Assembly (NCBI RefSeq): GCF_028728065.1 | Contig: NZ_CP117811.1 | Location: 1,426,001 to 1,490,000, forward strand | DNA: 64,000 nucleotides | Direction: 5' to 3' | Source: Lentisphaera profundi | Lineage (GTDB): Bacteria; Verrucomicrobiota; Lentisphaeria; Lentisphaerales; Lentisphaeraceae | Shown here: positions 1 to 64,000 of the stretch, piece by piece | Layout: each line of letters opens with the position of its first letter | How positions within the stretch are numbered: position 1 is the first letter of the stretch | Notes under the pieces: model-generated | What the model saw: the letters and a program-made list of their open reading frames with translations, nothing else | The model's database searches: none | What the model was told of the DNA's origin: nothing | Made by a program: the position numbers and the translations under genes

Positions 1-1125
1 GCGGGATTCAGCAAGACCATTAAGGATTTTGCGGTATTTCCAGGCATCACCAAACTGGGGCACAGTGAAGTCGGGCAGCATAAACTCAGCAAAGGCGCCA
101 TGCATACGTTTTACGAGTGGGGCGAAATCTTCGGGAAGCTGATTTTCGATACCGTGCTTTTTGGTGATTTCATAAACACGGGAAAAGAGCTCGATATACA
201 TGGTATGATAACTGAAGACCATTTCACGATTGATGCCGTCATTATAGATGGTTTTGAAAAGCTGACCAGGCAAGCGACTCATGGGCTCTGCTCTCCATTC
301 ACTAGCTTTTTTGAATTCGGGCATTTCAACACCGTTGACTAGAACCTGAGTTAATTCGCCGATTAAGTGATTGCCTTTTTTTGAGTAAGCGCGGCGGATA
401 TGCTCGGCATTTTTGTGAAAAGTTCCTAAGAAAAAGAGCAGGGTTTCTGCATCAAAAGCTGACGATTTGATCATGAAAGGGATACTCTTGATATAATTTG
501 CGCAACGATTGTCCGTTTCCATTCCACGACGTGCACACCAGGGGGCCTTGGACAGCTCTGGAAAGCTTCTATGGTGCGTAATCATTTCATAGAGCCATTC
601 ATTGAAGTAACTTTCGTCTTTGGTGTCGGAGTATCTTTTGGCCAGTTGATTCCACCAATTGAGGCGTTGGTACTGAAAGAGCCATTCTTTGGAATGAATG
701 ACTTGACCCTTGATGACGGCCTTGCCGATCCAATCAAGATCGAGACCCCTAAAAGCGGGTGGGTAGTTTTTGTTACCCTTGATGATATGTGCTAATGCTT
801 GATCGGCAATTTTTATTTGTTCTTGGTCCAGAGCTTCGTAGGCAGGCATTTGACTAAATTTGTCTTGGTAATAACGCAGTAATTCACTCTTTGCTTTGGC
901 GTAGTTTTTTTCCTCTATGGCAGCTTTAAGCTGATTAAGGCCCGGTAGGTTAAGGTCCAAAAGTTTAGCGATTTGCTGGATGCTATAATTATCCTGATGT
1001 TTATCGTATTCATTTCGCCAATTTTCAAGATAGTCATTTACGTGCCTTTTGACTTGCATCGGAGTCTCCGCCGCAGTCAAAGATGTCATAGTTAGACCGA
1101 TTAGTATTAATAAAATTTTATTCAT
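1..1125 (-). CDS. heparinase II/III-type polysaccharide lyase, N-terminal part (runs off the window)
   Basis: The reading frame starts at the ATG at 1125 with a Sec signal peptide (MNKILLILIGLTMTSLTAAE) and stays open for 375 codons to the left edge. The visible part resembles the alpha/alpha-toroid domain of heparin-sulfate lyase (PL12-like, Heparinase II/III N-terminal): segments such as RLNWWNQLAKRY, APWCARRGMETDNRC and KKGNHLIGELTQVLVNG match the family pattern. Such enzymes cleave uronic-acid-containing, often sulfated glycosaminoglycans by beta-elimination in the periplasm or outside the cell. The beta-sandwich half and the catalytic His of the C-terminal domain are not in the window. 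It lies downstream of a sulfatase on the same strand, 127 nt away, with a weak sigma-box candidate in the gap. Family call is firm; PL family number and substrate are inference. Confidence 0.8.
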   Translation of the reverse strand, partial: MNKILLILIGLTMTSLTAAETPMQVKRHVNDYLENWRNEYDKHQDNYSIQQIAKLLDLNLPGLNQLKAAIEEKNYAKAKSELLRYYQDKFSQMPAYEALDQEQIKIADQALAHIIKGNKNYPPAFRGLDLDWIGKAVIKGQVIHSKEWLFQYQRLNWWNQLAKRYSDTKDESYFNEWLYEMITHHRSFPELSKAPWCARRGMETDNRCANYIKSIPFMIKSSAFDAETLLFFLGTFHKNAEHIRRAYSKKGNHLIGELTQVLVNGVEMPEFKKASEWRAEPMSRLPGQLFKTIYNDGINREMVFSYHTMYIELFSRVYEITKKHGIENQLPEDFAPLVKRMHGAFAEFMLPDFTVPQFGDAWKYRKILNGLAESR

Positions 1126-1159
1126 ACGCAATTCCCTTAAAGAGTTAGTTTAAGCAGGT

Positions 1160-1179
1160 CAGGGCGGAAGTTCGCCCTG
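1160..1179. repeat. GC-rich hairpin between sulfatase and heparinase
   Basis: Seven-base perfect stem CAGGGCG / CGCCCTG with a 6-nt loop. The T-run (TTTT) follows on the + strand, while both flanking genes are on the - strand, so it is not a clear terminator for the upstream sulfatase. Confidence 0.45.
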
Positions 1180-1206
1180 TTTTAGTCCCGCAAGTTTTCT
1201 CTTGGT

Positions 1207-1235
1207 ATTACTGATGAAACTGAGCATAAATGACA
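1207..1235 (-). promoter_or_regulatory. weak candidate ECF-type promoter box
   Basis: On the minus strand it reads TGTCATTT, 11 nt, CATCAGTAAT, with the same 29-nt architecture as the six stronger boxes in this region (TGTCACAT-N11-CAnCTGTATT), 81 nt before the heparinase ATG. Both half-motifs deviate, so this is a low-confidence member. Confidence 0.3.
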
Positions 1236-1252
1236 AAAGTTATAGAGTTAAT

Positions 1253-2823
1253 CTATTTTTTTGTAAAGTTTAACTCGGGGAAGCGTTCGATAATATCGGA
1301 TTCGAAGGGGGGATAACCATCATTGGCTTGCACAGGGCCATTTGTAATACGCCCATCTTTGATTTCTTTAGTGAGAATCGTGATTAGCTTATGCACTGTT
1401 TCAGGATTTTTATCATGTAGGTTATGCTCTTCTTTGGGATCATCTTTCATATTGTAGAGCTGAATGAGGGGCAGGTCTTTGATGGCTTCTTTATCACGAT
1501 CAATATGGGGGAATCCGCGGCCTCCTGAGTGAGCACAGAGTACGAGTTTCCAATCACCCTTGCGGATCGCAAAATAACCTGAGCTACTATGATGAATAGT
1601 TGTTAAACGTTGGGTTTTTCCGCTGGCGGTCAATTCGGATAAAAATGAGAAGCTATCTTCGGCGGTATTGGCGGGGATTTCTGAAAGGGCACCAGTGGCA
1701 TCAGCAGCGGTGGCAAAGAAATCTGTTGTGCAGATTGTGCTATCAGAAAGAGAACCGGCCTTGATTTGAGCGGGCCAGCGCACGATGAAGGGCACGCGAT
1801 GGCCACCCTCGAAGATATCGCTCTTGGCACCACGCCAGGGAGCATTGGGGAAATGCCCCTTGCTCTGCAAGTCGTCAATATCCGCATCGGGTGAGCAACC
1901 GTTATCAGCAGTAAAAATGACCATGGTATTTTCACTTAAACCCTGATGCTGTAGTTCGCTTAAAACTTCGCCTACGACCCAATCAGTCTCCATAAGGAAA
2001 TCTCCGTAGGGACCAATCGAGGATTTACCCTGCCATTTTTTGGAAGGCGAGACGGGTGTGTGAGGCGAGGTGAGCGGCAGGTAGAGAAAGAAGGGCTTAT
2101 CAGCTGATTGCTGGGCAATGAATTGACGTGACTTTTGAGCCAGCTTAATGAGGCTTAGGCTAGCATCAAAATCCTCAGTGGCTGGACCGGGACGACGATT
2201 GAATGAATTGCAAATATCTGGGGTTCCTAGTACGCGATCATTCTCAAGGTAGACGTAGGGAGGCATATCGAGTGAGGCACCAACCCCCCAGAAGCTATCG
2301 AATCCAAAAGATGCGGGACCAATGATCGGTTTGGTGAAATCTACATTCCAGCCCTTGCCGATACCGGGTTTTGCTTTTGGGTGATCCACAAGATTCTTGC
2401 GGGGAGAGACTTTTTTTCCTTTGGGTAAATTCTGCCAGCCAATTCCTAGATGCCATTTGCCAATCATGGCGGTTTTATAGCCCTGGTTTTTGAGGTAGTC
2501 GGCTACGGTAAGGCGATGCTCTTTTATGAGTGGGGGTTTGAAACCACTGAGTACACCTTTCTTCAGAGTACTACGCCAGTTGTAGCGTCCCGTTAAGATC
2601 CCGTAGCGGGTGGGAGTACAAACTGAACTAGAGGTGTGGGCGTCGGTGAAGCGCATACCTTCAGCGGCGAGCCAATCACAGTGGGGGGTGGCGGCTTTGC
2701 CACCCGTATGACTCATGTCACCATAACCCATGTCATCGGCTAGGATAAAAATGATATTGGGTTTTTCTGTGGCGGCAGAACTGAGCCCGCTGAAGAGTAG
2801 AAAAAAAGTATTTTGTAAGGCAC
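1253..2823 (-). CDS. sulfatase, 5' end broken by one base in a homopolymer
   Basis: Type I sulfatase (alkaline-phosphatase fold) that would hydrolyse sulfate esters from glycans. The core ILADDMGYGDMSHTGG carries the first metal ligands, and VCTPTRYGILTGR carries the formylglycine site in canonical C-x-P-x-R form. DNGCSPDADIDD supplies the other metal ligands. The longest ATG frame begins only at 2731, inside the metal-binding motif. Upstream, a GTG at 2823 with AAAAAGGA 7 nt before it encodes MPYKILFF, then a run of seven T (2801-2807) separates it from LLFSGLSSAATEKPN in the next frame. One extra T would join them into a perfect signal peptide. It follows the first fucosidase on the same strand. 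Function is firm; whether the break is real or a base-call error is open. Confidence 0.85.
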
Positions 2824-2922
2824 AAAAAATTCCTTTTTAAGGTTTAGAGAGTTTTTGATGATGTCAGGTCTACTTAACAACAAGCTTTTTTTGCAGACGA
2901 GGCAGTTCAGCCCCTCGCCCGC

Positions 2923-2940
2923 AAGGACTCGCTAGTCCTT
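2923..2940 (-). repeat. hairpin after fucosidase gene
   Basis: Perfect 7-bp stem AAGGACT / AGTCCTT with a 4-nt loop, 13 nt past the stop of the fucosidase on the minus strand. No T-run follows, so it may be a REP-like hairpin or mRNA end stabiliser rather than an intrinsic terminator. Confidence 0.5.
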
Positions 2941-2953
2941 GATTCAGCAAAGA

Positions 2954-4603
2954 TTAAATTAGATTGATTACATACACTGTGGCTAAGTTATTCAGTTTTT
3001 TGGGTGAGATAGAAATAGAATTGTTTATAAGTCGCCAATCTAAGGGTGTTCCCTCGATGTCGGTAATTGATTTAATTTTTAAATTGTTTGATACTGGGCT
3101 AGTTAGAATCAGTTTTTTATTCTGGGGTGGGGCACCCAGACTTATTGCGTAGACCGTTTTTTTGTCCTTTGACATGGTATAGCGGATATCTTTGTAACTG
3201 TATTTGAGGTTCAAAAAAAAGTCTTTGTTGTTCAGTCCTGGTGGAGGTGCTGTAGAAGGACCTTCAGCTGCCGTAATCCAGGGACGAGTTGAGTAAATAG
3301 CCTTACCACTTTCCTTTAGCCATTGGCCCATTTTCAACAGGACATTACGCTGGTCATCGGGGATAACTCCCTGTGAAGTTGGTGATATATTAAGGAGTAA
3401 TACACCATTTTTACTGACTGTATCAATAAGTGAATGAAGCACCATGTCAACCGGTTTTATTTTCATATCTTTCGTGTAAGACCAGCTGTCGGTACTTAGG
3501 GTATCATCGGTCATCCAGAGCTCCGGCAGGGCTTTAGGTTCGCGAGATTTTTCGTGGTCATTGATTGTATAATCCAGCGGCAGATCATTTTGTTTACGGA
3601 TGATGGCAACATTTTTATTGCGTTTCGCGGCTTCATTGAGATAGTATGCGGAAAAGCGTTGACGGTAGGATGCAGGGATCTGATCAAGCCAGCTATCAAA
3701 CCATACGATATCAGGATCGTAGTTATCTATGACTTCCTCCAATTTCCCTAACCACATATCTTCATGCCATTGATCATGCGGCATATTACCATAGAGTTTT
3801 TGGAGCTCTGGGTCATCTGAGCTTGTTGCATGCCCCTCCAAATAAGGGAAGTGGCTATTGAAGCTTATACGTCTGGATTTGTCAGTAAAAGCATACTTTT
3901 TACGTTCTGTTTCATAGCTTTCAGAATTATGGCGTTGAAAGTTTTTAGCGTGATGAAATGTAGCGATCGTTTTAAGATTACGTTTTTTAAGTGAGCTAAA
4001 TAACTCACCTAAAACATCTCTTTTGGGTCCTCGATCTTTGGCATTCCATGGAGTTAACTCTGAGTTCCACATTGAGAAACCGTCGTGGTGTTCCGCGACC
4101 GGGCCGGCAAACTTTGCACCTGCCAATTCGAATAATTCGGCCCATTCAGAAGGATCAAAATGTTTACCTGTGAATTGAGGAATGAATTTATGGTAAGGGT
4201 ATTTAGAAGGGTGACCGTAAGTTTTTTCATGGTGTTTAAATACATTGTCACCATAAAAGGGACCTATTTTTTCGGAGTCGAACCACATGAGACGCGGATA
4301 CCATTCGGTCATGTAGGCGGGGACTGAATAAGGTCCCCAGTGAAAATAAATCCCCAGTTTGGCATCTTCTAACCATTCAGGTGCAGGATCATGCTTGGCT
4401 AGAGAATCCCAGTTCGATGTATAGACCTTCTCACTTTGACAGCCTGTGAAGAAACTAGTCATTAAAATAAGCAGGATAAGTATATACTTTTTATGTATCA
4501 TGCTTGTGCAGTAGCTTGTGTTAGAAGCATTGGGGTAGTGGCTGTTTTTTCTAATAGGAAGCTCAGCTGTTAGCTCAGTTTCACTGTGCGGTATATTATT
4601 CAT
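2954..4603 (-). CDS. GH29 alpha-L-fucosidase, lipoprotein
   Basis: Retaining alpha-L-fucosidase that would release terminal L-fucose. Family marks are LGIYFHWGPYSVPAYMTEWY near the N-terminus, the AEHHDGFSMWNS segment, and YDPDIVWFDSW, whose Asp is the expected nucleophile; LLLNISPTSQG closes the catalytic domain. The hydrophobic stretch ending in SFFTGC is a lipobox, so the protein is probably anchored in the outer or inner membrane. Two starts are possible: 4603 has AAGGG 7 nt before it but would place 34 polar residues ahead of the signal, while the ATG at 4501 (MIHKKYILILL) gives a normal lipoprotein signal but has no clear Shine-Dalgarno. I favour 4501 for the mature signal. An ECF-like promoter box lies at 4770-4798. 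The gene precedes the sulfatase on the same strand. Confidence 0.9.
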   Translation of the reverse strand: MNNIPHSETELTAELPIRKNSHYPNASNTSYCTSMIHKKYILILLILMTSFFTGCQSEKVYTSNWDSLAKHDPAPEWLEDAKLGIYFHWGPYSVPAYMTEWYPRLMWFDSEKIGPFYGDNVFKHHEKTYGHPSKYPYHKFIPQFTGKHFDPSEWAELFELAGAKFAGPVAEHHDGFSMWNSELTPWNAKDRGPKRDVLGELFSSLKKRNLKTIATFHHAKNFQRHNSESYETERKKYAFTDKSRRISFNSHFPYLEGHATSSDDPELQKLYGNMPHDQWHEDMWLGKLEEVIDNYDPDIVWFDSWLDQIPASYRQRFSAYYLNEAAKRNKNVAIIRKQNDLPLDYTINDHEKSREPKALPELWMTDDTLSTDSWSYTKDMKIKPVDMVLHSLIDTVSKNGVLLLNISPTSQGVIPDDQRNVLLKMGQWLKESGKAIYSTRPWITAAEGPSTAPPPGLNNKDFFLNLKYSYKDIRYTMSKDKKTVYAISLGAPPQNKKLILTSPVSNNLKIKSITDIEGTPLDWRLINNSISISPKKLNNLATVYVINLI

Positions 4604-5088
4604 TTAGTGACCCTTGGTATTTTTTGAAATAAGGAGTTCGAATCAAAATCATTATAGGAGGCTATTGCCGGCGTCTCAGTTTTATTCGACAACTTAAGAG
4701 TGCTGTTCATGCTTGAATTCCAGTGTTGATAAAACTGATGTTTTTAATAGTCTTGATTTCTTATTAGGTGATACAGCTCAGACAAAAGTCATGTGACATC
4801 TTTCAGAAGACTAATGATGGGTATCCTATCAAGGTGGTTATTTGATGGTCAAATATTATAAGTTAGGAAGGGGGCTTTACTGATCGGATCAGTCAGAATT
4901 CTTCTTTATTAATGTCCTAAAGTAAAGGCAGTCGAAATTATAATGCATTTTTATAGAATTTCTGGTGTGCGTTAGGTGATCTTTTCAGGGAGGCTAAGCT
5001 TTGAAAGGGAATGATTGATTATGGTGTCAGATAACTTGACCTCATGCCTCTAAAGAATATATTGTTTTATACTTTAGGAGTCTTCACC
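4604..5088. other. divergent intergenic region
   Basis: Separates the fucosidase (minus) from the ECF sigma factor (plus). It holds one sigma-type promoter box (4770-4798, facing the fucosidase). I see no matching box facing the sigma factor gene, so autoregulation is not evident. The rest shows no gene. Confidence 0.6.
4770..4798 (-). promoter_or_regulatory. ECF-type promoter box before fucosidase 1
   Basis: Minus strand: TGTCACAT, 11 nt, GAGCTGTATC. Same half-motifs and identical spacing as the boxes at 8114, 9500, 9636, 11287 and 20756. It lies 166 nt before the ATG at 4603. Confidence 0.65.
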
Positions 5089-5691
5089 ATGTCCGATTGG
5101 ATCACTAACGCCACTTTGCTTCAGCGTGTCAAGAATCAGTACGATGATAAGTCTTGGGACGAATTTAATGAATATTATCGTCCCTATATCTATATGATTG
5201 TGAAGGGACTCAATATGCGTCATCACGATGCACAAGAATTAACGCAGTTGATTCTGATTAAGACTTGGAAGAATTTGCCCACTTTCGAATATGACCCAGA
5301 CAAGGGATGTTTTCGCAGTTGGTTACGCCGGGTAGCGGTTAATTCTGTGAGAAACTATGTTGTCACCAAGGCTTACAAGCAAGTCTCACTCGATGCTCTG
5401 GAAGAGCAGGAAGGCCATGTCTATAGCGAACATGAATTCACTGAATCCGAGATTGAGAAAGTCGCGGATCGTGAATGGGAGAATTATATCTTTGGAATGG
5501 CGTGGGAGAATGTTAAAGATAAATTCAACGATAATATTCAAAATGTTTATGAGCAGTTATTACAAGACCTTGATCCCGAAGCGATAGCGGAAAATATTGG
5601 CATCAAGCGCAATACGGTCTACATCTACCGCAAGCGCGTCAATGAGAAGCTCTTCAAAGAAATTCGCCGCCTCAATTACGAATTGGGCTAG
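5089..5691 (+). CDS. ECF-type RNA polymerase sigma factor
   Basis: A 200-residue sigma-70 family protein with only regions 2 and 4, so of the extracytoplasmic-function type. Region 2 (about residues 28-90) includes DAQELTQLILIKTWKNL and GCFRSWLRRVAVNSVRNY, the core-binding and -10 recognition helices. Region 4 (about 145-195) includes the helix-turn-helix DPEAIAENIGIKRNTVYIYRKRVNEKL. The ATG at 5089 is preceded by GGAG at 8 nt and starts MSDWITNATLLQRVKNQ, as usual in this PVC group; an earlier ATG at 5044 lacks a good site. No anti-sigma gene is adjacent. In PVC genomes such sigma factors are often paired with a membrane Ser/Thr kinase; the nearest one here is at 16237. Proposed to read the TGTCACA-N11-CAnCTGTATT boxes. 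Confidence 0.88.
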   Translation: MSDWITNATLLQRVKNQYDDKSWDEFNEYYRPYIYMIVKGLNMRHHDAQELTQLILIKTWKNLPTFEYDPDKGCFRSWLRRVAVNSVRNYVVTKAYKQVSLDALEEQEGHVYSEHEFTESEIEKVADREWENYIFGMAWENVKDKFNDNIQNVYEQLLQDLDPEAIAENIGIKRNTVYIYRKRVNEKLFKEIRRLNYELG

Positions 5692-5910
5692 ATTCTGGAA
5701 GTTTAAATCCTGTAGAAATGACGGGTATTTATTTCGGACCAAGATCCAAATACCATTTTCCCTTAGCCTATCTCACCTATTACTTTGGCAATGAATTAGA
5801 TTTACTTTTGAATTCTGAAGCCATGGCTTAATCAAGCCTAGCTCGTGAGATCTAGGGCTGAGAAATACTTGAATAACTGAGTTCTGAAGCAAGGGATCAA
5901 AGTACTAATC

Positions 5911-5925
5911 CATGCTTTCAGCATT
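5911..5925 (+). repeat. hairpin repeat CATGCTTTCAGCATT, copy 1
   Basis: 15-bp direct repeat, identical to 5982-5996; each copy folds into a 4-bp stem with a TTTCA loop. It looks like REP-type intergenic DNA. Confidence 0.55.
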
Positions 5926-5981
5926 CATAATATATTGACAATCATATTTCCCAAGGCTTACGCCATTGGTCTTTATTAATT

Positions 5982-5996
5982 CATGCTTTCAGCATT
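5982..5996 (+). repeat. hairpin repeat CATGCTTTCAGCATT, copy 2
   Basis: Second exact copy of the repeat at 5911-5925, 71 bp further along, 50 bp before the left end of the IS30 element. Confidence 0.55.
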
Positions 5997-6046
5997 ATTA
6001 GCTAATACTTTTTCACTCTCTATTATTGCCGCCTGCATTCGTATAA

Positions 6047-7140
6047 TAAGTGCAACACTTCTGTTAATTGCTTATAGCATAAACATCTATTGAGAATAAC
6101 AAGACTCAGATGTACTCTGCTATAAGCGACCAAACCTAAAACAGAGGAGTCAGAAATGACATATGAACATCTGAGTCTTGAAGAAAGACACTACCTTGAA
6201 ATTGAATTAAAGGCAGGCACATCGATCACTAAAATAGCAAAAAACTTAAATCGTAGTACAAGCACACTTTCACGAGAACTTAAACGTAATAAAGGTCTCC
6301 GTGGTTATCGAAACAAGCAAGCCAATGACTTTGCTCAAGAAAGACACAAAGTGAAACCAAAGGCTATTAAACTAACTGAAGAAGTTAAGGACTATATAGA
6401 TGAGCATTTACTCAAGGATTGGAGCCCCGAACAAATTGTAGGTCGACTAAAAGATGACCAATCCATCTTACTTCATCATGAAACAGTTTATCAATATATT
6501 CTTAGAGATAAAGAATCAGGAGGTGAGCTATATAAGCTTCTACGTCATCAGAATAAAACTTATCGCAAACGTTATGGCAACCAGCATAGTCGTAATGGGA
6601 TTCCCAATCGTGTGGATATAGACGAACGACCTGAGGCAGCTAATAAGCGAGAGCGTGTAGGCGACTGGGAGATGGATACTATTATAGGAAAAGCTCATAA
6701 AGGAGCCATTGTAACTATGGATGATCGAAAATCAAAACTGCGTCTAGCATTGCCTGTGTCTCATAAGAAAGCCACGCTTGTGAAAGATGCAATAATCTCT
6801 TTGCTAACACCGATCAAAGATTTGGTTCATACTCTTACATTTGATAATGGAAAAGAATTTACTCAGCATGAGACTATCTCCAAGGAATTGGAATGTAATA
6901 GTTATTTTGCTAAACCATATCACTCATGGGAACGAGGCCAAAACGAGAATGCTAATGGATTGTTACGGCAATACTTTCCTAAGTCTATGGCGCTTGATGG
7001 TATCAGTGAAAATGAAGTCATTATTGCGGTTGATAAACTTAATAGTAGACCTCGAAAATGTCTGAAATTTAAGACGCCATATGAAGTTTTTGAAAATTTA
7101 ACTGGAATTAACTTAAGAAAATCAGTAGGTGTTGCACTTA
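6047..7140 (+). mobile_element. IS30-family insertion sequence
   Basis: Bounded by a perfect 12-bp inverted repeat TAAGTGCAACAC (6047-6058) and its complement (7129-7140). The inward sequences continue to resemble each other with one gap for about 12 further bases. The element carries one transposase gene. I could not see an unambiguous target-site duplication, so the exact outer ends may differ by a few bases. It is inserted within the fucosidase/lyase cluster. Confidence 0.75.
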
Positions 7141-7148
7141 CTACTTGA
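6156..7148 (+). CDS. IS30-family transposase
   Basis: DDE transposase of 330 residues, the usual IS30 length. The N-terminal helix-turn-helix (about 5-48, SITKIAKNLNRSTSTLSREL) binds the ends. The catalytic triad is D in GDWEMDTIIG (about 173), D in LTFDNGKEF (about 229) and E in RGQNENANGLLR (about 263). The ATG has GAGGAG 7 nt upstream. The frame is intact. The coding region passes through the right inverted repeat and its TGA lies 6-8 nt beyond it, so the stop may come from flanking DNA or the element may end a little further out. Confidence 0.95.
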   Translation: MTYEHLSLEERHYLEIELKAGTSITKIAKNLNRSTSTLSRELKRNKGLRGYRNKQANDFAQERHKVKPKAIKLTEEVKDYIDEHLLKDWSPEQIVGRLKDDQSILLHHETVYQYILRDKESGGELYKLLRHQNKTYRKRYGNQHSRNGIPNRVDIDERPEAANKRERVGDWEMDTIIGKAHKGAIVTMDDRKSKLRLALPVSHKKATLVKDAIISLLTPIKDLVHTLTFDNGKEFTQHETISKELECNSYFAKPYHSWERGQNENANGLLRQYFPKSMALDGISENEVIIAVDKLNSRPRKCLKFKTPYEVFENLTGINLRKSVGVALTT

Positions 7149-7305
7149 ATTCAGGCCGGATTAATAGGTCCGAAATTTTTGGCAAGCTAATTGAGCATAA
7201 TTTAGATAAGAGATCTAAGGGGGCTGGAGGAGATGCAAGTTATTAGTATTGTCTCTATTATATAATAAATATAGAAGCTTTGCTCAAAGGGACTGTTATA
7301 CAAGA

Positions 7306-8043
7306 TTAATCATTGGCGATATAGGTCCATATTCCAGCGGGAGAAGTGGGGGTGCCGTTGCCTAGATTACTATAGATATGTAAGTTTTGTACGTGTCCAT
7401 CAGTGAAAAGATAGGTAAACTTATAATTACCGTGAAGTCCCGAGCTTTCGCTTATTTGCTCTTCTGGATTTTCTAGATGTGAGTAATTATTGGCGCGACC
7501 AATATAGTTGGCCGTGAGTGGGTACTCAGAGATCATCGCAGTGCCAGCAGTATCCTCTACCGCAGTTGTTGTACGGCTTCCATTACGCCAAGCAACGCCG
7601 CCAAAATCTTGGCCTCCTCCAGGGATCATATCTTCTCCACGGATCATGGCGTAAGTTCTGCGGTAGAAATCTCCTGCTGCAGGGAGTTCATCATTTGGAC
7701 AACGAAAGAGTTTCTCACCACCGGCATTATCGCTGGTAGGTATCCCATATTTTGCCATGAGTGTATTGCTTAAGGGGCGTCCGAGATAAATTGATACCTT
7801 ATCATCCCATGCGTGACCACTCTCTAGTTTTTCATCCACGGGGGGATAGTAGTCATCATTATCATCGGTATAGAGTGAAATGGCAAGGCCTAGGGACTTG
7901 AGTTGATTGATACAAACGGCGGTCCTGGATTGTTTGCGAGCCTTGCCTAATACTGGTAATAAAAGTGAGGCTAGGATGCCAATGATTGCCACAACAAGCA
8001 GTAATTCGATCAGTGTAAAAGTTACTTGCTTATTTTTATTCAT
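7306..8043 (-). CDS. prepilin-type N-terminal domain protein (pseudopilin-like)
   Basis: Type II secretion/type IV pilin-like protein of 245 residues. Residues 9-33 (FTLIELLLVVAIIGILASLL) form the class III signal cleaved and methylated at Phe by a prepilin peptidase, with the +5 Glu present. The C-terminal region has the H-x10-DG signature (LHGNYKFTYLFTDGHV) common in the very large pilin-like families of Lentisphaerota and Planctomycetes. The role of these proteins is not known; in this window they repeatedly stand beside glycan enzymes. It is a paralogue of the next gene (8274-9014), with similar mid-region segments such as DDNDDYYPP, YAMIRG and AISEYP-like strings. An ECF-type box lies 70 nt before its start. 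Confidence 0.85.
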   Translation of the reverse strand: MNKNKQVTFTLIELLLVVAIIGILASLLLPVLGKARKQSRTAVCINQLKSLGLAISLYTDDNDDYYPPVDEKLESGHAWDDKVSIYLGRPLSNTLMAKYGIPTSDNAGGEKLFRCPNDELPAAGDFYRRTYAMIRGEDMIPGGGQDFGGVAWRNGSRTTTAVEDTAGTAMISEYPLTANYIGRANNYSHLENPEEQISESSGLHGNYKFTYLFTDGHVQNLHIYSNLGNGTPTSPAGIWTYIAND

Positions 8044-8113
8044 CTAGAAAGTCCTTATATCAATCTACGGTAGTTAAATTTAAAAAGCAAAAATGCGAGC
8101 GTTCTTATTAAGT

Positions 8114-8142
8114 AATACAGATGAAATAATGATAATGTGACA
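8114..8142 (-). promoter_or_regulatory. ECF-type promoter box before prepilin gene
   Basis: Minus strand: TGTCACAT, 11 nt, CATCTGTATT, 70 nt before the ATG at 8043, preceded by TTT as in the boxes at 9500 and 9636. Confidence 0.7.
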
Positions 8143-8273
8143 AAATCCATAAAAACTTAAAAATCGCTAGTTTTTTGGAATATTTCAAATATGATCTATC
8201 GTCACAAAATATCGAACAATAATTGTTAAAGATGCTCGATGCTATTTATCCACTTTAAATAAAGCGATAGAAC

Positions 8274-9014
8274 TTAATCATCCTTCCAGTGAGTCCACAT
8301 GCCTTCGGGTATGGCAGGTGTGCCAGCACCAATATTACTATAAACATGAATATTTTGTACATGACCATCGCTAAAAAGAAAGTTGTTTTTGGAGTCGCCA
8401 TGAAGACCTTTATCCTCACTTAGTTGATCTGAAGGTTTACGAAGATGAGCATAGTTACTTGGATGACCAATCCAGTTGCCTGGAGAGGGGTATTCAGAAA
8501 GTATAGCGGTACCACTAAAGTCCTCAACAGAGCTAGCGGTACGACTTCCATGATCCCATGCAACACCAGTCCAATCACCTACGGTTGAACTTTTTGAATC
8601 CCAAATACTTCCACGAATCATTGCGTAACTCCTTCGAGCGAATCCACTAGGCGATTCATAGCTATCACTAGCGCATCGAAAAAGAGCTTCGCCTCCACTA
8701 CTATTTGACGTAAGGTGTTTCTTCTGACTCATTTGAGCCGCAGTCCAGTTACGGCTTAGATAAGTGGAGATTTTATCATCCCAAGAATGATTTGTTACAT
8801 TAAATTCATCAGCAGGAGGATAGTAATCGGCATTATCATCTTGATAGTTGAATATAGCTAAGGCAATACTTTTCTGTTGAGAAGCACAGACGGATCTTTT
8901 TGCTTTTTGTCTAGCTTTCCCTAAGGTGGGTAATAGTAAGGAAGCTAAAATCCCTAAAATCGCAATGACAACTAATAACTCAATAAGCGTAAAGGAGCTT
9001 CTGTTATTATTCAT
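8274..9014 (-). CDS. prepilin-type N-terminal domain protein (pseudopilin-like)
   Basis: 246-residue paralogue of the protein at 7306-8043. It starts MNNNRSSFTLIELLVVIAIL, a class III prepilin signal with Glu at +5, followed by LLLPTLGKARQKAKRSVC. The C-terminal part has GLHGDSKNNFLFSDGHVQN (H-x10-DG). Its ATG overlaps the TGA stop of the upstream hydrolase remnant (ATGA), and its Shine-Dalgarno (AAAGGAG) lies inside that remnant's last codons, so the two are translationally coupled. Likely exported and possibly assembled at the surface; specific role unknown. Confidence 0.85.
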   Translation of the reverse strand: MNNNRSSFTLIELLVVIAILGILASLLLPTLGKARQKAKRSVCASQQKSIALAIFNYQDDNADYYPPADEFNVTNHSWDDKISTYLSRNWTAAQMSQKKHLTSNSSGGEALFRCASDSYESPSGFARRSYAMIRGSIWDSKSSTVGDWTGVAWDHGSRTASSVEDFSGTAILSEYPSPGNWIGHPSNYAHLRKPSDQLSEDKGLHGDSKNNFLFSDGHVQNIHVYSNIGAGTPAIPEGMWTHWKDD

Positions 9015-9421
9015 TGTTGAACTCCTTTGCTTTTGTTTGTGATTAAATTTTTTAAGAGAAAGTCATTTCTGTTATCAAAGCTCATACCGGATTGTAAGGC
9101 TCGAGCCGCATCATGCAGGGGAGCAGGTAGAATGGCCGTGCTACTAAAACGATAATCAATCGAGACCACAGAAATACCCTTGCTTAGCCAGAAATCATTT
9201 GATAATAGTTTATCTTTTTCTCCGCCAAGCCATGCTCCTCCATGAATATGAAAAAGTACTGGTGTTGGTTTATTTGAAGGTGCTTTCCAAAAGTTTAAAG
9301 TTTGTGAAGGGTCTTTGCCATAGGATATATTATTTAAAGTGGGGCTTATTCCTTCTTTAGCAGAAATGGAATTAAGTAAGAGTAAAATAAATCCCCAAAA
9401 CATTTTTTTTCTATTAGTCAA
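9011..9421 (-). pseudogene. alpha/beta-hydrolase (esterase) remnant, C-terminus missing
   Basis: Starts as a secreted BD-FAE/lipase-like esterase: signal peptide (MFWGFILLLLNSISAKEG), LNFWKAPSNKPTPVLFHIHGGAWLGG (oxyanion HGG) and VVSIDYRFS. After DAARALQ, just where the family continues to the nucleophile motif GxSxG, the sequence changes to SGMSFDNRNDFLLKN and ends at residue 136. A normal member has 270-300 residues, so the Ser, Asp and His of the triad are all absent. The 3' part appears deleted up to the ribosome site of the next gene. The ORF may survive only as a leader for the prepilin gene. An ECF-type box is 78 nt upstream. Confidence 0.75.
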
Positions 9422-9499
9422 AATAAAGCCTCATTTAGTAAAGTTAGTGTATCTACAGACTTAAGTGAAATATTTCTATTTATTAGGTTCTTGTATGGG

Positions 9500-9528
9500 A
9501 ATACAGCTGAAATCATTTCCATGTGACA
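9500..9528 (-). promoter_or_regulatory. ECF-type promoter box before hydrolase remnant/prepilin
   Basis: Minus strand: TGTCACAT, 11 nt, CAGCTGTATT, 78 nt before the ATG at 9421. It shares 23 of 29 positions with the box at 11287-11315 on the opposite strand. Confidence 0.7.
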
Positions 9529-9554
9529 AAATTTGATTTATTTTAAATATTCAG

Positions 9555-9591
9555 ATAGTGAATCGTCATTACTTACACTATTCAATGACGA
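9555..9591. promoter_or_regulatory. two interlocking inverted repeats
   Basis: ATAGTG (9555-9560) pairs with CACTAT (9576-9581), and TCGTCATT (9563-9570) pairs with AATGACGA (9584-9591), so the arms interleave rather than nest. It lies between the two divergent sigma-type boxes and may be an operator shared by both directions. Confidence 0.45.
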
Positions 9592-9635
9592 CAAAGTATA
9601 ATTCCGAGATCCTTGCATCGCTTTAATAAAAATTT

Positions 9636-9664
9636 TGTCACACGCCTGATAATGCAACTGTATT
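9636..9664 (+). promoter_or_regulatory. ECF-type promoter box before fucosidase 2
   Basis: Plus strand: TGTCACAC, 11 nt, CAACTGTATT, 54 nt before the ATG at 9719. Same spacing as the other boxes. Confidence 0.7.
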
Positions 9665-9718
9665 TCCTCTTAAGGTCCTATGGATTTAAAACTAAATACA
9701 ATATAAAGGTGTGAAAAT

Positions 9719-11284
9719 ATGAAATTTATAAAGAACTTATTATTTACAGCATTGGCAATACTAACATTTTCCAGCGTGCAGGCCTCTGAGAAATTTGAGC
9801 CTACTTGGGAATCACTGCAAAAATTTGAAACTCCAGAATGGTATAGCGATGCAAAATTAGGTATTTTTCTTCATTGGGGTCCGCAAACAATACCCCGTAT
9901 GGGAGGCTGGTATCCACGGAATATGTATAATGAAGAGCATAAAGCCTATAAATCACATTTGAAGAATTTTGGGCATCCATCTGAGGTGGGCTATAAAGAT
10001 ATTATAGCTATGTGGAAGGCAGAAAAATTCGCTGCAGATAATTTAGTGCAAGTATTTAAACGAGCAGGGGCTGGTTTTATTGTTCCTGTAGCAACGCATC
10101 ATGATAACTTTGATCACTGGAACTCAGTGCATCATGATTGGAATTCAGTAAAGAAGGGACCTCGTAAAGATATAGTTGGACTTTGGCGTGATGCCACGCT
10201 AAAACAAGGCTTACGCTTTGGCGTTTCAACTCATTTAGCGCGCAGTTATAGTTGGTTTCAACCGAGTCATGGGGCCGATACTAAAGGACCTTTCAAAGGG
10301 CTTGCTTATGATGGATCCAAGCCTGAAAATCAGGGCTTGTATCACGAGACGCATGGTGATACTTACCTATTCTATCCTAAAAATCCCAGTAAAGCTTTTG
10401 TGGCTTCTTGGAAAAACCGCCATCTCGATCTCATAGATAATTATCAGCCTGATTTACTCTATTGGGATGGAGCGGTGCCTTTTGAAGAAGTCGGTAGAGA
10501 CATTGTCGCCCACCTTTATAACGAGAATATTAAAAGAAATGGCAATAATGAGGCTTTGTTGTGTTATAAACCGATTCGCGGAACACATGGAGATTTTCGT
10601 GATGGTATAGGCGTAATGGATCTTGAACGTGGAACATTTTTGAAAGCCCAAAAAACTACCTGGCAAAATGATACATCGATTGGCCCTTGGTTTTGGGATG
10701 GTCGTGCTCGTAAAGATTATCGGCAAGTGAATGAGATTGTTGATATGTTTGTAGACCTAGTGAGTAAAAATGGAGTTTTATTAATGAATATTCCTTTAAA
10801 ACCAGATGGTAAAATGGATGAAACGACTAGGGCGATGCTAGCGAAACTAACGGCATGGACAACAATTAATGGCGAGGCAATTTTTAAGACGCGTCCCTGG
10901 ATTAAATATGGTGAGGGGCCCAGTATCCACCAAGCCAAGCGAGCCGCGCATGCCGTTGATACAAAAGTGGTGGAGGGTGTGGTTTTTGAGACCAAGGATA
11001 TTCACGTACGCGATACTAAACTTGATCCCTTAGGAAGCCAAGACATTCGTTTTACTGCAAGTAAAGATGCCTCCATTATTTATGCTTTTGTGATGGATTG
11101 GCCTAGCGATGAAGATTTATTGATAAGTTCATTAAGTCAGGAAAATACGGGAGCGATTGCTGCTGTTGAACTTTTGGGGCACGGTACTGTATCTTGGTCT
11201 CAAGATAGTGCGGGCTTGAAATTAAAACTTCCGGCAAGCGCTCCCTCAGATTACGCCTCAGCTTTTAAGATAAAATTAAAATAA
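9719..11284 (+). CDS. GH29 alpha-L-fucosidase, secreted
   Basis: 521-residue alpha-L-fucosidase with a Sec signal peptide ending in SSVQASE. Family marks are WYSDAKLGIFLHWGPQTIP (about 39-57), VATHHDNFDHWNS and YQPDLLYWDGAVPFE, whose Asp is the expected nucleophile. NGVLLMNIPLKPDG matches the conserved end of the catalytic barrel. It differs from the first fucosidase (HHDNF here against HHDGF there), so the two likely have different linkage or substrate preference. AAGGTGTG lies just before the ATG. It is followed by the PL8 lyase and SGNH esterase on the same strand, each with its own upstream gap. Probably acts in the periplasm. Confidence 0.92.
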   Translation: MKFIKNLLFTALAILTFSSVQASEKFEPTWESLQKFETPEWYSDAKLGIFLHWGPQTIPRMGGWYPRNMYNEEHKAYKSHLKNFGHPSEVGYKDIIAMWKAEKFAADNLVQVFKRAGAGFIVPVATHHDNFDHWNSVHHDWNSVKKGPRKDIVGLWRDATLKQGLRFGVSTHLARSYSWFQPSHGADTKGPFKGLAYDGSKPENQGLYHETHGDTYLFYPKNPSKAFVASWKNRHLDLIDNYQPDLLYWDGAVPFEEVGRDIVAHLYNENIKRNGNNEALLCYKPIRGTHGDFRDGIGVMDLERGTFLKAQKTTWQNDTSIGPWFWDGRARKDYRQVNEIVDMFVDLVSKNGVLLMNIPLKPDGKMDETTRAMLAKLTAWTTINGEAIFKTRPWIKYGEGPSIHQAKRAAHAVDTKVVEGVVFETKDIHVRDTKLDPLGSQDIRFTASKDASIIYAFVMDWPSDEDLLISSLSQENTGAIAAVELLGHGTVSWSQDSAGLKLKLPASAPSDYASAFKIKLK

Positions 11285-11286
11285 AA

Positions 11287-11315
11287 TGTCACATGGCCAT
11301 AATTTCAGCTGTATT
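11287..11315 (+). promoter_or_regulatory. ECF-type promoter box before PL8 lyase
   Basis: Plus strand: TGTCACAT, 11 nt, CAGCTGTATT, starting 3 nt after the fucosidase stop and 109 nt before the lyase ATG. Confidence 0.7.
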
Positions 11316-11424
11316 ATGTATTATAAGGAGTCATTGGCATAAGCTGAAAGTTTAGGCAATGGATAAGCCCTAGAGCTATTTTTATCTAGGGCATTAAAAA
11401 CATGAATTTTTATAAGGAATTTAT

Positions 11425-14400
11425 ATGATCATAAATAAAATAAAATCCAGCCTATCGATTGCGCTGTTAATGATGGCTTGTGGCTGTCAAAATCCAGACA
11501 AAAAACAAGCAGTGGCTCAGCATCAAAGTGAAGGCACTGAATCAGCAAATCAAAGTAAGATAACTCAGGATCAAAGTGAAGGCACTGAATCAGCAATTCA
11601 AAGTAAGGTGACTGAATCAGCAATTCAAAGTTTTGAGACTGCAGAGCTACCTTCATGGCTGAGTAGTGATAAAAACTCACGATTACAACTTTCGAAAGAA
11701 GTATTTCAGCATGGTGAGAATGCACTGCTTTGGGAAGGCCATCAAGATTCTTTTCTACAAGTAGATAAAAGTACGCCGGGTCTTGGTATTGCTGAAGATG
11801 TAAAAGAATTCCGAGTTTGGGTTTACAGTGAAAAAGCTGGTGGTAAACTACAGATTCAAGCGGGTGATGCGCAGCAGTTTGATGATCCGCAAGGCACTTA
11901 TCAAATCGTTGATTATCACTTAAATTTCACGGGTTGGCGTTCGCTATGGATTAAGTTTGATGAAGTCGGCTCGATGCTAAAGAATGGTGAATCGACTTCG
12001 CTAGAAAATAAAGGTGAGCATCATATAAGCGCGATCCGCCTTCAAGCTATGAATAAAAGTTCAGATAGGCTCTATTTTGATAACTTGGAAGTAAGTGATA
12101 AAAGCATTCCACATGGCTGTTTGGGAAACCTACAAATCCCGGAAATCGTCAATAGTCTGGAAAATCGTCATAACTTTCCCTGGGTTGCATTAAAACTTGA
12201 GCGCGATGTGCAGGAATTTCAAAATTTCACTTATAATGAGCAGGCCTTGGAACAGATCATGAAGCGGATCAAAGATGTACTCGCTAATGGTATAGGAAAG
12301 AAAAGTAAAGCTATCCAGGGCTATCGTGAATTTTCTTCCAAAGTATCAACTGACTCCAAAGGTAAGACTCACGGTCCGGCTATCTACAGTCACATCGTTG
12401 AACGTTATTATCGTTTAAAAGGATTTCCGGGGATTCATTCAAGTAAACTTAACGGAGCCTTAGCCTATTGCGCCGATAAGTTTATTGAAACGGGAGATGA
12501 GTCCTGGGGGCAACTCTATATATCTTATCTCGACTTTAGAAGTGAGAAGGGGTATGCCTTTGGTAGTGCTACGATGAATCGTGTGTTCGAAGCTAAAAAT
12601 GCCGCTAATTATCTTGATTCATTAATAAAAATGAAAGATTATATAGGCGAAGATCGTTTAGGTCGAGAAGCTGCGGAAATTCGATGGATGTGCGGTTATA
12701 ATTACCTTTATTCGCTAGAGAAAGAACCTGTGGATGCCGATAAGATTTTAGGAGATATGCAAACCTTGATGGTGGCTATTTATCTTCAGCCTCAAACAAG
12801 TTTAGAAGACAAGAAGAGTAAGTTGTATGATTTTACCAAGTTTCAAGAAATTATTAATTTGACAATGACTCCCGGAGTCGATTCCCTCGAGCGCACACAT
12901 ATCGTTAAGCCTGATTATTCGATTTGGCATCACGGTATGGAAATGACCTATAGCTACGGATACGCTGCAGCGCATCGTTATATGAAGTATTATTATATTT
13001 TAGCGGGAAGTCCTGCCGCACTCGAGAAGGATACTGCGCAAGGAATAATATCTTATTATGGCGATTTATTTACAGCTAAGGGAGCGGGTTCCTACATGGG
13101 AAGTCGCGGCAATGGAGTCGGTCATATACAGTTATACGCGGAAATCTTAGCTTATGCTACCGTTAGCGGGGTAAAAGGGGCTAAGCCTATCCTAAAAGCT
13201 TATTTAGAAAGAAATACCTTTGGCTTAAAGGATTTACCGAAAGATTTACAAGTTTATGTTCGTGAAGAAGTCTTAAATAAGCCCGATCTTAAAGCCTATG
13301 ATATCGTATCGGGGACACATGTCAGACCCTTTGCGGCCACTTTAGTTCAGCATGGAAAAGCTTACACTGCAGTCATAAGAGGTTTTAATGAAGATGTGTC
13401 CACGAGTGAAATATTTTTAGGAAGAGAAAATGCTGCAAATATTTATGGTCAGCAACAAAACAATGGTTTTTTACAATTGTATTCAGCTGAAGGTCCTGGA
13501 AAGAGTGGCTTGAAACTCAATGGTGGTGGATGGGATTGGAGTCTTTATCCTGGTGCAACAACATTAAAAATGACGACAGATCAGATAGAGCAAGAACTCA
13601 CACATGGAAAATTCAAATTTGAAGGTGAGACTCTCAGTGGTGGTTTAGCCCATTTCAATAAAGCAGGGATTTATTTTCAAGAGTTGAATGGAGGTCAAAA
13701 ACACCTTCTCAAGAATTTAAAGGGTAATAAAAGCTGGTTCTTTTTTGAGGATCTCATTGTCTGTTTGGGATCTAATATAAAGCTCTCCGGAGCGAAGCAA
13801 GCTTTAGTTACCACGCTTTTTCAGTATCATCATGACAAGAAAGATCAAAATCTTGTGTTTGATACTTATATAGATGGTGCGCATAAAATACGCCAAGGTG
13901 TATTTGCTGAAACGCCTTTAGCAGCTAAGGCAGTGTCAATATCGGATCCTGCAGGCAATAGCTATTATATTCCTTTCGAAAGTAATGTTATCATCAAGCG
14001 AGGATTACAGAAGTCTCGCGTCCCAAGAGCCAAAAACATTATCTCAGAAGGCTATGTAAGTACAGCCTGGATTGACCATGGAATTAATCCCCTTGATGCA
14101 GGCTATGAATATACCGTTTTGCCGCAAGAAAAATTAGAAAAGTATGAAGCCTTTAATAAAAGGGAACTTTACACCGTTTTGCAAAAGGATGAGAAAGCTC
14201 ATATCGTCAAAAATAATAAGACTATTGGCTATGTCGTCTTAGAGGGCGGTCAATTGAATAAAGGCCCCTTAACAATGAGCAAAAATCCGCTCTTGTTGAT
14301 GCTGAGTCAAGAAGCAGAACTTATGCGTTTAGGCTTAGCGGACCCTCAGCTCAATCTTGAACTAGAGAAAGTTTCAGGAAATCAGAGGTCAATAGCTCAT

Positions 14401-14547
14401 AGCATACGATTGAAAGGGGTATGGAATAAGGTCAAATGCCTCAACAATCCTGAAATGAAGATTCAACTATCTGTCGTCAATAATGAAACTGTATTAAGTC
14501 TAAATTGCATAAATGGAGAATCCTATGATTTGGAGCTCAATAAATAA
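11425..14547 (+). CDS. PL8-type (chondroitinase ABC-like) polysaccharide lyase, lipoprotein
   Basis: 1040-residue lyase expected to split chondroitin/dermatan sulfate or hyaluronan by beta-elimination. The signal ends in a lipobox (LLMMACGC), so it is a lipoprotein. A linker (about 28-70) has tandem QSEGTESA/QSKxTESAIQS repeats. Then come a lectin-like N-terminal domain (SRLQLSKEVFQHGENALLWEG, Lyase_N type), an alpha/alpha toroid with SIWHHGMEMTYSYGYAAAH (about 496-514, likely His and Tyr catalytic residues) and GSRGNGVGHI (Arg about 562), and a long beta-sandwich C-terminal part with GGGWDWSLYPGATT. Length and order fit chondroitin ABC lyases. It is expressed from its own sigma-type box and followed 61 nt later by an esterase. 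Substrate is inference; hyaluronate/xanthan lyase relatives are the alternative. Confidence 0.82.
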   Translation: MIINKIKSSLSIALLMMACGCQNPDKKQAVAQHQSEGTESANQSKITQDQSEGTESAIQSKVTESAIQSFETAELPSWLSSDKNSRLQLSKEVFQHGENALLWEGHQDSFLQVDKSTPGLGIAEDVKEFRVWVYSEKAGGKLQIQAGDAQQFDDPQGTYQIVDYHLNFTGWRSLWIKFDEVGSMLKNGESTSLENKGEHHISAIRLQAMNKSSDRLYFDNLEVSDKSIPHGCLGNLQIPEIVNSLENRHNFPWVALKLERDVQEFQNFTYNEQALEQIMKRIKDVLANGIGKKSKAIQGYREFSSKVSTDSKGKTHGPAIYSHIVERYYRLKGFPGIHSSKLNGALAYCADKFIETGDESWGQLYISYLDFRSEKGYAFGSATMNRVFEAKNAANYLDSLIKMKDYIGEDRLGREAAEIRWMCGYNYLYSLEKEPVDADKILGDMQTLMVAIYLQPQTSLEDKKSKLYDFTKFQEIINLTMTPGVDSLERTHIVKPDYSIWHHGMEMTYSYGYAAAHRYMKYYYILAGSPAALEKDTAQGIISYYGDLFTAKGAGSYMGSRGNGVGHIQLYAEILAYATVSGVKGAKPILKAYLERNTFGLKDLPKDLQVYVREEVLNKPDLKAYDIVSGTHVRPFAATLVQHGKAYTAVIRGFNEDVSTSEIFLGRENAANIYGQQQNNGFLQLYSAEGPGKSGLKLNGGGWDWSLYPGATTLKMTTDQIEQELTHGKFKFEGETLSGGLAHFNKAGIYFQELNGGQKHLLKNLKGNKSWFFFEDLIVCLGSNIKLSGAKQALVTTLFQYHHDKKDQNLVFDTYIDGAHKIRQGVFAETPLAAKAVSISDPAGNSYYIPFESNVIIKRGLQKSRVPRAKNIISEGYVSTAWIDHGINPLDAGYEYTVLPQEKLEKYEAFNKRELYTVLQKDEKAHIVKNNKTIGYVVLEGGQLNKGPLTMSKNPLLLMLSQEAELMRLGLADPQLNLELEKVSGNQRSIAHSIRLKGVWNKVKCLNNPEMKIQLSVVNNETVLSLNCINGESYDLELNK
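11525..11633 (+). repeat. tandem in-frame repeats in the PL8 linker
   Basis: The block CAAAGTGAAGGCACTGAATC occurs twice (from about 11524 and 11572), and GACTGAATCAGCAATTCAAAG-like units follow, encoding repeated TESA-x-QSK segments. This looks like slippage-driven growth of a Ser/Thr/Gln-rich linker behind the lipobox. Confidence 0.7.
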
Positions 14548-14608
14548 ATTCAATAGAAGCATGATTTTAATTAAACTAAGAAAATTTAACCTTTAAGAGA
14601 TAAAGACT

Positions 14609-15817
14609 ATGAAAAAAATACTAAAGTTTGTCACCGTACTAACAGCATTTAGCAGCCTATTAACTGCAGCTGATTTTGAAGCAATTGTAATCAAAGGCGA
14701 AAATAAATTAACGGTAAATGAAGCTGAAGGGGTTTTGTCATTAAAATCTGCAGGTCCTGAGGCCTTAAAAAAGAAAAAAACCTCAGTCGTCTCTTACGCA
14801 CGCCGTGCTATTAGTGAACAGGATGGTACAGGCAATGCAGTGAGTTTTGAATTCAAAGGCGATGGTAGTGACTTTTTTGCGAGTGTTTTTTTATCAGAGT
14901 CCAAAAATTTGGTAGATGCTCACGAGGCTATTTTTCCCTTGTCATCCACGAAGTGGCAAAAGCGAGTTATTACTTTTGAGGAGTTTGCGAGGAACGCAAA
15001 ACCTTGGAATAAGCCAAAAATGACAGAGAAAAATATTCATCCAATAATGGAATCATTAACTTATATGGGTTTTGGTCGCGGCTTTAAATATCACCGTTAT
15101 AATCATCCTGATTATTCTTTTGCAATTCGTAATTTTAAGTTTGTTCAGGCCCCAAAAGTGAAAAACCTAGCGATTAAAAAAGGCATCGATGCTTTTGTAG
15201 GAAAACTTGCCAATGATGAGCCCGTGAAAATTTTACTCTTAGGTGATTCAATTACTGAGCACGGTAAAGAATTGAGTCACACTTATCATGCAATGCAGCT
15301 CTTGGGCAAGAAAGCAAAAGTCGTTAATGCCGCTATTGGTGGCCAGACTTCTAGAGGTGGCGAAATTATCTTCGAGCGTTCATTAAGAAAACTTCCCAAT
15401 CCAGACCTTATCGTCATAATGTATGGTGCCAACGATTGTAATAATATGGGAGAAGGAACAGGTTTTAATGATCTCGTATTTGAAAAACATCTCATGAATT
15501 TGATCAATAAGGTAAATCACAGTACAAATGGTAAGTGCGAATTTTTACTTATTAATGGAGTACCACGAGTCGATAAAGAAACGCGAATCTCCGAAAATAG
15601 AGTAGAGCCCCTTTTGCCCGCAATCGAAAGAGTTAGCAAGCAATATGACTTAATTCTCTGTGATACGATGAGTCGATTTTTGGCGAATAGTAAAGAAGAA
15701 AATGATCAGTATTACAAGGATGGAATCCATCAAAACCAGGAAGGTTTGAAATTTATGGGGGAGATAATTGCGGAGACAATTAAGGCTTCTTTAGTTAGTG
15801 GTTCACAAAACATATGA
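14609..15817 (+). CDS. SGNH/GDSL hydrolase with N-terminal carbohydrate-binding-like domain
   Basis: 402-residue secreted hydrolase (signal ending in SLLTAADF). Residues about 22-180 form a beta-rich domain with SYARRAISEQDGTGNAVSFEF and IRNFKFVQ, like a non-catalytic jelly roll. From about 205 the SGNH fold is clear: GDSIT (block I, nucleophile Ser), AAIGGQTSRG (block II Gly), MYGANDCNN (block III Asn) and KDGIHQNQEG (block V Asp-His). Such enzymes usually remove acetyl or other acyl groups from glycans. It follows the PL8 lyase by 61 nt on the same strand and probably shares its transcript. It is followed by a palindromic hairpin at 15818. The ester it cleaves is not deducible. Confidence 0.85.
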   Translation: MKKILKFVTVLTAFSSLLTAADFEAIVIKGENKLTVNEAEGVLSLKSAGPEALKKKKTSVVSYARRAISEQDGTGNAVSFEFKGDGSDFFASVFLSESKNLVDAHEAIFPLSSTKWQKRVITFEEFARNAKPWNKPKMTEKNIHPIMESLTYMGFGRGFKYHRYNHPDYSFAIRNFKFVQAPKVKNLAIKKGIDAFVGKLANDEPVKILLLGDSITEHGKELSHTYHAMQLLGKKAKVVNAAIGGQTSRGGEIIFERSLRKLPNPDLIVIMYGANDCNNMGEGTGFNDLVFEKHLMNLINKVNHSTNGKCEFLLINGVPRVDKETRISENRVEPLLPAIERVSKQYDLILCDTMSRFLANSKEENDQYYKDGIHQNQEGLKFMGEIIAETIKASLVSGSQNI

Positions 15818-15833
15818 GAGTCTTTTAAGACTC
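15818..15833 (+). terminator. hairpin directly after the esterase stop
   Basis: GAGTCTT-tt-AAGACTC, a perfect 7-bp stem starting at the first base after TGA. No T-run follows, so terminator function is uncertain. Confidence 0.4.
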
Positions 15834-15851
15834 AAATGATGAGATGACCCT

Positions 15852-16017
15852 TAGCAGCCTATCGGACTTTGAGCTTCGCAGCGAAAAATGAGCTAAACAA
15901 AGTCGCTTATTATCCGAAATGAGGCGAATATCGGGCATATTTAACGATTTTCGGGTGATAATCCGTCGAAGTATAGCTGTTTTGCAGTCGAACGGAGAGA
16001 AATCCGACAGGCTGCTA
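15852..16017. mobile_element. MITE-like 166-bp element with terminal inverted repeats
   Basis: Terminal repeats TAGCAGCCTATCGGA (15852-15866) and TCCGACAGGCTGCTA (16003-16017) match at 14 of 15 positions. The interior has no ORF, a small hairpin TTCGC-a-GCGAA, and dense short repeats. No target duplication is obvious. It could instead be a large structured intergenic repeat. Confidence 0.5.
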
Positions 16018-16236
16018 GAGTTAAATGACTCTAAGGGTGACTTATATAAATGTACTTTTTCTTACTTGTAGATGACTTTACGAGGAGGCTAAAACCTATT
16101 GACCTAGAGCTCTATGGCATGCTATTAAATTACTGCTGTTTCTTATTCACTAAGGGTTCAAAATTTTGTAAAAAGGATAGCCACGAGTAAATTCAATTAA
16201 GTAAGATTCTATATCTCAGGGATAAATAACTCTATA
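16018..16236. other. intergenic region before kinase
   Basis: Holds GAGT-taaat-GACTC (16018-16031) right after the MITE-like element and then AT-rich DNA up to the kinase ATG. No sigma-type box is visible here. Confidence 0.5.
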
Positions 16237-18210
16237 ATGTCAAACAAAGCTAAACAATCTGTTATCTCAGCACTTTTTCAAAGTGCGATACAAGAACCAC
16301 AAGAGCGCGGTAAGGTTTTACTCAATGACTTAAGGGACTTACAGCTAGAAGGGCGCTACGATGCCGGCAAGCCTCTTTCAGCGGGGGGAATGAAAGAAAT
16401 TTCCGTTCACTCAGATCAAATGATTCAACGCCAAATCGCCATGGCGATACCACTAAAAGATAAGCAAGATTATGAAAGCTTATGGAATTTTATTCGTGAA
16501 GCCAGAATAACGGCTAAAGTGGCTCACCCTAATATTGTGCCCGTGCACGAGATTGGTGTCAATGATGATGATATTCCCTTTTATACCATGAAGTATATTC
16601 AGGGTGAAGATTTGGGCGAGGTCTTAAAGAAACTAGCTGAAAATAACGCGACTTACCAAAAAGATTATTCATTAAATAAACGGCTTACAATCTATATCAA
16701 AATTTGTGAGGCTATTGCCTTCGCGCACTCACAGGGTGTTATCCACCTCGACTTGAAGCCTGAAAATATTTTAGTGAGTACCTATGGCCAAGTACAAGTT
16801 TGCGATTGGGGCCTAGCCCATGAATTGGATCATTTAGAGGAGACACTTGAGGCCAAACTTACGGGTAGTCCAGGGTATTTATCACCGGAACAGATCAAGG
16901 GTGAGGATATTGGAGTAGAAAGTGATGTATATGCGCTAGGAGCCTTATTATATCATATGCTCGGTCTTGTGAGACCTTTTGATGGTGTCGAGTTAAATGA
17001 TGTGTTAAAGCGTACGCTTCTTGGCACAGTACCAGCACTCCAAGAAATTAGCTCGCAGAAGGTTCCGAGAATTTTACAGGCGATCGTTAAAAAAGCTATG
17101 CAAGTTGACTTGTGCGAGCGTTATTCATCGGTTAATGAATTGATACAAGATATTGAAGCCTATAAACACTCGTATCCTACCGTGGCGGGCACACCAGGTT
17201 ATTGGGGGCGCTTCAGTCTATTCACCAAGCGCTACAAGACGACCTCGATGGTCATCTTGTTTGGCTTGGTAATACTCTCTATAATTAGCTCGATTTTCAG
17301 TGTGCAAATGCAAGAAGAAATTTATAAACGCAAAGAAGTGGCCGAGAAAGCAGTCGATCACTATAATAGTCTAGCGCAATCAAATATTGTCAACTTTGAA
17401 TTTGATCTAGCAATGAGAAATGTTTCTTTGGCACTGCAATCAAAGGATAATAAAGAGAGTCATTGGTTGAAAGCGAAGATTCACATGGCCCGCCGTGAAC
17501 TCAAAGAAGCCCGTCCACATGCACGTCAAAGCAATGAAGCTCTACTGGCAATAATAGATCAGCTTGGCGATTATAAAAATAAAGAGAGTGATGAATTTTT
17601 GCTTGTGCTCATTGAGGAATTGAGAAAGAAACAATTACATGAAATAGTGCGAGACCTGATGTGGATACGAAACGCTCATTATAATTCACTAGAAGAACAT
17701 TTACCTCTGGTCGAAGCAGCGATTAATATTTTAAATGCGGGAATGAAGCATTATGATTTAAAAATTCATCAAGGGAAAATTCATTTTAGTGCGTCCGCGG
17801 GTTTCTCTCGATTTGGACCTTTTATGAACCTGCCAGTTGAAAAATTGGTATTGAATGACAGTTCATCTTACGAGTTACGTGGCTTGCGTGGTATGAAACA
17901 GTTACGGCATCTAGAATTAAAAAACACACAGGTTTTTGAGGTGCCCGAACTTAGGGGCATGACCCTCGACTACCTAGATTTATCCAATACAAATATTTAT
18001 AGTTTCAAAGACCTTGTCCATGTTAAAGTCAAACACCTAGTCTTTAAGGGTGGCAAGGCTTTATATCTAAAGGAGATGCTTGATAATACCTTCCTAGAAA
18101 AGTTGGAAATTGATACCTGGCGTTATCTACAAGCATTTGACCAGAGATCCATAGAAAAACTTAAAGATAAAGGGATACTGGCAAGAACTGAAAGTGAAGG
18201 TAATCAATAA
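16237..18210 (+). CDS. Ser/Thr protein kinase-like membrane protein with LRR-like tail
   Basis: 657 residues. Residues about 40-310 are a protein-kinase domain: glycine-loop segment LSAGGMKEI, FIREARITAKVAHPNIVPVHEIG, catalytic-loop HLDLKPENILVS, DWG in place of DFG, and the APE-like GSPGYLSPEQIKGE. The beta-3 lysine of VAIK is not where expected (IAMAIPLK), and HRD is HLD, so it is an atypical PVC-type kinase whose activity is uncertain. A membrane span follows at about 337-357 (MVILFGLVILSIISSIF), then a coiled or TPR-like part and, near the end, leucine-rich repeats (LRHLELKNTQVFEVPEL). In related genomes such kinases stand beside an ECF sigma factor; here the candidate partner is 10.5 kb upstream at 5089. 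It would sense or relay a signal that frees or activates the sigma factor; this is inference. Confidence 0.82.
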   Translation: MSNKAKQSVISALFQSAIQEPQERGKVLLNDLRDLQLEGRYDAGKPLSAGGMKEISVHSDQMIQRQIAMAIPLKDKQDYESLWNFIREARITAKVAHPNIVPVHEIGVNDDDIPFYTMKYIQGEDLGEVLKKLAENNATYQKDYSLNKRLTIYIKICEAIAFAHSQGVIHLDLKPENILVSTYGQVQVCDWGLAHELDHLEETLEAKLTGSPGYLSPEQIKGEDIGVESDVYALGALLYHMLGLVRPFDGVELNDVLKRTLLGTVPALQEISSQKVPRILQAIVKKAMQVDLCERYSSVNELIQDIEAYKHSYPTVAGTPGYWGRFSLFTKRYKTTSMVILFGLVILSIISSIFSVQMQEEIYKRKEVAEKAVDHYNSLAQSNIVNFEFDLAMRNVSLALQSKDNKESHWLKAKIHMARRELKEARPHARQSNEALLAIIDQLGDYKNKESDEFLLVLIEELRKKQLHEIVRDLMWIRNAHYNSLEEHLPLVEAAINILNAGMKHYDLKIHQGKIHFSASAGFSRFGPFMNLPVEKLVLNDSSSYELRGLRGMKQLRHLELKNTQVFEVPELRGMTLDYLDLSNTNIYSFKDLVHVKVKHLVFKGGKALYLKEMLDNTFLEKLEIDTWRYLQAFDQRSIEKLKDKGILARTESEGNQ

Positions 18211-18323
18211 GCTGAATCCTTGAGCTAACTTTAGGAAAATTGAGGGAGCCTGGCTAGCAGCGCAGGCGACTCAGGGGCTGAGCCCCGCTTAATGGGTAAT
18301 CGTGAGCAGGGTTGCTTGTGGGA

Positions 18324-18974
18324 TTATGGCTGAAGGTAATTAATAATCGTTTTTAAATTGGCCAAGAATTGAGGATTTGAGGTCACCGAAGGCGCATGAC
18401 CGGGAAGCAAGCCAATAATTTCTCCTCCCCATGGAGTAGGACAAGACCAAGCCTGAACGTAGCGCTTTTTATCGTAGTACGTTTCCATGAGGTCAATTGT
18501 GGGTGCAGTTTGTTCTAAATTGATATAGATTTCATCCGTATCAAAATCCATGGGCTGGAGCTTTTTTGCGAGCGGATGAATGGCATTGCAAAGCGAAACG
18601 GAATAGGGCTCCACGGGATGAGTCGACTGTTCTGAGCCATCCGGATCATCACGACGTACCCAGCGATGACCAACGATTTTTCTCCACCAATCCCATTCCC
18701 AGAAAGCGGCACTAGAACCATGAAGCAAAAGCATGTTGCCACCCTTTTCTAAGTAGGTTTTGAGGGCATCTTGTGAGGCTTGATCGGGGTGATCATTATT
18801 GCAAGTGCCCGCAATCATGTGAAGCATCAGTAATTGATACTTGCCTGAGTTTATATCTGCGAGCTTCGCAAAGTCATCTTCGCTAAAATCGATGGCGTAA
18901 TCATTTTCTATTTCGCCGTGAATATTTTTGCCACTGAAGGCATTGTAGTGATTGTCTGCTAAAAATAAAATCAT
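18324..18974 (-). CDS. ThuA-like domain protein
   Basis: 216-residue protein of the ThuA / trehalose-utilisation-like family (class I glutamine-amidotransferase fold). Segments such as YQLLMLHMIAGTCNND, GGNMLLLHGSSAAFWEWDWW and TPWGGEIIGLLPGHAP fit the pattern seen in PVC sugar-utilisation loci, where ThuA domains are linked with Gfo/Idh dehydrogenases and glycoside metabolism; the reaction is not established. AGGA lies 6 nt before the ATG. It is the last gene of a three-gene minus-strand operon (nagB, dehydrogenase, this gene) with 7-nt spacing. There is no signal peptide, so it is cytoplasmic. Confidence 0.78.
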   Translation of the reverse strand: MILFLADNHYNAFSGKNIHGEIENDYAIDFSEDDFAKLADINSGKYQLLMLHMIAGTCNNDHPDQASQDALKTYLEKGGNMLLLHGSSAAFWEWDWWRKIVGHRWVRRDDPDGSEQSTHPVEPYSVSLCNAIHPLAKKLQPMDFDTDEIYINLEQTAPTIDLMETYYDKKRYVQAWSCPTPWGGEIIGLLPGHAPSVTSNPQFLANLKTIINYLQP

Positions 18975-18981
18975 ATTTTTC

Positions 18982-19977
18982 CTAGGCTAAATAAGCTAAT
19001 TCTTCTAAGCTAACTTCACCAGAAAGCTCTTTGTTGTTTTGCCAATTCTTAACTTGTTCAATAACAAAATCAGCCATGCGTACGTACTCATCATTAATGG
19101 AGCCCGCAAGATGGGAACTCATATGTACATTGGGGAGATCAAATAATTCCGAATTGGGAGAGGAGGGCTCAGGGTGAGTGACATCGAGCAAAGCACAGAG
19201 ATCAGGGCGTTCTTTCATGACCCGAATAAGATCATCTTCATTGACTTGAGCACCACGGCCGGTGTTGATAAAAGTAGCTCCATAGCGCATTTGGCTCAGT
19301 AAATCATAGTTGATGATGCCAATGTTATCATCACGATCAGGGAGGTGATTACTAATGATGTAGGCTTGTTCAAAAGCTTCTTCCATAGTCACTTTTGAGA
19401 TACTATTCTCTTGGCAGTAGCTATCGCTTAAAGAACGCGAAACGGCTAATTTATCAAAGTGAAAGGGACTTAAAAGTTCCATGGTGTGTTTCGTGATTTT
19501 ACCGACACTGATGAAGGCGATTTTTTCGCCATAAGCCCCTTTGCCTTTATAGGCACCGCCAAAATGATCGTTATTGCGCATCCTCTTGGTATCGAGAATA
19601 TTTTGAAAAAAGCCTTTTGAGGCCAAAAGAATTTGCGCTAAACAAAATTCGGCCACGGGGATGCTATTAGATTCGGCGGCACAAAAAACCCGTACGCCCG
19701 CTTCAAGAAAAGGCTGAGCAAAAGATTTGGTACTACCCGCAGCATGCATGAGCAATTTGAGATTGGGTAATTTGGCCAATTGTTCGGCAGTACAGGCGGG
19801 CATGCCCCAGGTAGTGAAAATAACTTCTACTTCTTTGAGCAGTTCAGCATTCTCTGCAAAGTTTTCTGAGGTGATGATTTGAGGGAAGAGTTCGAATTCT
19901 TTTTCAATGATTTCTTTTCTTCCATTGGCATAAACATCGAAAAGACGATTTCCATTATTAAAAAAAGCAGCTTTCAT
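18982..19977 (-). CDS. D-2-hydroxyacid dehydrogenase family protein
   Basis: 331-residue NAD-dependent oxidoreductase of the D-isomer-specific 2-hydroxyacid dehydrogenase family. Family marks are LPNLKLLMHAAGSTKSFAQP, ISNHLPDRDDNIGIINYDLLSQM, FINTGRGAQVNEDDLIRVM with the catalytic Arg region, and LPNVHMSSHLAGS with the catalytic His. The nucleotide-binding GxGxxG is degenerate (ISVGKITKHTMELL), which is common in this PVC subgroup. It is the middle gene of the nagB operon, 12 nt after nagB and 7 nt before the ThuA gene, pointing to a role in oxidising or reducing a sugar-derived acid. The exact substrate is unknown. Confidence 0.82.
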   Translation of the reverse strand: MKAAFFNNGNRLFDVYANGRKEIIEKEFELFPQIITSENFAENAELLKEVEVIFTTWGMPACTAEQLAKLPNLKLLMHAAGSTKSFAQPFLEAGVRVFCAAESNSIPVAEFCLAQILLASKGFFQNILDTKRMRNNDHFGGAYKGKGAYGEKIAFISVGKITKHTMELLSPFHFDKLAVSRSLSDSYCQENSISKVTMEEAFEQAYIISNHLPDRDDNIGIINYDLLSQMRYGATFINTGRGAQVNEDDLIRVMKERPDLCALLDVTHPEPSSPNSELFDLPNVHMSSHLAGSINDEYVRMADFVIEQVKNWQNNKELSGEVSLEELAYLA

Positions 19978-19989
19978 TTTTATCTCCTT

Positions 19990-20718
19990 TTAGCAGCCGA
20001 TAAGTTCGGCTGTTTCGCTTAAGAGTGATGCAGCATTGAGGTCAGCTACAATGGTAATATTACTATGGGCCTGAAGGATTGACGCAGGAAATTTTTCCGT
20101 GATATTTCCTTCGATTAATTGCTGTAAAGCTTTAGCTTTATGTTCACCTGTGACCAGCATGATGATCTCTTTGGCATTGATGATTGATTTTATCCCCATA
20201 GAGATTGCGGTATCAGGCTGAAATTCACCAGCTTGAAAGAAGCGTTTATTATCTCGAAGGGTTTGATCACTGAGCTTTACTTTGCGTGTGCTAGAATCAA
20301 AAGAGCTTCCCGGTTCGTTGAAAGCGATATGGCCATTTGTTCCGAGGCCCAGCAGTTGTATATCAATGCCACCATTGAGTTTTATGGCTTCATCATAATT
20401 GATTTCTTCGCAGGGGAAGAAACAATTGAGTGGAAGGATGTCGACATGATCAAAAAGGTGTTTTTTCATGAATGAGCGATAGCTCTGGGCATGGAGAGCA
20501 TGAATCCCGAGGTATTCATCGAGATTAAAAGTTTTGATATGTCGAAAACTAATCTGGCTAAAGTGAAAAGCTTTGACTAAAAAATTATAGACGATGACGG
20601 GGGTGCCACCAGTAGCAAGGCCTAGATTTGCCTTAGGATTAGATTGTAGATGCTTAATGAAAATTTCAGCACAGGCTTTTTCAGCACTGGACTTATTATC
20701 GCAGATATGAAGTTTCAC
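19990..20718 (-). CDS. nagB: glucosamine-6-phosphate deaminase
   Basis: 242 residues, the normal length for NagB. It would convert glucosamine-6-phosphate to fructose-6-phosphate and ammonia in the cytoplasm. Diagnostic strings are LGLATGGTPV, FNLDEYLGI, HAQSYRSFM and LLGLGTNGHIAFNEPGSSF (the catalytic Asp/His/Glu region), then MGIKSI and VTGEHKAKAL. It is the first gene of a minus-strand operon with a hydroxyacid dehydrogenase and a ThuA protein. An ECF-type box lies 37 nt before its ATG, which ties aminosugar use to the fucosidase and PL8 genes. This fits breakdown of a hexosamine-containing, fucosylated glycosaminoglycan. Shine-Dalgarno AAGGAG sits 7 nt before the start. Confidence 0.94.
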   Translation of the reverse strand: MKLHICDNKSSAEKACAEIFIKHLQSNPKANLGLATGGTPVIVYNFLVKAFHFSQISFRHIKTFNLDEYLGIHALHAQSYRSFMKKHLFDHVDILPLNCFFPCEEINYDEAIKLNGGIDIQLLGLGTNGHIAFNEPGSSFDSSTRKVKLSDQTLRDNKRFFQAGEFQPDTAISMGIKSIINAKEIIMLVTGEHKAKALQQLIEGNITEKFPASILQAHSNITIVADLNAASLLSETAELIGC

Positions 20719-21021
20719 GCGTATCTCCTTGAATTCAAAAATTGATTATTAGGGAGATACCAATGAAAAGAGCCCAATGTGACACTTACTTACATTAGTA
20801 ATGTGATTTTTTTTCTATAGCTTTAGCAAAAATAATCATCTTTGATATGAAACATAATTATTCCCGAGAAGTAATTAATGAACAAATGTTGCTTATTGAA
20901 GTCTTATGAATTAATGATTTTAGAGTGACTAGTGATAAGATAAGTGATCATGGAATAAGGAGTGTCTTAAATGATGTCTTTCTTGTTAAATCCTTTTTTG
21001 GATTAGTCTTTCTATTACGTT
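20719..21021. other. intergenic region upstream of nagB
   Basis: Contains the nagB sigma-type box (20756-20784) and otherwise AT-rich DNA with no gene. Confidence 0.5.
20756..20784 (-). promoter_or_regulatory. ECF-type promoter box before nagB operon
   Basis: Minus strand: TGTCACAT, 11 nt, CATTGGTATC; the -35-like half is perfect, the -10-like half keeps CA...GTAT. It is 37 nt before the nagB ATG. Confidence 0.6.
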
Positions 21022-21089
21022 AGTTTGTTAGCAAATGAAGTAGACTCTAAATGTGATTAAATAATCATATTGAGTTTTGCAAGCTTTTT
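21022..21089. repeat. 68-bp direct repeat, left copy
   Basis: Matches 22253-22320 at 66 of 68 positions in the same orientation. The pair flanks the zeta-toxin module and the tRNA fragment; sequence outside both copies is unrelated. Confidence 0.85.
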
Positions 21090-21096
21090 TTTGAGC

Positions 21097-21129
21097 CAAA
21101 AAAAAGCACTTACATTGCTGTAAGTGCTT
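21097..21129 (-). terminator. intrinsic terminator after tRNA fragment
   Basis: On the minus strand a perfect 10-bp stem AAGCACTTAC / GTAAGTGCTT with a 6-nt loop is followed by a run of eight T. It lies 12 nt past the tRNA 3' end, the normal place for a tRNA-gene terminator. Confidence 0.85.
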
Positions 21130-21140
21130 GATTACTAGAG

Positions 21141-21185
21141 TCGGAACGACAGGATTTGAACCTGCGACATCATGTCCCCCAGACA
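21141..21185 (-). other. 3' fragment of a tRNA-Pro gene (likely attachment-site scar)
   Basis: Minus strand carries GGGGGACATGATGTCGCAGG, then TTCAAATCCTGTCGTTCCGA, matching tRNA-Pro from the anticodon loop to the discriminator base. No 5' acceptor strand (expected CGGAACG) or D-arm precedes it, so it cannot be a functional tRNA. Half-tRNAs of this kind are left when a tyrosine-recombinase element integrates at a tRNA; no integrase is seen here. Confidence 0.75.
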
Positions 21186-21288
21186 ATCATCTAAGCAAGA
21201 AACTGCTCCCTTTTTGGGTAGTTTTGCAACCTTTTTTTGTCTTACTGTACCAATTTAAAGTTTGATACTAGAAGTACAGAATCTAGAA

Positions 21289-21486
21289 TTATGTTTTGGT
21301 AATGAAGGGACTGTTTTGAGTGATTTCTCCAGAAGGTAATTTGTAGTAAATTTTTCCATCTTTAGAGAATACAGATGCAATATTTTTCTTTACGTTATTT
21401 TGTATAGCTTCTTTTACAGCTTCATTACCAATTTTTTGAAATAAGAATGCTTCTTGGTATAGCTCTAGATCATTTATTTTATTCAT
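21289..21486 (-). CDS. small protein downstream of zeta-like toxin
   Basis: 65 residues, no family recognised. It begins MNKINDLELYQEAFLFQKIGNEAV and has a charged helical N-terminal half and a short beta-rich tail (GKIYYKLPSGEI). The start is 2 nt past the toxin stop, so the two are co-transcribed and probably coupled. It could be an antitoxin in reversed gene order or an accessory factor; neither is shown by the sequence. Confidence 0.6.
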   Translation of the reverse strand: MNKINDLELYQEAFLFQKIGNEAVKEAIQNNVKKNIASVFSKDGKIYYKLPSGEITQNSPFITKT

Positions 21487-21488
21487 AA

Positions 21489-22055
21489 TTATAACTCCAC
21501 GTCTTTCATAAAATCGTTAAAAATTGAGTTGTCGTTGATTGTGTAATTATCTTTAGATCCTATACAAAATTCTTTAAATATTAATTCAGAATTATAAATT
21601 AGGAACCACCTGTCAGAAACATTTTTATATATGTTCCAAAAGTTGTTTTTACTTCGATAAAACCTTCTTATTACAGCTTGATCAGGAACGTGATGTCCTC
21701 CATTAAGAACTCGTTCCTTAATTCGTTCTATGCAAACTGTCGGGTTTTCTAAAAAAATGTAAATTAATTCAATTGAATAACCATTCTCTTTTGCTTTAGA
21801 GATGATTTTTTCTAGGTATTTACCAGATAGTGTAGATTCTAAAACAAAAGACTCATTTTCTTTAAGCAGTTTTTGTAGTCTTTTAAAAAATATTTTACCT
21901 GCCGCTACTTCCCCACCAGTAGTATTGTGGGGGTCAATTTCTTTCGCTATTTCGTCTGCATTTAAAAAATAGATATTTAACTCTTGTGTTAGCTTTTTTG
22001 AAAAAGTAGTTTTTCCAGAACCGTTAGCACCCGAAACAATATATAATTTACTCAT
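21489..22055 (-). CDS. zeta-toxin-like P-loop kinase
   Basis: 188-residue P-loop protein with Walker A GANGSGKTTFSK at residues 8-19 and the zeta-family pattern LNADEIAKEIDP, AAGKIFFKRLQKLL, FVLESTLSGK and RIKERVLNGGHHVPDQAVIRRF. Zeta/PezT toxins phosphorylate UDP-N-acetylglucosamine and block wall synthesis; many chromosomal relatives are uncharacterised kinases, so toxicity is inference. It is AT-richer than the neighbouring metabolic genes and sits between two 68-bp direct repeats beside a tRNA scar, which suggests acquired DNA. A small gene follows after 2 nt. No classic epsilon antitoxin lies upstream. Confidence 0.8.
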   Translation of the reverse strand: MSKLYIVSGANGSGKTTFSKKLTQELNIYFLNADEIAKEIDPHNTTGGEVAAGKIFFKRLQKLLKENESFVLESTLSGKYLEKIISKAKENGYSIELIYIFLENPTVCIERIKERVLNGGHHVPDQAVIRRFYRSKNNFWNIYKNVSDRWFLIYNSELIFKEFCIGSKDNYTINDNSIFNDFMKDVEL

Positions 22056-22574
22056 TATTAAATTCTATTTTAGATTTTTTTGTTTACATTACACTAAGTT
22101 TAAAGAAAATATAGATCGGCTTATTTTTTAGTCTAAGCCTTGATCTGTGTGGTTTTATAGGCAAGGGAGTGAAGCGACACTCCAAGTCAATCCACCTAAT
22201 CAATCTGAAGCTATGTAGCTAAAGCGTGTCTAATTGTGTGTAAATATATATAAGTTTGTTAGCAAATGAAGTAGACTCTAACTGTGATTAAATAATCATA
22301 TTTAGTTTTGCAAGCTTTTTGGCTATTTTGTCCATCACCTGACTAATGTTGAATGACCTCATTATTTGAAGAGGGGAAGTCGTCGATGTTTAATCATACT
22401 TTTGTGGAGTAAGCAAGTTTTAGAATTGTTCTAGTAGTGCAGTTAAGCTCGTTTCAAAAATATTATCTGACTGATGAAACTTTTCCTTTTAAATTAAGAA
22501 ACATCAGAAGGAAGCTGTTTTATTTAAGTTAATCAAGATACGTTACTGCAAATAAATTTCTTCGGTATTTAGCG
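22056..22574. other. intergenic region with the right direct repeat
   Basis: Contains the 68-bp repeat copy at 22253-22320. No ORF with coding character and no promoter box of either regulon is visible. Confidence 0.5.
22253..22320. repeat. 68-bp direct repeat, right copy
   Basis: 66 of 68 positions identical to 21022-21089; the copies start 1231 bp apart. Confidence 0.85.
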
Positions 22575-23203
22575 ATGAAATTTTTTTCATACTGTCAGTT
22601 GGATGGTCAGGTCATAAGCCATATGAATTTGCCGATTTTTTTGAGGGACACTTTCATAAACGGGGAATGGAGGTTGTTCATAGTCGAACTTTAGATTTTT
22701 TCGGCGATTTAAATTACCTTAAAAGGTTTGATCTAATTATGCCAAATGGGACTATGGGCGAGATCACGGAGGAACAGGAAAACAATCTTATTGAGGTAGT
22801 GAGATTAGGTGTAAACTTAGTGCGTGTTCATGTAGGCGCGGGAGATGCTTTTCGTTCCAGTCTAAATTATCAGTGGATGATTGGAGGTCAATTTCTTGGT
22901 CACCCTTACGTAGGTGAATACGAAGTAAGGCTTACTCAAAAAGATCATGCTACTTGTTCGGGAATTCCTACAAAGTTTATCGTCAATACTGAGCAGTATT
23001 ATATGTTAGTCGATCCGTCTATAGAGGCTGAGACTGCTTATATTTATGAAAATCAGGAGGTTGAAATGCCGGTTGCGTGGGTAAAAAGATGGGGGAAAGG
23101 GAGAGTCTTTTATTCAAGCTTGGGACATGATCCCATCGAGTATAAAAAATTCCCTGAAATGCGGTTACTATTAACTAATGCGATAAAGTTTTTAGTTGAA
23201 TAA
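22575..23203 (+). pseudogene. decaying ThuA-like gene (copy of 42954-43586)
   Basis: From 22607 on, the frame encodes HKPYEFADFFEGH and continues parallel to the intact ThuA protein at 42954 to the end. The natural ATG at 22575 (MKFF) is out of frame because the T-run 22581-22587 is one T short; an eighth T would restore MKFFFILSVGWSGHKPYEF. Conserved glycines are also changed: GIHGGAGD in the intact copy is RVHVGAGD here, and MPNWTMGE is MPNGTMGE; two or three residues are missing near PSIEAETAY. It ends 4 nt before the converging RbsD-like gene. Probably non-functional, though the T-run alone could be a base-call error. Confidence 0.7.
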
Positions 23204-23207
23204 AAGT

Positions 23208-23597
23208 TTAGGCGCTTTCGAGTATGATATTTGAGTAAGAAGCTGTGCCACCAGTACGAATTAAGCCAATAGCTCGCGGTACGCGTTTTTTAAACTCATC
23301 ATGATCTTCGAACTCCCTTGATATGTCTTTGAGGACTTCATTAAAAGAATTTTTAATGTCTTCTTCATTCCATGAATTAAATTGTTCGGCCATCCAGCAT
23401 TTGCCTACAGTAAAGTGGGGTAAGATGACTTTGAGAACATGCAGTACAGAGGGCTGATCGTCTGCTAAAGAGATATCAATAGTTTCGATCGCCGGCCAGA
23501 AAGGAAAGCCTTTGTCGGAGATGATGATTGTGTTGGTGTGGCGAACACGCATGAGTAGTTCATGAAGTGCAGGGTTGAGTAGGTCGTGATTAAACAT
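23208..23597 (-). CDS. RbsD/FucU family sugar mutarotase
   Basis: 129 residues, typical of the D-ribose pyranase / L-fucose mutarotase family that interconverts anomers of free sugars. Marks are HDLLNPALHELLMRVRHTN, ISDKGFPFWPAIETIDISL with the catalytic His early in the chain, and the C-terminal RTGGTASYSNIILESA. It lies 18 nt after the GH43 gene on the same strand, so it likely handles the monosaccharide that enzyme releases or fucose from the window's fucosidases. Ribose, fucose or another sugar cannot be told apart by eye. Confidence 0.85.
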   Translation of the reverse strand: MFNHDLLNPALHELLMRVRHTNTIIISDKGFPFWPAIETIDISLADDQPSVLHVLKVILPHFTVGKCWMAEQFNSWNEEDIKNSFNEVLKDISREFEDHDEFKKRVPRAIGLIRTGGTASYSNIILESA

Positions 23598-23615
23598 TTT
23601 CGGTCCTAATTGAAA

Positions 23616-25211
23616 TTATAAAGCAATGTTAGTAGCCACTAGGTCTGGATTAACCATACTAACTATAGAGCGATCATCATGGGCACGAGTTGAAATGTCT
23701 TTGTAGCTAAAGCTGTGAAAGAGAGCTGAGTTTGCGGATTTCGCACCATTTGAACTTGCGTAGAGGGCTGTGTAGACGCCCGTAAAACCACCTGCTACTT
23801 CTGTAGCTATATGGCGGACTTCAGCTTGACCAAGTTCGTAAGTTTTGCCCTGAATTTCCGCGGAGAATATGTACCAAATATCATTGCTAATGATTTTTAG
23901 CTTTACTTCTCCACCTGCAGGGATTTGTACTGAATTAACTTCAAGACGTATAGATCCGAGAGCGCGTTTCAAAGTTATGAATCGTTTGCCATCTATTGCG
24001 TGTATCGCAATTGCGTGCCAATGATTTTCATTCATACCTACGCTTAAGCCGGCTTCCTCTAAGTTTTTAGGGTCAAAGCTCATATTGATTTCAGTTTGAC
24101 TATCAAAATGCTGTTGACGGCGCCCAATCCAACTGAGTTGATGGTTTGAATCAAGCGCAGGCTTTAAACATTTGAGGCGCAGGCCCTGACTTTCAAGTGA
24201 CCAGCTCCCTGGGATTGGGTTACGTCTAAAGTTCCAGCCGAGATCGAGTTCGTGATCAGCAAAGTTGTCGGTGTATTCAAACTTATTTTGTTTGGCGACT
24301 GGAGCGGGCAGGAGTTGTGGGACATCCATACAAAGCTGAAGGAAATCCCCTTGGATTTGTGGCCATTCACCATCCCAATTCACTGGAGCGAGATAAGTTT
24401 CGCGGCCAAGGTGGTGGATAAATGGGTATTGGGAGTGACGGACGCCGAGGCAGACCATCCACCATTGACCATTTTGGTCTTCAAAAAGCTCAGCATGCCC
24501 CGTTGACTGAATGGGAAGAGAGCTTCCTCTATGGCTTAAAATTGGATTGTGCGGACAGGGTTCATAAGGGCCAGTTATTTCTTTAGCACGAGCCATGGTG
24601 ACAGCGTGAGTGAACTCGGTGCCACCTTCTGCTATTATGAGGTAATACCAATTGTTTTTCTTGTAGGTATGTGGCGCTTCTGGGTATTTTCCACCTGTGC
24701 CACCCCACATGAAGGTCGGTTCATCTCCAAGTAACTCACCAGTCTTAGGGTTCATTTCCCTTAAGTATACGCCTTGTCGATTGTTCCAGTGTAGGTAATT
24801 AGATGCAAAGTAACATTTACCATCATCATCCCAGAAGAGAGATGGATCGATTCCACCTTGAGGAACTTTTATGGGGTCGGACCAATCTCCAGCAGGATCC
24901 TCTGCAGTGACGTAAAAATTGCCGATGCCAGTTGTATCCGTAGTCACCATGTAGAAAAGTCCTTCATGGTAACGAATAGTCGGGGCATAGATACCACCCG
25001 ATGCTTTACAGTTAATTAGATCGAGCTGACTTTGACGGGTGAGGCAATGGCCGACTTGTTCCCAATCAATAAGGTTTTTACTTTTAAAAATAGGTACACC
25101 AGGAAAGTATTCGAAAGTGCTTGTTACCATGTAAAAGGTATCGCCAACTCGGCAAACACTTGGGTCGGGGTAGAAACCTGGGAGGATAGGGTTTTTATAT
25201 TTTGTAATCAT
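23616..25211 (-). CDS. GH43 glycoside hydrolase (beta-xylosidase/arabinofuranosidase type)
   Basis: 531 residues without a signal peptide, so cytoplasmic. The five-bladed beta-propeller shows NPILPGFYPDPSVCRVGDTFYM (catalytic base Asp about 16), GGIDPSLFWDDDG (pKa-modulating Asp) and GKYPEAPHTYKKNNWYYL (catalytic acid Glu). A C-terminal beta-sandwich from about 325 (FADHELDLGWNFRRNP to the end) matches the DUF1349/GH43_C2-like domain of beta-xylosidases. It likely trims imported xylo- or arabino-oligosaccharides. Operon with the RbsD/FucU gene; divergent from the GH2 gene over an AT-rich 181-nt region. Confidence 0.9.
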   Translation of the reverse strand: MITKYKNPILPGFYPDPSVCRVGDTFYMVTSTFEYFPGVPIFKSKNLIDWEQVGHCLTRQSQLDLINCKASGGIYAPTIRYHEGLFYMVTTDTTGIGNFYVTAEDPAGDWSDPIKVPQGGIDPSLFWDDDGKCYFASNYLHWNNRQGVYLREMNPKTGELLGDEPTFMWGGTGGKYPEAPHTYKKNNWYYLIIAEGGTEFTHAVTMARAKEITGPYEPCPHNPILSHRGSSLPIQSTGHAELFEDQNGQWWMVCLGVRHSQYPFIHHLGRETYLAPVNWDGEWPQIQGDFLQLCMDVPQLLPAPVAKQNKFEYTDNFADHELDLGWNFRRNPIPGSWSLESQGLRLKCLKPALDSNHQLSWIGRRQQHFDSQTEINMSFDPKNLEEAGLSVGMNENHWHAIAIHAIDGKRFITLKRALGSIRLEVNSVQIPAGGEVKLKIISNDIWYIFSAEIQGKTYELGQAEVRHIATEVAGGFTGVYTALYASSNGAKSANSALFHSFSYKDISTRAHDDRSIVSMVNPDLVATNIAL

Positions 25212-25310
25212 GGGATTGATGTGCTTTTGGTTTTATCTATTGAAGAACGGCTTTTTATTATTTTAATAAAATACATTAAAGTACATTGTCAAATCATTTT
25301 GTATGTTATA

Positions 25311-25333
25311 TAGTATTCTATATTTATTATTAT
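25311..25333. promoter_or_regulatory. weak dyad-operator candidate (GH43/GH2 divergent region)
   Basis: TAGTATTCTATATTTATTAT resembles the TAGTATTATAATATGTATTA motif of the second regulon with one gap. Low confidence. Confidence 0.25.
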
Positions 25334-25392
25334 AGATTTTAAAGTAGACTTAATTGATGATGCATAAGTCAAGTTAAAAAGGAATTATTACT

Positions 25393-27219
25393 ATGTTTAA
25401 AACTCGAAATTCGTTTATCGACCTTAATGGAACTTGGAAGTTTAATCCAGATCCTTACCAACGTTGCAGACAGCAATCCTGGTGGAAACAAGAAGGGGAT
25501 AATTCAGGTTTTTTCCCTTGCTTCAATATGGATGGCATGTGGGATACACAGGTACCGTCAACTTGGAAAAAGGAATTTGAGGAGCTTAAATGGTACGACG
25601 GTCACGCTAATTATGCCCGCGATTTTGCAGTTGATGAAATTCCCGAGGGACATGAAGCCTTTTTATGTATAGATAGTGCAACATACCGCTCAGAAGTTTA
25701 TCTCAATGGTGAACACGTTGGGAATCACGAATGGGCTTATTCCCCTTTTCAATTTAAGGTGACAGATTTACTTCAAGAAGGCAATAATCGTATATTTGTG
25801 CTGATCGATAATTTCATGCAGGAGGATCGCGTACCTGGCATTCGCACCGATTGGAATAATGACGGTGGTCTCACGGGTTCGGTTAGAATTATTTTTGTGC
25901 CAAAGAGCTATATAGAGAATTTTAGAACTCAGACAGTTTTAGAAGATGACAAGGTTAAAATTCAGGTTGAGATATTTGCGCAGTCAACTGAAGGTGAAAC
26001 GACTTTGGATTACGAGTTTAAAATTGATGAATTGGCTTTGAGTCATAAGGCTTCTGCAAAAGTCGGCGAAAAAGAAAAATTTGAATTTGTTTTAGAGCCT
26101 TCACAGATTGAACTTTGGGACCAAGAAAATCCGAAGCTCTATAATACGAGTATTGTGACTGCCACAGAAGAACTAAACGATGAGATTGGCTATCGCGAAA
26201 TCAAAACTGAGGGTGAGAAAATTCTTCTCAATGGAGAAGAAATTCGCCTCTATGGTGTCGCAGTCCACTCTGAATTCCCTGATACAGGTCGCGTTCCCAC
26301 AGCTGAGGGTATAGAGCTGATGCTTGAAAAAGCACGTGAATTGGGTTGTAACTTTTTGCGATGTGCGCATTATCCTTATGCCGAAGAGTTTGGCAAGGCG
26401 ATGGATCGCGCCGGCATGCTTTGGTGGGAAGAAGTTCCTGTATATTGGTTACCTAATGTACATCAAGAGCCTCAATTGAGTAAAGCACTTGGGATGATGA
26501 GGGAGGCTGTATTACGCGACTGGAATAGAGCATCTTTGATTTTTTGGTCAGTTTCCAATGAATGTGCTGGAGATGGAACTGCGGCGGGTTCAAATAGCGA
26601 CTTAACGACAGGCAATTATCCCTACTGGACGAAAGCATGTGCACAAATTCGCGAACTCGATCCAAGTCGCCTAATCAGTTCAGCTGACTCAGGTCACAGG
26701 AAAACTGAAGCCAATAAGGACTGGACTCCAGATGCAGGAGATCACTTTGACACGGAAATGGCCAAAGAAAGTTGGCATCCAGGCCATCCTGACGAGTTTT
26801 ATGAATTGATGGATGTTTTGGGGGCGAATCTCTATGTTTCCAATCCAGGAGATAACCCCATTGCGACACAGAAATTTGTAGATATGCTCAAGCGCTTTAA
26901 TAAGCCACTTATGATTACGGAGTTTGGTTCCATGTCAACTACAGAGGAAACTGATAGACCGGAAACCGACCTTGGTCATCCAGTTCGTCATGAGACAATC
27001 TTGCGAGAGGCCTATGCTACCTACCATGAGCATGAGGAAATTGTTGGTTATGTGCCTTGGGCTTTGATGGATTGTCGTGTGCCTATGCATTGGCGTTGGT
27101 ATAATCGTGGGACGGGAACCTTTGCCTATGGCATGTTGGATAATAATTATAAAAAGAAACATGTCTTTGACGTCGTTCAAGCAGAAATCACCAAGCTACG
27201 AAAAAGGTTTAATGATTAG
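25393..27219 (+). CDS. GH2 glycoside hydrolase (beta-glucuronidase/galactosidase-like)
   Basis: 608 residues, no signal peptide, so likely cytoplasmic. The N-terminal jelly roll starts FIDLNGTWKFNPD and includes YRSEVYLNGEHVGNHEWAYSPF; an Ig-like domain follows; the TIM barrel has LRCAHYPYAEEF, SVSNECAGDG (acid/base Glu about 390) and MITEFGSMS (nucleophile Glu about 508). Length fits the beta-glucuronidase/beta-galactosidase group. It would hydrolyse a beta-linked uronic acid or hexose from lyase- or fucosidase-trimmed oligosaccharides. GGAATTATTACT precedes the ATG. Its TAG overlaps the GTG start of the next gene by one base, so both are one operon. Confidence 0.9.
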   Translation: MFKTRNSFIDLNGTWKFNPDPYQRCRQQSWWKQEGDNSGFFPCFNMDGMWDTQVPSTWKKEFEELKWYDGHANYARDFAVDEIPEGHEAFLCIDSATYRSEVYLNGEHVGNHEWAYSPFQFKVTDLLQEGNNRIFVLIDNFMQEDRVPGIRTDWNNDGGLTGSVRIIFVPKSYIENFRTQTVLEDDKVKIQVEIFAQSTEGETTLDYEFKIDELALSHKASAKVGEKEKFEFVLEPSQIELWDQENPKLYNTSIVTATEELNDEIGYREIKTEGEKILLNGEEIRLYGVAVHSEFPDTGRVPTAEGIELMLEKARELGCNFLRCAHYPYAEEFGKAMDRAGMLWWEEVPVYWLPNVHQEPQLSKALGMMREAVLRDWNRASLIFWSVSNECAGDGTAAGSNSDLTTGNYPYWTKACAQIRELDPSRLISSADSGHRKTEANKDWTPDAGDHFDTEMAKESWHPGHPDEFYELMDVLGANLYVSNPGDNPIATQKFVDMLKRFNKPLMITEFGSMSTTEETDRPETDLGHPVRHETILREAYATYHEHEEIVGYVPWALMDCRVPMHWRWYNRGTGTFAYGMLDNNYKKKHVFDVVQAEITKLRKRFND

Positions 27220-28187
27220 TGAAGAAAATTAAGTTAGCTCTTTGGGGCGATAATGGTCACCAGATTCACAATGATCTAGAATTATACCCAGAGTTTGAGC
27301 TTGTGGTAATTGGTTCTATTGCGGAGTCCGCAGAAAGAGATCTTTTGAAAAAGTACTCTGAAGCCAAGCTTGAAAATGATTATGAAAAAATGATCCACGA
27401 CTATGGTGTGGAGATGATTAGTTTATGTTCAGAATATCGTTCAGAACAGGCTGATTTAGCTGTGCGCGCTTTAGATAAAGGCATACATGTCTATGCAGAA
27501 AAACCCTGTGCTCTAAGTGAAAAAGATTTAGATAGAATTATTGCGAGCGCTGCAAAGTCAAAGGCAATTTTTCATGAAATGGCGGGTACGCTTTGGGAAG
27601 AACCTTATTGGTCCATGCGCAAGATTGTGCAAAGTGGCCAGATTGGAGAAGTGGTTCAGGTTCTTGCTCAGAAATCCTATCCCTATGCAGATTGGCGACC
27701 TCGGAACGAAAAAGTGGATGGAGGTCTAGTAGCTCAAGTTGGTGTCCATGCCGTACGTTTTGTGGAGCATGTGGCTGAGCAAAAGATCAAAGATATTCAT
27801 TGCCAAACAAGTACACTTGGCGAAGTCCGCAAAAACTCAGAGCTAAAAATGGCAGCTAATTTCAGCGGTAGGCTTGAGAATGGAGGACTTTATTCCTGTA
27901 TAGCTAATTACCTTCATAACCCTGGAATGGGTAGCTGGGGAAATGAAATGCTAAGGATCTTTGGAACAAAGGGAATGATTGAAAGTTGTGATGCTGGGAG
28001 ACGGACACGCATGATTATCGGCGATAAGGATTTTGGTGACTTGGATTTGTCGGATGAAAAGCCAGACTTTTTGGCTGAGTTTATCAAAGAGATTTGCGAA
28101 GGTCGCAAAATGCTTCTCTCACTAGAAGAAGAACTCAGCCCGACGCGCTGGATGATCAGGGCTAAGTTTTTCAATAAAATCACTTAA
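27219..28187 (+). CDS. Gfo/Idh/MocA family oxidoreductase
   Basis: 322 residues with an N-terminal Rossmann fold (KKIKLALWGDNGH; a looser dinucleotide motif than usual) and the family's catalytic-region string GIHVYAEKPCALSEKDLDRI (Lys-Pro of the EKP motif). VDGGLVAQVGVHAVRFVEHV carries the expected C-terminal His. Starts at GTG 27219, overlapping the GH2 stop by one base, so translation is coupled. Such enzymes oxidise or epimerise sugars with NAD(P). In this operon it probably acts on the sugar released by the GH2 enzyme. Substrate unknown. Confidence 0.85.
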   Translation: MKKIKLALWGDNGHQIHNDLELYPEFELVVIGSIAESAERDLLKKYSEAKLENDYEKMIHDYGVEMISLCSEYRSEQADLAVRALDKGIHVYAEKPCALSEKDLDRIIASAAKSKAIFHEMAGTLWEEPYWSMRKIVQSGQIGEVVQVLAQKSYPYADWRPRNEKVDGGLVAQVGVHAVRFVEHVAEQKIKDIHCQTSTLGEVRKNSELKMAANFSGRLENGGLYSCIANYLHNPGMGSWGNEMLRIFGTKGMIESCDAGRRTRMIIGDKDFGDLDLSDEKPDFLAEFIKEICEGRKMLLSLEEELSPTRWMIRAKFFNKIT

Positions 28188-28233
28188 TCTTTGTCCTTAG
28201 TTATTGACTAATGGAACTCAAAGGATAATGTAT

Positions 28234-28249
28234 GATAATATGTATTTTT
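28234..28249 (+). promoter_or_regulatory. dyad operator site before symporter
   Basis: GATAATA-TG-TATTTTT, a degenerate copy of TATAATA-TG-TATTATA, 93 nt before the ATG at 28343; flanking GTATG and TAATA also match. Confidence 0.5.
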
Positions 28250-28342
28250 AATAAAACTTAAAGCTTTTTGTATAGCCGTTTTTTTCTTTTTTAGCTACGG
28301 GGGCTTATACAAGGTATAATGATTAATTTATAGGATAAATAT

Positions 28343-30856
28343 ATGAGTAAATTTTATAAACAACTAAGCTTCTTGCTTTGTCTAATTTGTTTTGTTCCGC
28401 TAAATGCGGCAGAGCAACATTTAATTATTGAGCAATCTAATTTTAGTTTTAATTCACTCAGTAAAAACTCCCTAATATATCAGCTTGGCGAAAAGCCAGT
28501 TCTTATAGATCCTGAAAATAACACAATCTCTTATAAAAAAAATAATACCTGGCAAGACCAAAGTTTCACGGAATTGCCCAAATTTGCAGCCTATGCCGAG
28601 GGTGTGGATAAGATCTATATTGTAGGTGGTGTTATCGCAGGGCAGCAGAGTAAAAAAGTTTTTGACTTGAGTCTAGTGGGAGATAAGCTGCAACTAAATT
28701 CTCTGCCAGACATGCCCCATGGGGTTTTGAATGCAGGTGCGGGTGTTTTCAAAGGAGCGCTTTATGTCTGTGGTGGACTAGAATCTGTTTCCGCTAATGA
28801 AGCCTCGAAGAAAGCGATTCGTTATAATTTCTCTGCAGAAATTCCCAGCTGGGAAAAACTAGAGGATCTACCTGAGGCAGTGTATTCCCCCAGTGTCATC
28901 GAAGGTTTTGAAGAACTATTGCTCATTGGAGGTAAAGTTTTTAATCAAGCAGGTGTGGGCCTAAGTACTAATAATGTTATGGGATTTCGTCTTGCTCCGA
29001 TTGATGGGCAGACCAAGAAAGGCTGGCGGAAATTAGCGCCAATTCCTCAAACTTTATCAAATAACTGTGTAGCGAAATTGGGGCAATCTCATATTTTATT
29101 ACTTGGTGGAGAGAGCATTAAATCAAATGACAAGAGTGAGCTATCAAAGCAGGTTTACTTTTATCACAATATGAGTAATACATGGATGACTGAGTCTGTT
29201 GACATGGAGCCTAGAAGTCATGCTTTTTTAATTAAGCAGAAGGATAACTACCTATTGTGTGGAGGTCGCAATCGTAAAGGGGAATTACAAAATAAGGCAG
29301 TGCACATAAAAGTTCAGAGGGTTGTCAAAAGTCTAGAGTTTTTAGATTACGCAGTAATTGTTGTTTACTTTATCATTATGGCCGGAATAGGCGTGTTTTT
29401 TGCCAAGAAGCAAGATACAGCAGAGGAGTATGCCCTTGGTAACCGTGGAGTAAAATGGTGGGCGGCAGGAATATCGATGTTTGCCACTGCGGCAAGTTCA
29501 ATAAGTTTTATGGCGATTCCAGCCTTGGTCGCGGCCACTAGTTTGGTTCACGTAAGTGGTGTGCTGTTAATTATTCCCGCTTTCTTTGTTTCAGCTTATC
29601 TGACCTATCCCTTACTCAGACGTTTGAAAATCACCTCTACCTTTGAATACATGGAACTGCGCTTTGGAAAGAGTTTACGCATAGTTGGTAGTATTCAGAA
29701 CATCACATATCAGTTGGCTGGAAGAATGAGCGTAGTTATGCTTTTGCCTGCTTTGGCAATTAGTGCTGTAACAGGCCTAGATATAATGTTGAGTATTTTG
29801 TTAATGGGGGGCTTAACGACTTTGTATACTTGTTTTGGTGGCTTCGAGGCGGTTATTTGGTCCGATGTTATGCAGGGGGGCATGATGCTCCTTGGTTTAT
29901 TGATTATTGCCGTCTTTGGGATATGGGCTTTGCCAGAAGGCTTCACAACTTTTTATGAAGTCAATCAGGCAAACCACAAGCTCAATGCATTTTTATTTAG
30001 CAGTGATATGTCCTTGCCCTTATTCATCTTTTTTGCTTTAAATACGATCATCGTGCAAATGAATTTTATCTCAGATCAATCCCTAGCTCAGCGCATACTT
30101 TGTACCCCAGAAAAAGATGTGCCAAAGTTAGCTGGAGCAATGACGGCGTGCAGTATTGTTGTAGCCGTTCTTGCCGGATTTGCCGGTTTAAGTTTATTTG
30201 CCTATTTTACAACGTTCCCTGATAAAATGGATGTGATGATGAAAAATGATAGCATGGTCCCCTTATTCATTGTTCAACAACTCCCAGTGGGCTTAGTAGG
30301 GCTCATTATTGCGGCTTTATTTGCAGCATCGATGTCGACTCTATCTAGTAGTATGAATAGCTGTGCGGTACTCATATCTGAAGATTTTTATAAACGCTTT
30401 AGTAAAAAACCCGACGAGCAGAAAGCCTTGAAAATCATGAAAATTTCGACTTTTGCATTTGGAGCAATAGGGACCAGTTCAGCTTTAATTTTGTCTAAAA
30501 TCGATACACCGGCACTAATGCAAGTTTGGGCCGAAATTTGTGCGGTTTTATCGGGAGGTTTTATCGGTGTAGCCATCCTAGGTGTATTCACTCGGCGCAC
30601 CAATTGTGGCGGTGCAGTTGTGGGTGTTGTTGCAAGTATAGTGGTATCACTTTTACTAAAGAATTATAGTACAATTCACTGGTCATCTTTTGCTGTTTTC
30701 TCTACTTTAAGTTGTTTACTTTTTGGTTATTTTAGTAGCTTTATTCTTCCAGGTAAGAAGAGGGACCTTAGGGGTTTAACGCTATGGGATATGTATCCTT
30801 CTGAGGATGAAGAGGTGAAAGGCTCAAAGCTTGAGTCTAAGGCAGTAGAAGCTTAA
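28343..30856 (+). CDS. Kelch-domain / sodium:solute symporter fusion
   Basis: 837 residues combining two functions. After a signal peptide (LLCLICFVPLNAAEQ), residues about 30-325 form a Kelch-type beta-propeller with repeated GG motifs (KIYIVGGVIAG, ALYVCGGLES, ELLLIGGKVF, HILLLGGES, NYLLCGGRN), like sialic-acid mutarotases (NanM-like). From about 333 a full sodium:solute symporter follows, beginning LDYAVIVVYFIIMAGIGVFF and AEEYALGNRGVKWWAAGISMFATAASSISFMAIP, with roughly 13 membrane spans. This would place a periplasmic mutarotase or sugar-binding propeller directly on a Na+-driven importer. It is followed by the L-fucose dehydrogenase-like gene 51 nt later, so L-fucose or a sialic-like sugar is a plausible cargo. 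Domains firm, cargo inferred. Confidence 0.88.
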   Translation: MSKFYKQLSFLLCLICFVPLNAAEQHLIIEQSNFSFNSLSKNSLIYQLGEKPVLIDPENNTISYKKNNTWQDQSFTELPKFAAYAEGVDKIYIVGGVIAGQQSKKVFDLSLVGDKLQLNSLPDMPHGVLNAGAGVFKGALYVCGGLESVSANEASKKAIRYNFSAEIPSWEKLEDLPEAVYSPSVIEGFEELLLIGGKVFNQAGVGLSTNNVMGFRLAPIDGQTKKGWRKLAPIPQTLSNNCVAKLGQSHILLLGGESIKSNDKSELSKQVYFYHNMSNTWMTESVDMEPRSHAFLIKQKDNYLLCGGRNRKGELQNKAVHIKVQRVVKSLEFLDYAVIVVYFIIMAGIGVFFAKKQDTAEEYALGNRGVKWWAAGISMFATAASSISFMAIPALVAATSLVHVSGVLLIIPAFFVSAYLTYPLLRRLKITSTFEYMELRFGKSLRIVGSIQNITYQLAGRMSVVMLLPALAISAVTGLDIMLSILLMGGLTTLYTCFGGFEAVIWSDVMQGGMMLLGLLIIAVFGIWALPEGFTTFYEVNQANHKLNAFLFSSDMSLPLFIFFALNTIIVQMNFISDQSLAQRILCTPEKDVPKLAGAMTACSIVVAVLAGFAGLSLFAYFTTFPDKMDVMMKNDSMVPLFIVQQLPVGLVGLIIAALFAASMSTLSSSMNSCAVLISEDFYKRFSKKPDEQKALKIMKISTFAFGAIGTSSALILSKIDTPALMQVWAEICAVLSGGFIGVAILGVFTRRTNCGGAVVGVVASIVVSLLLKNYSTIHWSSFAVFSTLSCLLFGYFSSFILPGKKRDLRGLTLWDMYPSEDEEVKGSKLESKAVEA

Positions 30857-30907
30857 TTTGTTAGGTGCTGAGGATCTATTATTTTTATTAAATATTTGGA
30901 GTGAATT

Positions 30908-31693
30908 TTGGATCTTAATTTAAAAGGTAAAGTGGTGATCATCACTGGTGGTGCCAAAGGTATAGGAGCTGCGATTTCGGAATCTTTTGCAGCAGAAGGA
31001 GCTAAACTTGTCATAGCGAGCCGCCCTTCGACAATGGCGTCTGAGTTTGTGGATAAAATAAAAGAAACAAGTGAAGTTCTCTACATCCAAGGAGATCTCA
31101 CGACGCCAGGTTTTTGTGAAAAAATTATTGATCAAACCGTCCAGAAATTTGGTCAAATTGATGTACTTGTAAATAATGCAGGTGTAAATGATGCTTGTAA
31201 TATCGATGATTCATTGGATAAGTTTCAGCAGTCATTAAATACCAATTTAATTCAGGTTTTTGAATTGGTTCATTACGCTTTTCCGCATCTTGAAAAAACT
31301 AATGGTAATATCGTTAATATTGGTTCGAAAGTAGCTGAGACGGGGCAGGGCAATGCAACAGGCTACGCGGCGGCAAAAGGTGCGGTCAATGCTCTTACTA
31401 GGGAGTGGGCACTGGAGTTTAGAATGAAGGGAATTAGAGTTAACTCAATTATTCCTGCAGAATGCATGACACCACTTTACCGCAGCTGCCTGGATAGACT
31501 TCCCAAGCCAGAAGAAGAGGAACGACGCATTACTAGTATGATTCCTCTCGGTGAAAGAATGACTAGGGCAGAGGAATTAGCAGACCTTACTGTATTTATT
31601 GCATCCAGTCGCTCGTCTCATACCACAGGGCAGATTATCTATGCAGATGGTGGATACACTCACTTAGATCGCAAGTGTACTGTAAAAGAATGA
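30908..31693 (+). CDS. SDR oxidoreductase, probable L-fucose dehydrogenase
   Basis: 261-residue short-chain dehydrogenase starting at TTG (GGAG 7 nt upstream), MDLNLKGKVVIITGGAKGIG. It has the cofactor motif TGGAKGIG, NNAGVND, and the catalytic Ser-Tyr-Lys in IGSKVAETGQGNATGYAAAK. The segments IPAECMTPLYR, RASHTTG-like SSHTTGQIIYADGG and terminal GYTHLDR closely follow those I recall for proteobacterial L-fucose dehydrogenases, which oxidise L-fucose to L-fuconolactone in the non-phosphorylating pathway. It lies directly after the symporter fusion. The SDR call is certain; the fucose call rests on memory of motif similarity and fits the window's fucosidases. Lactonase and fuconate dehydratase are not in the window. 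Confidence 0.8.
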   Translation: MDLNLKGKVVIITGGAKGIGAAISESFAAEGAKLVIASRPSTMASEFVDKIKETSEVLYIQGDLTTPGFCEKIIDQTVQKFGQIDVLVNNAGVNDACNIDDSLDKFQQSLNTNLIQVFELVHYAFPHLEKTNGNIVNIGSKVAETGQGNATGYAAAKGAVNALTREWALEFRMKGIRVNSIIPAECMTPLYRSCLDRLPKPEEEERRITSMIPLGERMTRAEELADLTVFIASSRSSHTTGQIIYADGGYTHLDRKCTVKE

Positions 31694-31767
31694 AGTCGTT
31701 CGCGTAGATCACAGAAAGACCGTGCGCGTACTGAAAAGACTCTAAGAAATTAATTATCGTTCCAGTT

Positions 31768-32051
31768 TTATTTAGTACCAGTGGGAACAATATTGTTTAA
31801 GCCGTTATGAATAAGATGTCCAATTTCATTTGTTTCCCAGCTTCCTCCTGTGGAAAGTTGATATTCCGATGAACCAATTAGACTGTTTGTTTTGATGAAA
31901 CTGACGGAGCCATCAATGACAGCAGCGTTTAAACCACGGTTTTCATGGTAGCCGGTAGAGACCATATTGAAGGCAAAAGTAGAGAAGCAAGAATGCCAAT
32001 GATTGCCACGACAACGAGAATTTGAATTAATGTTACGTGCTTCTTTTTCAT
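31768..32051 (-). pseudogene. prepilin-type protein remnant
   Basis: The ATG at 32051 opens MKKKHVTLIQILVVVAIIGI, a class III prepilin signal with Gln in place of the usual Glu, but stops after about 38 codons. The neighbouring frame resumes with NRGLNAAVIDGSVSFIKTN and continues to a stop at 31768, matching the C-terminal DG region of the prepilin at 58272. The roughly 130 middle residues are gone. A frame-shifted deletion derivative; not functional. Confidence 0.75.
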
Positions 32052-32210
32052 AAATCATTTCTTAATTATGATTACAAGCTGCATCACCTTAGATTTCAAT
32101 TTACGCTAAGTACTTGTGGCTCGCAAGGGTATTGTAAATCTATCTAAACAAACAAGGTATGTTAATTTTTCTATTAGTATTTCAATTATTTAAGGAGCCT
32201 TCATAGTGAA

Positions 32211-32441
32211 TTATAAGTGTTTTTTACGGAGGGTTGAAATAATTTCACTCATTAGAGAAGAGTCGTAAATGCGGACATCGCGAACTTCGCCTTGTAAGGT
32301 AGTTTTGAAAAATCTTCTCACGTCTAAAGTCATTTTGTAGTGCTTGTTGGATTTGTCTTAGCGCGATTGTCTGGGACTCCTGCTTTGTTTAAAACTTCAT
32401 CACCGGTGGGGGGAACCGCGAAGTGGGACTTCCTTGGAGTG
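32211..32441 (-). pseudogene. LamG-domain C-terminal remnant
   Basis: Read from high to low coordinates, one frame gives HFAVPPTGDEVLNKAGVPDN and then, after a frame change near 32360, NKHYKMTLDVRRFFKTTLQG and EVRDVRIYDSSLMSEI, ending at a TAA at 32211. The last segment is the typical closing strand of a Concanavalin A-like (LamG) domain (compare DEYRMYDRALTAEEI at the end of the giant lyases). Parent gene unknown. Confidence 0.5.
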
Positions 32442-32483
32442 AGTCAGGCCAAGAGAATAAATGCTAAGTGGCAGCAAGTATTT

Positions 32484-32635
32484 TCATGTAAGCCTCAAAC
32501 AAAAGCATATTAATGATTTGTCTTTTAGCTTAACTTTTTTGAATGTTTGATTAATGGTAGCTCTTAATACTACGAGCCCATGAGCATTATCTAATGCCTC
32601 TCCTTGATTGAGATTGAAATCAATCAAGAACTTAG
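32484..32635 (-). pseudogene. unrecognised coding remnant
   Basis: Frame KPKFLIDFNLNQGEALDNAH and LVVLRATINQTFKKVKL runs to a TGA at 32484 with no start codon. It has coding-like composition but I do not recognise the family; perhaps the upstream part of the LamG remnant next to it. Confidence 0.35.
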
Positions 32636-32682
32636 GCTTTTATCCCCTGTAAGTATTAGATTAGCTGCTGTTGAGAAATTGT

Positions 32683-35600
32683 TTATTTTCTACTTCGTAT
32701 AATAAAAAATCCTACCATGAATAATGCAGATATTGTACCAATGCCTTTAAGGATTTCTTGTTCGTCCATATTCATCAGTCTATGTTGAATAGATACGTTC
32801 TTGTTCTCCGCAGTTTTTTTTTGGATGATTTCACTGTCCTGAGGTTGTGCAATCTCATGATCTACACCATTAAGTCTATTAGGCTTGAGAAGTTTATGTC
32901 CCCTGGCTTTAGAATCTTCTGTGAACGAATCTTTTTGATCACCAATAGTAATAGTGAATGAACTTGCGGATTCAGTAATTTTGGGTAGTGGATCACCATC
33001 TTTAAAAGGGTAGAGGAGTACCCGGAATGAAGCCGTAGCTGTTTTGTTTTTAAATTTTAAATTGTGGGGCATTTGTTCAGTTGTCAGATTCATTTTGGCA
33101 CGATCCACATCCTGAGTTGGCAAAATATGTTCAACAACAAATTCGCCCTTGCCTTTATAACCAAACATTTTCACCATGAGATGTTTTGATGGATCTTTAG
33201 GATCAGTCAAGATAGCGGTATCGCCATTGATTTTATGGAGCGCCATATTTTTCTTTAGGTCATCGGGTAGTGCGGCATGCCAGATGTACTCGCGTTCTTT
33301 ATCATCCTTCTTAAAATCATCGGCTATAATGATGTAAGGGTGATCACCACGGGCAAAAAGAGCCGTTCTGTAGGCGTATTCGAATTCCTGTTTTCCTTTA
33401 TAGTTAACAGGGTCAAATTGATCGTAGTCATGATAAACTGGAGCATAAGGACGATCTCCGAGGTACCAATGAGTGAGGTATTGCTTAGGCATGTCAAACC
33501 ATGGGCGTGGATCGGGCTTGAGGCGAGTATAATTGAGATTTGGCCATTTATTATTGATTTGGCGATAGGATCCCGTAAGCTCACTACTGAGTATATCAAA
33601 GTTTGCCCCTTTTTTTTCTGCTGCGCCATTGTAGTAGAGTGAGCGAGCCATAGTTCCATCTTGACCTTCACCGTCAACGGTGACACAAGAGTTGGTACGG
33701 CTGTGCTGATTAGCCCTGCTGCGAAATTCAAACCACTGACGTTCGAGGGCATTGACAACAAAGTAGCCCTTGGTTGGTGCTGAATGACCGCCTTTGATAA
33801 CACGGGGAACAAAATTGAGTTGCAGGGCATCTTTTTCCCAGCTACTGCGACTGATCATTTGACCGCGAAAGTCACTAAAGTAGCCTAGAGGTTCACCCGC
33901 TTCTTTGACCGCTTGTTTAAGGTGTTCTTGTAGATTGTCTGGACCTTTCCAGTCCTGAGTATAAACAGAAGAAATCATCCATGATTCCTGACCAAAAGTA
34001 CTGGGGCGCTTTTGTGTATAAGAGCTTGCTCCGTCATCTATTGTGTGTTTGAGGTAGTTGATTATGGGATCGTTTGGGTAAGCGTAGTGTAAGACATTGA
34101 TTGGAGCGCTGGGTATACCGGCATTACCACCATTTTTTTGATCATACATGACCGTTTTGTGGGTCCAAGGTAGGCCAATATGGAGATGAAATTTAGTCAC
34201 ATTATTATACAGGGCTTTACTTGAAATGATTTTCTCTCCTTTAGGCTGCATGCGTGAAAGAACGGACATTTGAGTTGAGTTGATATTACTTTTCCCCATA
34301 CCCTCATAGTGGGCGCCTGATTCAGGGTCGTTCATGATTTCAGCACAATTATTCACTGCTCGTGCGGCTTGATCATAAGTGAATTGGCAGAAACCATCCT
34401 CACCATAAATGGATTGCAGAGCAATGAGCATATCGCCGGTGATCCATGCCTGCCAGTTTGAGCGATTGGCGTAAAGAGCAGGCATAGCGTACATACCTAT
34501 GCTCCAATTTCCTGCTGTAGCAGTGGCAATGACTTTACGAATTGTCTTTTTCTCACCTTCAGTCATCCAGTTATAGAGGTAATCATACATGATTTGAGTT
34601 GAACGTCGTCCAAGAATATCGTGATAAGCATGTTGCCAACCCGGATTATCTTGACTACGCCAATAATCAATAGTTTGTTGTTGCAGATTTGCGGAAATGA
34701 TCATTTTCTCTATAAGCTTACGAGCTAATTTAGTATCAGCTTTAAGTAAGGCTTCAAGAGCTAAGGCAATTCGTCCGCTTGAGCTTTGGCTGTGTTCATC
34801 AAAAACATATTTACCATCAATTTTAAAGGCACCTTTGGGTGCGTATGGCGGTTTTTTATCCGTTAGTTTGGAGTTGGGAGTATAATTGCTAAGGTCATGA
34901 CCAAATTGAGTTCGAGTGTAAAGATACATAAATGAGTGATTATTATTTCCGTGACGACTCTTCAAGAATGACTCTCGAATACGGGGTAAATCATTCATCG
35001 TCATATTTAGGCGTGGGTGGGTGTATGGGGAGAGCTCCTTGCCATCGAACCTATCTTCGGAAAAGTGTTCGGATTGATAACTCGCGGTAGGTTGCGGAAA
35101 GTTTTTTGCGATAAAGTCGTCTCTATAAACGCGAGAAGTGTAGGGGTCATAAGCAATGCGCTTATCAACAGCTAAAGGTCCTTGTTTACTTTTATAAATA
35201 GCTGCGACTTCTTCGTTATTTAAGGTTGTATCGTAGAGGGCATAGTCGTCGATAATGGCACCCTTAAGGTTGCATAGTAAAGAGGCTTTTCCCGATGCGT
35301 CTTTTTCAAATGGGGCAAGGCTGTAGACTGCCAAGCGCCCGTCAACATAGAGCTTTTTAACATTGCCAGTTTTGGCATAGGTAAAAACGTAATGAGTCCA
35401 ACGATTATTAGCTTTTACAGTTGTTGCACCCTCATACCATTTGACGATGATGTCAACTACCCCAGAGCCATCTGGATCGAGGCGATATTTTCGGTAATGG
35501 TTATTCCAGTAATGCTTGCCATTTTCTCCTTGGATTTTAAGTATATCACCAGTAATTTTACCTTTTTCGTGATAAACCCAGAAGGAGGCGGAAAATTCAT

Positions 35601-36945
35601 TTTTTAGTTCATCGAATTGACCTAGTGATAAGGGACCATTAAGAAGTTTAACTGCTTGGCCAAATTTACCTTTTTCAACCTGTTCAATATTTTTTGCGTC
35701 AAAGGCCAAGGTCTGGCCTTTAGAACCAAAAGTCGAGAATTTATTATTTTCTAGTTTATCAAAGGACCAGTATGAGATGGGCTTGAGCTTTTTATTTTTT
35801 ATAGCGGCGGCTCTTTCTGGGTGATAAGCAACCATTTGACCTTCAATACGGTCAGGGGGCATGGTGTAAAGCTTCGCATCTTTGGGTCCCATATCTTTGG
35901 CAAAAACGACTCCATTAACCAGTTTTTCGTCTTTGCCAGCTTCATTTGAAGTCGTCAATTTAAACTTATAGTCACCGATTTTATTAGTCGAAAAAGTTGT
36001 CTTTGGATCATTTGGATCGGCAAACTTCCCCTTAGCACCTTTGGGTTGTTGGATAATACTCCACTCAAACTTTGTTTCTCCAGCATTATTTCCTTTTATG
36101 AGCTCAGTTCCCTGCATTTTAAATTTTGCTTTTGAGGAGCTTATCCATGAGCCTTCTTTTAAGAAAGTTGTGTAGCCCATTCCAGGGTCTGCAATGGGTA
36201 TAGTTCTTTCTTTTACGTAAAAATTTTTCGTTCCCAATTGTTTGATTTGATCAGCATTTAGTGCACGGCCATAGAGTCTAAATTCATCGAAGTTACCTTC
36301 TGCGCGATTGTGTGGAGAGCCATTGCGACCAGAGAGCGATAATTTAAACTTTGTGGTAGGATCCCAAGGACTAGAATGTTTTACAGTTTGTGCTTTGTCA
36401 TTGAGGTAAAATGTGACTTGATCATTTTCATAAACTAATACTAAGTGATTCCATTTTGTAGAACTCATTTGACCTTTGAAGAAGCCTAGGGTCTGCTGTT
36501 TGCCAGCATTGTCTAAATTAATACGAAAGCTGTGGTGCTGGCCTAAAGAAAATATGTTGCTATTTGAATCGTCAGCCTTATGAAAAGTGATGATATTATC
36601 AAAACGACTTTTGTCACCCAAGGGTTTAAATAAGAAAGACATAGTCCAATTCTGAGGAAGAGACAAAGCTTTTTCACTTGATAAGGTACCTCTTACTCCT
36701 CTAGGTAAATGAGCTGAACCATTTAAAAAGCCCTCTTTGCTCTGCCAATGAAGTCCACCGTGGCTACCAATTCGATCCCAGCGTACCACGCCATCATTAC
36801 CGCGACCGGAAGCGTCTGCTTCAAAAGCTCCGAATTCGTAGGGTGAGTCAAATTTCCAATGGAGAATTAATGATTGATCCGCTGAGAAAGCACTTGGTAG
36901 AACGAGATATAAGGCTGCAAAAAGGAGTTTATTTATTATTTTCAT
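32683..36945 (-). CDS. multidomain heparinase II/III-like lyase with LamG domains and C-terminal membrane anchor
   Basis: 1420 residues, secreted (signal ending in PSAFSADQ). Order: LamG domain (about 25-235), a PKD/Ig-like domain (TKFEWSIIQQPKGAKG, about 260-350), a second LamG (about 390-595), then an alpha/alpha toroid plus beta-sandwich of heparinase II/III/alginate-lyase type (THPRLNMTMNDLPRIRES to FRVLLYPFKDGDPLP). Likely catalytic region strings are HYEGMGKSN, GLPWTH and GGHSAPTKGYFVVN. The C-terminus ends in a hydrophobic helix followed by RSRK, resembling PEP-CTERM/LPXTG-like sorting anchors, unlike its paralogues. It is 32 nt after the 868-aa lyase, same operon. Substrate unknown; probably an anionic polysaccharide. 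Confidence 0.82.
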   Translation of the reverse strand: MKIINKLLFAALYLVLPSAFSADQSLILHWKFDSPYEFGAFEADASGRGNDGVVRWDRIGSHGGLHWQSKEGFLNGSAHLPRGVRGTLSSEKALSLPQNWTMSFLFKPLGDKSRFDNIITFHKADDSNSNIFSLGQHHSFRINLDNAGKQQTLGFFKGQMSSTKWNHLVLVYENDQVTFYLNDKAQTVKHSSPWDPTTKFKLSLSGRNGSPHNRAEGNFDEFRLYGRALNADQIKQLGTKNFYVKERTIPIADPGMGYTTFLKEGSWISSSKAKFKMQGTELIKGNNAGETKFEWSIIQQPKGAKGKFADPNDPKTTFSTNKIGDYKFKLTTSNEAGKDEKLVNGVVFAKDMGPKDAKLYTMPPDRIEGQMVAYHPERAAAIKNKKLKPISYWSFDKLENNKFSTFGSKGQTLAFDAKNIEQVEKGKFGQAVKLLNGPLSLGQFDELKNEFSASFWVYHEKGKITGDILKIQGENGKHYWNNHYRKYRLDPDGSGVVDIIVKWYEGATTVKANNRWTHYVFTYAKTGNVKKLYVDGRLAVYSLAPFEKDASGKASLLCNLKGAIIDDYALYDTTLNNEEVAAIYKSKQGPLAVDKRIAYDPYTSRVYRDDFIAKNFPQPTASYQSEHFSEDRFDGKELSPYTHPRLNMTMNDLPRIRESFLKSRHGNNNHSFMYLYTRTQFGHDLSNYTPNSKLTDKKPPYAPKGAFKIDGKYVFDEHSQSSSGRIALALEALLKADTKLARKLIEKMIISANLQQQTIDYWRSQDNPGWQHAYHDILGRRSTQIMYDYLYNWMTEGEKKTIRKVIATATAGNWSIGMYAMPALYANRSNWQAWITGDMLIALQSIYGEDGFCQFTYDQAARAVNNCAEIMNDPESGAHYEGMGKSNINSTQMSVLSRMQPKGEKIISSKALYNNVTKFHLHIGLPWTHKTVMYDQKNGGNAGIPSAPINVLHYAYPNDPIINYLKHTIDDGASSYTQKRPSTFGQESWMISSVYTQDWKGPDNLQEHLKQAVKEAGEPLGYFSDFRGQMISRSSWEKDALQLNFVPRVIKGGHSAPTKGYFVVNALERQWFEFRSRANQHSRTNSCVTVDGEGQDGTMARSLYYNGAAEKKGANFDILSSELTGSYRQINNKWPNLNYTRLKPDPRPWFDMPKQYLTHWYLGDRPYAPVYHDYDQFDPVNYKGKQEFEYAYRTALFARGDHPYIIIADDFKKDDKEREYIWHAALPDDLKKNMALHKINGDTAILTDPKDPSKHLMVKMFGYKGKGEFVVEHILPTQDVDRAKMNLTTEQMPHNLKFKNKTATASFRVLLYPFKDGDPLPKITESASSFTITIGDQKDSFTEDSKARGHKLLKPNRLNGVDHEIAQPQDSEIIQKKTAENKNVSIQHRLMNMDEQEILKGIGTISALFMVGFFIIRSRK

Positions 36946-36977
36946 GAATGACCTCTAGGCTTTAATTAAAATGCTTT

Positions 36978-39584
36978 TCACAGCTCTGCAAGTTTTTTGT
37001 TATTTCGACTAATAGATATTTTATTACGCCCATTATTTTGCATTGTGAAAGTAATGACATCCACCTGTTTGCCAATAGTCACTGTGACCTGATTACGGGA
37101 TTCATTCCATTCATACTTTGGCAATTTGGCACCCTTATAATGAGGGTAAAGTAAGACTTTAAAGTTGGGCTCAACCGCACGACTGGGAATCACTAAACGT
37201 TTCTGAAGTTGAAAGCCGCGACCCTGTGGCCAACTACGAGCGTCTTTTAACTCAAATGTCTCTAGGCGAATCTGTGGATTGGTGTAAATATCTTCTGGAA
37301 TGGTGCGATCGAGAACACTGACTAGGCACATGGGGACTTTAGCGCCGATTTTGCGATTGAGGCCCGGTTTCATTTCCATATTGGGGTGACTCTCGTCAAA
37401 AAGCATGATCTCGTGAGTCCCTATGGAGGCAACTTCAGTGTTTGGGGTGAGCATCATCAGCCATTCATAAAGACGCTCTTGATCATCTTTCTTGATATCA
37501 TCAGTAATGAGGACGTAGGGGTGTTCGCCACGAACGAGCATTGCACTGCGAAAAGCCTTTTCCACGGGATTATGCTCAATACGCAAAGGGCGAGAATATT
37601 CATCCCAAATTCGGGGGTCACCCTTTTCAAAACCTTTATAAAATTTTTCTAACTTAGGGTGACGGTCTACATGATCCTGCCATTTAAAGTCGAGATTTTT
37701 TGCTAGGAAGGCATCGGCTTTTTCGGTGAAGTTTGCGTAGCGCGCAAATTTTCTGCGAGGATCATTGAGATCGACATAACCACAGAGCTCACCAGGCCAG
37801 CGCCAGGCGTGGGAATAGGCGGTATCGACTGCGGCAATAGTTACATCTTCATTGTCTTGCATGCCAAGCCATGTGGAAGGCGGTGTGAAGTAACCCTGTC
37901 CCTTACCGTCGATAATGACCAAGCTATGATGGCGACCTTCAACGGAGCGAAAGCGCTCATCTGCCCAAACACGTCCTGCACCTGTGAGGGTGAAAGCCCC
38001 CTTGTCGGCGTGTTGGTGATTGGGGGCATGACCATCGTCACGTGCTTCGAATTGCAACTGCAATTGATCGATCCCCCATTTATCACGTGTTATGAGGGAG
38101 TTTCGATCGGGATCAAAAAAGGTATTTTTTAAGCCTAGGTTTTTTCCATCATTGTATTGTTTTTTAGAACTATCCGCCGCAATAATTAGGTCCATATGTG
38201 GGTAAGAATTATAAAAAGTCTTTTTGTTTGGGGGTGGGAAATTGCCATTTTTATCCAGAGTGACTTGGTTGGTGCGTTGCAGAACATAATCAACAACTGG
38301 GTCATTGGGGTAGAAGCGTTTGAAAGCTTGCATGGTCATGGTGGAAGGGCCACCCTGTCCGCCGTCACCGTGACTTATGAAACGTTGACCGGAGTCATTA
38401 CCCTTACCAAAAGCATTGGGCTGCGATGATTGAGCGTACCAATTGACGGAGTTTTTCCAGCGATTGAGGTTCCAGATATTGTCGCCACGACGTGCCATGG
38501 CAATAAACCCTGGGATTGCCCAGCGCAAACCAAATTGTGAATAGCCTATAGCCTCATCTGATGAGCCCATATCTGACCAGCCATATTTCACAAAGTCAGT
38601 GAGGATTTCTCTGGCGTGATCTATCACGCGTTGATCATTGCCGGGTTCACCTTCAGTAGCTAATGCTGTGAGATATAGACCTCCAGAACCGATGGCAATC
38701 CAGTTCCAGTTGCGGAAATGATGGGGCATGTGGGAGCCCATGGTTGTCTTGCCAAAATGGTATTTATTGAGAGCTTTGCGGCAATTAGCGCGTTGTTCTT
38801 CGTTCATCCAATGATGCGCATAATCATACATAAAAGCAAACCAGGGTTCACCATCGATTGCAGCTCGTCTATTGCTTCGCCAGACATCGCCGTTGAGCTG
38901 AATAGACTGTTCATTTAAACGAAAACCGTGGAAACGGTCAGGCGTATTATATTTATCTGTGCTAACCTTTCCTGCTTTGAAACTTTCATCCATTGCTACG
39001 AGGCGCTTGTAGTAGATTGTTGAGAGGGTAGAAATCGCTGCGGCAAGTTCCTTTCCCATTTTTTCATCTTCGCGAATTAATGAATCTAGAGCCTCAGTCA
39101 TGAGCACATAAGCAAAGCCGTAACGATGACTGTATTTTTGCTTACGGGGAAACTTGCTTTCTTTTTTCATGATTTTCATTGCTAAATCTTCATCACCAGC
39201 AGCTAATGCTTTCAGAAGCTCATAGGATTCAGAGCCTTTGTTGCGAATGGATTCTTTTTGATTGACTGTGATCTGATGATAGGCGTAAGCACCAGCCAGG
39301 GTATTCTTTATACCTGCGCGAATGCGAGGTAAGTCGTCGGGAGAAATGAGTATACGTGGGTGAATTCCAGAAGCAGGGACTTCTCCAAAGGCATAGGGAT
39401 CGAAATTTTTATCATCAACTTTACTTAAGTCAACTTTTGGAGAATTCGGCCACATGTATTCGCCCTTGAGGATTTGATCAGCAGTCTGTTCTCCAGGCAG
39501 TTGAGCCATTGGCTCTGCGGCATTTAAAATGAGTGAGCTGAAGAGTGAAAATATAAAACTGACTTTAAGTAAAGTTTTTTTCAT
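36978..39584 (-). CDS. heparinase II/III-like polysaccharide lyase
   Basis: 868 residues from the ATG at 39584 (AAGGA 8 nt upstream, MKKTLLKVSFIFSLFSSLIL signal); an upstream ATG at 39620 only adds residues before the signal. Family features are ASGIHPRILISPDDLPRIRAG, the toroid motif GSHMPHHFRNWNWIAIGSGG, and the beta-sandwich motif HAPNHQHADKGAFTLTGAGR with the expected catalytic/metal His. It is a clear paralogue of the lyase at 61234 (shared GKTTMGSHMPHHFRNWNW, RSVEGRHHS/RGIESRHHS, RIWDEYSRPLR). It would cleave uronate-containing polysaccharide outside the cytoplasm. It leads an operon with the 1420-aa lyase, behind a dyad operator at 39648. Confidence 0.88.
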   Translation of the reverse strand: MKKTLLKVSFIFSLFSSLILNAAEPMAQLPGEQTADQILKGEYMWPNSPKVDLSKVDDKNFDPYAFGEVPASGIHPRILISPDDLPRIRAGIKNTLAGAYAYHQITVNQKESIRNKGSESYELLKALAAGDEDLAMKIMKKESKFPRKQKYSHRYGFAYVLMTEALDSLIREDEKMGKELAAAISTLSTIYYKRLVAMDESFKAGKVSTDKYNTPDRFHGFRLNEQSIQLNGDVWRSNRRAAIDGEPWFAFMYDYAHHWMNEEQRANCRKALNKYHFGKTTMGSHMPHHFRNWNWIAIGSGGLYLTALATEGEPGNDQRVIDHAREILTDFVKYGWSDMGSSDEAIGYSQFGLRWAIPGFIAMARRGDNIWNLNRWKNSVNWYAQSSQPNAFGKGNDSGQRFISHGDGGQGGPSTMTMQAFKRFYPNDPVVDYVLQRTNQVTLDKNGNFPPPNKKTFYNSYPHMDLIIAADSSKKQYNDGKNLGLKNTFFDPDRNSLITRDKWGIDQLQLQFEARDDGHAPNHQHADKGAFTLTGAGRVWADERFRSVEGRHHSLVIIDGKGQGYFTPPSTWLGMQDNEDVTIAAVDTAYSHAWRWPGELCGYVDLNDPRRKFARYANFTEKADAFLAKNLDFKWQDHVDRHPKLEKFYKGFEKGDPRIWDEYSRPLRIEHNPVEKAFRSAMLVRGEHPYVLITDDIKKDDQERLYEWLMMLTPNTEVASIGTHEIMLFDESHPNMEMKPGLNRKIGAKVPMCLVSVLDRTIPEDIYTNPQIRLETFELKDARSWPQGRGFQLQKRLVIPSRAVEPNFKVLLYPHYKGAKLPKYEWNESRNQVTVTIGKQVDVITFTMQNNGRNKISISRNNKKLAEL

Positions 39585-39647
39585 ATGAATTGTCCTTAAG
39601 ATAAATATGCTAAAAATCAAAGCACTATAGATTGCCTTATATAGTAT

Positions 39648-39663
39648 TACAATATGTATTTTA
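39648..39663 (-). promoter_or_regulatory. dyad operator site before lyase operon
   Basis: TACAATA-TG-TATTTTA within AGTATTACAATATGTATTTT; 14 of 16 positions match the consensus TATAATA-TG-TATTATA. 63 nt before the ATG at 39584. Confidence 0.6.
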
Positions 39664-39836
39664 TTAAATTATATTGTATCGATTTTAAATTTAATTAAAT
39701 GAATTTAAAAATGGCTAGAAAATAATTTTAGAACAACACTAAAAATTTTTTACTAGAGCAGGCTTAATGCCAAGAAGAAACTGAGAAGTCCACAAGGTTA
39801 AGAGTTGTTTATAAGAGCTAAGTCTTTCTGTTTTGA

Positions 39837-40490
39837 TTAATTACTATTGACAATGGCAGTGATATCTAAGCCATTATCCCCCCACGGGGCCTCAGTATTC
39901 GCCGTGCTAATACCAAGTAGATAGCTTATTGGTGCAACGTGTCCATCTAAGTACAGGACATTAGACTTGTCCTCATGACGGGAATCAAAATTATCTGAAT
40001 TAATCCCTGCATCTTGGTTATTTTGCTCACTGTAATGAAGAAAGCTAGAGGGGGAGCTGATCATTTGATATGAGATGCCTCTAAAACCGAGACTGTTACC
40101 ACTGCCACCTCCGATCATATTATGTCCATAAACTAGATCTCCTCTGATGCCATTTGTCGTATCTGCGGTTCTAGCAACTGCTTCATGACAGGACGCATTG
40201 ACTTGGAAATTATTTTGATCTTGGCGGAAGTAAGGGTAATATTCTTTGAATTCACTGTTTTTATACCACCAATCTCCATTGTTATCTCTATAAGGCACAG
40301 GGTAATTATCCCAATTATCAGCGTAGAAGAAATTAGCCATGCCAAGACTTTTTAAATTGTTTTTACACAAGACGGTTTTAGACGTTCTGCGAGCCTTACT
40401 TAAAACAGGTAAGAGCATAGAGGCTAAAATACCTATAATTGCTACTACAACTAAAACTTCGATGAGTGTGAATTTTTTTAGTTTTATCAT
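39837..40490 (-). CDS. prepilin-type N-terminal domain protein
   Basis: 217 residues. MIKLKKFTLIEVLVVVAIIG is a class III prepilin signal with Glu at +5; LLPVLSKARRTSKTVLCKNNLK follows. The C-terminal part has SRHEDKSNVLYLDGHV, an exact H-x9-DG motif. Likely exported; role unknown. It follows the LamG protein by 58 nt on the same strand and may close the sulfatase operon. Confidence 0.85.
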   Translation of the reverse strand: MIKLKKFTLIEVLVVVAIIGILASMLLPVLSKARRTSKTVLCKNNLKSLGMANFFYADNWDNYPVPYRDNNGDWWYKNSEFKEYYPYFRQDQNNFQVNASCHEAVARTADTTNGIRGDLVYGHNMIGGGSGNSLGFRGISYQMISSPSSFLHYSEQNNQDAGINSDNFDSRHEDKSNVLYLDGHVAPISYLLGISTANTEAPWGDNGLDITAIVNSN

Positions 40491-40548
40491 TTCTTATTAT
40501 CCTAACTTTTGAGTTTAATGAGAGTTAAATTCAGGAAGTGTTTTCACT

Positions 40549-41178
40549 TTAGATATTCTGTATTGTTGATTTTTTATTGATGACTTTGTCATAGATTTTT
40601 AGTTCATCTATAAGACCTTCGTAATGCTGTTCAGTGACTGATTTATCGCCATCATAGTAAGCGGCTCCAATAAGAATGTCTTGGATATTGTATTGTTCTT
40701 TTTCGGGGCATTGAGCTGTGTCAATTAATATATTGTCGATGTAGAGTTTAACTTCCTTGTTATCGCGTGTCACCAGTATGTGAATCCACTTTCTATTGTA
40801 TTTTTGATCTTTGAGAGAGTGCATAATTCTATGGTGATTTCCCGCTCCGATACTTAAAGTGTACACCTGTTTAAAACGGATAGAAATCCCCTTGTGGCCA
40901 CCAATGCTGATAAGGTTTTCGTAAGATTTTTTAATATCTGATTTTTTGGGCTTGATAAAAAAGGACACAGAGATACCTGAATGACCCTTTTTGAAGGGCT
41001 TAGTCAAATTAATCAGACTTGATGAACCATTGAAAGAGGCCGCTTTTCCCTCTTTGCCTCTTGTGAGTTCGATGTTTTTAAAAGTTTTCTTATTTAACTT
41101 ATCAAAGTCTTCTTCGATAAGTGCTTTATCAGCTAAAAGGCTGATGTTAAAAAAGATAATTACGAATATGAATCTCAT
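40549..41178 (-). CDS. secreted LamG (Concanavalin A-like) domain protein
   Basis: 209 residues: a signal peptide (MRFIFVIIFFNISLLADK) and one LamG/laminin-G-3 domain. Marks are RGKEGKAASFNGSSSLINL at the start, ISVSFFIKPK, WIHILVTRDNKEVKLYIDNI in the middle and EGLIDELKIYDKVI at the end. Such domains bind carbohydrate or protein ligands; no catalytic part is present. It lies 19 nt after the sulfatase on the same strand, so it is probably a co-expressed glycan-binding protein. Confidence 0.8.
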   Translation of the reverse strand: MRFIFVIIFFNISLLADKALIEEDFDKLNKKTFKNIELTRGKEGKAASFNGSSSLINLTKPFKKGHSGISVSFFIKPKKSDIKKSYENLISIGGHKGISIRFKQVYTLSIGAGNHHRIMHSLKDQKYNRKWIHILVTRDNKEVKLYIDNILIDTAQCPEKEQYNIQDILIGAAYYDGDKSVTEQHYEGLIDELKIYDKVINKKSTIQNI

Positions 41179-41197
41179 TGTATATCCTTGGTTTTAA

Positions 41198-42604
41198 TTA
41201 GGGTGTGTAATCACGTTTGGAAACCTTATTGATGAGTTTGTGCAGGGACTGAACCTTTTCGGGATGTTGAGTCGCCAGGTTTTTCATTTCCCCTTCATCT
41301 TTTTCTAAATTATAGAGTTCAAAGCGTTCAGCGGGACTTAAATCTTTTTTGCGATTGGCAATGAGCTTCCATTCTTTGACGCGAACGGATGACCAAGATT
41401 TCCAGGCATTGAAAATATAAGGGCGCTGAGCTTGCTGCGCGTGTTTTCCTAGTAGAGTAGGGAGGTAACTCACTCCATCGCTGTCTTTAGGGCAATCAAC
41501 TCCAGTCAGATCACAGGCGGTGGCCATGAAGTCACAATAGGCACTTATATGATCCGTGACTTGACCTGCTTGAATAGTTTTAGGCCAGTAAGCAATAAAA
41601 GGTGTGCGGGTTCCTGCTTCATAAATACTGCGCTTATCACCTCGGAGTTTGCCAGAACTCTGAAAGAACTCCAGCGTTTGACCGCCTTCGGGAGAAGCTC
41701 CGTTATCGCTACCAAAGAGTACGAGGGTGTTTTCTTCTATTTTGAGTTTTTTGAGTAGATCGAGGATACGACCCACATCTCGATCCATGCGACTGATCAT
41801 TCCGGCGTAGGCGGCGTGGGGGTATTTTTGTCCGCAGTAACCTTTGACGTACTGACTGCCATAGCCGGGGTCTTTTGAACCACCGCCACCGATGATTTTT
41901 GGAGTTTCAGGCCAATTGAGTTTTAGATAGGGTTCAACAGAATCATGGGGTACAGTGATCTCTGCATGGGGAATGGTGTAGGGCAGGTAGAGGAAAAAAG
42001 GAGTATCTTTATTTTCTTCGATAAACCCTAATGCGTCTTTGGTAAATTCATCATGACTGTAAACCCCATGGTGTTTTTCTTTAATGTAGCCCTCATCTGT
42101 AAGTAAGTTCTTGTTGGTGGGGTAATGGACTTTTTCGCCATTGCGCCACATGAATTCGGGATAATAAAAGTGTGCGAAGCCCTGATTATCGTAAGTGAAG
42201 ACATGATCGAAACCATGTTCGCCTGGGCTATTGTCGTGGCCTGGACGGCCCATCATGCCCCATTTGCCGATCATCGCTGTTTTGTATCCGGCATTCTTAA
42301 GCAGCCCAGCAATTGTGATTGAAGGGATTTTATCACCCATGGGAAGATTGGCGATATGTTTTCCAGTCATGAGAACTTTGCGTGACATGGTACAGGTGGT
42401 GTAACCAGAGTAGTGATTAGTAAAGCGAATGCCACTAGCAGCCATTTTGTCCAATTCTGGAGTTTGGATTTTTTCTTGACCATAAGAGCCGAGTTCACCA
42501 TAGCCGAGATCATCTGCTAAGATAAAAATGATGTTGGTTTTTGTATCTGAAGCTAAAGCGCTTAAAGAAATTAAAATCAAGAGATATTTTAAAATGGATA
42601 ACAT
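41198..42604 (-). CDS. sulfatase with unusual active-site motif
   Basis: 468 residues, secreted (MLSILKYLLILISLSALASD). It is a type I sulfatase: NIIFILADDLGYGELGSYG (metal ligands), DMKPQS-like PYTIPHAEITVPHDS, GSDNGASPEGG (metal ligands) and DRDVGRILDLL. The active-site segment reads YTTCTMSRKVLMTGKH: the Cys expected to become formylglycine and the Arg are present, but the usual Pro at +2 is Met. The TG at +9/+10 is kept. Whether a formylglycine-generating enzyme accepts it is not clear. A strong dyad operator lies 28 nt upstream. LamG and prepilin genes follow in line. Confidence 0.88.
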   Translation of the reverse strand: MLSILKYLLILISLSALASDTKTNIIFILADDLGYGELGSYGQEKIQTPELDKMAASGIRFTNHYSGYTTCTMSRKVLMTGKHIANLPMGDKIPSITIAGLLKNAGYKTAMIGKWGMMGRPGHDNSPGEHGFDHVFTYDNQGFAHFYYPEFMWRNGEKVHYPTNKNLLTDEGYIKEKHHGVYSHDEFTKDALGFIEENKDTPFFLYLPYTIPHAEITVPHDSVEPYLKLNWPETPKIIGGGGSKDPGYGSQYVKGYCGQKYPHAAYAGMISRMDRDVGRILDLLKKLKIEENTLVLFGSDNGASPEGGQTLEFFQSSGKLRGDKRSIYEAGTRTPFIAYWPKTIQAGQVTDHISAYCDFMATACDLTGVDCPKDSDGVSYLPTLLGKHAQQAQRPYIFNAWKSWSSVRVKEWKLIANRKKDLSPAERFELYNLEKDEGEMKNLATQHPEKVQSLHKLINKVSKRDYTP

Positions 42605-42953
42605 GAACTTAGTCCTTGGAGGCAGTTAGTATTATAATATGTATTATATATTGCAATTATTTTACTTTCAAGTAGGTTTTACGAAATAAATATTCAATTA
42701 ATCTTGCAGGTGATAATTGTACGCCTTACGAGCAATATGGACTTAGTGAGTGATCGATCTCTTTTATAAATCAGTAATGATAAGGACTCGACTAGCCTAC
42801 CTTTGACAGTTTCTTCATTTGCAAATCAGGATAAATACAGGAGATTTTGTATATTCATGAGAGACTTTTAAATCCTTTTTTGACTTTCTTGACATAAGAA
42901 GTTTCAAAAGTAAAAATGGATTCAGGTGAAAAAATAATGGAGATAAGAATTTC
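42605..42953. other. divergent intergenic region
   Basis: Between the sulfatase (minus) and the ThuA gene (plus). Apart from the dyad operator at 42633-42648 I see no gene or clear promoter. Confidence 0.5.
42633..42648. promoter_or_regulatory. dyad operator site before sulfatase operon
   Basis: Perfect TATAATA-TG-TATTATA (7-bp inverted arms around TG), 28 nt before the sulfatase ATG at 42604. Confidence 0.7.
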
Positions 42954-43586
42954 ATGAAGAATGTACTCATTGTTTCAGGTGGTTGGTTGGGGCACAAGCC
43001 CTATGAATTTGCCGATTTTTTTGAACAGCTCTATAAAGATCAAGATTTTGAAGTGATCCACAGTCATACTCTGGATAGTTTTAATGATTTGAATTTTTTA
43101 AAAAGTTTCGACATTCTTATGCCCAATTGGACCATGGGGGAAATAAGTGATGAGCAAGAGCATAATATTTCCGAGGCTATAAAATCTGGTGTTAATTTAG
43201 TGGGCATTCACGGTGGTGCTGGCGATGCTTTCCGTTCCTGCTTAACTTATCAGTGGATGCTTGGAGGTCAGTTTCTTGCTCATCCTTATGTAGGAGAATA
43301 CGAAGTGCGGATCACGCAAAAAGACCACCCCATATGTCTTGGAATAAGCGCTAGTTTCACTGTGAATACAGAACAGTATTATATGCTTACAGAGCCTTCA
43401 ATAAAAGTTTTGGCAGAAACAAGATATATCTACGAAGATCAGACAATGATTATGCCTGTCGCTTGGGTAAAAAACTGGGGGCAGGGCAAAGTATTTTACT
43501 CAACTTTGGGGCATGAGCCTTGCGAATATGATAAGTACCCAGAAATGAAGCAATTATTGACCCAGGCCATTAGGTTTTTGACTTAG
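42954..43586 (+). CDS. ThuA-like domain protein
   Basis: 210-residue cytoplasmic ThuA / trehalose-utilisation-like protein. MKNVLIVSGGWLGHKPYEFA opens the fold; GVNLVGIHGGAGDAFRSCLTYQWMLGGQF and MPVAWVKNWGQGKVFYSTLGHEP are diagnostic. The glutamine-amidotransferase-like fold has no known reaction, but the family accompanies sugar catabolism in PVC bacteria. It is the intact counterpart of the decayed copy at 22575-23203. It converges with the PhyH gene (33 nt between ends). Confidence 0.8.
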   Translation: MKNVLIVSGGWLGHKPYEFADFFEQLYKDQDFEVIHSHTLDSFNDLNFLKSFDILMPNWTMGEISDEQEHNISEAIKSGVNLVGIHGGAGDAFRSCLTYQWMLGGQFLAHPYVGEYEVRITQKDHPICLGISASFTVNTEQYYMLTEPSIKVLAETRYIYEDQTMIMPVAWVKNWGQGKVFYSTLGHEPCEYDKYPEMKQLLTQAIRFLT

Positions 43587-43619
43587 TCTTAAAGATAGCT
43601 CAAGAATTGAAATCAGAGC

Positions 43620-44441
43620 TTAGGTGACTTGTGATCGCTTGTAATAATGAGTGCTGTTTTCATTTCTCGTCATCCACATATCCAAATCGTAGTCTGGCTG
43701 ATCACTTATATAGCGCCAAAACTTAATGCGATTGAAGAGTTCACGACGGTGACTTTGGCCATGCCATAGATAAGTTTGATTAAGAATTTGTGATACCTCG
43801 ACATCATTGAGATCGAAAGTATCAAAAAGTCTTTGCTGCTTTTCCATGGGGTTGAGGCGTAATTTAAACATATAGCGAGTTTTATTTTCACTGATATTTG
43901 GCTGAGCCGCATGCCAGAGGCCAGTATGCCAAACCAGAACGGTGCCGGCTTTGCAAACCATCTGCTGCATACCGCGAATATGCTGGTAGCGCCCGATGGT
44001 AGCTTCATTCACTTTTCTAAAATGGCTTGAAGGTAAAAAGCGCGTGCCTCCCATCTCCAAGGTGGTATCTTGCGGGTAAAGAGAGATCTGAATATCGAAT
44101 TGATGTTCTCTCATGTCGTACTCAGCATCTTGGTGCAGGTGTTGCAGGCCTTTTCCGGGGTGAGTCTTATGGGGAAAGTGATGGTCATAGCGAGGCTTTT
44201 TTCCTACGAGGCTATGAATGAGTTTTATCATGTCAGGATGATGAATAATTTTTCCTATGGGACTTTTTTCATCCCAAACATCCCACAATAATTGTCCCTG
44301 TGGCTGATACTGTTTTGACTCGGGGTTTTCCATATAGCTAAAAAATTCTTTACAGAGATCTGTATCAATCATTTCATCAAAGCGTAAAAAGCCTTGCTTT
44401 GTGAATAATGCCATTTCTTTTGAATTGAGTAAATTATTCAT
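43620..44441 (-). CDS. phytanoyl-CoA dioxygenase (PhyH) family protein
   Basis: 273 residues of the Fe(II)/2-oxoglutarate dioxygenase superfamily. HLHQDAEYD holds the HxD iron pair, GTVLVWHTGLWHAAQPN the distal His, and KTRYMFKLRLNP the 2-oxoglutarate-binding Arg. PhyH proteins hydroxylate varied small molecules; in Lentisphaerota and Planctomycetes they are abundant next to glycan loci, with unknown substrates. Its start overlaps the stop of the 93-aa upstream gene by 8 nt, so the two are co-translated. Cytoplasmic. Confidence 0.85.
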   Translation of the reverse strand: MNNLLNSKEMALFTKQGFLRFDEMIDTDLCKEFFSYMENPESKQYQPQGQLLWDVWDEKSPIGKIIHHPDMIKLIHSLVGKKPRYDHHFPHKTHPGKGLQHLHQDAEYDMREHQFDIQISLYPQDTTLEMGGTRFLPSSHFRKVNEATIGRYQHIRGMQQMVCKAGTVLVWHTGLWHAAQPNISENKTRYMFKLRLNPMEKQQRLFDTFDLNDVEVSQILNQTYLWHGQSHRRELFNRIKFWRYISDQPDYDLDMWMTRNENSTHYYKRSQVT

Positions 44442-44715
44442 GGGATTTTTCTACAATTTTTTCTAAGACAAATTCAAATTCAAGATAATCAGTTTCAAGC
44501 TCATTGCCTTTTTGCCTTCCCAGTGACGGGTATTGGATGACTCGCCAGCCGTCGCGCATGGCATCTAGAACTGTGTCGTAGGGCATGGGCGTATCCACTT
44601 CATGAGGAGACATAACATCGGAACTGCCATCGTACATTGAATAGCCTATTGTGGAAGAATCGGGTGAGCTATTTGAACTGTAGAGTATGAGTAATTGCTG
44701 ACGTAATTCGGACAT
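44434..44715 (-). CDS. small conserved-looking hypothetical protein
   Basis: 93 residues, no family recognised. It starts MSELRQQLLILYSSNSSPDS and ends with YLEFEFVLEKIVEKSHE; the middle has YDTVLDAMRDGWRVIQYPS. AGGA lies 8 nt before the ATG. It overlaps the PhyH start by 8 nt, so a tight functional tie to that enzyme is likely. It is divergent from the AraC regulator, which may control both. Confidence 0.7.
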   Translation of the reverse strand: MSELRQQLLILYSSNSSPDSSTIGYSMYDGSSDVMSPHEVDTPMPYDTVLDAMRDGWRVIQYPSLGRQKGNELETDYLEFEFVLEKIVEKSHE

Positions 44716-44812
44716 GATTTTTTCCTAGCTAGTTTTTATCTAAAAAGATTATATATTATAAAAATTGATATATAAAAGGTATTTAATTGATGAATTACTG
44801 TGATTTTTTGAT

Positions 44813-45577
44813 ATGATAGAAATGATTAATTATTCAGATAAGCTTCGTTTACAGCTTGATTTCATTAAATATTACAAGAGTTCTCAGTGGTCTTATCAAG
44901 GTATTAAACAAAGCTCAACGATCTTTTATTTAATACTCGATGGACAAGGGACAATTGACTTTTGTGGGCAAGAATTTGATTTGAATCCAGGCAATATGTA
45001 TGTTCTACCAGCCGGCTTAGAAATGAATTTAAATACAGCTATGTATATAGAGAAAGTGTGGGGTTCCTTTCGCTTTATTATTCCGCCGGGTTTTGATCTT
45101 GTGCATAAGCTAGAAAAAGTCTATGAAATTAAAAAAGTTTTTGATCCAAAAGTTCTAAAAGACTGCGAATATAAAGCCGCTCATGCGCGATCTTGTCTGT
45201 GGCAGTTTATTCCTCATATACAAGACTTATTATGCGAGTATGACTTAAGTATACCTAGTCCAAGAGATCAAAAATTGATGAATTACATTAATAAAAATTT
45301 GGATGCCCAGTTACGCGTTCAGGATATAGCTCGACATGTGGGAATGAGTCATGAAGCACTATCGAGAGATTTTAAAAAGAAATACAAGCTTAATCTCAAG
45401 CAATATATCAATCAGCGACTCAATCAGGAGATCTGTACCTTTATTAAAAATGAAAATCGTAAATACCACCACATAGCGAAAGAATTTAATTTTGTGGACG
45501 AAGCTTACTTCTATCAATTTTTTAAGCGTATGAACAAATGCACACCAACAGAGTACCTTGCTTATTCTCCTTACTAA
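44813..45577 (+). CDS. AraC-family transcriptional regulator
   Basis: 254 residues. The N-terminal half is a cupin-type sensor (LILDGQGTIDFCGQEFDLNPGNMYVLPAG); the C-terminal 100 residues are the two helix-turn-helix AraC domain (RVQDIARHVGMSHEALSRDF and HHIAKEFNFVDEAYFYQFFKRMNKCTPTEYLA). It would bind a sugar or related ligand and control nearby genes, most simply the divergent 93-aa/PhyH pair. No strong Shine-Dalgarno precedes ATG 44813; ATG 44822 is an alternative. It could regulate other loci, but its binding site cannot be read from the sequence. Confidence 0.88.
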   Translation: MIEMINYSDKLRLQLDFIKYYKSSQWSYQGIKQSSTIFYLILDGQGTIDFCGQEFDLNPGNMYVLPAGLEMNLNTAMYIEKVWGSFRFIIPPGFDLVHKLEKVYEIKKVFDPKVLKDCEYKAAHARSCLWQFIPHIQDLLCEYDLSIPSPRDQKLMNYINKNLDAQLRVQDIARHVGMSHEALSRDFKKKYKLNLKQYINQRLNQEICTFIKNENRKYHHIAKEFNFVDEAYFYQFFKRMNKCTPTEYLAYSPY

Positions 45578-45896
45578 ATGATTAGAACTGAATTGAATAA
45601 GTGAATGCAGTTCATGTATTCAGTTTCACAATTACCCAGTTAACGATGTTGATAAGTTTTTGTGATAGTTCTTGGCTCGCTATGGTTAAGCCATAGTACT
45701 TTGATTAGCCTGGGATGAAATCCTAGGTCTATGATCGACAAAAAACACCCCATGCCTTCTCATGGAAGGCACTAGTATTTTTTGTCATCTATGTACCCAC
45801 ATTTCATGTGGGCCTATTTAAAGTTCCATCGCTTTGCGATGGTGAACTCAAGTGTGCACCGTTAACTGTATAATCGTGTTCATTTTTTATTATTAA
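45578..45896. other. gene-free region with hairpin array
   Basis: Lies between the converging AraC and MFS genes and is mostly filled by five successive hairpins (45680-45842). Confidence 0.6.
45680..45842. repeat. array of five tandem hairpins
   Basis: Stems in order: CTATGG-ttaag-CCATAG; CCTGGGAT-gaa-ATCCTAGG; TGCCTTC-tcatg-GAAGGCA nested in GACAAAAAA / TTTTTTGTC; CCCACAT-ttc-ATGTGGG; CCATCGC-ttt-GCGATGG. All are perfect or have one G-T pair. They resemble REP-like elements but each stem differs in sequence. Confidence 0.7.
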
Positions 45897-47179
45897 CTAA
45901 GTTGTTAGAACCTTTGTATTGGGTGGCTGACGGAAGGCAAAAAAGCCATAAATACTGATGAGTAACATAAACCCAGCCATTATCGCGAGTAGAGCTTCGT
46001 AGTGATTGAATTCTAAATTCATCAATAAGTAAGTTCGGCCTTGGTATATCTCTAAAAACTTCATACAGATAATGGAGCTGACGCTCGTTCCCAGTGCCAT
46101 TTGCATGAAGCTCAGGGAGATGCCAAAGGATTTGTCTCTTTCGTCAACGACATGCATGGCCTCGCCACTGATGCCAATATGCATGGCAGATATCCAGGTA
46201 TTAATTAAAAACGCAATCAGAGCCGTACTGAGCATGTAACTTACAGGGAAGTGACGGCTGAAAGTAAAGCAAATGAGGAAGAAGGTGATGACTAGGGTAG
46301 ATATCTTAAAGAGGCGATCGTGAGAGTATTTATCGCTGATCCAACCCCTAGCCAAAAGCCAGCAGTGGCGCCGGTCATATTGATATAAGAAATGGTGAGG
46401 ACATTGCTTTCGCTAAAGTTTAAGGCACCAATTTGGTAGAGGTTGAGAGTGGTGGCTAGGCTTGATCCTAAGAAGGCAATGAGAAAACAAAAGATGCAAA
46501 AATAGATATACTTTTTATTATGGAGAAGGTGTTTGCAAGCATCGCTAAATTTATTAGCTTTTTCTCTACTGGTTTTGACTTCGGGAATACGCCCATAGAA
46601 AATGGCTCTTATTAAGCAGAAGAGTGTTAAAATTATAATGATACTACGGTAAATATTGCTATCATCTGAAAGAGAAAAAGCCCATGAAGAGAGCATCGTG
46701 GCAATAAGAGCAATGACTTGCCAAGATGTTCTTAAAACGGCGAGAAAGCGCCCGCGTTTCCCTTTTTCGATGAGTGGCTCCATAAGGGCAAACCAATTAG
46801 AAACGGTAAAGATATGGCCCAATTGATAGACGATTAAGCCAGTACTTATGATAAGTAAAAAGTGTTCCTTAAAATAGGAAGCAGACAAGATGATTAAATA
46901 GGCTATTGGGCAAAGAATATTGGTGAGATTTCCTATTTTCTTTTTGCCAAATTTATCTGAAAGATTAGCCACTGGTAGGATGAGTAGAACCATCAAGATG
47001 TTGGGTAGTACAGTAAGTGAAAGCATGACGTCTGAGTCGCTTAAACCAAACTTTTTACAATAATTGAGCATAAAGCCATTGATGAGAAACATCAGGGGGA
47101 GCATGCCAAGGCATTGGCACCATATAATGTTTTTTCGGGCTAAAGGAAAATCAATTGAGTCCTTGTGGGATTTATTCAT
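45897..47179 (-). pseudogene. MFS transporter, frameshifted
   Basis: Two overlapping frames together make a complete 12-helix major facilitator. The first (47179 to 46292) starts MNKSHKDSIDFPLARKNIIW and includes the cytoplasmic loop NLSDKFGKKK (motif A). The second (from about 46355 to 45897) continues with GWISDKYSHDRLFK, the second motif-A loop, and ends FRQPPNTKVLTT. They join near 46345-46357 if one base is added to the CCCC or AAAA run (plus strand). It lies 47 nt after the 1569-aa lyase on the same strand, so it is probably the importer for that enzyme's products. Could be a base-call error and an intact gene. Confidence 0.75.
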
Positions 47180-47226
47180 ACAGGCAAGAAACTTCTGTGG
47201 CCTTGTAATACAAGGCCAGTAAATTT

Positions 47227-50200
47227 TTATTTTTTATCAATATTGAAAACCTTTTTAATCTCTTCAGCACTAAGCGCGCTATCAAAAAGGCGGACTTCAT
47301 CCACTGCGGTCGGCTTATTATTACAGTGCATAAATTTACCGCCTTGGAAAAAACCGTTGCCCTTACGACTGGAGTAATTCAGTACCTGCTTTTGAGCAAT
47401 TTTTTTACCATTAAAATAGATAGTTACATTTTCACCATAAGTAGCGGCTATATGAAACCATTTATCTGCTGGAAGCTTGTTTTTATCAAGGCTGACATCA
47501 ACATTGCCAATATTTCTATTCCAATTGGCAATGAAACGATTAGCGCGGCAACGAAGAGTCAGATTGCCATAGGCTTCTCCCCATAGAACAATATCCTGAG
47601 GCTTATCTTTATATTTGATCCAAGCTGAAATAGTGAATTCATCTTCACGCTGACGTAGACCGCTAAAGCTTATGAAGCCGGCCTCGCCATAAATACCAAG
47701 AGCTTTGCCTCTGATTCCATCATTGATAATTTGTCCACCGGATATCACTGTAGAAGCACCCTTGCTATCAAGAACTGGGCTTGATCCCAGATCTAATTTA
47801 TCACAGGGCATATAAGCGATTAAACCTGCTGGTAAGTCTTTGTTTCTTCCAGTGGTAATTTTTGGGAGTTTGTAATGGGAATCATAGGCGAGGGCGGCGG
47901 GAATTAGAGTTTGGAAGTCGCTTTCACTCTCATGTTTCATTCGTATGAGAGATGAGCCCATGGCAATTTGGAAACGGAAAGCATGAAGCCCTTTGCTGAG
48001 AGCGATCTTGCCATTGACTTTATCTGCGTTAACTCTGCGACGGACAACTACTTTGTTGGCAATGATCAGTTGAGAAGCATTTTCGCTACCCTTAGCCAAA
48101 TCAAATTCGTAAACGCCGTCTTTGCCAATGCGAATGTAGCCTTCGTACTCTAGCAGTTTTCGAGGAGAATTACTGCTTATCATTAGGTCTGCAATTGTTA
48201 CTGAGTAGGGTTTTGCGGAACTCACATCGAAATACTCTAGAGCTAAGCCGGAGGCAGCTATGAGTTTAGCTTCAGATCTACCTTGAGCTTGTTTAGCTTC
48301 TTCAGTTAGGATGATGTCGAGACGATCATATCTTTTTTGAATGAGTCCGGGAAGAACCTGGAGCTTTTCTGCGGCAATATTTTTTTGACTAAACTTTGAA
48401 GGGCTCAAAGCCTTAAGTTTGTCGGCATTGCGACTGAGGGCTGAATCAGCAAGAGCTATATATTCAATAGATATTGGTGCTTTAAGAGCGAGATTTATTT
48501 TATAGTCTTCTTCCATGTCACCTTTCCAGAAAACTGGATCACATACCGTGAGGTCAAACTTGTGCGTACCTTTGGAGAGTGCGATGTCGCCATAGCGTTT
48601 TTTGTAGGAAAGACCATATTGCTTGTCAACAAGAATGATGTTTTGGTCAGATACTTTAAAGTCAATGGGACCGGCAGATTCTAGTTCAAAGGAATAGGTG
48701 CCACTTTCAGGTACTTGGATGTATCCACTGAAATTGTAGAAAGCTTTAGTCATCCATTTGCTGTCTACCGTATTGTTCATTTTTGGGATGTAAAAACCTT
48801 TGACCGCATGGGTCATGAGTGGTGTGTATTGTTGAATGTTTGGAAGTGAATTTTTATCTCCCTGGAAAAAGCCTTTCTCATCAAACTTTGTGGTTTTTAT
48901 CTCATAGCCTTTGACTAAGAGTCCCTGTGATTGAGGTTTTGATGTCAAAGCTTTTTTAGGCGCTTGTTTTTCGAAATCTATACTTACTGTTTCACTCCAA
49001 TTCTCTTTCCCGTAGCGCCAGTCGGCCTGGTAGGTTTTGGCTTTTAGAGTACAGCTTTTATTGATAATCAAAGTGCCATCGTAAATTGCGGACTGCGCAT
49101 TTGGTTCACTACCGTCAAGGGTGTAATAGACTTGAGCTCCTGGTTTAATGTTTTTAAATTTAACTGGATAAGTATCGACCAAAATTTGCGGAGCGCGCCA
49201 ATTTGGACGGTTTTGATCCACGGTGAATTTACTACTGGAGTCAAAGATCGGTTTTGGTGGACGTGCGTTGGAGTCAATAATAGATTTGCCATTGCGTTTC
49301 ATTGAGTAAACTGTTCTTTCGCGATCAGTTTGGCTAAAGTCATATGTATCAATATTTTCGCCAATTTGGACTGTTAGGCGGGTCCTGTCATCAGACCACT
49401 CAGTTGTAGGCAGGTTCTCACCATATTTATAGGGATAAACCATAACGCGGTATTCCGGGCTTTTACCAAAGGCAGGGACCGAAACCATGTTCCAGGAATA
49501 AGAGCGCTGCACATTGGGTACTGGGAATACATAATTAGTATTTCTCCAAAGAATACGCACAAGAAGCATGGGATCCCCTTTCTTAGGTTTAGGCTTCATT
49601 TCAATGTAGCGTAAGCCCCATGCGTTGCCGTCCTGTCTATTTATTTTTTTGTCAGCCATGCAGAAAATAAGATCTGTTCCAATTACACCATTGGTACTCT
49701 TGCTTGCCTGTCGACCTTTTGCTTTGGGATTTGAGCTATAAATAGCGGCATCACCAGTGATCATCATGCGCCAATCAAATTGATGATTTTGGTCATCTGC
49801 TTTTCGTAAATCATCAAAAATAAGTAAGTACGGTCTTTTACCACGTGCAAAGTGAGTTGTACGGAAAACGTGATCCATGGGATCATTCCATTTATAGTAG
49901 TACTCGGGGCCACGAGTTTCACCATGCCAAGGACCGTAATCTAGGTGGGCAAAGCCATCGTAGTGTTCGCGGATTTTTGGCAGGTAGGCAAGCTCGGAAA
50001 AGCGATCTAGGCTATAGGCTTCCTTGGCAAATGGCTGCATTTGAGATGGCATGGATTCAAGGCCAGGATGATCGAGGTAGCGCAGGCCATTAAGACTTTT
50101 GCGCCATTGATAAGCGGAAGTCATTTCAGATACGGAATTAGAAGCAATTTCGGTATTTTTTGCAGTCATCCAATCTCCAGAAATGGGTGCGTAAACACCT

Positions 50201-51936
50201 GCGAGGCCATCTACCGTTACCATATTTCTAAAACTTGTGTCGATGTAGCCACCGCCATTGCTTACCCAAGGGATACCATCTGCCCAAACTTGGAAATCTC
50301 CATGCTGAGGTGACTCATGTCCCATGTAATACTGATCAATTCTATTCTCTAGGTGAAAGAGCATGGAATCAGCTGACCAGTCGTTGCGAGCAGAAGTGAT
50401 GCCACGTTCATCATCAAACCAAAACTTTTCTACATCTTTAAACTCATCCAAGTTGTCTAATTTATTATAATCAGTCATTTGGGTAGCTGTGAGCAAGTTT
50501 ATAGCTTTAAGTGAAAACCAATTATGATGAATTTTCCCTGACCAATTATCTTTTGGAGTGCCCTCGAAATAGCTTAAACTTCCTGGGAGTTTAGCATTCC
50601 AGACAAAATCCACTAACTTGTCTTCTGGGTAAAAATGCTTCATTACTGACCAGAACTCAAGGTGACCACCTGAGCCGGATGCGCCTGACGCCATCCAATA
50701 GCGTGCTTCATCTAAACCAGTGAGGATTTTATCAAGACTTTTGCCATCGGGGCGGCGACGTGATTCGGTAGAAAAACGATAGTAGATTTTTCTAGCGTGT
50801 TGGAGGTTGGAATTGGCTCTTGCTAGAAGATGACTATGCTTGAGTAAATTTTTCGGATGATTGGGCCCCTGTCTTTTAGCAATGGCAAGAACTGGAAGCA
50901 TGGGGATAAATCCTTTGGTGTTCTCATAGGTGATACCATCAGACGATAAGTCATAACTAAGTTTGTTTTTTAAACTCCATTCAGCCATTTTTGCGACGCG
51001 GGGGTCATAGCCCTTTTCGCCTTCAATAGCTAGGGCAAGGTAGATTTGGTTGGCGGCCCCAGACATGTGGTTATTGATGTACATTTGACCGGGAATTTGC
51101 ATACCAGTGGTATATTTACCAAGAGTGCATTTGGAAATCACGCGACGGACAACCGTGCGCTCTTGCTCGCTCATGAAAGGATAAGCATAGTCATATTCAA
51201 AGGCTAAAGATAAATGGGTTCCACTGAAGTCATATCCTTTTAAAGTAGCTCCATGTTTCTTATACAATTGTTCTACTCTTGCTTTTCCTCCTTGATAATA
51301 GGCATCGTGATAAGCTATTTGCCCAAAAACGACTTCTCTACGAAGGAAATCATAAGCCACATCTTTTATGGGGGCTGCAATAGGATCTGTGTTGAGAATG
51401 TCGACTCGACCCTCAAGATAGAGAGCGTGCTCAACAGTAGCTTTTGCGGCTTTTTCACCCAATTCCTGATCTTCAGTGATCAAAGCATATAAGCCCCAAC
51501 CAGCGATTTTACTGTCTTCACCCCACGGGCTTGTTCTGTAATTGAAATTTGCCGGAACTTTCCACTTTTCTGCATCGCGACGCATCTGCTCCATTTGAAG
51601 TTTAAAAATACGTGGTGCCTTTGACCCCATTTTATGAATTTTTTTGAAGCGCTCGATATCCTCGGGACCAATAATAATCCTTGGATGAATACCCACTTTG
51701 GGTACTGGACTTAATTTTGAAGCATCAAAACCTGGAGCTTTGTAATGCACAGGGACTTCAAGGGGAGGAGGCAGATCTTTAATTAATTCGCCATTGAGGA
51801 TGTAATCACCAGGAGCACCGTAACTTCCCTTATAAAATTTTTCTTCACCCTTATGGACTTTTGAAATATCTTCAGCTTGGCTTGCGAAGGTCGCAAAATA
51901 AAGAGAAGCAAAAAAGGTTTTTCGTACTAAGTTCAT
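47227..51936 (-). CDS. giant heparinase II/III-like lyase with PA14, CHB_HEX_C and LamG domains (copy B)
   Basis: 1569 residues, secreted (MNLVRKTFFASLYFATFASQ AED). The N-terminal toroid begins VGIHPRIIIGPEDIERFKKI and has YINNHMSGAANQIYLALAIEG; the beta-sandwich has MGHESPQHGDFQVWADG and RNMVTVDGLAG. About residue 900 on: a chitobiase C-terminal-like domain (VYYTLDGSEPNAQSAIYDG), a PA14 domain (GFFQGDKNSLPNI), a second PA14-like domain (LEYFDVSSAKPYSV), and a C-terminal LamG (DEFTISAWIKYKDKP to AVDEVRLFDSALSAEEI). It is a near full-length paralogue of 53455-58167. Expected to degrade an anionic polysaccharide at the cell surface. A perfect dyad operator lies 98 nt upstream; the MFS gene follows. 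Confidence 0.85.
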   Translation of the reverse strand: MNLVRKTFFASLYFATFASQAEDISKVHKGEEKFYKGSYGAPGDYILNGELIKDLPPPLEVPVHYKAPGFDASKLSPVPKVGIHPRIIIGPEDIERFKKIHKMGSKAPRIFKLQMEQMRRDAEKWKVPANFNYRTSPWGEDSKIAGWGLYALITEDQELGEKAAKATVEHALYLEGRVDILNTDPIAAPIKDVAYDFLRREVVFGQIAYHDAYYQGGKARVEQLYKKHGATLKGYDFSGTHLSLAFEYDYAYPFMSEQERTVVRRVISKCTLGKYTTGMQIPGQMYINNHMSGAANQIYLALAIEGEKGYDPRVAKMAEWSLKNKLSYDLSSDGITYENTKGFIPMLPVLAIAKRQGPNHPKNLLKHSHLLARANSNLQHARKIYYRFSTESRRRPDGKSLDKILTGLDEARYWMASGASGSGGHLEFWSVMKHFYPEDKLVDFVWNAKLPGSLSYFEGTPKDNWSGKIHHNWFSLKAINLLTATQMTDYNKLDNLDEFKDVEKFWFDDERGITSARNDWSADSMLFHLENRIDQYYMGHESPQHGDFQVWADGIPWVSNGGGYIDTSFRNMVTVDGLAGVYAPISGDWMTAKNTEIASNSVSEMTSAYQWRKSLNGLRYLDHPGLESMPSQMQPFAKEAYSLDRFSELAYLPKIREHYDGFAHLDYGPWHGETRGPEYYYKWNDPMDHVFRTTHFARGKRPYLLIFDDLRKADDQNHQFDWRMMITGDAAIYSSNPKAKGRQASKSTNGVIGTDLIFCMADKKINRQDGNAWGLRYIEMKPKPKKGDPMLLVRILWRNTNYVFPVPNVQRSYSWNMVSVPAFGKSPEYRVMVYPYKYGENLPTTEWSDDRTRLTVQIGENIDTYDFSQTDRERTVYSMKRNGKSIIDSNARPPKPIFDSSSKFTVDQNRPNWRAPQILVDTYPVKFKNIKPGAQVYYTLDGSEPNAQSAIYDGTLIINKSCTLKAKTYQADWRYGKENWSETVSIDFEKQAPKKALTSKPQSQGLLVKGYEIKTTKFDEKGFFQGDKNSLPNIQQYTPLMTHAVKGFYIPKMNNTVDSKWMTKAFYNFSGYIQVPESGTYSFELESAGPIDFKVSDQNIILVDKQYGLSYKKRYGDIALSKGTHKFDLTVCDPVFWKGDMEEDYKINLALKAPISIEYIALADSALSRNADKLKALSPSKFSQKNIAAEKLQVLPGLIQKRYDRLDIILTEEAKQAQGRSEAKLIAASGLALEYFDVSSAKPYSVTIADLMISSNSPRKLLEYEGYIRIGKDGVYEFDLAKGSENASQLIIANKVVVRRRVNADKVNGKIALSKGLHAFRFQIAMGSSLIRMKHESESDFQTLIPAALAYDSHYKLPKITTGRNKDLPAGLIAYMPCDKLDLGSSPVLDSKGASTVISGGQIINDGIRGKALGIYGEAGFISFSGLRQREDEFTISAWIKYKDKPQDIVLWGEAYGNLTLRCRANRFIANWNRNIGNVDVSLDKNKLPADKWFHIAATYGENVTIYFNGKKIAQKQVLNYSSRKGNGFFQGGKFMHCNNKPTAVDEVRLFDSALSAEEIKKVFNIDKK

Positions 51937-52034
51937 GCAGAGTCCTTGTTAAAAGAGTTATGATTTTAGTTAATAAATTTTTCTCAATATCTTATGTCAC
52001 GATTTTAATTATTTTTCATAAGTGCTCAATGTAT

Positions 52035-52050
52035 TATAATATGTATTATA
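52035..52050. promoter_or_regulatory. dyad operator site before lyase copy B
   Basis: Perfect TATAATA-TG-TATTATA in the context GTATTATAATATGTATTATA, 98 nt before the ATG at 51936. Confidence 0.7.
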
Positions 52051-52094
52051 TATATCACAATGTAAAAAATCAAGTTGCTATTTTTATTTTCTTC

Positions 52095-52266
52095 TTAAAG
52101 CTTTCTTTGGATTTCTTGAAAGCGTTGATAAACAATCTCCGGGAGTTCCCCGTTGGGCCTTGGACTGACATTGAGCAAGAGCTTGGCGCCACGATCACGT
52201 AGATATTTGTAAGTGTCCAACATCCATTCAACCGATTTATATCTTTTAAATAGCTCTAGACATCCA
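52095..52266 (-). pseudogene. GH29 fucosidase 3' remnant (copy B)
   Basis: Without a start codon, the frame reads KRYKSVEWMLDTYKYLRDRG, LLLNVSPRPNGELPE and VYQRFQEIQRKL to a stop at 52095. This is the conserved end of a GH29 catalytic domain. The same stub occurs at 59145-59324, so it was already a stub before the segment duplicated. Confidence 0.7.
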
Positions 52267-52286
52267 TATTATTGCCATTTTATACT

Positions 52287-52755
52287 CTAATCATCAATAT
52301 GACTTAATATCAATTGGTGAACTTTATCGGCCCAGCCTGGAAGACGCTCGTGAGCAAAGTCTGGGTAATAAACGATGTCCTTTTCTGCAGTTATTTTATT
52401 GTAAGCAGCATGCTGACTGGAAGGGGGGCAGATTTGATCCATGAGGCCACAGGCCATGAAGGTTTTTGCCTTGATGCGCTTGCTGATATTTTGGATATCA
52501 ATGTAGCCCAGTGTATTAAATACTTGTTCTTTTCTTTGATGGAGTGGATCGTGATAGCGAAAGTAATTGCGCAGTTCTTCATAAGCATTTTGATCGAGGT
52601 CCATATCCCAAACGCGCTGATAATCACAAAGAAAAGGATAATGGGGCGCACAGAGTTTTATTTTCGGTTCTATAGCTGCGCAAGCGAGGGCTAAAGCACC
52701 GCCTTGTGATCCTCCGATGGCGGCCAAATGAGTTTCATCGACTTCGTCTGAGGCA
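52287..52755 (-). pseudogene. CE7 acetyl-esterase remnant (copy B)
   Basis: Encodes EVDETHLAAIGGSQGGALAL to PDFAHERLPGWADKVHQ, the C-terminal half of the intact esterase at 59335-60303, almost identical in sequence and including Ser, Asp and His of the triad. The N-terminal 170 or so residues are missing; the break near 52755 adjoins an unrelated plus-strand fragment. Confidence 0.8.
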
Positions 52756-52759
52756 CAAC

Positions 52760-53160
52760 CGTTTTTCCTTAAATAAAGGAGCTAATTTAAAACTTATGGC
52801 TTATCACTCCGGTGATGAAAAATACATTTATGCTGAACAAGTGATCAGAGTCGCACTCCCAAAATAAATAAAGAAGGAAAAGAACAAAAGATACTTTTTG
52901 ATGATATTCCCGATCAGCTTTACGGTGTCAAAGCGATTGACCTAAAGGCCGTGAGTGACTCGAATCTGCCCGTTCGCTTTTGTGTCATCGAAGGTCCAGC
53001 AATGATCAAGGGAGACAAACTCATCTTCACGAAAATCCCAGTGAAAGCTAAATGGCCAATTAAGATCACGGTGGCAGCCTATCAATGGGGTAGATCTAGC
53101 GAGCCGCAGTTTCAGAGGGCACCAAGTATAAAAAAATCATTTGTCATTAAGCAGTCTTAG
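52760..53160 (+). pseudogene. C-terminal remnant of an unidentified secreted enzyme
   Basis: Plus-strand frame LNKGANLKLMAYHSGDEKYI-YAEQVIRVALPK stops at 52865; the next frame goes on with NKEGKEQKILFDDIPDQLYG, SNLPVRFCVIEGPAMIKG and PIKITVAAYQWGRSSEPQFQ to a TAG at 53160. One extra A in the AAAA at 52861-52864 would join them. The Ig-like tail (GPAMIKGDKLIFTKIPVKA) resembles bacterial Ig-like ends of large surface enzymes. Inserted between the esterase and DUF1961 remnants of duplication copy B. Confidence 0.6.
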
Positions 53161-53171
53161 AAATCATTGTT

Positions 53172-53336
53172 CTATTTCATAAGTTCCTTTTTAGAAAATT
53201 TAAAATTGGATATTAAAGTACTGCGGCCTGACATGAGGCGAAGTCCAATTCGTCCTTGTTTTAACTCGGCAAAATCATCGAGTTCCCAGGAAAATTCCTT
53301 TTCAAGTTCAGGCCCACTTACTTTCATAATAAATAT
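53172..53336 (-). pseudogene. DUF1961 protein remnant (copy B)
   Basis: Frame IMKVSGPELEKEFSWELDDF, AELKQGRIGLRLMSGRSTLI and SNFKFSKKELMK to a stop at 53172, closely matching the end of the intact protein at 60351-61043. A stop codon precedes it in frame; the N-terminal three quarters are absent. Confidence 0.75.
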
Positions 53337-53393
53337 AGTTTCTCATTTGTACTCCAAAACCTTCATTAGTTCACCTGGTCGCCCCGGTATAAA

Positions 53394-53421
53394 GCGCCCG
53401 AGTGCCTAGGCACTCGGGCGC
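53394..53421 (-). terminator. 28-bp perfect palindrome after lyase copy A
   Basis: Perfect self-complementary 28-mer (arms GCGCCCGAGTGCCT), 34 nt past the stop of the giant lyase and followed on the minus strand by TTTATA. Strong hairpin, probable terminator; clearly GC-richer than its surroundings. Confidence 0.7.
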
Positions 53422-53454
53422 GGGAAATAGCGTTTATTGGATCAAGTCTGACCC

Positions 53455-56400
53455 TTACTTTTTAAGATCGAAATCATAGATCGATTTTATCTCTTCAGCT
53501 GTGAGAGCACGATCGTACATACGATACTCGTCAAAGGCGGTTGGTTTTTTACCGGCGAGAATCGCACCATGATCGGCGAAGTAGCCGTTGCCGATGCGCT
53601 TTTTCCAATGCAGGGCTTGGGCAGACGATACCTTTTTGCCATTGAAATATACGGCGGTCTCTTTGCCATAGGTAGCGGCAACATGGAACCATTTTCCAGG
53701 GACCGTCATCTCTTGTGGTGCAGTCCATGATGAGTGGCCAATACCGCGACCCCATTCGGCCTTTATGTGAGAGGCCCGGGTTCCACGTACCTGGAAGCTA
53801 ATGGGGCCATAAGCCTGACCAAAGACAGTGAGGTCCTCGGTTCTGTCTCTGAACTTGATCCACATAGAGACTGTAAAGGCATCCTCGCGTTGTTTCAGAC
53901 CACGTATCATCATAGTAGCTACATCGCCGTAGAGAGCGAGGGCATTGCCTTTGACACCGTCGGGGATGATGGTAGCTCCCTCAACTAGGGCCACTGCACC
54001 ATTTCCATTCGTGATCGGTGTGCTCTCACCAACAAGTTTTTCACATGATAGATGTCCTAATAGACCAGGTATATCATTGCTGGATACAGCTTTGGATTTT
54101 GGAGCCTGATACGCTGCATCACGGGCAAAAGCGGCAGAGCTCAAAAATTGAAATCCTGCGTCTTTTTCATGTTTTACCGAGACTAATGCCTGCCCTATTG
54201 CAACCTGTAACTTGAAGGGATGCAGTCCCGCTTCAAGGCCGATAACACCATCAGTTTTAGGTGCATCGACTTGGCGTCGAACCACCACCTGATTGTCGAT
54301 AATAAGTAGTGCTGAATCACTTCGGCTTTCGGGCATACTAAAGGTATACAGTCCATCGCGACTAATGCGCAAGTATCCACTGTACTCAACTAGTTTTCTA
54401 GGCGAATCATTGCGCTCCATAAGATCCACGGACCGACTCAAATAAGGTTTTGCACCTTCGACATCAAAATAGGCTGGCTTGAATCCACTTGTTGGAACAA
54501 ATCCTGCCTGATCCCGGAAGTTCGGAACCGTTTTGTAGTCGGCCAGTAGGATATCGAGCCGATCGTAACGACGTTCAATTAGGCCTGGCACCACTTTTAT
54601 GCCCTTTGAGGCCGGTATAAGAGTCGATACTTTTTCAGCAACATTTTCTAACTTGAGACCATCTTTATTGCGCATAAAACGCTCAGGTGCAATTGTTTCA
54701 TAGTCAGCGCCACTTGGAGCAAGAGCTTTAAGACTAATGCCGTACTGTTCCTCTGCGTCACCTTTCCAGAAGACAGGGTCGCAAACTGTGATATGCAGGG
54801 TATGCCATCCCTTTTGAAGAACTACTTCGCCGTAGCGTGGCTTGTAGGAGAGACCAAACTGTTTATCGACCAGAATAATCTGTTGGCCACCCACCTTGAA
54901 GTCTATTGGACCATTTGAGGTAAGCTCAAAGGAGTAGGCTCCCGTTTCAGGCACTTCAAGATAGCCTTCAAATGCATAGAAGGCTTTCATCATATGTTTG
55001 CCATCCAGCTTACCGTCCATCACTGGAATTGTCAGGTCAGCAAAAGCTTTGGTTACAAGCGGCTTATACAGACCAAGCTTAGGCAGTGAATTCTTCCCAC
55101 CTTGAAAGAATCCCTTTTCATCAAATTCCGTAGTCTTGATTTCAAATCCCTGCACCTTTAGTCCCGGAGTTTTACCCTCAATAGCAATGGCTTTTTGCGG
55201 TTTCTGCAGTTCATAGGTAAAGCTTACTGTATCACTCCAGTTGTCCTTCCCGAAGCGCCAATCTGCGCGGTAAGTGCGAGCCTTTAGTACGCAGCTCTTA
55301 TCAATGGTAATAGGTCCATTTACAAGAGAAGAAGAAAGGCCTGGAACGGATCCGTCTAAGGTGTAGCGAATCTCGGAGCCAAGCTTACCTGCAGTAAAGA
55401 GCACCTCAGTTGGACCGCTGATTACGCGTGGTGCGCGCCACTCAGGACGATTTTGGTCGACTGTGAATTTAGCACGCTCAGCAAGTTCTGGCTGTGCAGG
55501 TTTAGCGCCAGAATCAGTCACCTTCTTACCGTTGCGAGACATACTGAAAACGGTGCGTTCTTTGTCGGTCTGGTCAAGGTCATAGACATCGATATTGCTC
55601 CCTACCTTCACTGTCAAGCGTGTCCGGTCATCCGACCACTCGGTGCTAGGAAGTTTATCACCAAAATGATGAGGAAAGATCATGATGCGGTACTCCGGAC
55701 TTTTACCGAAGGCCGGCACAGAGACCATGTTGAAAAGACCGGTGCGCTGCACATTAGGTACGGGAAAAGGGAAGTTGGTATTTCGCCAAAGTACACGAAC
55801 CAAAAGCATGGGATCACCCTTTTTAGGTTTTGGTTGAAGACCCACGTAGTAGGCACCGCTATATTGACGATTGTAGCTGTCATCTTTCATAGTGAATATC
55901 ATGTCAGTACCAATTTTGCCCTCGGTATTCATATCTGTATGGCGGTTACCAACAGCGGTGGTGACCTTGTAGAGAACCGCATCGCCAGTGACCAGCATGC
56001 GCCAGTCAAACTGATGATCTTTATTATCAGACTTGCGAAGGTCATCCATAATAAGCATATAGGGCTTATCACCCCGGGCGAAATGTAGGGTGCGAAAAAC
56101 ATGATCCATGGGGTCGTTCCATTTTACATAGTATTCTGGGCCACGGGTTTCGCCGTGCCAGGGTCCGTAGTCAAGATGAGCGAATCCGTCATAATGCTCT
56201 TTGATAGCGGGTAAGTAGGCAAATTCACTAAAACGATTGATCTGATAGGCTGCTTTCGCATAGCCTTTCATCTGGTACGGCGCAGTCGTCAGTCCAGGAT
56301 GATCAAGGTAACGAAGACCATTCCAGCTTTTACGCCACTGGTAAGCTGTCGTCATTTCAGAAACAGTTGTAGCAGTCTGCTCGGTACCAACAGCGGTCAT

Positions 56401-58167
56401 AGTGTCGCCGGAAACAGGAGCGAAGATACTAGCCAGACCGTCCACTGTTACCATATTGCGAAAACTGGTATCTAAATATCCACCGCCGTTAGGAACCCAC
56501 GAAATGCCGTCAGCCCATAGCTGAAAGTCACCGTGCTGTGGACTTTCGTGTCCCATATAAAACTGGTCTATACGATTTTCAAGGTGAACTAGCATGGAGT
56601 TGGCAGACCAGTCATTTCGAGCTGACATAATGCCTCGTTCTTTATCAAACCAGTGTTTTTGTACCGCATCAAATTGTTTTAGATTGTCCTGCTTATTGTA
56701 ATCGGTCATCTTTGTTGCGGTGAGCAGGTTAAGCGCCTTCATATCAAAATACATATAATGGATTTTCCCACCCCAGTTTTCCTTCTCCGTGCCTTCATAG
56801 TACTCAAGGGCGCCGGGTAGTTTGCAGTTCCACACAAAGTCAACTTTGGGATCTTCATGATAAAAATGTTTTAATACCGACCAGAACTCAAGGTGACCCC
56901 CCGTTCCAGAACCACCAGAGGCGCGCCAGTAGCGCGGCTGATCCTGACCCGTAATAATTTTATCAAGAGGGGTATTATCAGGGCGACGACGGGATCCACC
57001 AAAATAGCGATAATAGAGTTTACGCGCGTGGGCTATATTTGAATTTGCGCGAGAAAGAAGGTGACTATGTTTTAATAAATTCTCTGGATGATCAGGACCC
57101 TGGCGCTTAGCAATGGCGAGTATTGGCAACATGGGAATAAAACCCTTGTTGTTTTCATAGGTAATGCCATCAGACGATAAGTCGTAGCTCAGTTTATTTT
57201 TAAGACTCCATTCCGCCATCTTTGCTACGCGCGGGTCGTACCCTTTCTCTCCTTCAATAGCGAGTGCCAGATAAATTTGATTTGCTGCACCGGACATGTG
57301 ATTGTTAATATACATATGGCCGGGAATTTGCATGCCCGTGGTGTATTTACCATAAGTACTCTTAGAGATTGTTCGGCGTACAATGGTACGTTCCTTCTCA
57401 GTCATAAAAGGGTAGGCGTAGTCATACTCGAAGGCAAGGCTTAGATAGGAGCCGCTGATGTCTTTCTTGACTACAGCTGCCCCATGTTTCTTCATGAGTT
57501 CATTAACTCGCTTCAAGCCTCCCTGATGATAAGCGGTATGATAATCAACAAGGCCGAATTTAATTCCAGTACGAAGAAAATCATAGCCCACATCTTTAAT
57601 GGCTTCCACTTCTTTCATTTTGTTGAGAATATCAAGCCTTCCTTCCATATAGAGGGCGTGATCAACAGTTGCTTTTGCGGCCCTGCGACCTAGTTCATTA
57701 TCCTCGGTAATGAGTGCGTAGAGCGCCCAACCGGCGATCTTACTGTCCCCGCCCCAGGGGCTTGAACGATAGTCGAAGTTTTGTGGAACCTTCCAATTTT
57801 TAGCTTCGCGACGCATATCCTCCATCTGAACACGAAAAATTCGAGGAGCGTCTTTACCAGAGGTATAAACCTTTTTGAAGCGTTCGATATCATCCGGTCC
57901 GATGATAATACGCGGATGAATTCCTACTGCAGGGGGCGGGGTGAGTTTGCTTGTATCAAAACCCGGCGCTTTGTAATCCAGGGGGACTTTTAGGGGAGGA
58001 GGCAGATCTTTAATTAATTCGCCATTGAGGATATAATCACCAGGAGCGCCGTAACTTCCCTTATGAAATTTTTCTTCGCCTTTGTAAACCTTGGAGAGGT
58101 CTTCAGCTTGGCTTGCGGAGCTTGCAAAGCAAAGAGCAGCAAAAATGATTTTTCGTACAGAGTTCAT
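53455..58167 (-). CDS. giant heparinase II/III-like lyase with PA14, CHB_HEX_C and LamG domains (copy A)
   Basis: 1570 residues, secreted (MNSVRKIIFAALCFASSASQ AED). Same architecture as 47227-51936: lyase toroid (VGIHPRIIIGPDDIERFKKV, HMYINNHMSGAANQIYLALA), beta-sandwich (MGHESPQHGDFQLWADG), chitobiase C-terminal-like domain (IRYTLDGSVPGLSSSLVNG), PA14 (GFFQGGKNSLPKLG), second PA14-like domain, and LamG ending FDEYRMYDRALTAEEI. The first 45 residues and the start region are nearly identical in both copies, while the C-terminal half has diverged more. It follows a prepilin gene by 104 nt on the same strand, behind the dyad operator at 59067. A 28-bp palindrome ends the unit. Substrate unknown, probably an anionic polysaccharide. 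Confidence 0.86.
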   Translation of the reverse strand: MNSVRKIIFAALCFASSASQAEDLSKVYKGEEKFHKGSYGAPGDYILNGELIKDLPPPLKVPLDYKAPGFDTSKLTPPPAVGIHPRIIIGPDDIERFKKVYTSGKDAPRIFRVQMEDMRREAKNWKVPQNFDYRSSPWGGDSKIAGWALYALITEDNELGRRAAKATVDHALYMEGRLDILNKMKEVEAIKDVGYDFLRTGIKFGLVDYHTAYHQGGLKRVNELMKKHGAAVVKKDISGSYLSLAFEYDYAYPFMTEKERTIVRRTISKSTYGKYTTGMQIPGHMYINNHMSGAANQIYLALAIEGEKGYDPRVAKMAEWSLKNKLSYDLSSDGITYENNKGFIPMLPILAIAKRQGPDHPENLLKHSHLLSRANSNIAHARKLYYRYFGGSRRRPDNTPLDKIITGQDQPRYWRASGGSGTGGHLEFWSVLKHFYHEDPKVDFVWNCKLPGALEYYEGTEKENWGGKIHYMYFDMKALNLLTATKMTDYNKQDNLKQFDAVQKHWFDKERGIMSARNDWSANSMLVHLENRIDQFYMGHESPQHGDFQLWADGISWVPNGGGYLDTSFRNMVTVDGLASIFAPVSGDTMTAVGTEQTATTVSEMTTAYQWRKSWNGLRYLDHPGLTTAPYQMKGYAKAAYQINRFSEFAYLPAIKEHYDGFAHLDYGPWHGETRGPEYYVKWNDPMDHVFRTLHFARGDKPYMLIMDDLRKSDNKDHQFDWRMLVTGDAVLYKVTTAVGNRHTDMNTEGKIGTDMIFTMKDDSYNRQYSGAYYVGLQPKPKKGDPMLLVRVLWRNTNFPFPVPNVQRTGLFNMVSVPAFGKSPEYRIMIFPHHFGDKLPSTEWSDDRTRLTVKVGSNIDVYDLDQTDKERTVFSMSRNGKKVTDSGAKPAQPELAERAKFTVDQNRPEWRAPRVISGPTEVLFTAGKLGSEIRYTLDGSVPGLSSSLVNGPITIDKSCVLKARTYRADWRFGKDNWSDTVSFTYELQKPQKAIAIEGKTPGLKVQGFEIKTTEFDEKGFFQGGKNSLPKLGLYKPLVTKAFADLTIPVMDGKLDGKHMMKAFYAFEGYLEVPETGAYSFELTSNGPIDFKVGGQQIILVDKQFGLSYKPRYGEVVLQKGWHTLHITVCDPVFWKGDAEEQYGISLKALAPSGADYETIAPERFMRNKDGLKLENVAEKVSTLIPASKGIKVVPGLIERRYDRLDILLADYKTVPNFRDQAGFVPTSGFKPAYFDVEGAKPYLSRSVDLMERNDSPRKLVEYSGYLRISRDGLYTFSMPESRSDSALLIIDNQVVVRRQVDAPKTDGVIGLEAGLHPFKLQVAIGQALVSVKHEKDAGFQFLSSAAFARDAAYQAPKSKAVSSNDIPGLLGHLSCEKLVGESTPITNGNGAVALVEGATIIPDGVKGNALALYGDVATMMIRGLKQREDAFTVSMWIKFRDRTEDLTVFGQAYGPISFQVRGTRASHIKAEWGRGIGHSSWTAPQEMTVPGKWFHVAATYGKETAVYFNGKKVSSAQALHWKKRIGNGYFADHGAILAGKKPTAFDEYRMYDRALTAEEIKSIYDFDLKK

Positions 58168-58271
58168 GTAGAGTCCTTGTTAAAAGAGTTTTGATTTTAC
58201 TTAATAAATTTTTCTCAATATCTTATGTCAAGATTTTGATTGGGTTTTCCGTAAGCCGAAGCTTGAAAGAA

Positions 58272-59051
58272 TTAATAATTGGGATTCCAGTAAAACCTCG
58301 TACCAGCTGGTTCCATGTTAGCTTGGAAAATGCCAAAGTTACCTTCATTTTCCCGCCACCAGGTGGTATTATTTGTGACTTTATATTCGGAGTCAAACAT
58401 CCAATTATTTGTTTTTACAAATCTTGCTGAGCCATCAATATGTAGTGAATTTGCACCTTTATTTAGGTGATTGCCCATGCTGACTCCGCGACCATCACTT
58501 TTACCGCCTATTCCTTCTGCGGTGGATTGAGTTGCACTCCAGTTTCTGACGTAGTCATGCATGGCAATGGTGGAGGGATCAACTTCCGTAATTTTATTAT
58601 GATAATTGGATTTGAAAAGTCCCATTGCTATACGATGGGCGGGGCCGCCACTACCGGGGAGATCAAGGTAGCGGAAAGAATTTTCATAATAAGTCTTAAG
58701 GGCAGTTAACTCTCTACCGTCAGCAAGAGTTAGGGTGCCAACTGAATCAATACCAAACTTTCCTTCGGAGACGCCAGGGCATTCATAGCCTTCACGACTT
58801 GTTCCCAAGTAAGCAGCTATTTGCTTTAAAAAAGCATTATTGGGATCACTGAAATTTGAGGGGAGGTATTGATCGTTATCATCTGTATAGAGGTTAATAG
58901 CAAGGTGATGTTGCTTTAGATTGTTAAGGCAGATCGCTATTCTAGCTGATTCACGAGATTTCTTTAATGAGGGCATGAGTAAAGAAGCCAAAATGCCAAT
59001 AATAGCTACGACAACAAGAACTTCGATCAGGGTAAATGTTTTATTTTTCAT
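58272..59051 (-). CDS. prepilin-type N-terminal domain protein
   Basis: 259 residues from the ATG at 59051 (MKNKTFTLIEVLVVVAIIGI, class III signal with Glu at +5; GGAG 6 nt upstream). A longer frame from 59105 only adds residues encoded by the operator region. C-terminal part: NHLNKGANSLHIDGSARFVK (H-x10-DG). Likely exported; role unknown. It lies between the CE7/fucosidase-stub segment and the giant lyase of duplication copy A; copy B has no counterpart. Confidence 0.85.
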   Translation of the reverse strand: MKNKTFTLIEVLVVVAIIGILASLLMPSLKKSRESARIAICLNNLKQHHLAINLYTDDNDQYLPSNFSDPNNAFLKQIAAYLGTSREGYECPGVSEGKFGIDSVGTLTLADGRELTALKTYYENSFRYLDLPGSGGPAHRIAMGLFKSNYHNKITEVDPSTIAMHDYVRNWSATQSTAEGIGGKSDGRGVSMGNHLNKGANSLHIDGSARFVKTNNWMFDSEYKVTNNTTWWRENEGNFGIFQANMEPAGTRFYWNPNY

Positions 59052-59066
59052 AAGATCTCCATGTAT

Positions 59067-59082
59067 TATAATATGTATTATA
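59067..59082. promoter_or_regulatory. dyad operator site before prepilin/lyase unit
   Basis: Perfect TATAATA-TG-TATTATA, ending 15 nt before the ATG at 59051, so a bound repressor would also cover the ribosome site region of the template. Confidence 0.7.
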
Positions 59083-59144
59083 TATATTATTTTATAAAAA
59101 GTCAAGCGGTGTAAGTGATTTTATGTAATTGTTTATCAAAGCTT

Positions 59145-59324
59145 TTATGTAATTTCTTGAAAGCGCTGGTAGACAGTCTCCGGGAGTTCTCCATTCGGTC
59201 TTGGACTGACATTGATTAGAAGATTAGCACCGCGATCACGAAGGTATTTGTAAGTGTCCAACATCCATTCAGCAGATTTATATTTTTCTTCTCTCAAATC
59301 GCTGTAGTCATTCACATTATTATC
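59145..59324 (-). pseudogene. GH29 fucosidase 3' remnant (copy A)
   Basis: Frame NDYSDLREEKYKSAEWMLDT, YLRDRGANLLINVSPRPNGE and LPETVYQRFQEIT to a stop at 59145, with no start codon. Equivalent to the stub at 52095-52266; the junction to the esterase end is shared by both copies. Confidence 0.7.
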
Positions 59325-59334
59325 AATTTATACT

Positions 59335-60303
59335 CTAAGGATTAATATTGCTTAAGATGAATTGGTGAACTCGGTCAGCCCAACCGGGGAGGCGTTCATG
59401 GGCGAAATCTGGGTAATAAACGATATCTTTTTCTGCAGTGATTTTATTGTAAGCAGCGTGCTGACTTGAAGGTGGGCAGATTTGGTCCATGAGGCCGCAG
59501 GCCATGAAGGTTTTTGCCTTGATGCGCTTGGTGATATTTTGGATATCAATATAGCCCAGAGTATTAAATACTTGTTCTTTCCTTTCATGGAGTGGGTCAT
59601 GGTAGCGGAAGTAATTGCGCAGTTCTTCATAAGCATTTTGGTCCAGGTCCATGTCCCAGACGCGCTGATAGTCACTCAGGAAAGGGTAGTGCGGTGCACA
59701 GAGTTTTATTTTCGGTTCTAGAGCTGCGCATGCGAGGGCTAAAGCACCGCCCTGTGAACCACCAATAGCGGCCAAACGAGTTTCATCGACTTCGTCTAAT
59801 GACATGAGTATATTGGCGAGCTGAGCTGTGTCCAGAAAAATCTTTTTAAAGAGCAGGGCGTCGGGCCCTGAATCGATGCCACGAATAATGTGCCCTTTGA
59901 GAGTGTTACCCAAAACAGCGCTGGTGTCCTGTGAATTACCTCCTTGCCCACGACAGTCCATAGAAGCAATGGCAAAGCCAGAGTTAACCCATGAGAGTTT
60001 TTCCGACCATTCACCTGAGTGGTAGCCATAGCCGTGAAACTCGATGACACTTGGAATGGGCTTGGAGATATTTTTAGGTCTTAGGTATTTGGCGTGAACA
60101 CGAGCGCCATCAACACCAGTGAAGTAGAGTTCAAAGGCCTCGGCATTTGGGAACTGAAATTTTGAAGGGATAAGTTCGACTTGGAAATCAAGCGCCTTCA
60201 TTTCGGTGATATTGCGGTCCCAGAATTGATCTATGTCATCAGGGCAGGGGCTTGAGCCCCTATATGTTTGGAGTTTTTCAATTGAAAAGTCAAAGGCAGG
60301 CAT
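59335..60303 (-). CDS. CE7-type acetyl (xylan) esterase
   Basis: 322 residues, no signal peptide, the usual length of AXE1/CE7 acetyl xylan esterase / cephalosporin-C deacetylases, which act on acetylated oligosaccharides in the cytoplasm. Marks are PSVIEFHGYGYHSGEW (oxyanion), MDCRGQGGNSQD (family RGQ motif), IGGSQGGALAL (nucleophile Ser about 192), CGLMDQICPPSSQ (Asp) and PDFAHERLPG (His). It follows the DUF1961 gene by 47 nt on the same strand. A truncated copy at 52287-52755 retains the C-terminal half. Confidence 0.92.
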   Translation of the reverse strand: MPAFDFSIEKLQTYRGSSPCPDDIDQFWDRNITEMKALDFQVELIPSKFQFPNAEAFELYFTGVDGARVHAKYLRPKNISKPIPSVIEFHGYGYHSGEWSEKLSWVNSGFAIASMDCRGQGGNSQDTSAVLGNTLKGHIIRGIDSGPDALLFKKIFLDTAQLANILMSLDEVDETRLAAIGGSQGGALALACAALEPKIKLCAPHYPFLSDYQRVWDMDLDQNAYEELRNYFRYHDPLHERKEQVFNTLGYIDIQNITKRIKAKTFMACGLMDQICPPSSQHAAYNKITAEKDIVYYPDFAHERLPGWADRVHQFILSNINP

Positions 60304-60350
60304 GATGGCTCTCTCTATTTAAGGATTTGGAAATTGTATCATAAAAATAT

Positions 60351-61043
60351 TTAAATCTTTTTACTCACTTTAAAATTGGATATTAAAGCACTGCGACCTG
60401 ACATAAGGCGAAGGCCTATTCGCCCTTGTTTTAGCTCGGCAAAATTGTTTAGTTTCCAAGAAAATTCCTTATTGATTTCAGGTCCACGAACTTTCATACT
60501 GAGATTTTTTCCGGTCTTCTCAAAAATGAGCTTATATTTTACTCCAGGTTTGAATAAGCCTGTATTCCAATAGCTTCCTGGTATTTCTGTACTTTTATTA
60601 AACTTCTCATCAGATATTGACGGGTAGCGGCGCGCTCTTAGGTATTCCCCCTCAAGGTCATAACGGTTGACTGCATATGATATGTGGTAAAGTTTCATAT
60701 TGAGGAAATAAAGAGGCATACGAGGTTTTGTCCTAAGGTGATTCCATTTGGAAATATCTTCTTTGTAAGGACCAATACCGATACCACGAGCGTGAAAGTA
60801 AAGGATGTTTACATTCCTATCTAAATTATCGAGTCTCGTAAATTCATATTCAATTTTAATATCTCCTTCAAATTCTTGCTTTGTCCATAAGACCATTGAC
60901 TGGGCATTATCATCTGGATCGGGACCTGCAGTTAGGATCATCCCTTTAGGAGTATTTTTTACCGTTGAATCAACTGAGTCCAAGAACCAATTTTCTTGCC
61001 AATCTTTTTTGCAGTCATCATCTAGGAGTGTTTTTGAGTTCAT
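60351..61043 (-). CDS. DUF1961 family protein
   Basis: 230 residues, apparently without signal peptide. It has a Concanavalin A-like jelly-roll pattern: GMILTAGPDPDDNAQSMVLW, IKIEYEFTRLDNLDRNVNIL, YHISYAVNRYDLEGEYLRARRYP, and the end GRIGLRLMSGRSALISNFKV. DUF1961 proteins accompany heparinase- and ulvan-type lyase loci and may bind or cleave glycan; the function is not established. First gene of a unit with the CE7 esterase, divergent from the lyase at 61234 with the dyad operator between them. Confidence 0.75.
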   Translation of the reverse strand: MNSKTLLDDDCKKDWQENWFLDSVDSTVKNTPKGMILTAGPDPDDNAQSMVLWTKQEFEGDIKIEYEFTRLDNLDRNVNILYFHARGIGIGPYKEDISKWNHLRTKPRMPLYFLNMKLYHISYAVNRYDLEGEYLRARRYPSISDEKFNKSTEIPGSYWNTGLFKPGVKYKLIFEKTGKNLSMKVRGPEINKEFSWKLNNFAELKQGRIGLRLMSGRSALISNFKVSKKI

Positions 61044-61164
61044 AATGTTTTTTTATTTATTGTTTTTGTCTTAATTGTTGCTGATTCTAGGTATGAAAAG
61101 GAGTGTAAAAGACAATAACAAATAAGTACATAGAAGAATTTCATAGTTAATCCAATATTTATAT

Positions 61165-61180
61165 TGTAATACATAATATA
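61165..61180. promoter_or_regulatory. dyad operator site in DUF1961/lyase divergent region
   Basis: TGTAATA-CA-TAATATA on the plus strand, 12-13 of 16 matching the consensus read on the minus strand, with AGTATTA context retained. 53 nt before the lyase ATG and 121 nt before the DUF1961 start. Confidence 0.5.
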
Positions 61181-61233
61181 ATACTGTATATATTTTACAA
61201 TGTGATTTTTTTAATTTAACAAATGAGTGATTT

Positions 61234-63801
61234 ATGAAACTTCAGAAAAAAATTCCCTTCTTATTTTTACTTAGTATAAATGTAATCAGCCTATGCCAAC
61301 TAATTGGGCAAGAATCACGTGGTGTACTTCCAGAAGAATTAACGGCAGAAGAAATACTCAATGGCAATTACATTTGGCCGGATTCGCCTAAGATAGATAT
61401 TCAGAGAGTGGGTCAAGAAAAAGGTTTTAAGCAAAATGCTTTTGGCAAGATGCCAGAAGTAGGAATTCATCCACGTCTTTTATTTTCGGAGGAAGATATT
61501 CCAAAAATCCAAAAGCGTATAAAAAACACTCGAATGGGCACTAAGTCCTATGCCAATATGAAAAGGCGTGTGGCTGTACAGAGTGCCGATGGAACGGCTT
61601 ACTCCAATACTTTAGAGGCATTAGAGTCTGGAGATGTTGAGAGAGCAGCCAACTTAATAAGTGATTATAAAAATGCAGGTAAGGGACCGATCACGGCTTA
61701 TCATCACCGTCATTCATTTGTCTATCCATTGTTATTTGATAGCTTCATCTGCTTAATTGAAAACGATGAAGAACGCGGTGAAAAACTTGCAAAAGCCACT
61801 GCGACCCTCGCAAAGATTTATCAGGCTCGTTTTGATGCCATGGATGCGGATGCGAAAGCCGCAAAAATAGAAAGTACTAATCAAGTTAATGGCGATGGCA
61901 ATCAGATGCATCCAAATGGTCAGCTGAACTCAGATGTTTGGCGAAGCGGTAGAAGAAAGGCCTTTGATGGAGATCCATTTTACGTTTATGCTTACGATTT
62001 TAATTTTAAGTGGATGAATGAGCTTGATCGCAGTACTTGTCGTCAGACGATTAACTCATTTATCAATGGCAAGACGACTATGGGCTCACATATGCCTCAT
62101 CATTTTCGTAATTGGAATTGGGTAGCTATTGGTTCCGGTGGTTTACTTAGTTCTGCAGCTGCAACACTTGGAGAAGAGGGTAATGATGCACGAGTATATA
62201 ACCATGCGCGCGAACTCATCAATGACTACCTGACTTATGGTTGGTCGGAAAAAGGAGCCTCGCGCGAGGCTATTGCCTACACGCAATTTGGTTTACGTTG
62301 GTTGATGCCTGCCATGGTAACACTCGCTCGCAATGGCGATAACCTATGGAATACAGATAACTGGTATAAGTCATTGGAATGGTATGCCCAGTCAGTACAA
62401 AATGAAGATGGCCGTTTTCTTAGTCATGGAGATGGTGGAAATGATGGCGTGCTGGATTTGACTGCAATAATGTTTAAAAATGCTTACCCAGATAGCGAGC
62501 TGGCGGATTATGTCTTAGCTGAAACTCTAACAGGTTCAGATGATCCCGAAACTGATAAGGGGCTAATGCTTTTGAGAACTATTTTTGCGGTAGATCCCGA
62601 TAAGGACCTTGAGGAATATAAAAAAGGATCAGAACTTGAACTAGCAATAACTCATTTTGACCCTGAACGCAATCAACTTATCACCCGTAATAAATGGGGC
62701 AGAGATCAACTCAAGCTTAACTTTGAATGTCGAGCTGATTCTTTTGCGCCCAATCACCAACATGCTGACCGAGGTATATTTTCTATCACTGGAGCAGGAA
62801 AGACCTGGGGAACAGAACATTTTAGAGGAATAGAAAGTCGTCATCATAGTGTGGTGACAATTGATTATAAAGGTCAGGGTTACTTTGCGCCTCCGGGCAA
62901 GTGGCTAAGTTTAGTTGATAATGAGCACGCGACCTTTGGTGTATGCGACAGTAAGTACGCCTATGATTGGTATTTTCATCCAACTTTATCAGGTTTTGCC
63001 GACAAGAATAAGTCGCGTAGAAAATATGCGAGATGGTCAAGGTTTGTAGAGGATACAGATTTGTGGTTAAAAGATCATCCCGATTTTGATTGGAAAGCCA
63101 ATATCGATCGCAGTCCGCAAATTGAAAAATATTGGCGTGGTTTCGAAAAGGGTGATCCGAGAATGTGGGATGAATATTCACGTCCGGTGCGCGTGCCCTT
63201 TAATCCAGTGGAGAAAGCTTTTAGAACGGCAGGTCTTATTCGGGGAGAAAACCCCTATGTGCTAATTATGGATGATATTAAAAAGGATGATAAAGCGCAT
63301 ACTTATGATTGGAATATGATGTTTGATCCTGACACAGAGCTCATTTCAATTGATACAGATGAAATTTTATTGGGTTCAAATACAGACTTAATAAAAGGGG
63401 GATTTACTTATACTTTTAAGCGCAAGGGGCCAAAGAAAGCTTCACAACTCTACATTAAAGTACTTGAGAGAACTATTCCAAAAGATGTTCAGCACAATCC
63501 TGAAATACGACTCGAAACAGCGGATTTTAAAGAAGCGAGAAAGTGGCCAGAGGGACGGAGTTATGGTCTGACCAAACGTTTGGTAATCCCGAGTTTTAGC
63601 CGCGAACCTAAATTCAAAGTTTTGCTTTTTCCTCATTATCAAGGTGACGAACTGCCAAAAATAGAGTGGAATAATGACAAGACTGAAGTCAAAATTCAAT
63701 GGAAAAATCAAATTGATATACTGTCGTTTAGCCAAGCAGATGGTGGCCGTACACGAGTGGTAATTGAACGTAATGGAAAGATAATTAGCGAGGTAGATTA
63801 A
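61234..63801 (+). CDS. heparinase II/III-like polysaccharide lyase
   Basis: 855 residues, secreted (MKLQKKIPFLFLLSINVISL signal). Toroid: VGIHPRLLFSEEDIPKIQKR, GKTTMGSHMPHHFRNWNWVA. Beta-sandwich: APNHQHADRGIFSITGAGKT with the expected His. RGIESRHHSVVTIDYKGQGY and RMWDEYSRPVRVPFNP are shared with the 868-aa lyase at 36978, a clear paralogue. Periplasmic or surface enzyme that should cleave a uronate-containing polysaccharide. It begins a plus-strand unit with a lipoprotein gene 2 nt downstream, divergent from the DUF1961/esterase unit. Confidence 0.88.
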   Translation: MKLQKKIPFLFLLSINVISLCQLIGQESRGVLPEELTAEEILNGNYIWPDSPKIDIQRVGQEKGFKQNAFGKMPEVGIHPRLLFSEEDIPKIQKRIKNTRMGTKSYANMKRRVAVQSADGTAYSNTLEALESGDVERAANLISDYKNAGKGPITAYHHRHSFVYPLLFDSFICLIENDEERGEKLAKATATLAKIYQARFDAMDADAKAAKIESTNQVNGDGNQMHPNGQLNSDVWRSGRRKAFDGDPFYVYAYDFNFKWMNELDRSTCRQTINSFINGKTTMGSHMPHHFRNWNWVAIGSGGLLSSAAATLGEEGNDARVYNHARELINDYLTYGWSEKGASREAIAYTQFGLRWLMPAMVTLARNGDNLWNTDNWYKSLEWYAQSVQNEDGRFLSHGDGGNDGVLDLTAIMFKNAYPDSELADYVLAETLTGSDDPETDKGLMLLRTIFAVDPDKDLEEYKKGSELELAITHFDPERNQLITRNKWGRDQLKLNFECRADSFAPNHQHADRGIFSITGAGKTWGTEHFRGIESRHHSVVTIDYKGQGYFAPPGKWLSLVDNEHATFGVCDSKYAYDWYFHPTLSGFADKNKSRRKYARWSRFVEDTDLWLKDHPDFDWKANIDRSPQIEKYWRGFEKGDPRMWDEYSRPVRVPFNPVEKAFRTAGLIRGENPYVLIMDDIKKDDKAHTYDWNMMFDPDTELISIDTDEILLGSNTDLIKGGFTYTFKRKGPKKASQLYIKVLERTIPKDVQHNPEIRLETADFKEARKWPEGRSYGLTKRLVIPSFSREPKFKVLLFPHYQGDELPKIEWNNDKTEVKIQWKNQIDILSFSQADGGRTRVVIERNGKIISEVD

Positions 63802-63803
63802 TT

Positions 63804-64000
63804 ATGATAAGTAGAATATTCAGCATTGGTTTTATTACTTTATTTTGTTGTGCATGCGAAAACTCAACAAAACAATCGCAAAATGAGGAAGTGAAGAGTT
63901 TTGAATTAAGTCCAAATACTTCTTTGTTTGATATCGATATTCCAATGGTACAAGGCGAGGTATTGGAAGTAGAAGAGCATTTGGATTTAAAAATGCTCGA
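63804..64000 (+). CDS. lipoprotein, N-terminal part (runs off the window)
   Basis: Opens MISRIFSIGFITLFCCACEN, a lipoprotein signal with lipobox-like LFCCAC, and continues NSTKQSQNEEVKSFELSPNT in 65 visible codons. No family is recognisable from this part. The ATG is 2 nt after the lyase stop, so it is in the same operon, and the next codons suggest a surface or periplasmic protein. Possibly another glycan-active enzyme. Confidence 0.7.
   Translation, partial: MISRIFSIGFITLFCCACENSTKQSQNEEVKSFELSPNTSLFDIDIPMVQGEVLEVEEHLDLKML

Follow-up and report, generated by a model that had tools for sequence, protein, structure and literature searches.

Lentisphaera profundi encodes, in the 64,000-nucleotide stretch of DNA analysed here (the window), a protein that family profiles assign as a Kelch propeller and a complete sodium:solute symporter (SSS) in one chain. 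We consider it somewhat more probable than not that this fusion is a Na+-coupled importer of L-fucose or of a small fucose-containing saccharide, carrying a non-catalytic propeller in the periplasm; orientation, lack of catalysis, and substrate are what we infer. The 837 amino acids are encoded by a single open reading frame (ORF; 28343-30856, + strand) with no internal stops, which is divided as follows.

28343..28414, + strand: putative signal peptide (residues 1-24), predicted from a hydrophobic stretch at residues 10-29 and MSKFYKQLSFLLCLICFVPLNAAE
28415..29317, + strand: Kelch propeller (about residues 25-325) of NanM type, in circularly permuted form and lacking the E209/R215 loop; matches to Kelch_6, NANM, and TIGR03548, motif absent
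29333..30853, + strand: SSS sodium:solute symporter (residues 331-837); matches to PF00474, TIGR00813, and SiaT (5nv9), Na2 and Na3 residues kept

The symporter half matches PF00474 over residues 363 to 763 (9.4e-45, 153.6 bits; curated cutoff, 22.8) and TIGR00813 (1.4e-64, 218.7 bits; curated cutoff, 184). Hydropathy indicates many transmembrane (TM) segments from residue 327 on, the criterion for SSS proteins being 13 to 15 TM helices with the N-terminus outside. For the propeller, Kelch_6 (2.1e-7) and Kelch_1 (6.5e-6) exceed their cutoffs. It contains five hh.GG motifs, ending at residues 96, 145, 197, 256, and 308 and spaced by 49 to 59 residues, but their number compared with shuffled sequence gives P = 0.049, which is a weak test taken alone, so the propeller call rests on the profile matches. 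The NanM propeller has six blades (PMC10017367), and the window propeller would likewise come to six if a degenerate first repeat is counted along with its five GG motifs. Structure prediction from two sequences only, the window protein and a 96% identical homologue (L013), reached a pLDDT of 31, and promoter and terminator scans gave no signal beyond chance level.

The same 837-amino-acid build is present in two further Lentisphaera genomes, and thus in three species in all, with 96% overall identity in L. marina and, for the SSS part, 96% identity in the second genome. Similar fusions of 667 to 938 amino acids are found in many families of the Verrucomicrobiota (samples of 289 and 388 genomes). 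As the build recurs within Lentisphaera and across the phylum, the fusion does not stem from faulty assembly. A sequence-only reading had described a signal peptide, a Kelch propeller, and a full SSS transporter in one frame, and the ORF, the profile matches, the hydrophobic stretch, and the recurrence in Lentisphaera all bear this out. The genome of L. profundi itself has a second propeller-SSS fusion (787 amino acids, L044:7745-10108), whose propeller is very degenerate and has no catalytic motif; with this copy and the many families, the architecture is not limited to the window. No Kelch-SSS fusion was described in the open-access literature searched. Elsewhere, the fusion partner of a NanM-type propeller with the E/R motif is an MFS rather than an SSS transporter (L068:8707-11316 and L069:8270-10858), in L068 directly following a stand-alone NanM-like gene; these are apparently an independent mutarotase-transporter fusion event.

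Kinship of the propeller with NanM was also part of the earlier reading, and it is retained at the level of matches below the family cutoffs: NANM PF24996 (5e-10, 39.1 bits; cutoff, 45), the permuted mutarotase family TIGR03548 (1.3e-11, 44.2 bits; cutoff, 243), and TIGR03547 (32.5 bits; cutoff, 256). NanM/YjhT (PDB 2UVK) and the cyclically permuted TIGR03548 proteins share with the window protein a Kelch propeller with a signal peptide. The window propeller differs from them in its scores below the family cutoffs, its fusion to a transporter, and the lack of one loop. E209 and R215 of NanM are catalytic, as Severi et al. reportedly found in 2008. In the aligned segments, on which presence of the motif was scored, the loop with these residues reads NGEAKPGLRT in 2UVK versus GGRNRKGELQ in the window protein. 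The motif-bearing relative L061 does align with 2UVK, including the E209/R215 loop, and in permuted order; this permuted register of the NanM/TIGR03548 family is the same in the motif-bearing fusions generally.

An unrooted tree of the SSS domain alone, built from 36 fused proteins across the Verrucomicrobiota, places the window protein in a 12-row clade (support, 100/100) in which the E209/R215 motif is absent from all rows. The motif is limited to one 13-row clade (99/98), so that a single change, either gain or loss, accounts for it on the unrooted tree. Fusions with the motif retain GGExxPGxR and, in most cases, threonine where SiaT has T63; the window protein has neither. A gene of the N-acetylneuraminate-lyase (NAL) type lies within 5 kb in 5 of the 13 motif rows versus 0 of the 23 others (Fisher P = 0.003, for rows that are not independent and with relatedness uncorrected). 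The motif-bearing fusions beside NAL-type genes, such as L052 and L061, have the same two domains, R461, and Na+ sites as the window protein, but the window protein sits in a locus of fucose and glycoside hydrolase (GH) genes. The neighbouring genes that bear on function are the following.

2954..4603, - strand: GH29 alpha-L-fucosidase (PF01120, 1.7e-90)
9719..11284, + strand: GH29 alpha-L-fucosidase with a signal-peptide-like N-terminus (PF01120, 5e-82)
23208..23597, - strand: RbsD/FucU family mutarotase (PF05025, 2.5e-24)
23616..25211, - strand: GH43 glycosidase, no evident signal peptide (PF04616, 2.3e-91)
25393..27219, + strand: GH2 glycosidase, no evident signal peptide (Pfam GH2 domains)
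27219..28187, + strand: Gfo/Idh/MocA oxidoreductase (PF01408/PF22725), overlapping the GH2 stop by one base
30908..31693, + strand: L-fucose dehydrogenase (FucDH; SDR), separated from the upstream fusion by 51 bp (NF052481, 349.6 bits; cutoff, 300)

An L-fucose dehydrogenase scoring above its cutoff and a fucose mutarotase of the FucU type are thus present beside two GH29 fucosidases, and PL8 and sulfatases are encoded here as well. The locus is most likely one for utilization or degradation of a fucose polysaccharide. The GH2 enzyme, which has a distant likeness to beta-glucuronidases, is probably cytoplasmic. Several other ORFs of the window deserve mention. Those at 47227-51936 and 53455-58167 (1569 and 1570 amino acids) have a near-identical N-terminus and apparently represent a duplication. 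Large secreted-type proteins without a Pfam match at the thresholds used are encoded at 36978-39620 and 61234-63801, with homologues near window-clade fusions in G211. A ThuA-family ORF (22667-23203) lacks the first 41 profile positions and is possibly truncated or misstarted; the L. marina ORF is equally long.

The linkage of the fusion to the GH2 gene extends beyond Lentisphaera. Close homologues of this GH2 occur in only 6 of 388 genomes. Five of these six also have a fusion of the window clade, and the two genes share a contig in three genera, at distances of about 1 to 14 kb. Counted by genus, they co-occur in Lentisphaera, G355, and G211, that is, in 3 of the 4 genera with the GH2, against a background of at least 9 genera with the clade among the 198 sampled (P = 2.6e-4). 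A Gfo/Idh/MocA homologue accompanies both genes in L070. FucDH lies beside the fusion in all three Lentisphaera; in the compared loci outside Lentisphaera, this adjacency is not conserved. GH29 genes are found directly or closely downstream of the fusion in L049 and L046. GH95, GH2, and GH29 genes are adjacent in G211 (L084), where the GH29 next to the GH2 homologue is 43% identical to that at 9719..11284, and another GH29 follows the fusion in that genome. As GH29 matches are numerous in some genomes (45 in G228 and 34 in G215), proximity of a GH29 gene is weak evidence there. Elsewhere in the L. profundi genome, a second FucDH gene lies near fuconolactonase-like (269 bits; cutoff, 400), FAH-type (360 bits; cutoff, 500), SDR, LldD-type, and GntR-type genes (L064:6984-17872), likely an oxidative pathway for L-fucose or a related deoxysugar.

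Judged by its sequence, including the Na+ sites, the transporter is a predicted Na+-coupled SSS protein of the SiaT-like subgroup. SiaT of Proteus mirabilis (PDB 5NV9; SSS family, TC 2.A.21) is the nearest PDB structure to the SSS half (2e-68 over residues 331-806), and residues were mapped via the phmmer alignment. The Na2 and Na3 residues are kept (S342, S343, D182, S345, and S346 of SiaT correspond to S665, T666, D508, S668, and S669). For the substrate site we used the published N-acetylneuraminate (Neu5Ac) contacts T58, S60, T63, F78, Q82, R135, N247, and Q250 (PMC5931594). Only S60 (S385) and R135 (R461, in TM3) are identical, T63 corresponds to S388, and the others are replaced (T58 by A, F78 by H, Q82 by V, N247 by I, and Q250 by N). 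The 20 fused proteins that were aligned first all have R461 and S385. The genome has 8 further SSS paralogues, unfused or differently built, and none of them shows an arginine at the R461 position in the alignment. The window protein further differs from SiaT by the extra N-terminal propeller and by a genome without a detected NanA/NanE-type sialic acid pathway.

The arrangement we propose is a propeller of NanM-type ancestry attached covalently to the N-terminus of a Na+-coupled sugar importer. Since there is a predicted signal peptide and the N-terminus of SSS proteins lies outside (PMC7918813), the propeller would be periplasmic and close to where the substrate enters. There it may serve in sugar capture, gating, or partner docking, most likely without catalysis, because the mutarotase catalytic loop is missing in the window branch. 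The importer would bring in L-fucose or a small fucose-containing saccharide for the fucose-polysaccharide locus, and cytoplasmic GH2 and GH43 enzymes, FucU, and L-fucose dehydrogenase would then supply an oxidative L-fucose route. Besides free fucose, a small saccharide could be what is imported, as GH2 and GH43 have no evident signal peptide and the GH29 encoded at 9719 has one.

Fucose is plausible as the substrate, but an acidic sugar is its main rival. The R461/S385/S388 trio corresponds to the part of SiaT (R135/S60/T63) that clamps a carboxylate, and such contacts are better suited to an acidic sugar than to fucose, which is neutral. It is therefore conceivable, at perhaps one chance in four in our estimation, that the fusion imports a uronate or similar sugar from the same polysaccharide while another importer handles fucose. 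The PL8 and the beta-glucuronidase-like GH2 nearby and the lack of R461 in the SSS paralogues speak for this possibility. However, R461 does not vary even between fusions whose neighbourhoods differ strongly and hence may not be an indicator of the substrate, and the scan of window proteins yielded no gene of a uronate pathway. A sialic acid importer with a mutarotase, as may hold in the motif-bearing clade, is a far more improbable description of the window protein. SiaT is the closest solved structure and NAL-type genes neighbour the motif-bearing clade, but the L. profundi genome has one DHDPS homologue only (4.6e-93) and no match to NanE, so a canonical sialic acid route is not seen; with the F78, Q82, N247, and Q250 contacts replaced and the catalytic motif absent, we rejected sialic acid as the substrate. 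Of the earlier proposal of fucose or a sialic-like sugar, the fucose part thus agrees with the context of FucDH, FucU, and GH29, and the sialic acid part does not stand.

The same reading had the sugar anomerised or captured and then passed to the pore by the one chain. With E209 and R215 absent from the window protein and its whole clade, we could not uphold the anomerisation, and the label mutarotase lacks support for this protein; for Kelch homologues that lack the catalytic region, anomerisation of Neu5Ac is unlikely (PMC8141875). The missing loop is compatible with some different catalytic site, and the propeller could still act as a mutarotase, with fucose or some similar sugar as its substrate ahead of transport. 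The kinship with NanM, the motif kept in another clade, and a GQSH-type motif whose G247 and H250 are conserved in most fusions favour such an activity. We consider it unlikely, as the loop is absent clade-wide and the cluster already encodes a FucU-type mutarotase.

For the importer with a non-catalytic propeller, the wider implication is a tentative one. It is possible, though on balance doubtful, that these proteins form a secondary transporter family whose mutarotase-like propeller, non-catalytic and covalently attached, serves for capture or gating in the periplasm, with sialic acid handled in one clade and a fucose-type sugar in the window clade on the same scaffold. TRAP and ABC systems use separate binding proteins, and the window-type propeller would be a built-in counterpart. 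If the propeller is indeed a non-enzymatic capture or gating domain, an enzyme-type fold would have become a lasting component of a transporter driven by sodium. Propellers with and without the catalytic motif could then be compared directly between the two clades, on the same scaffold, and a substrate class would be suggested for a group of transporters that occurs commonly in the Verrucomicrobiota and is without description in the literature searched.
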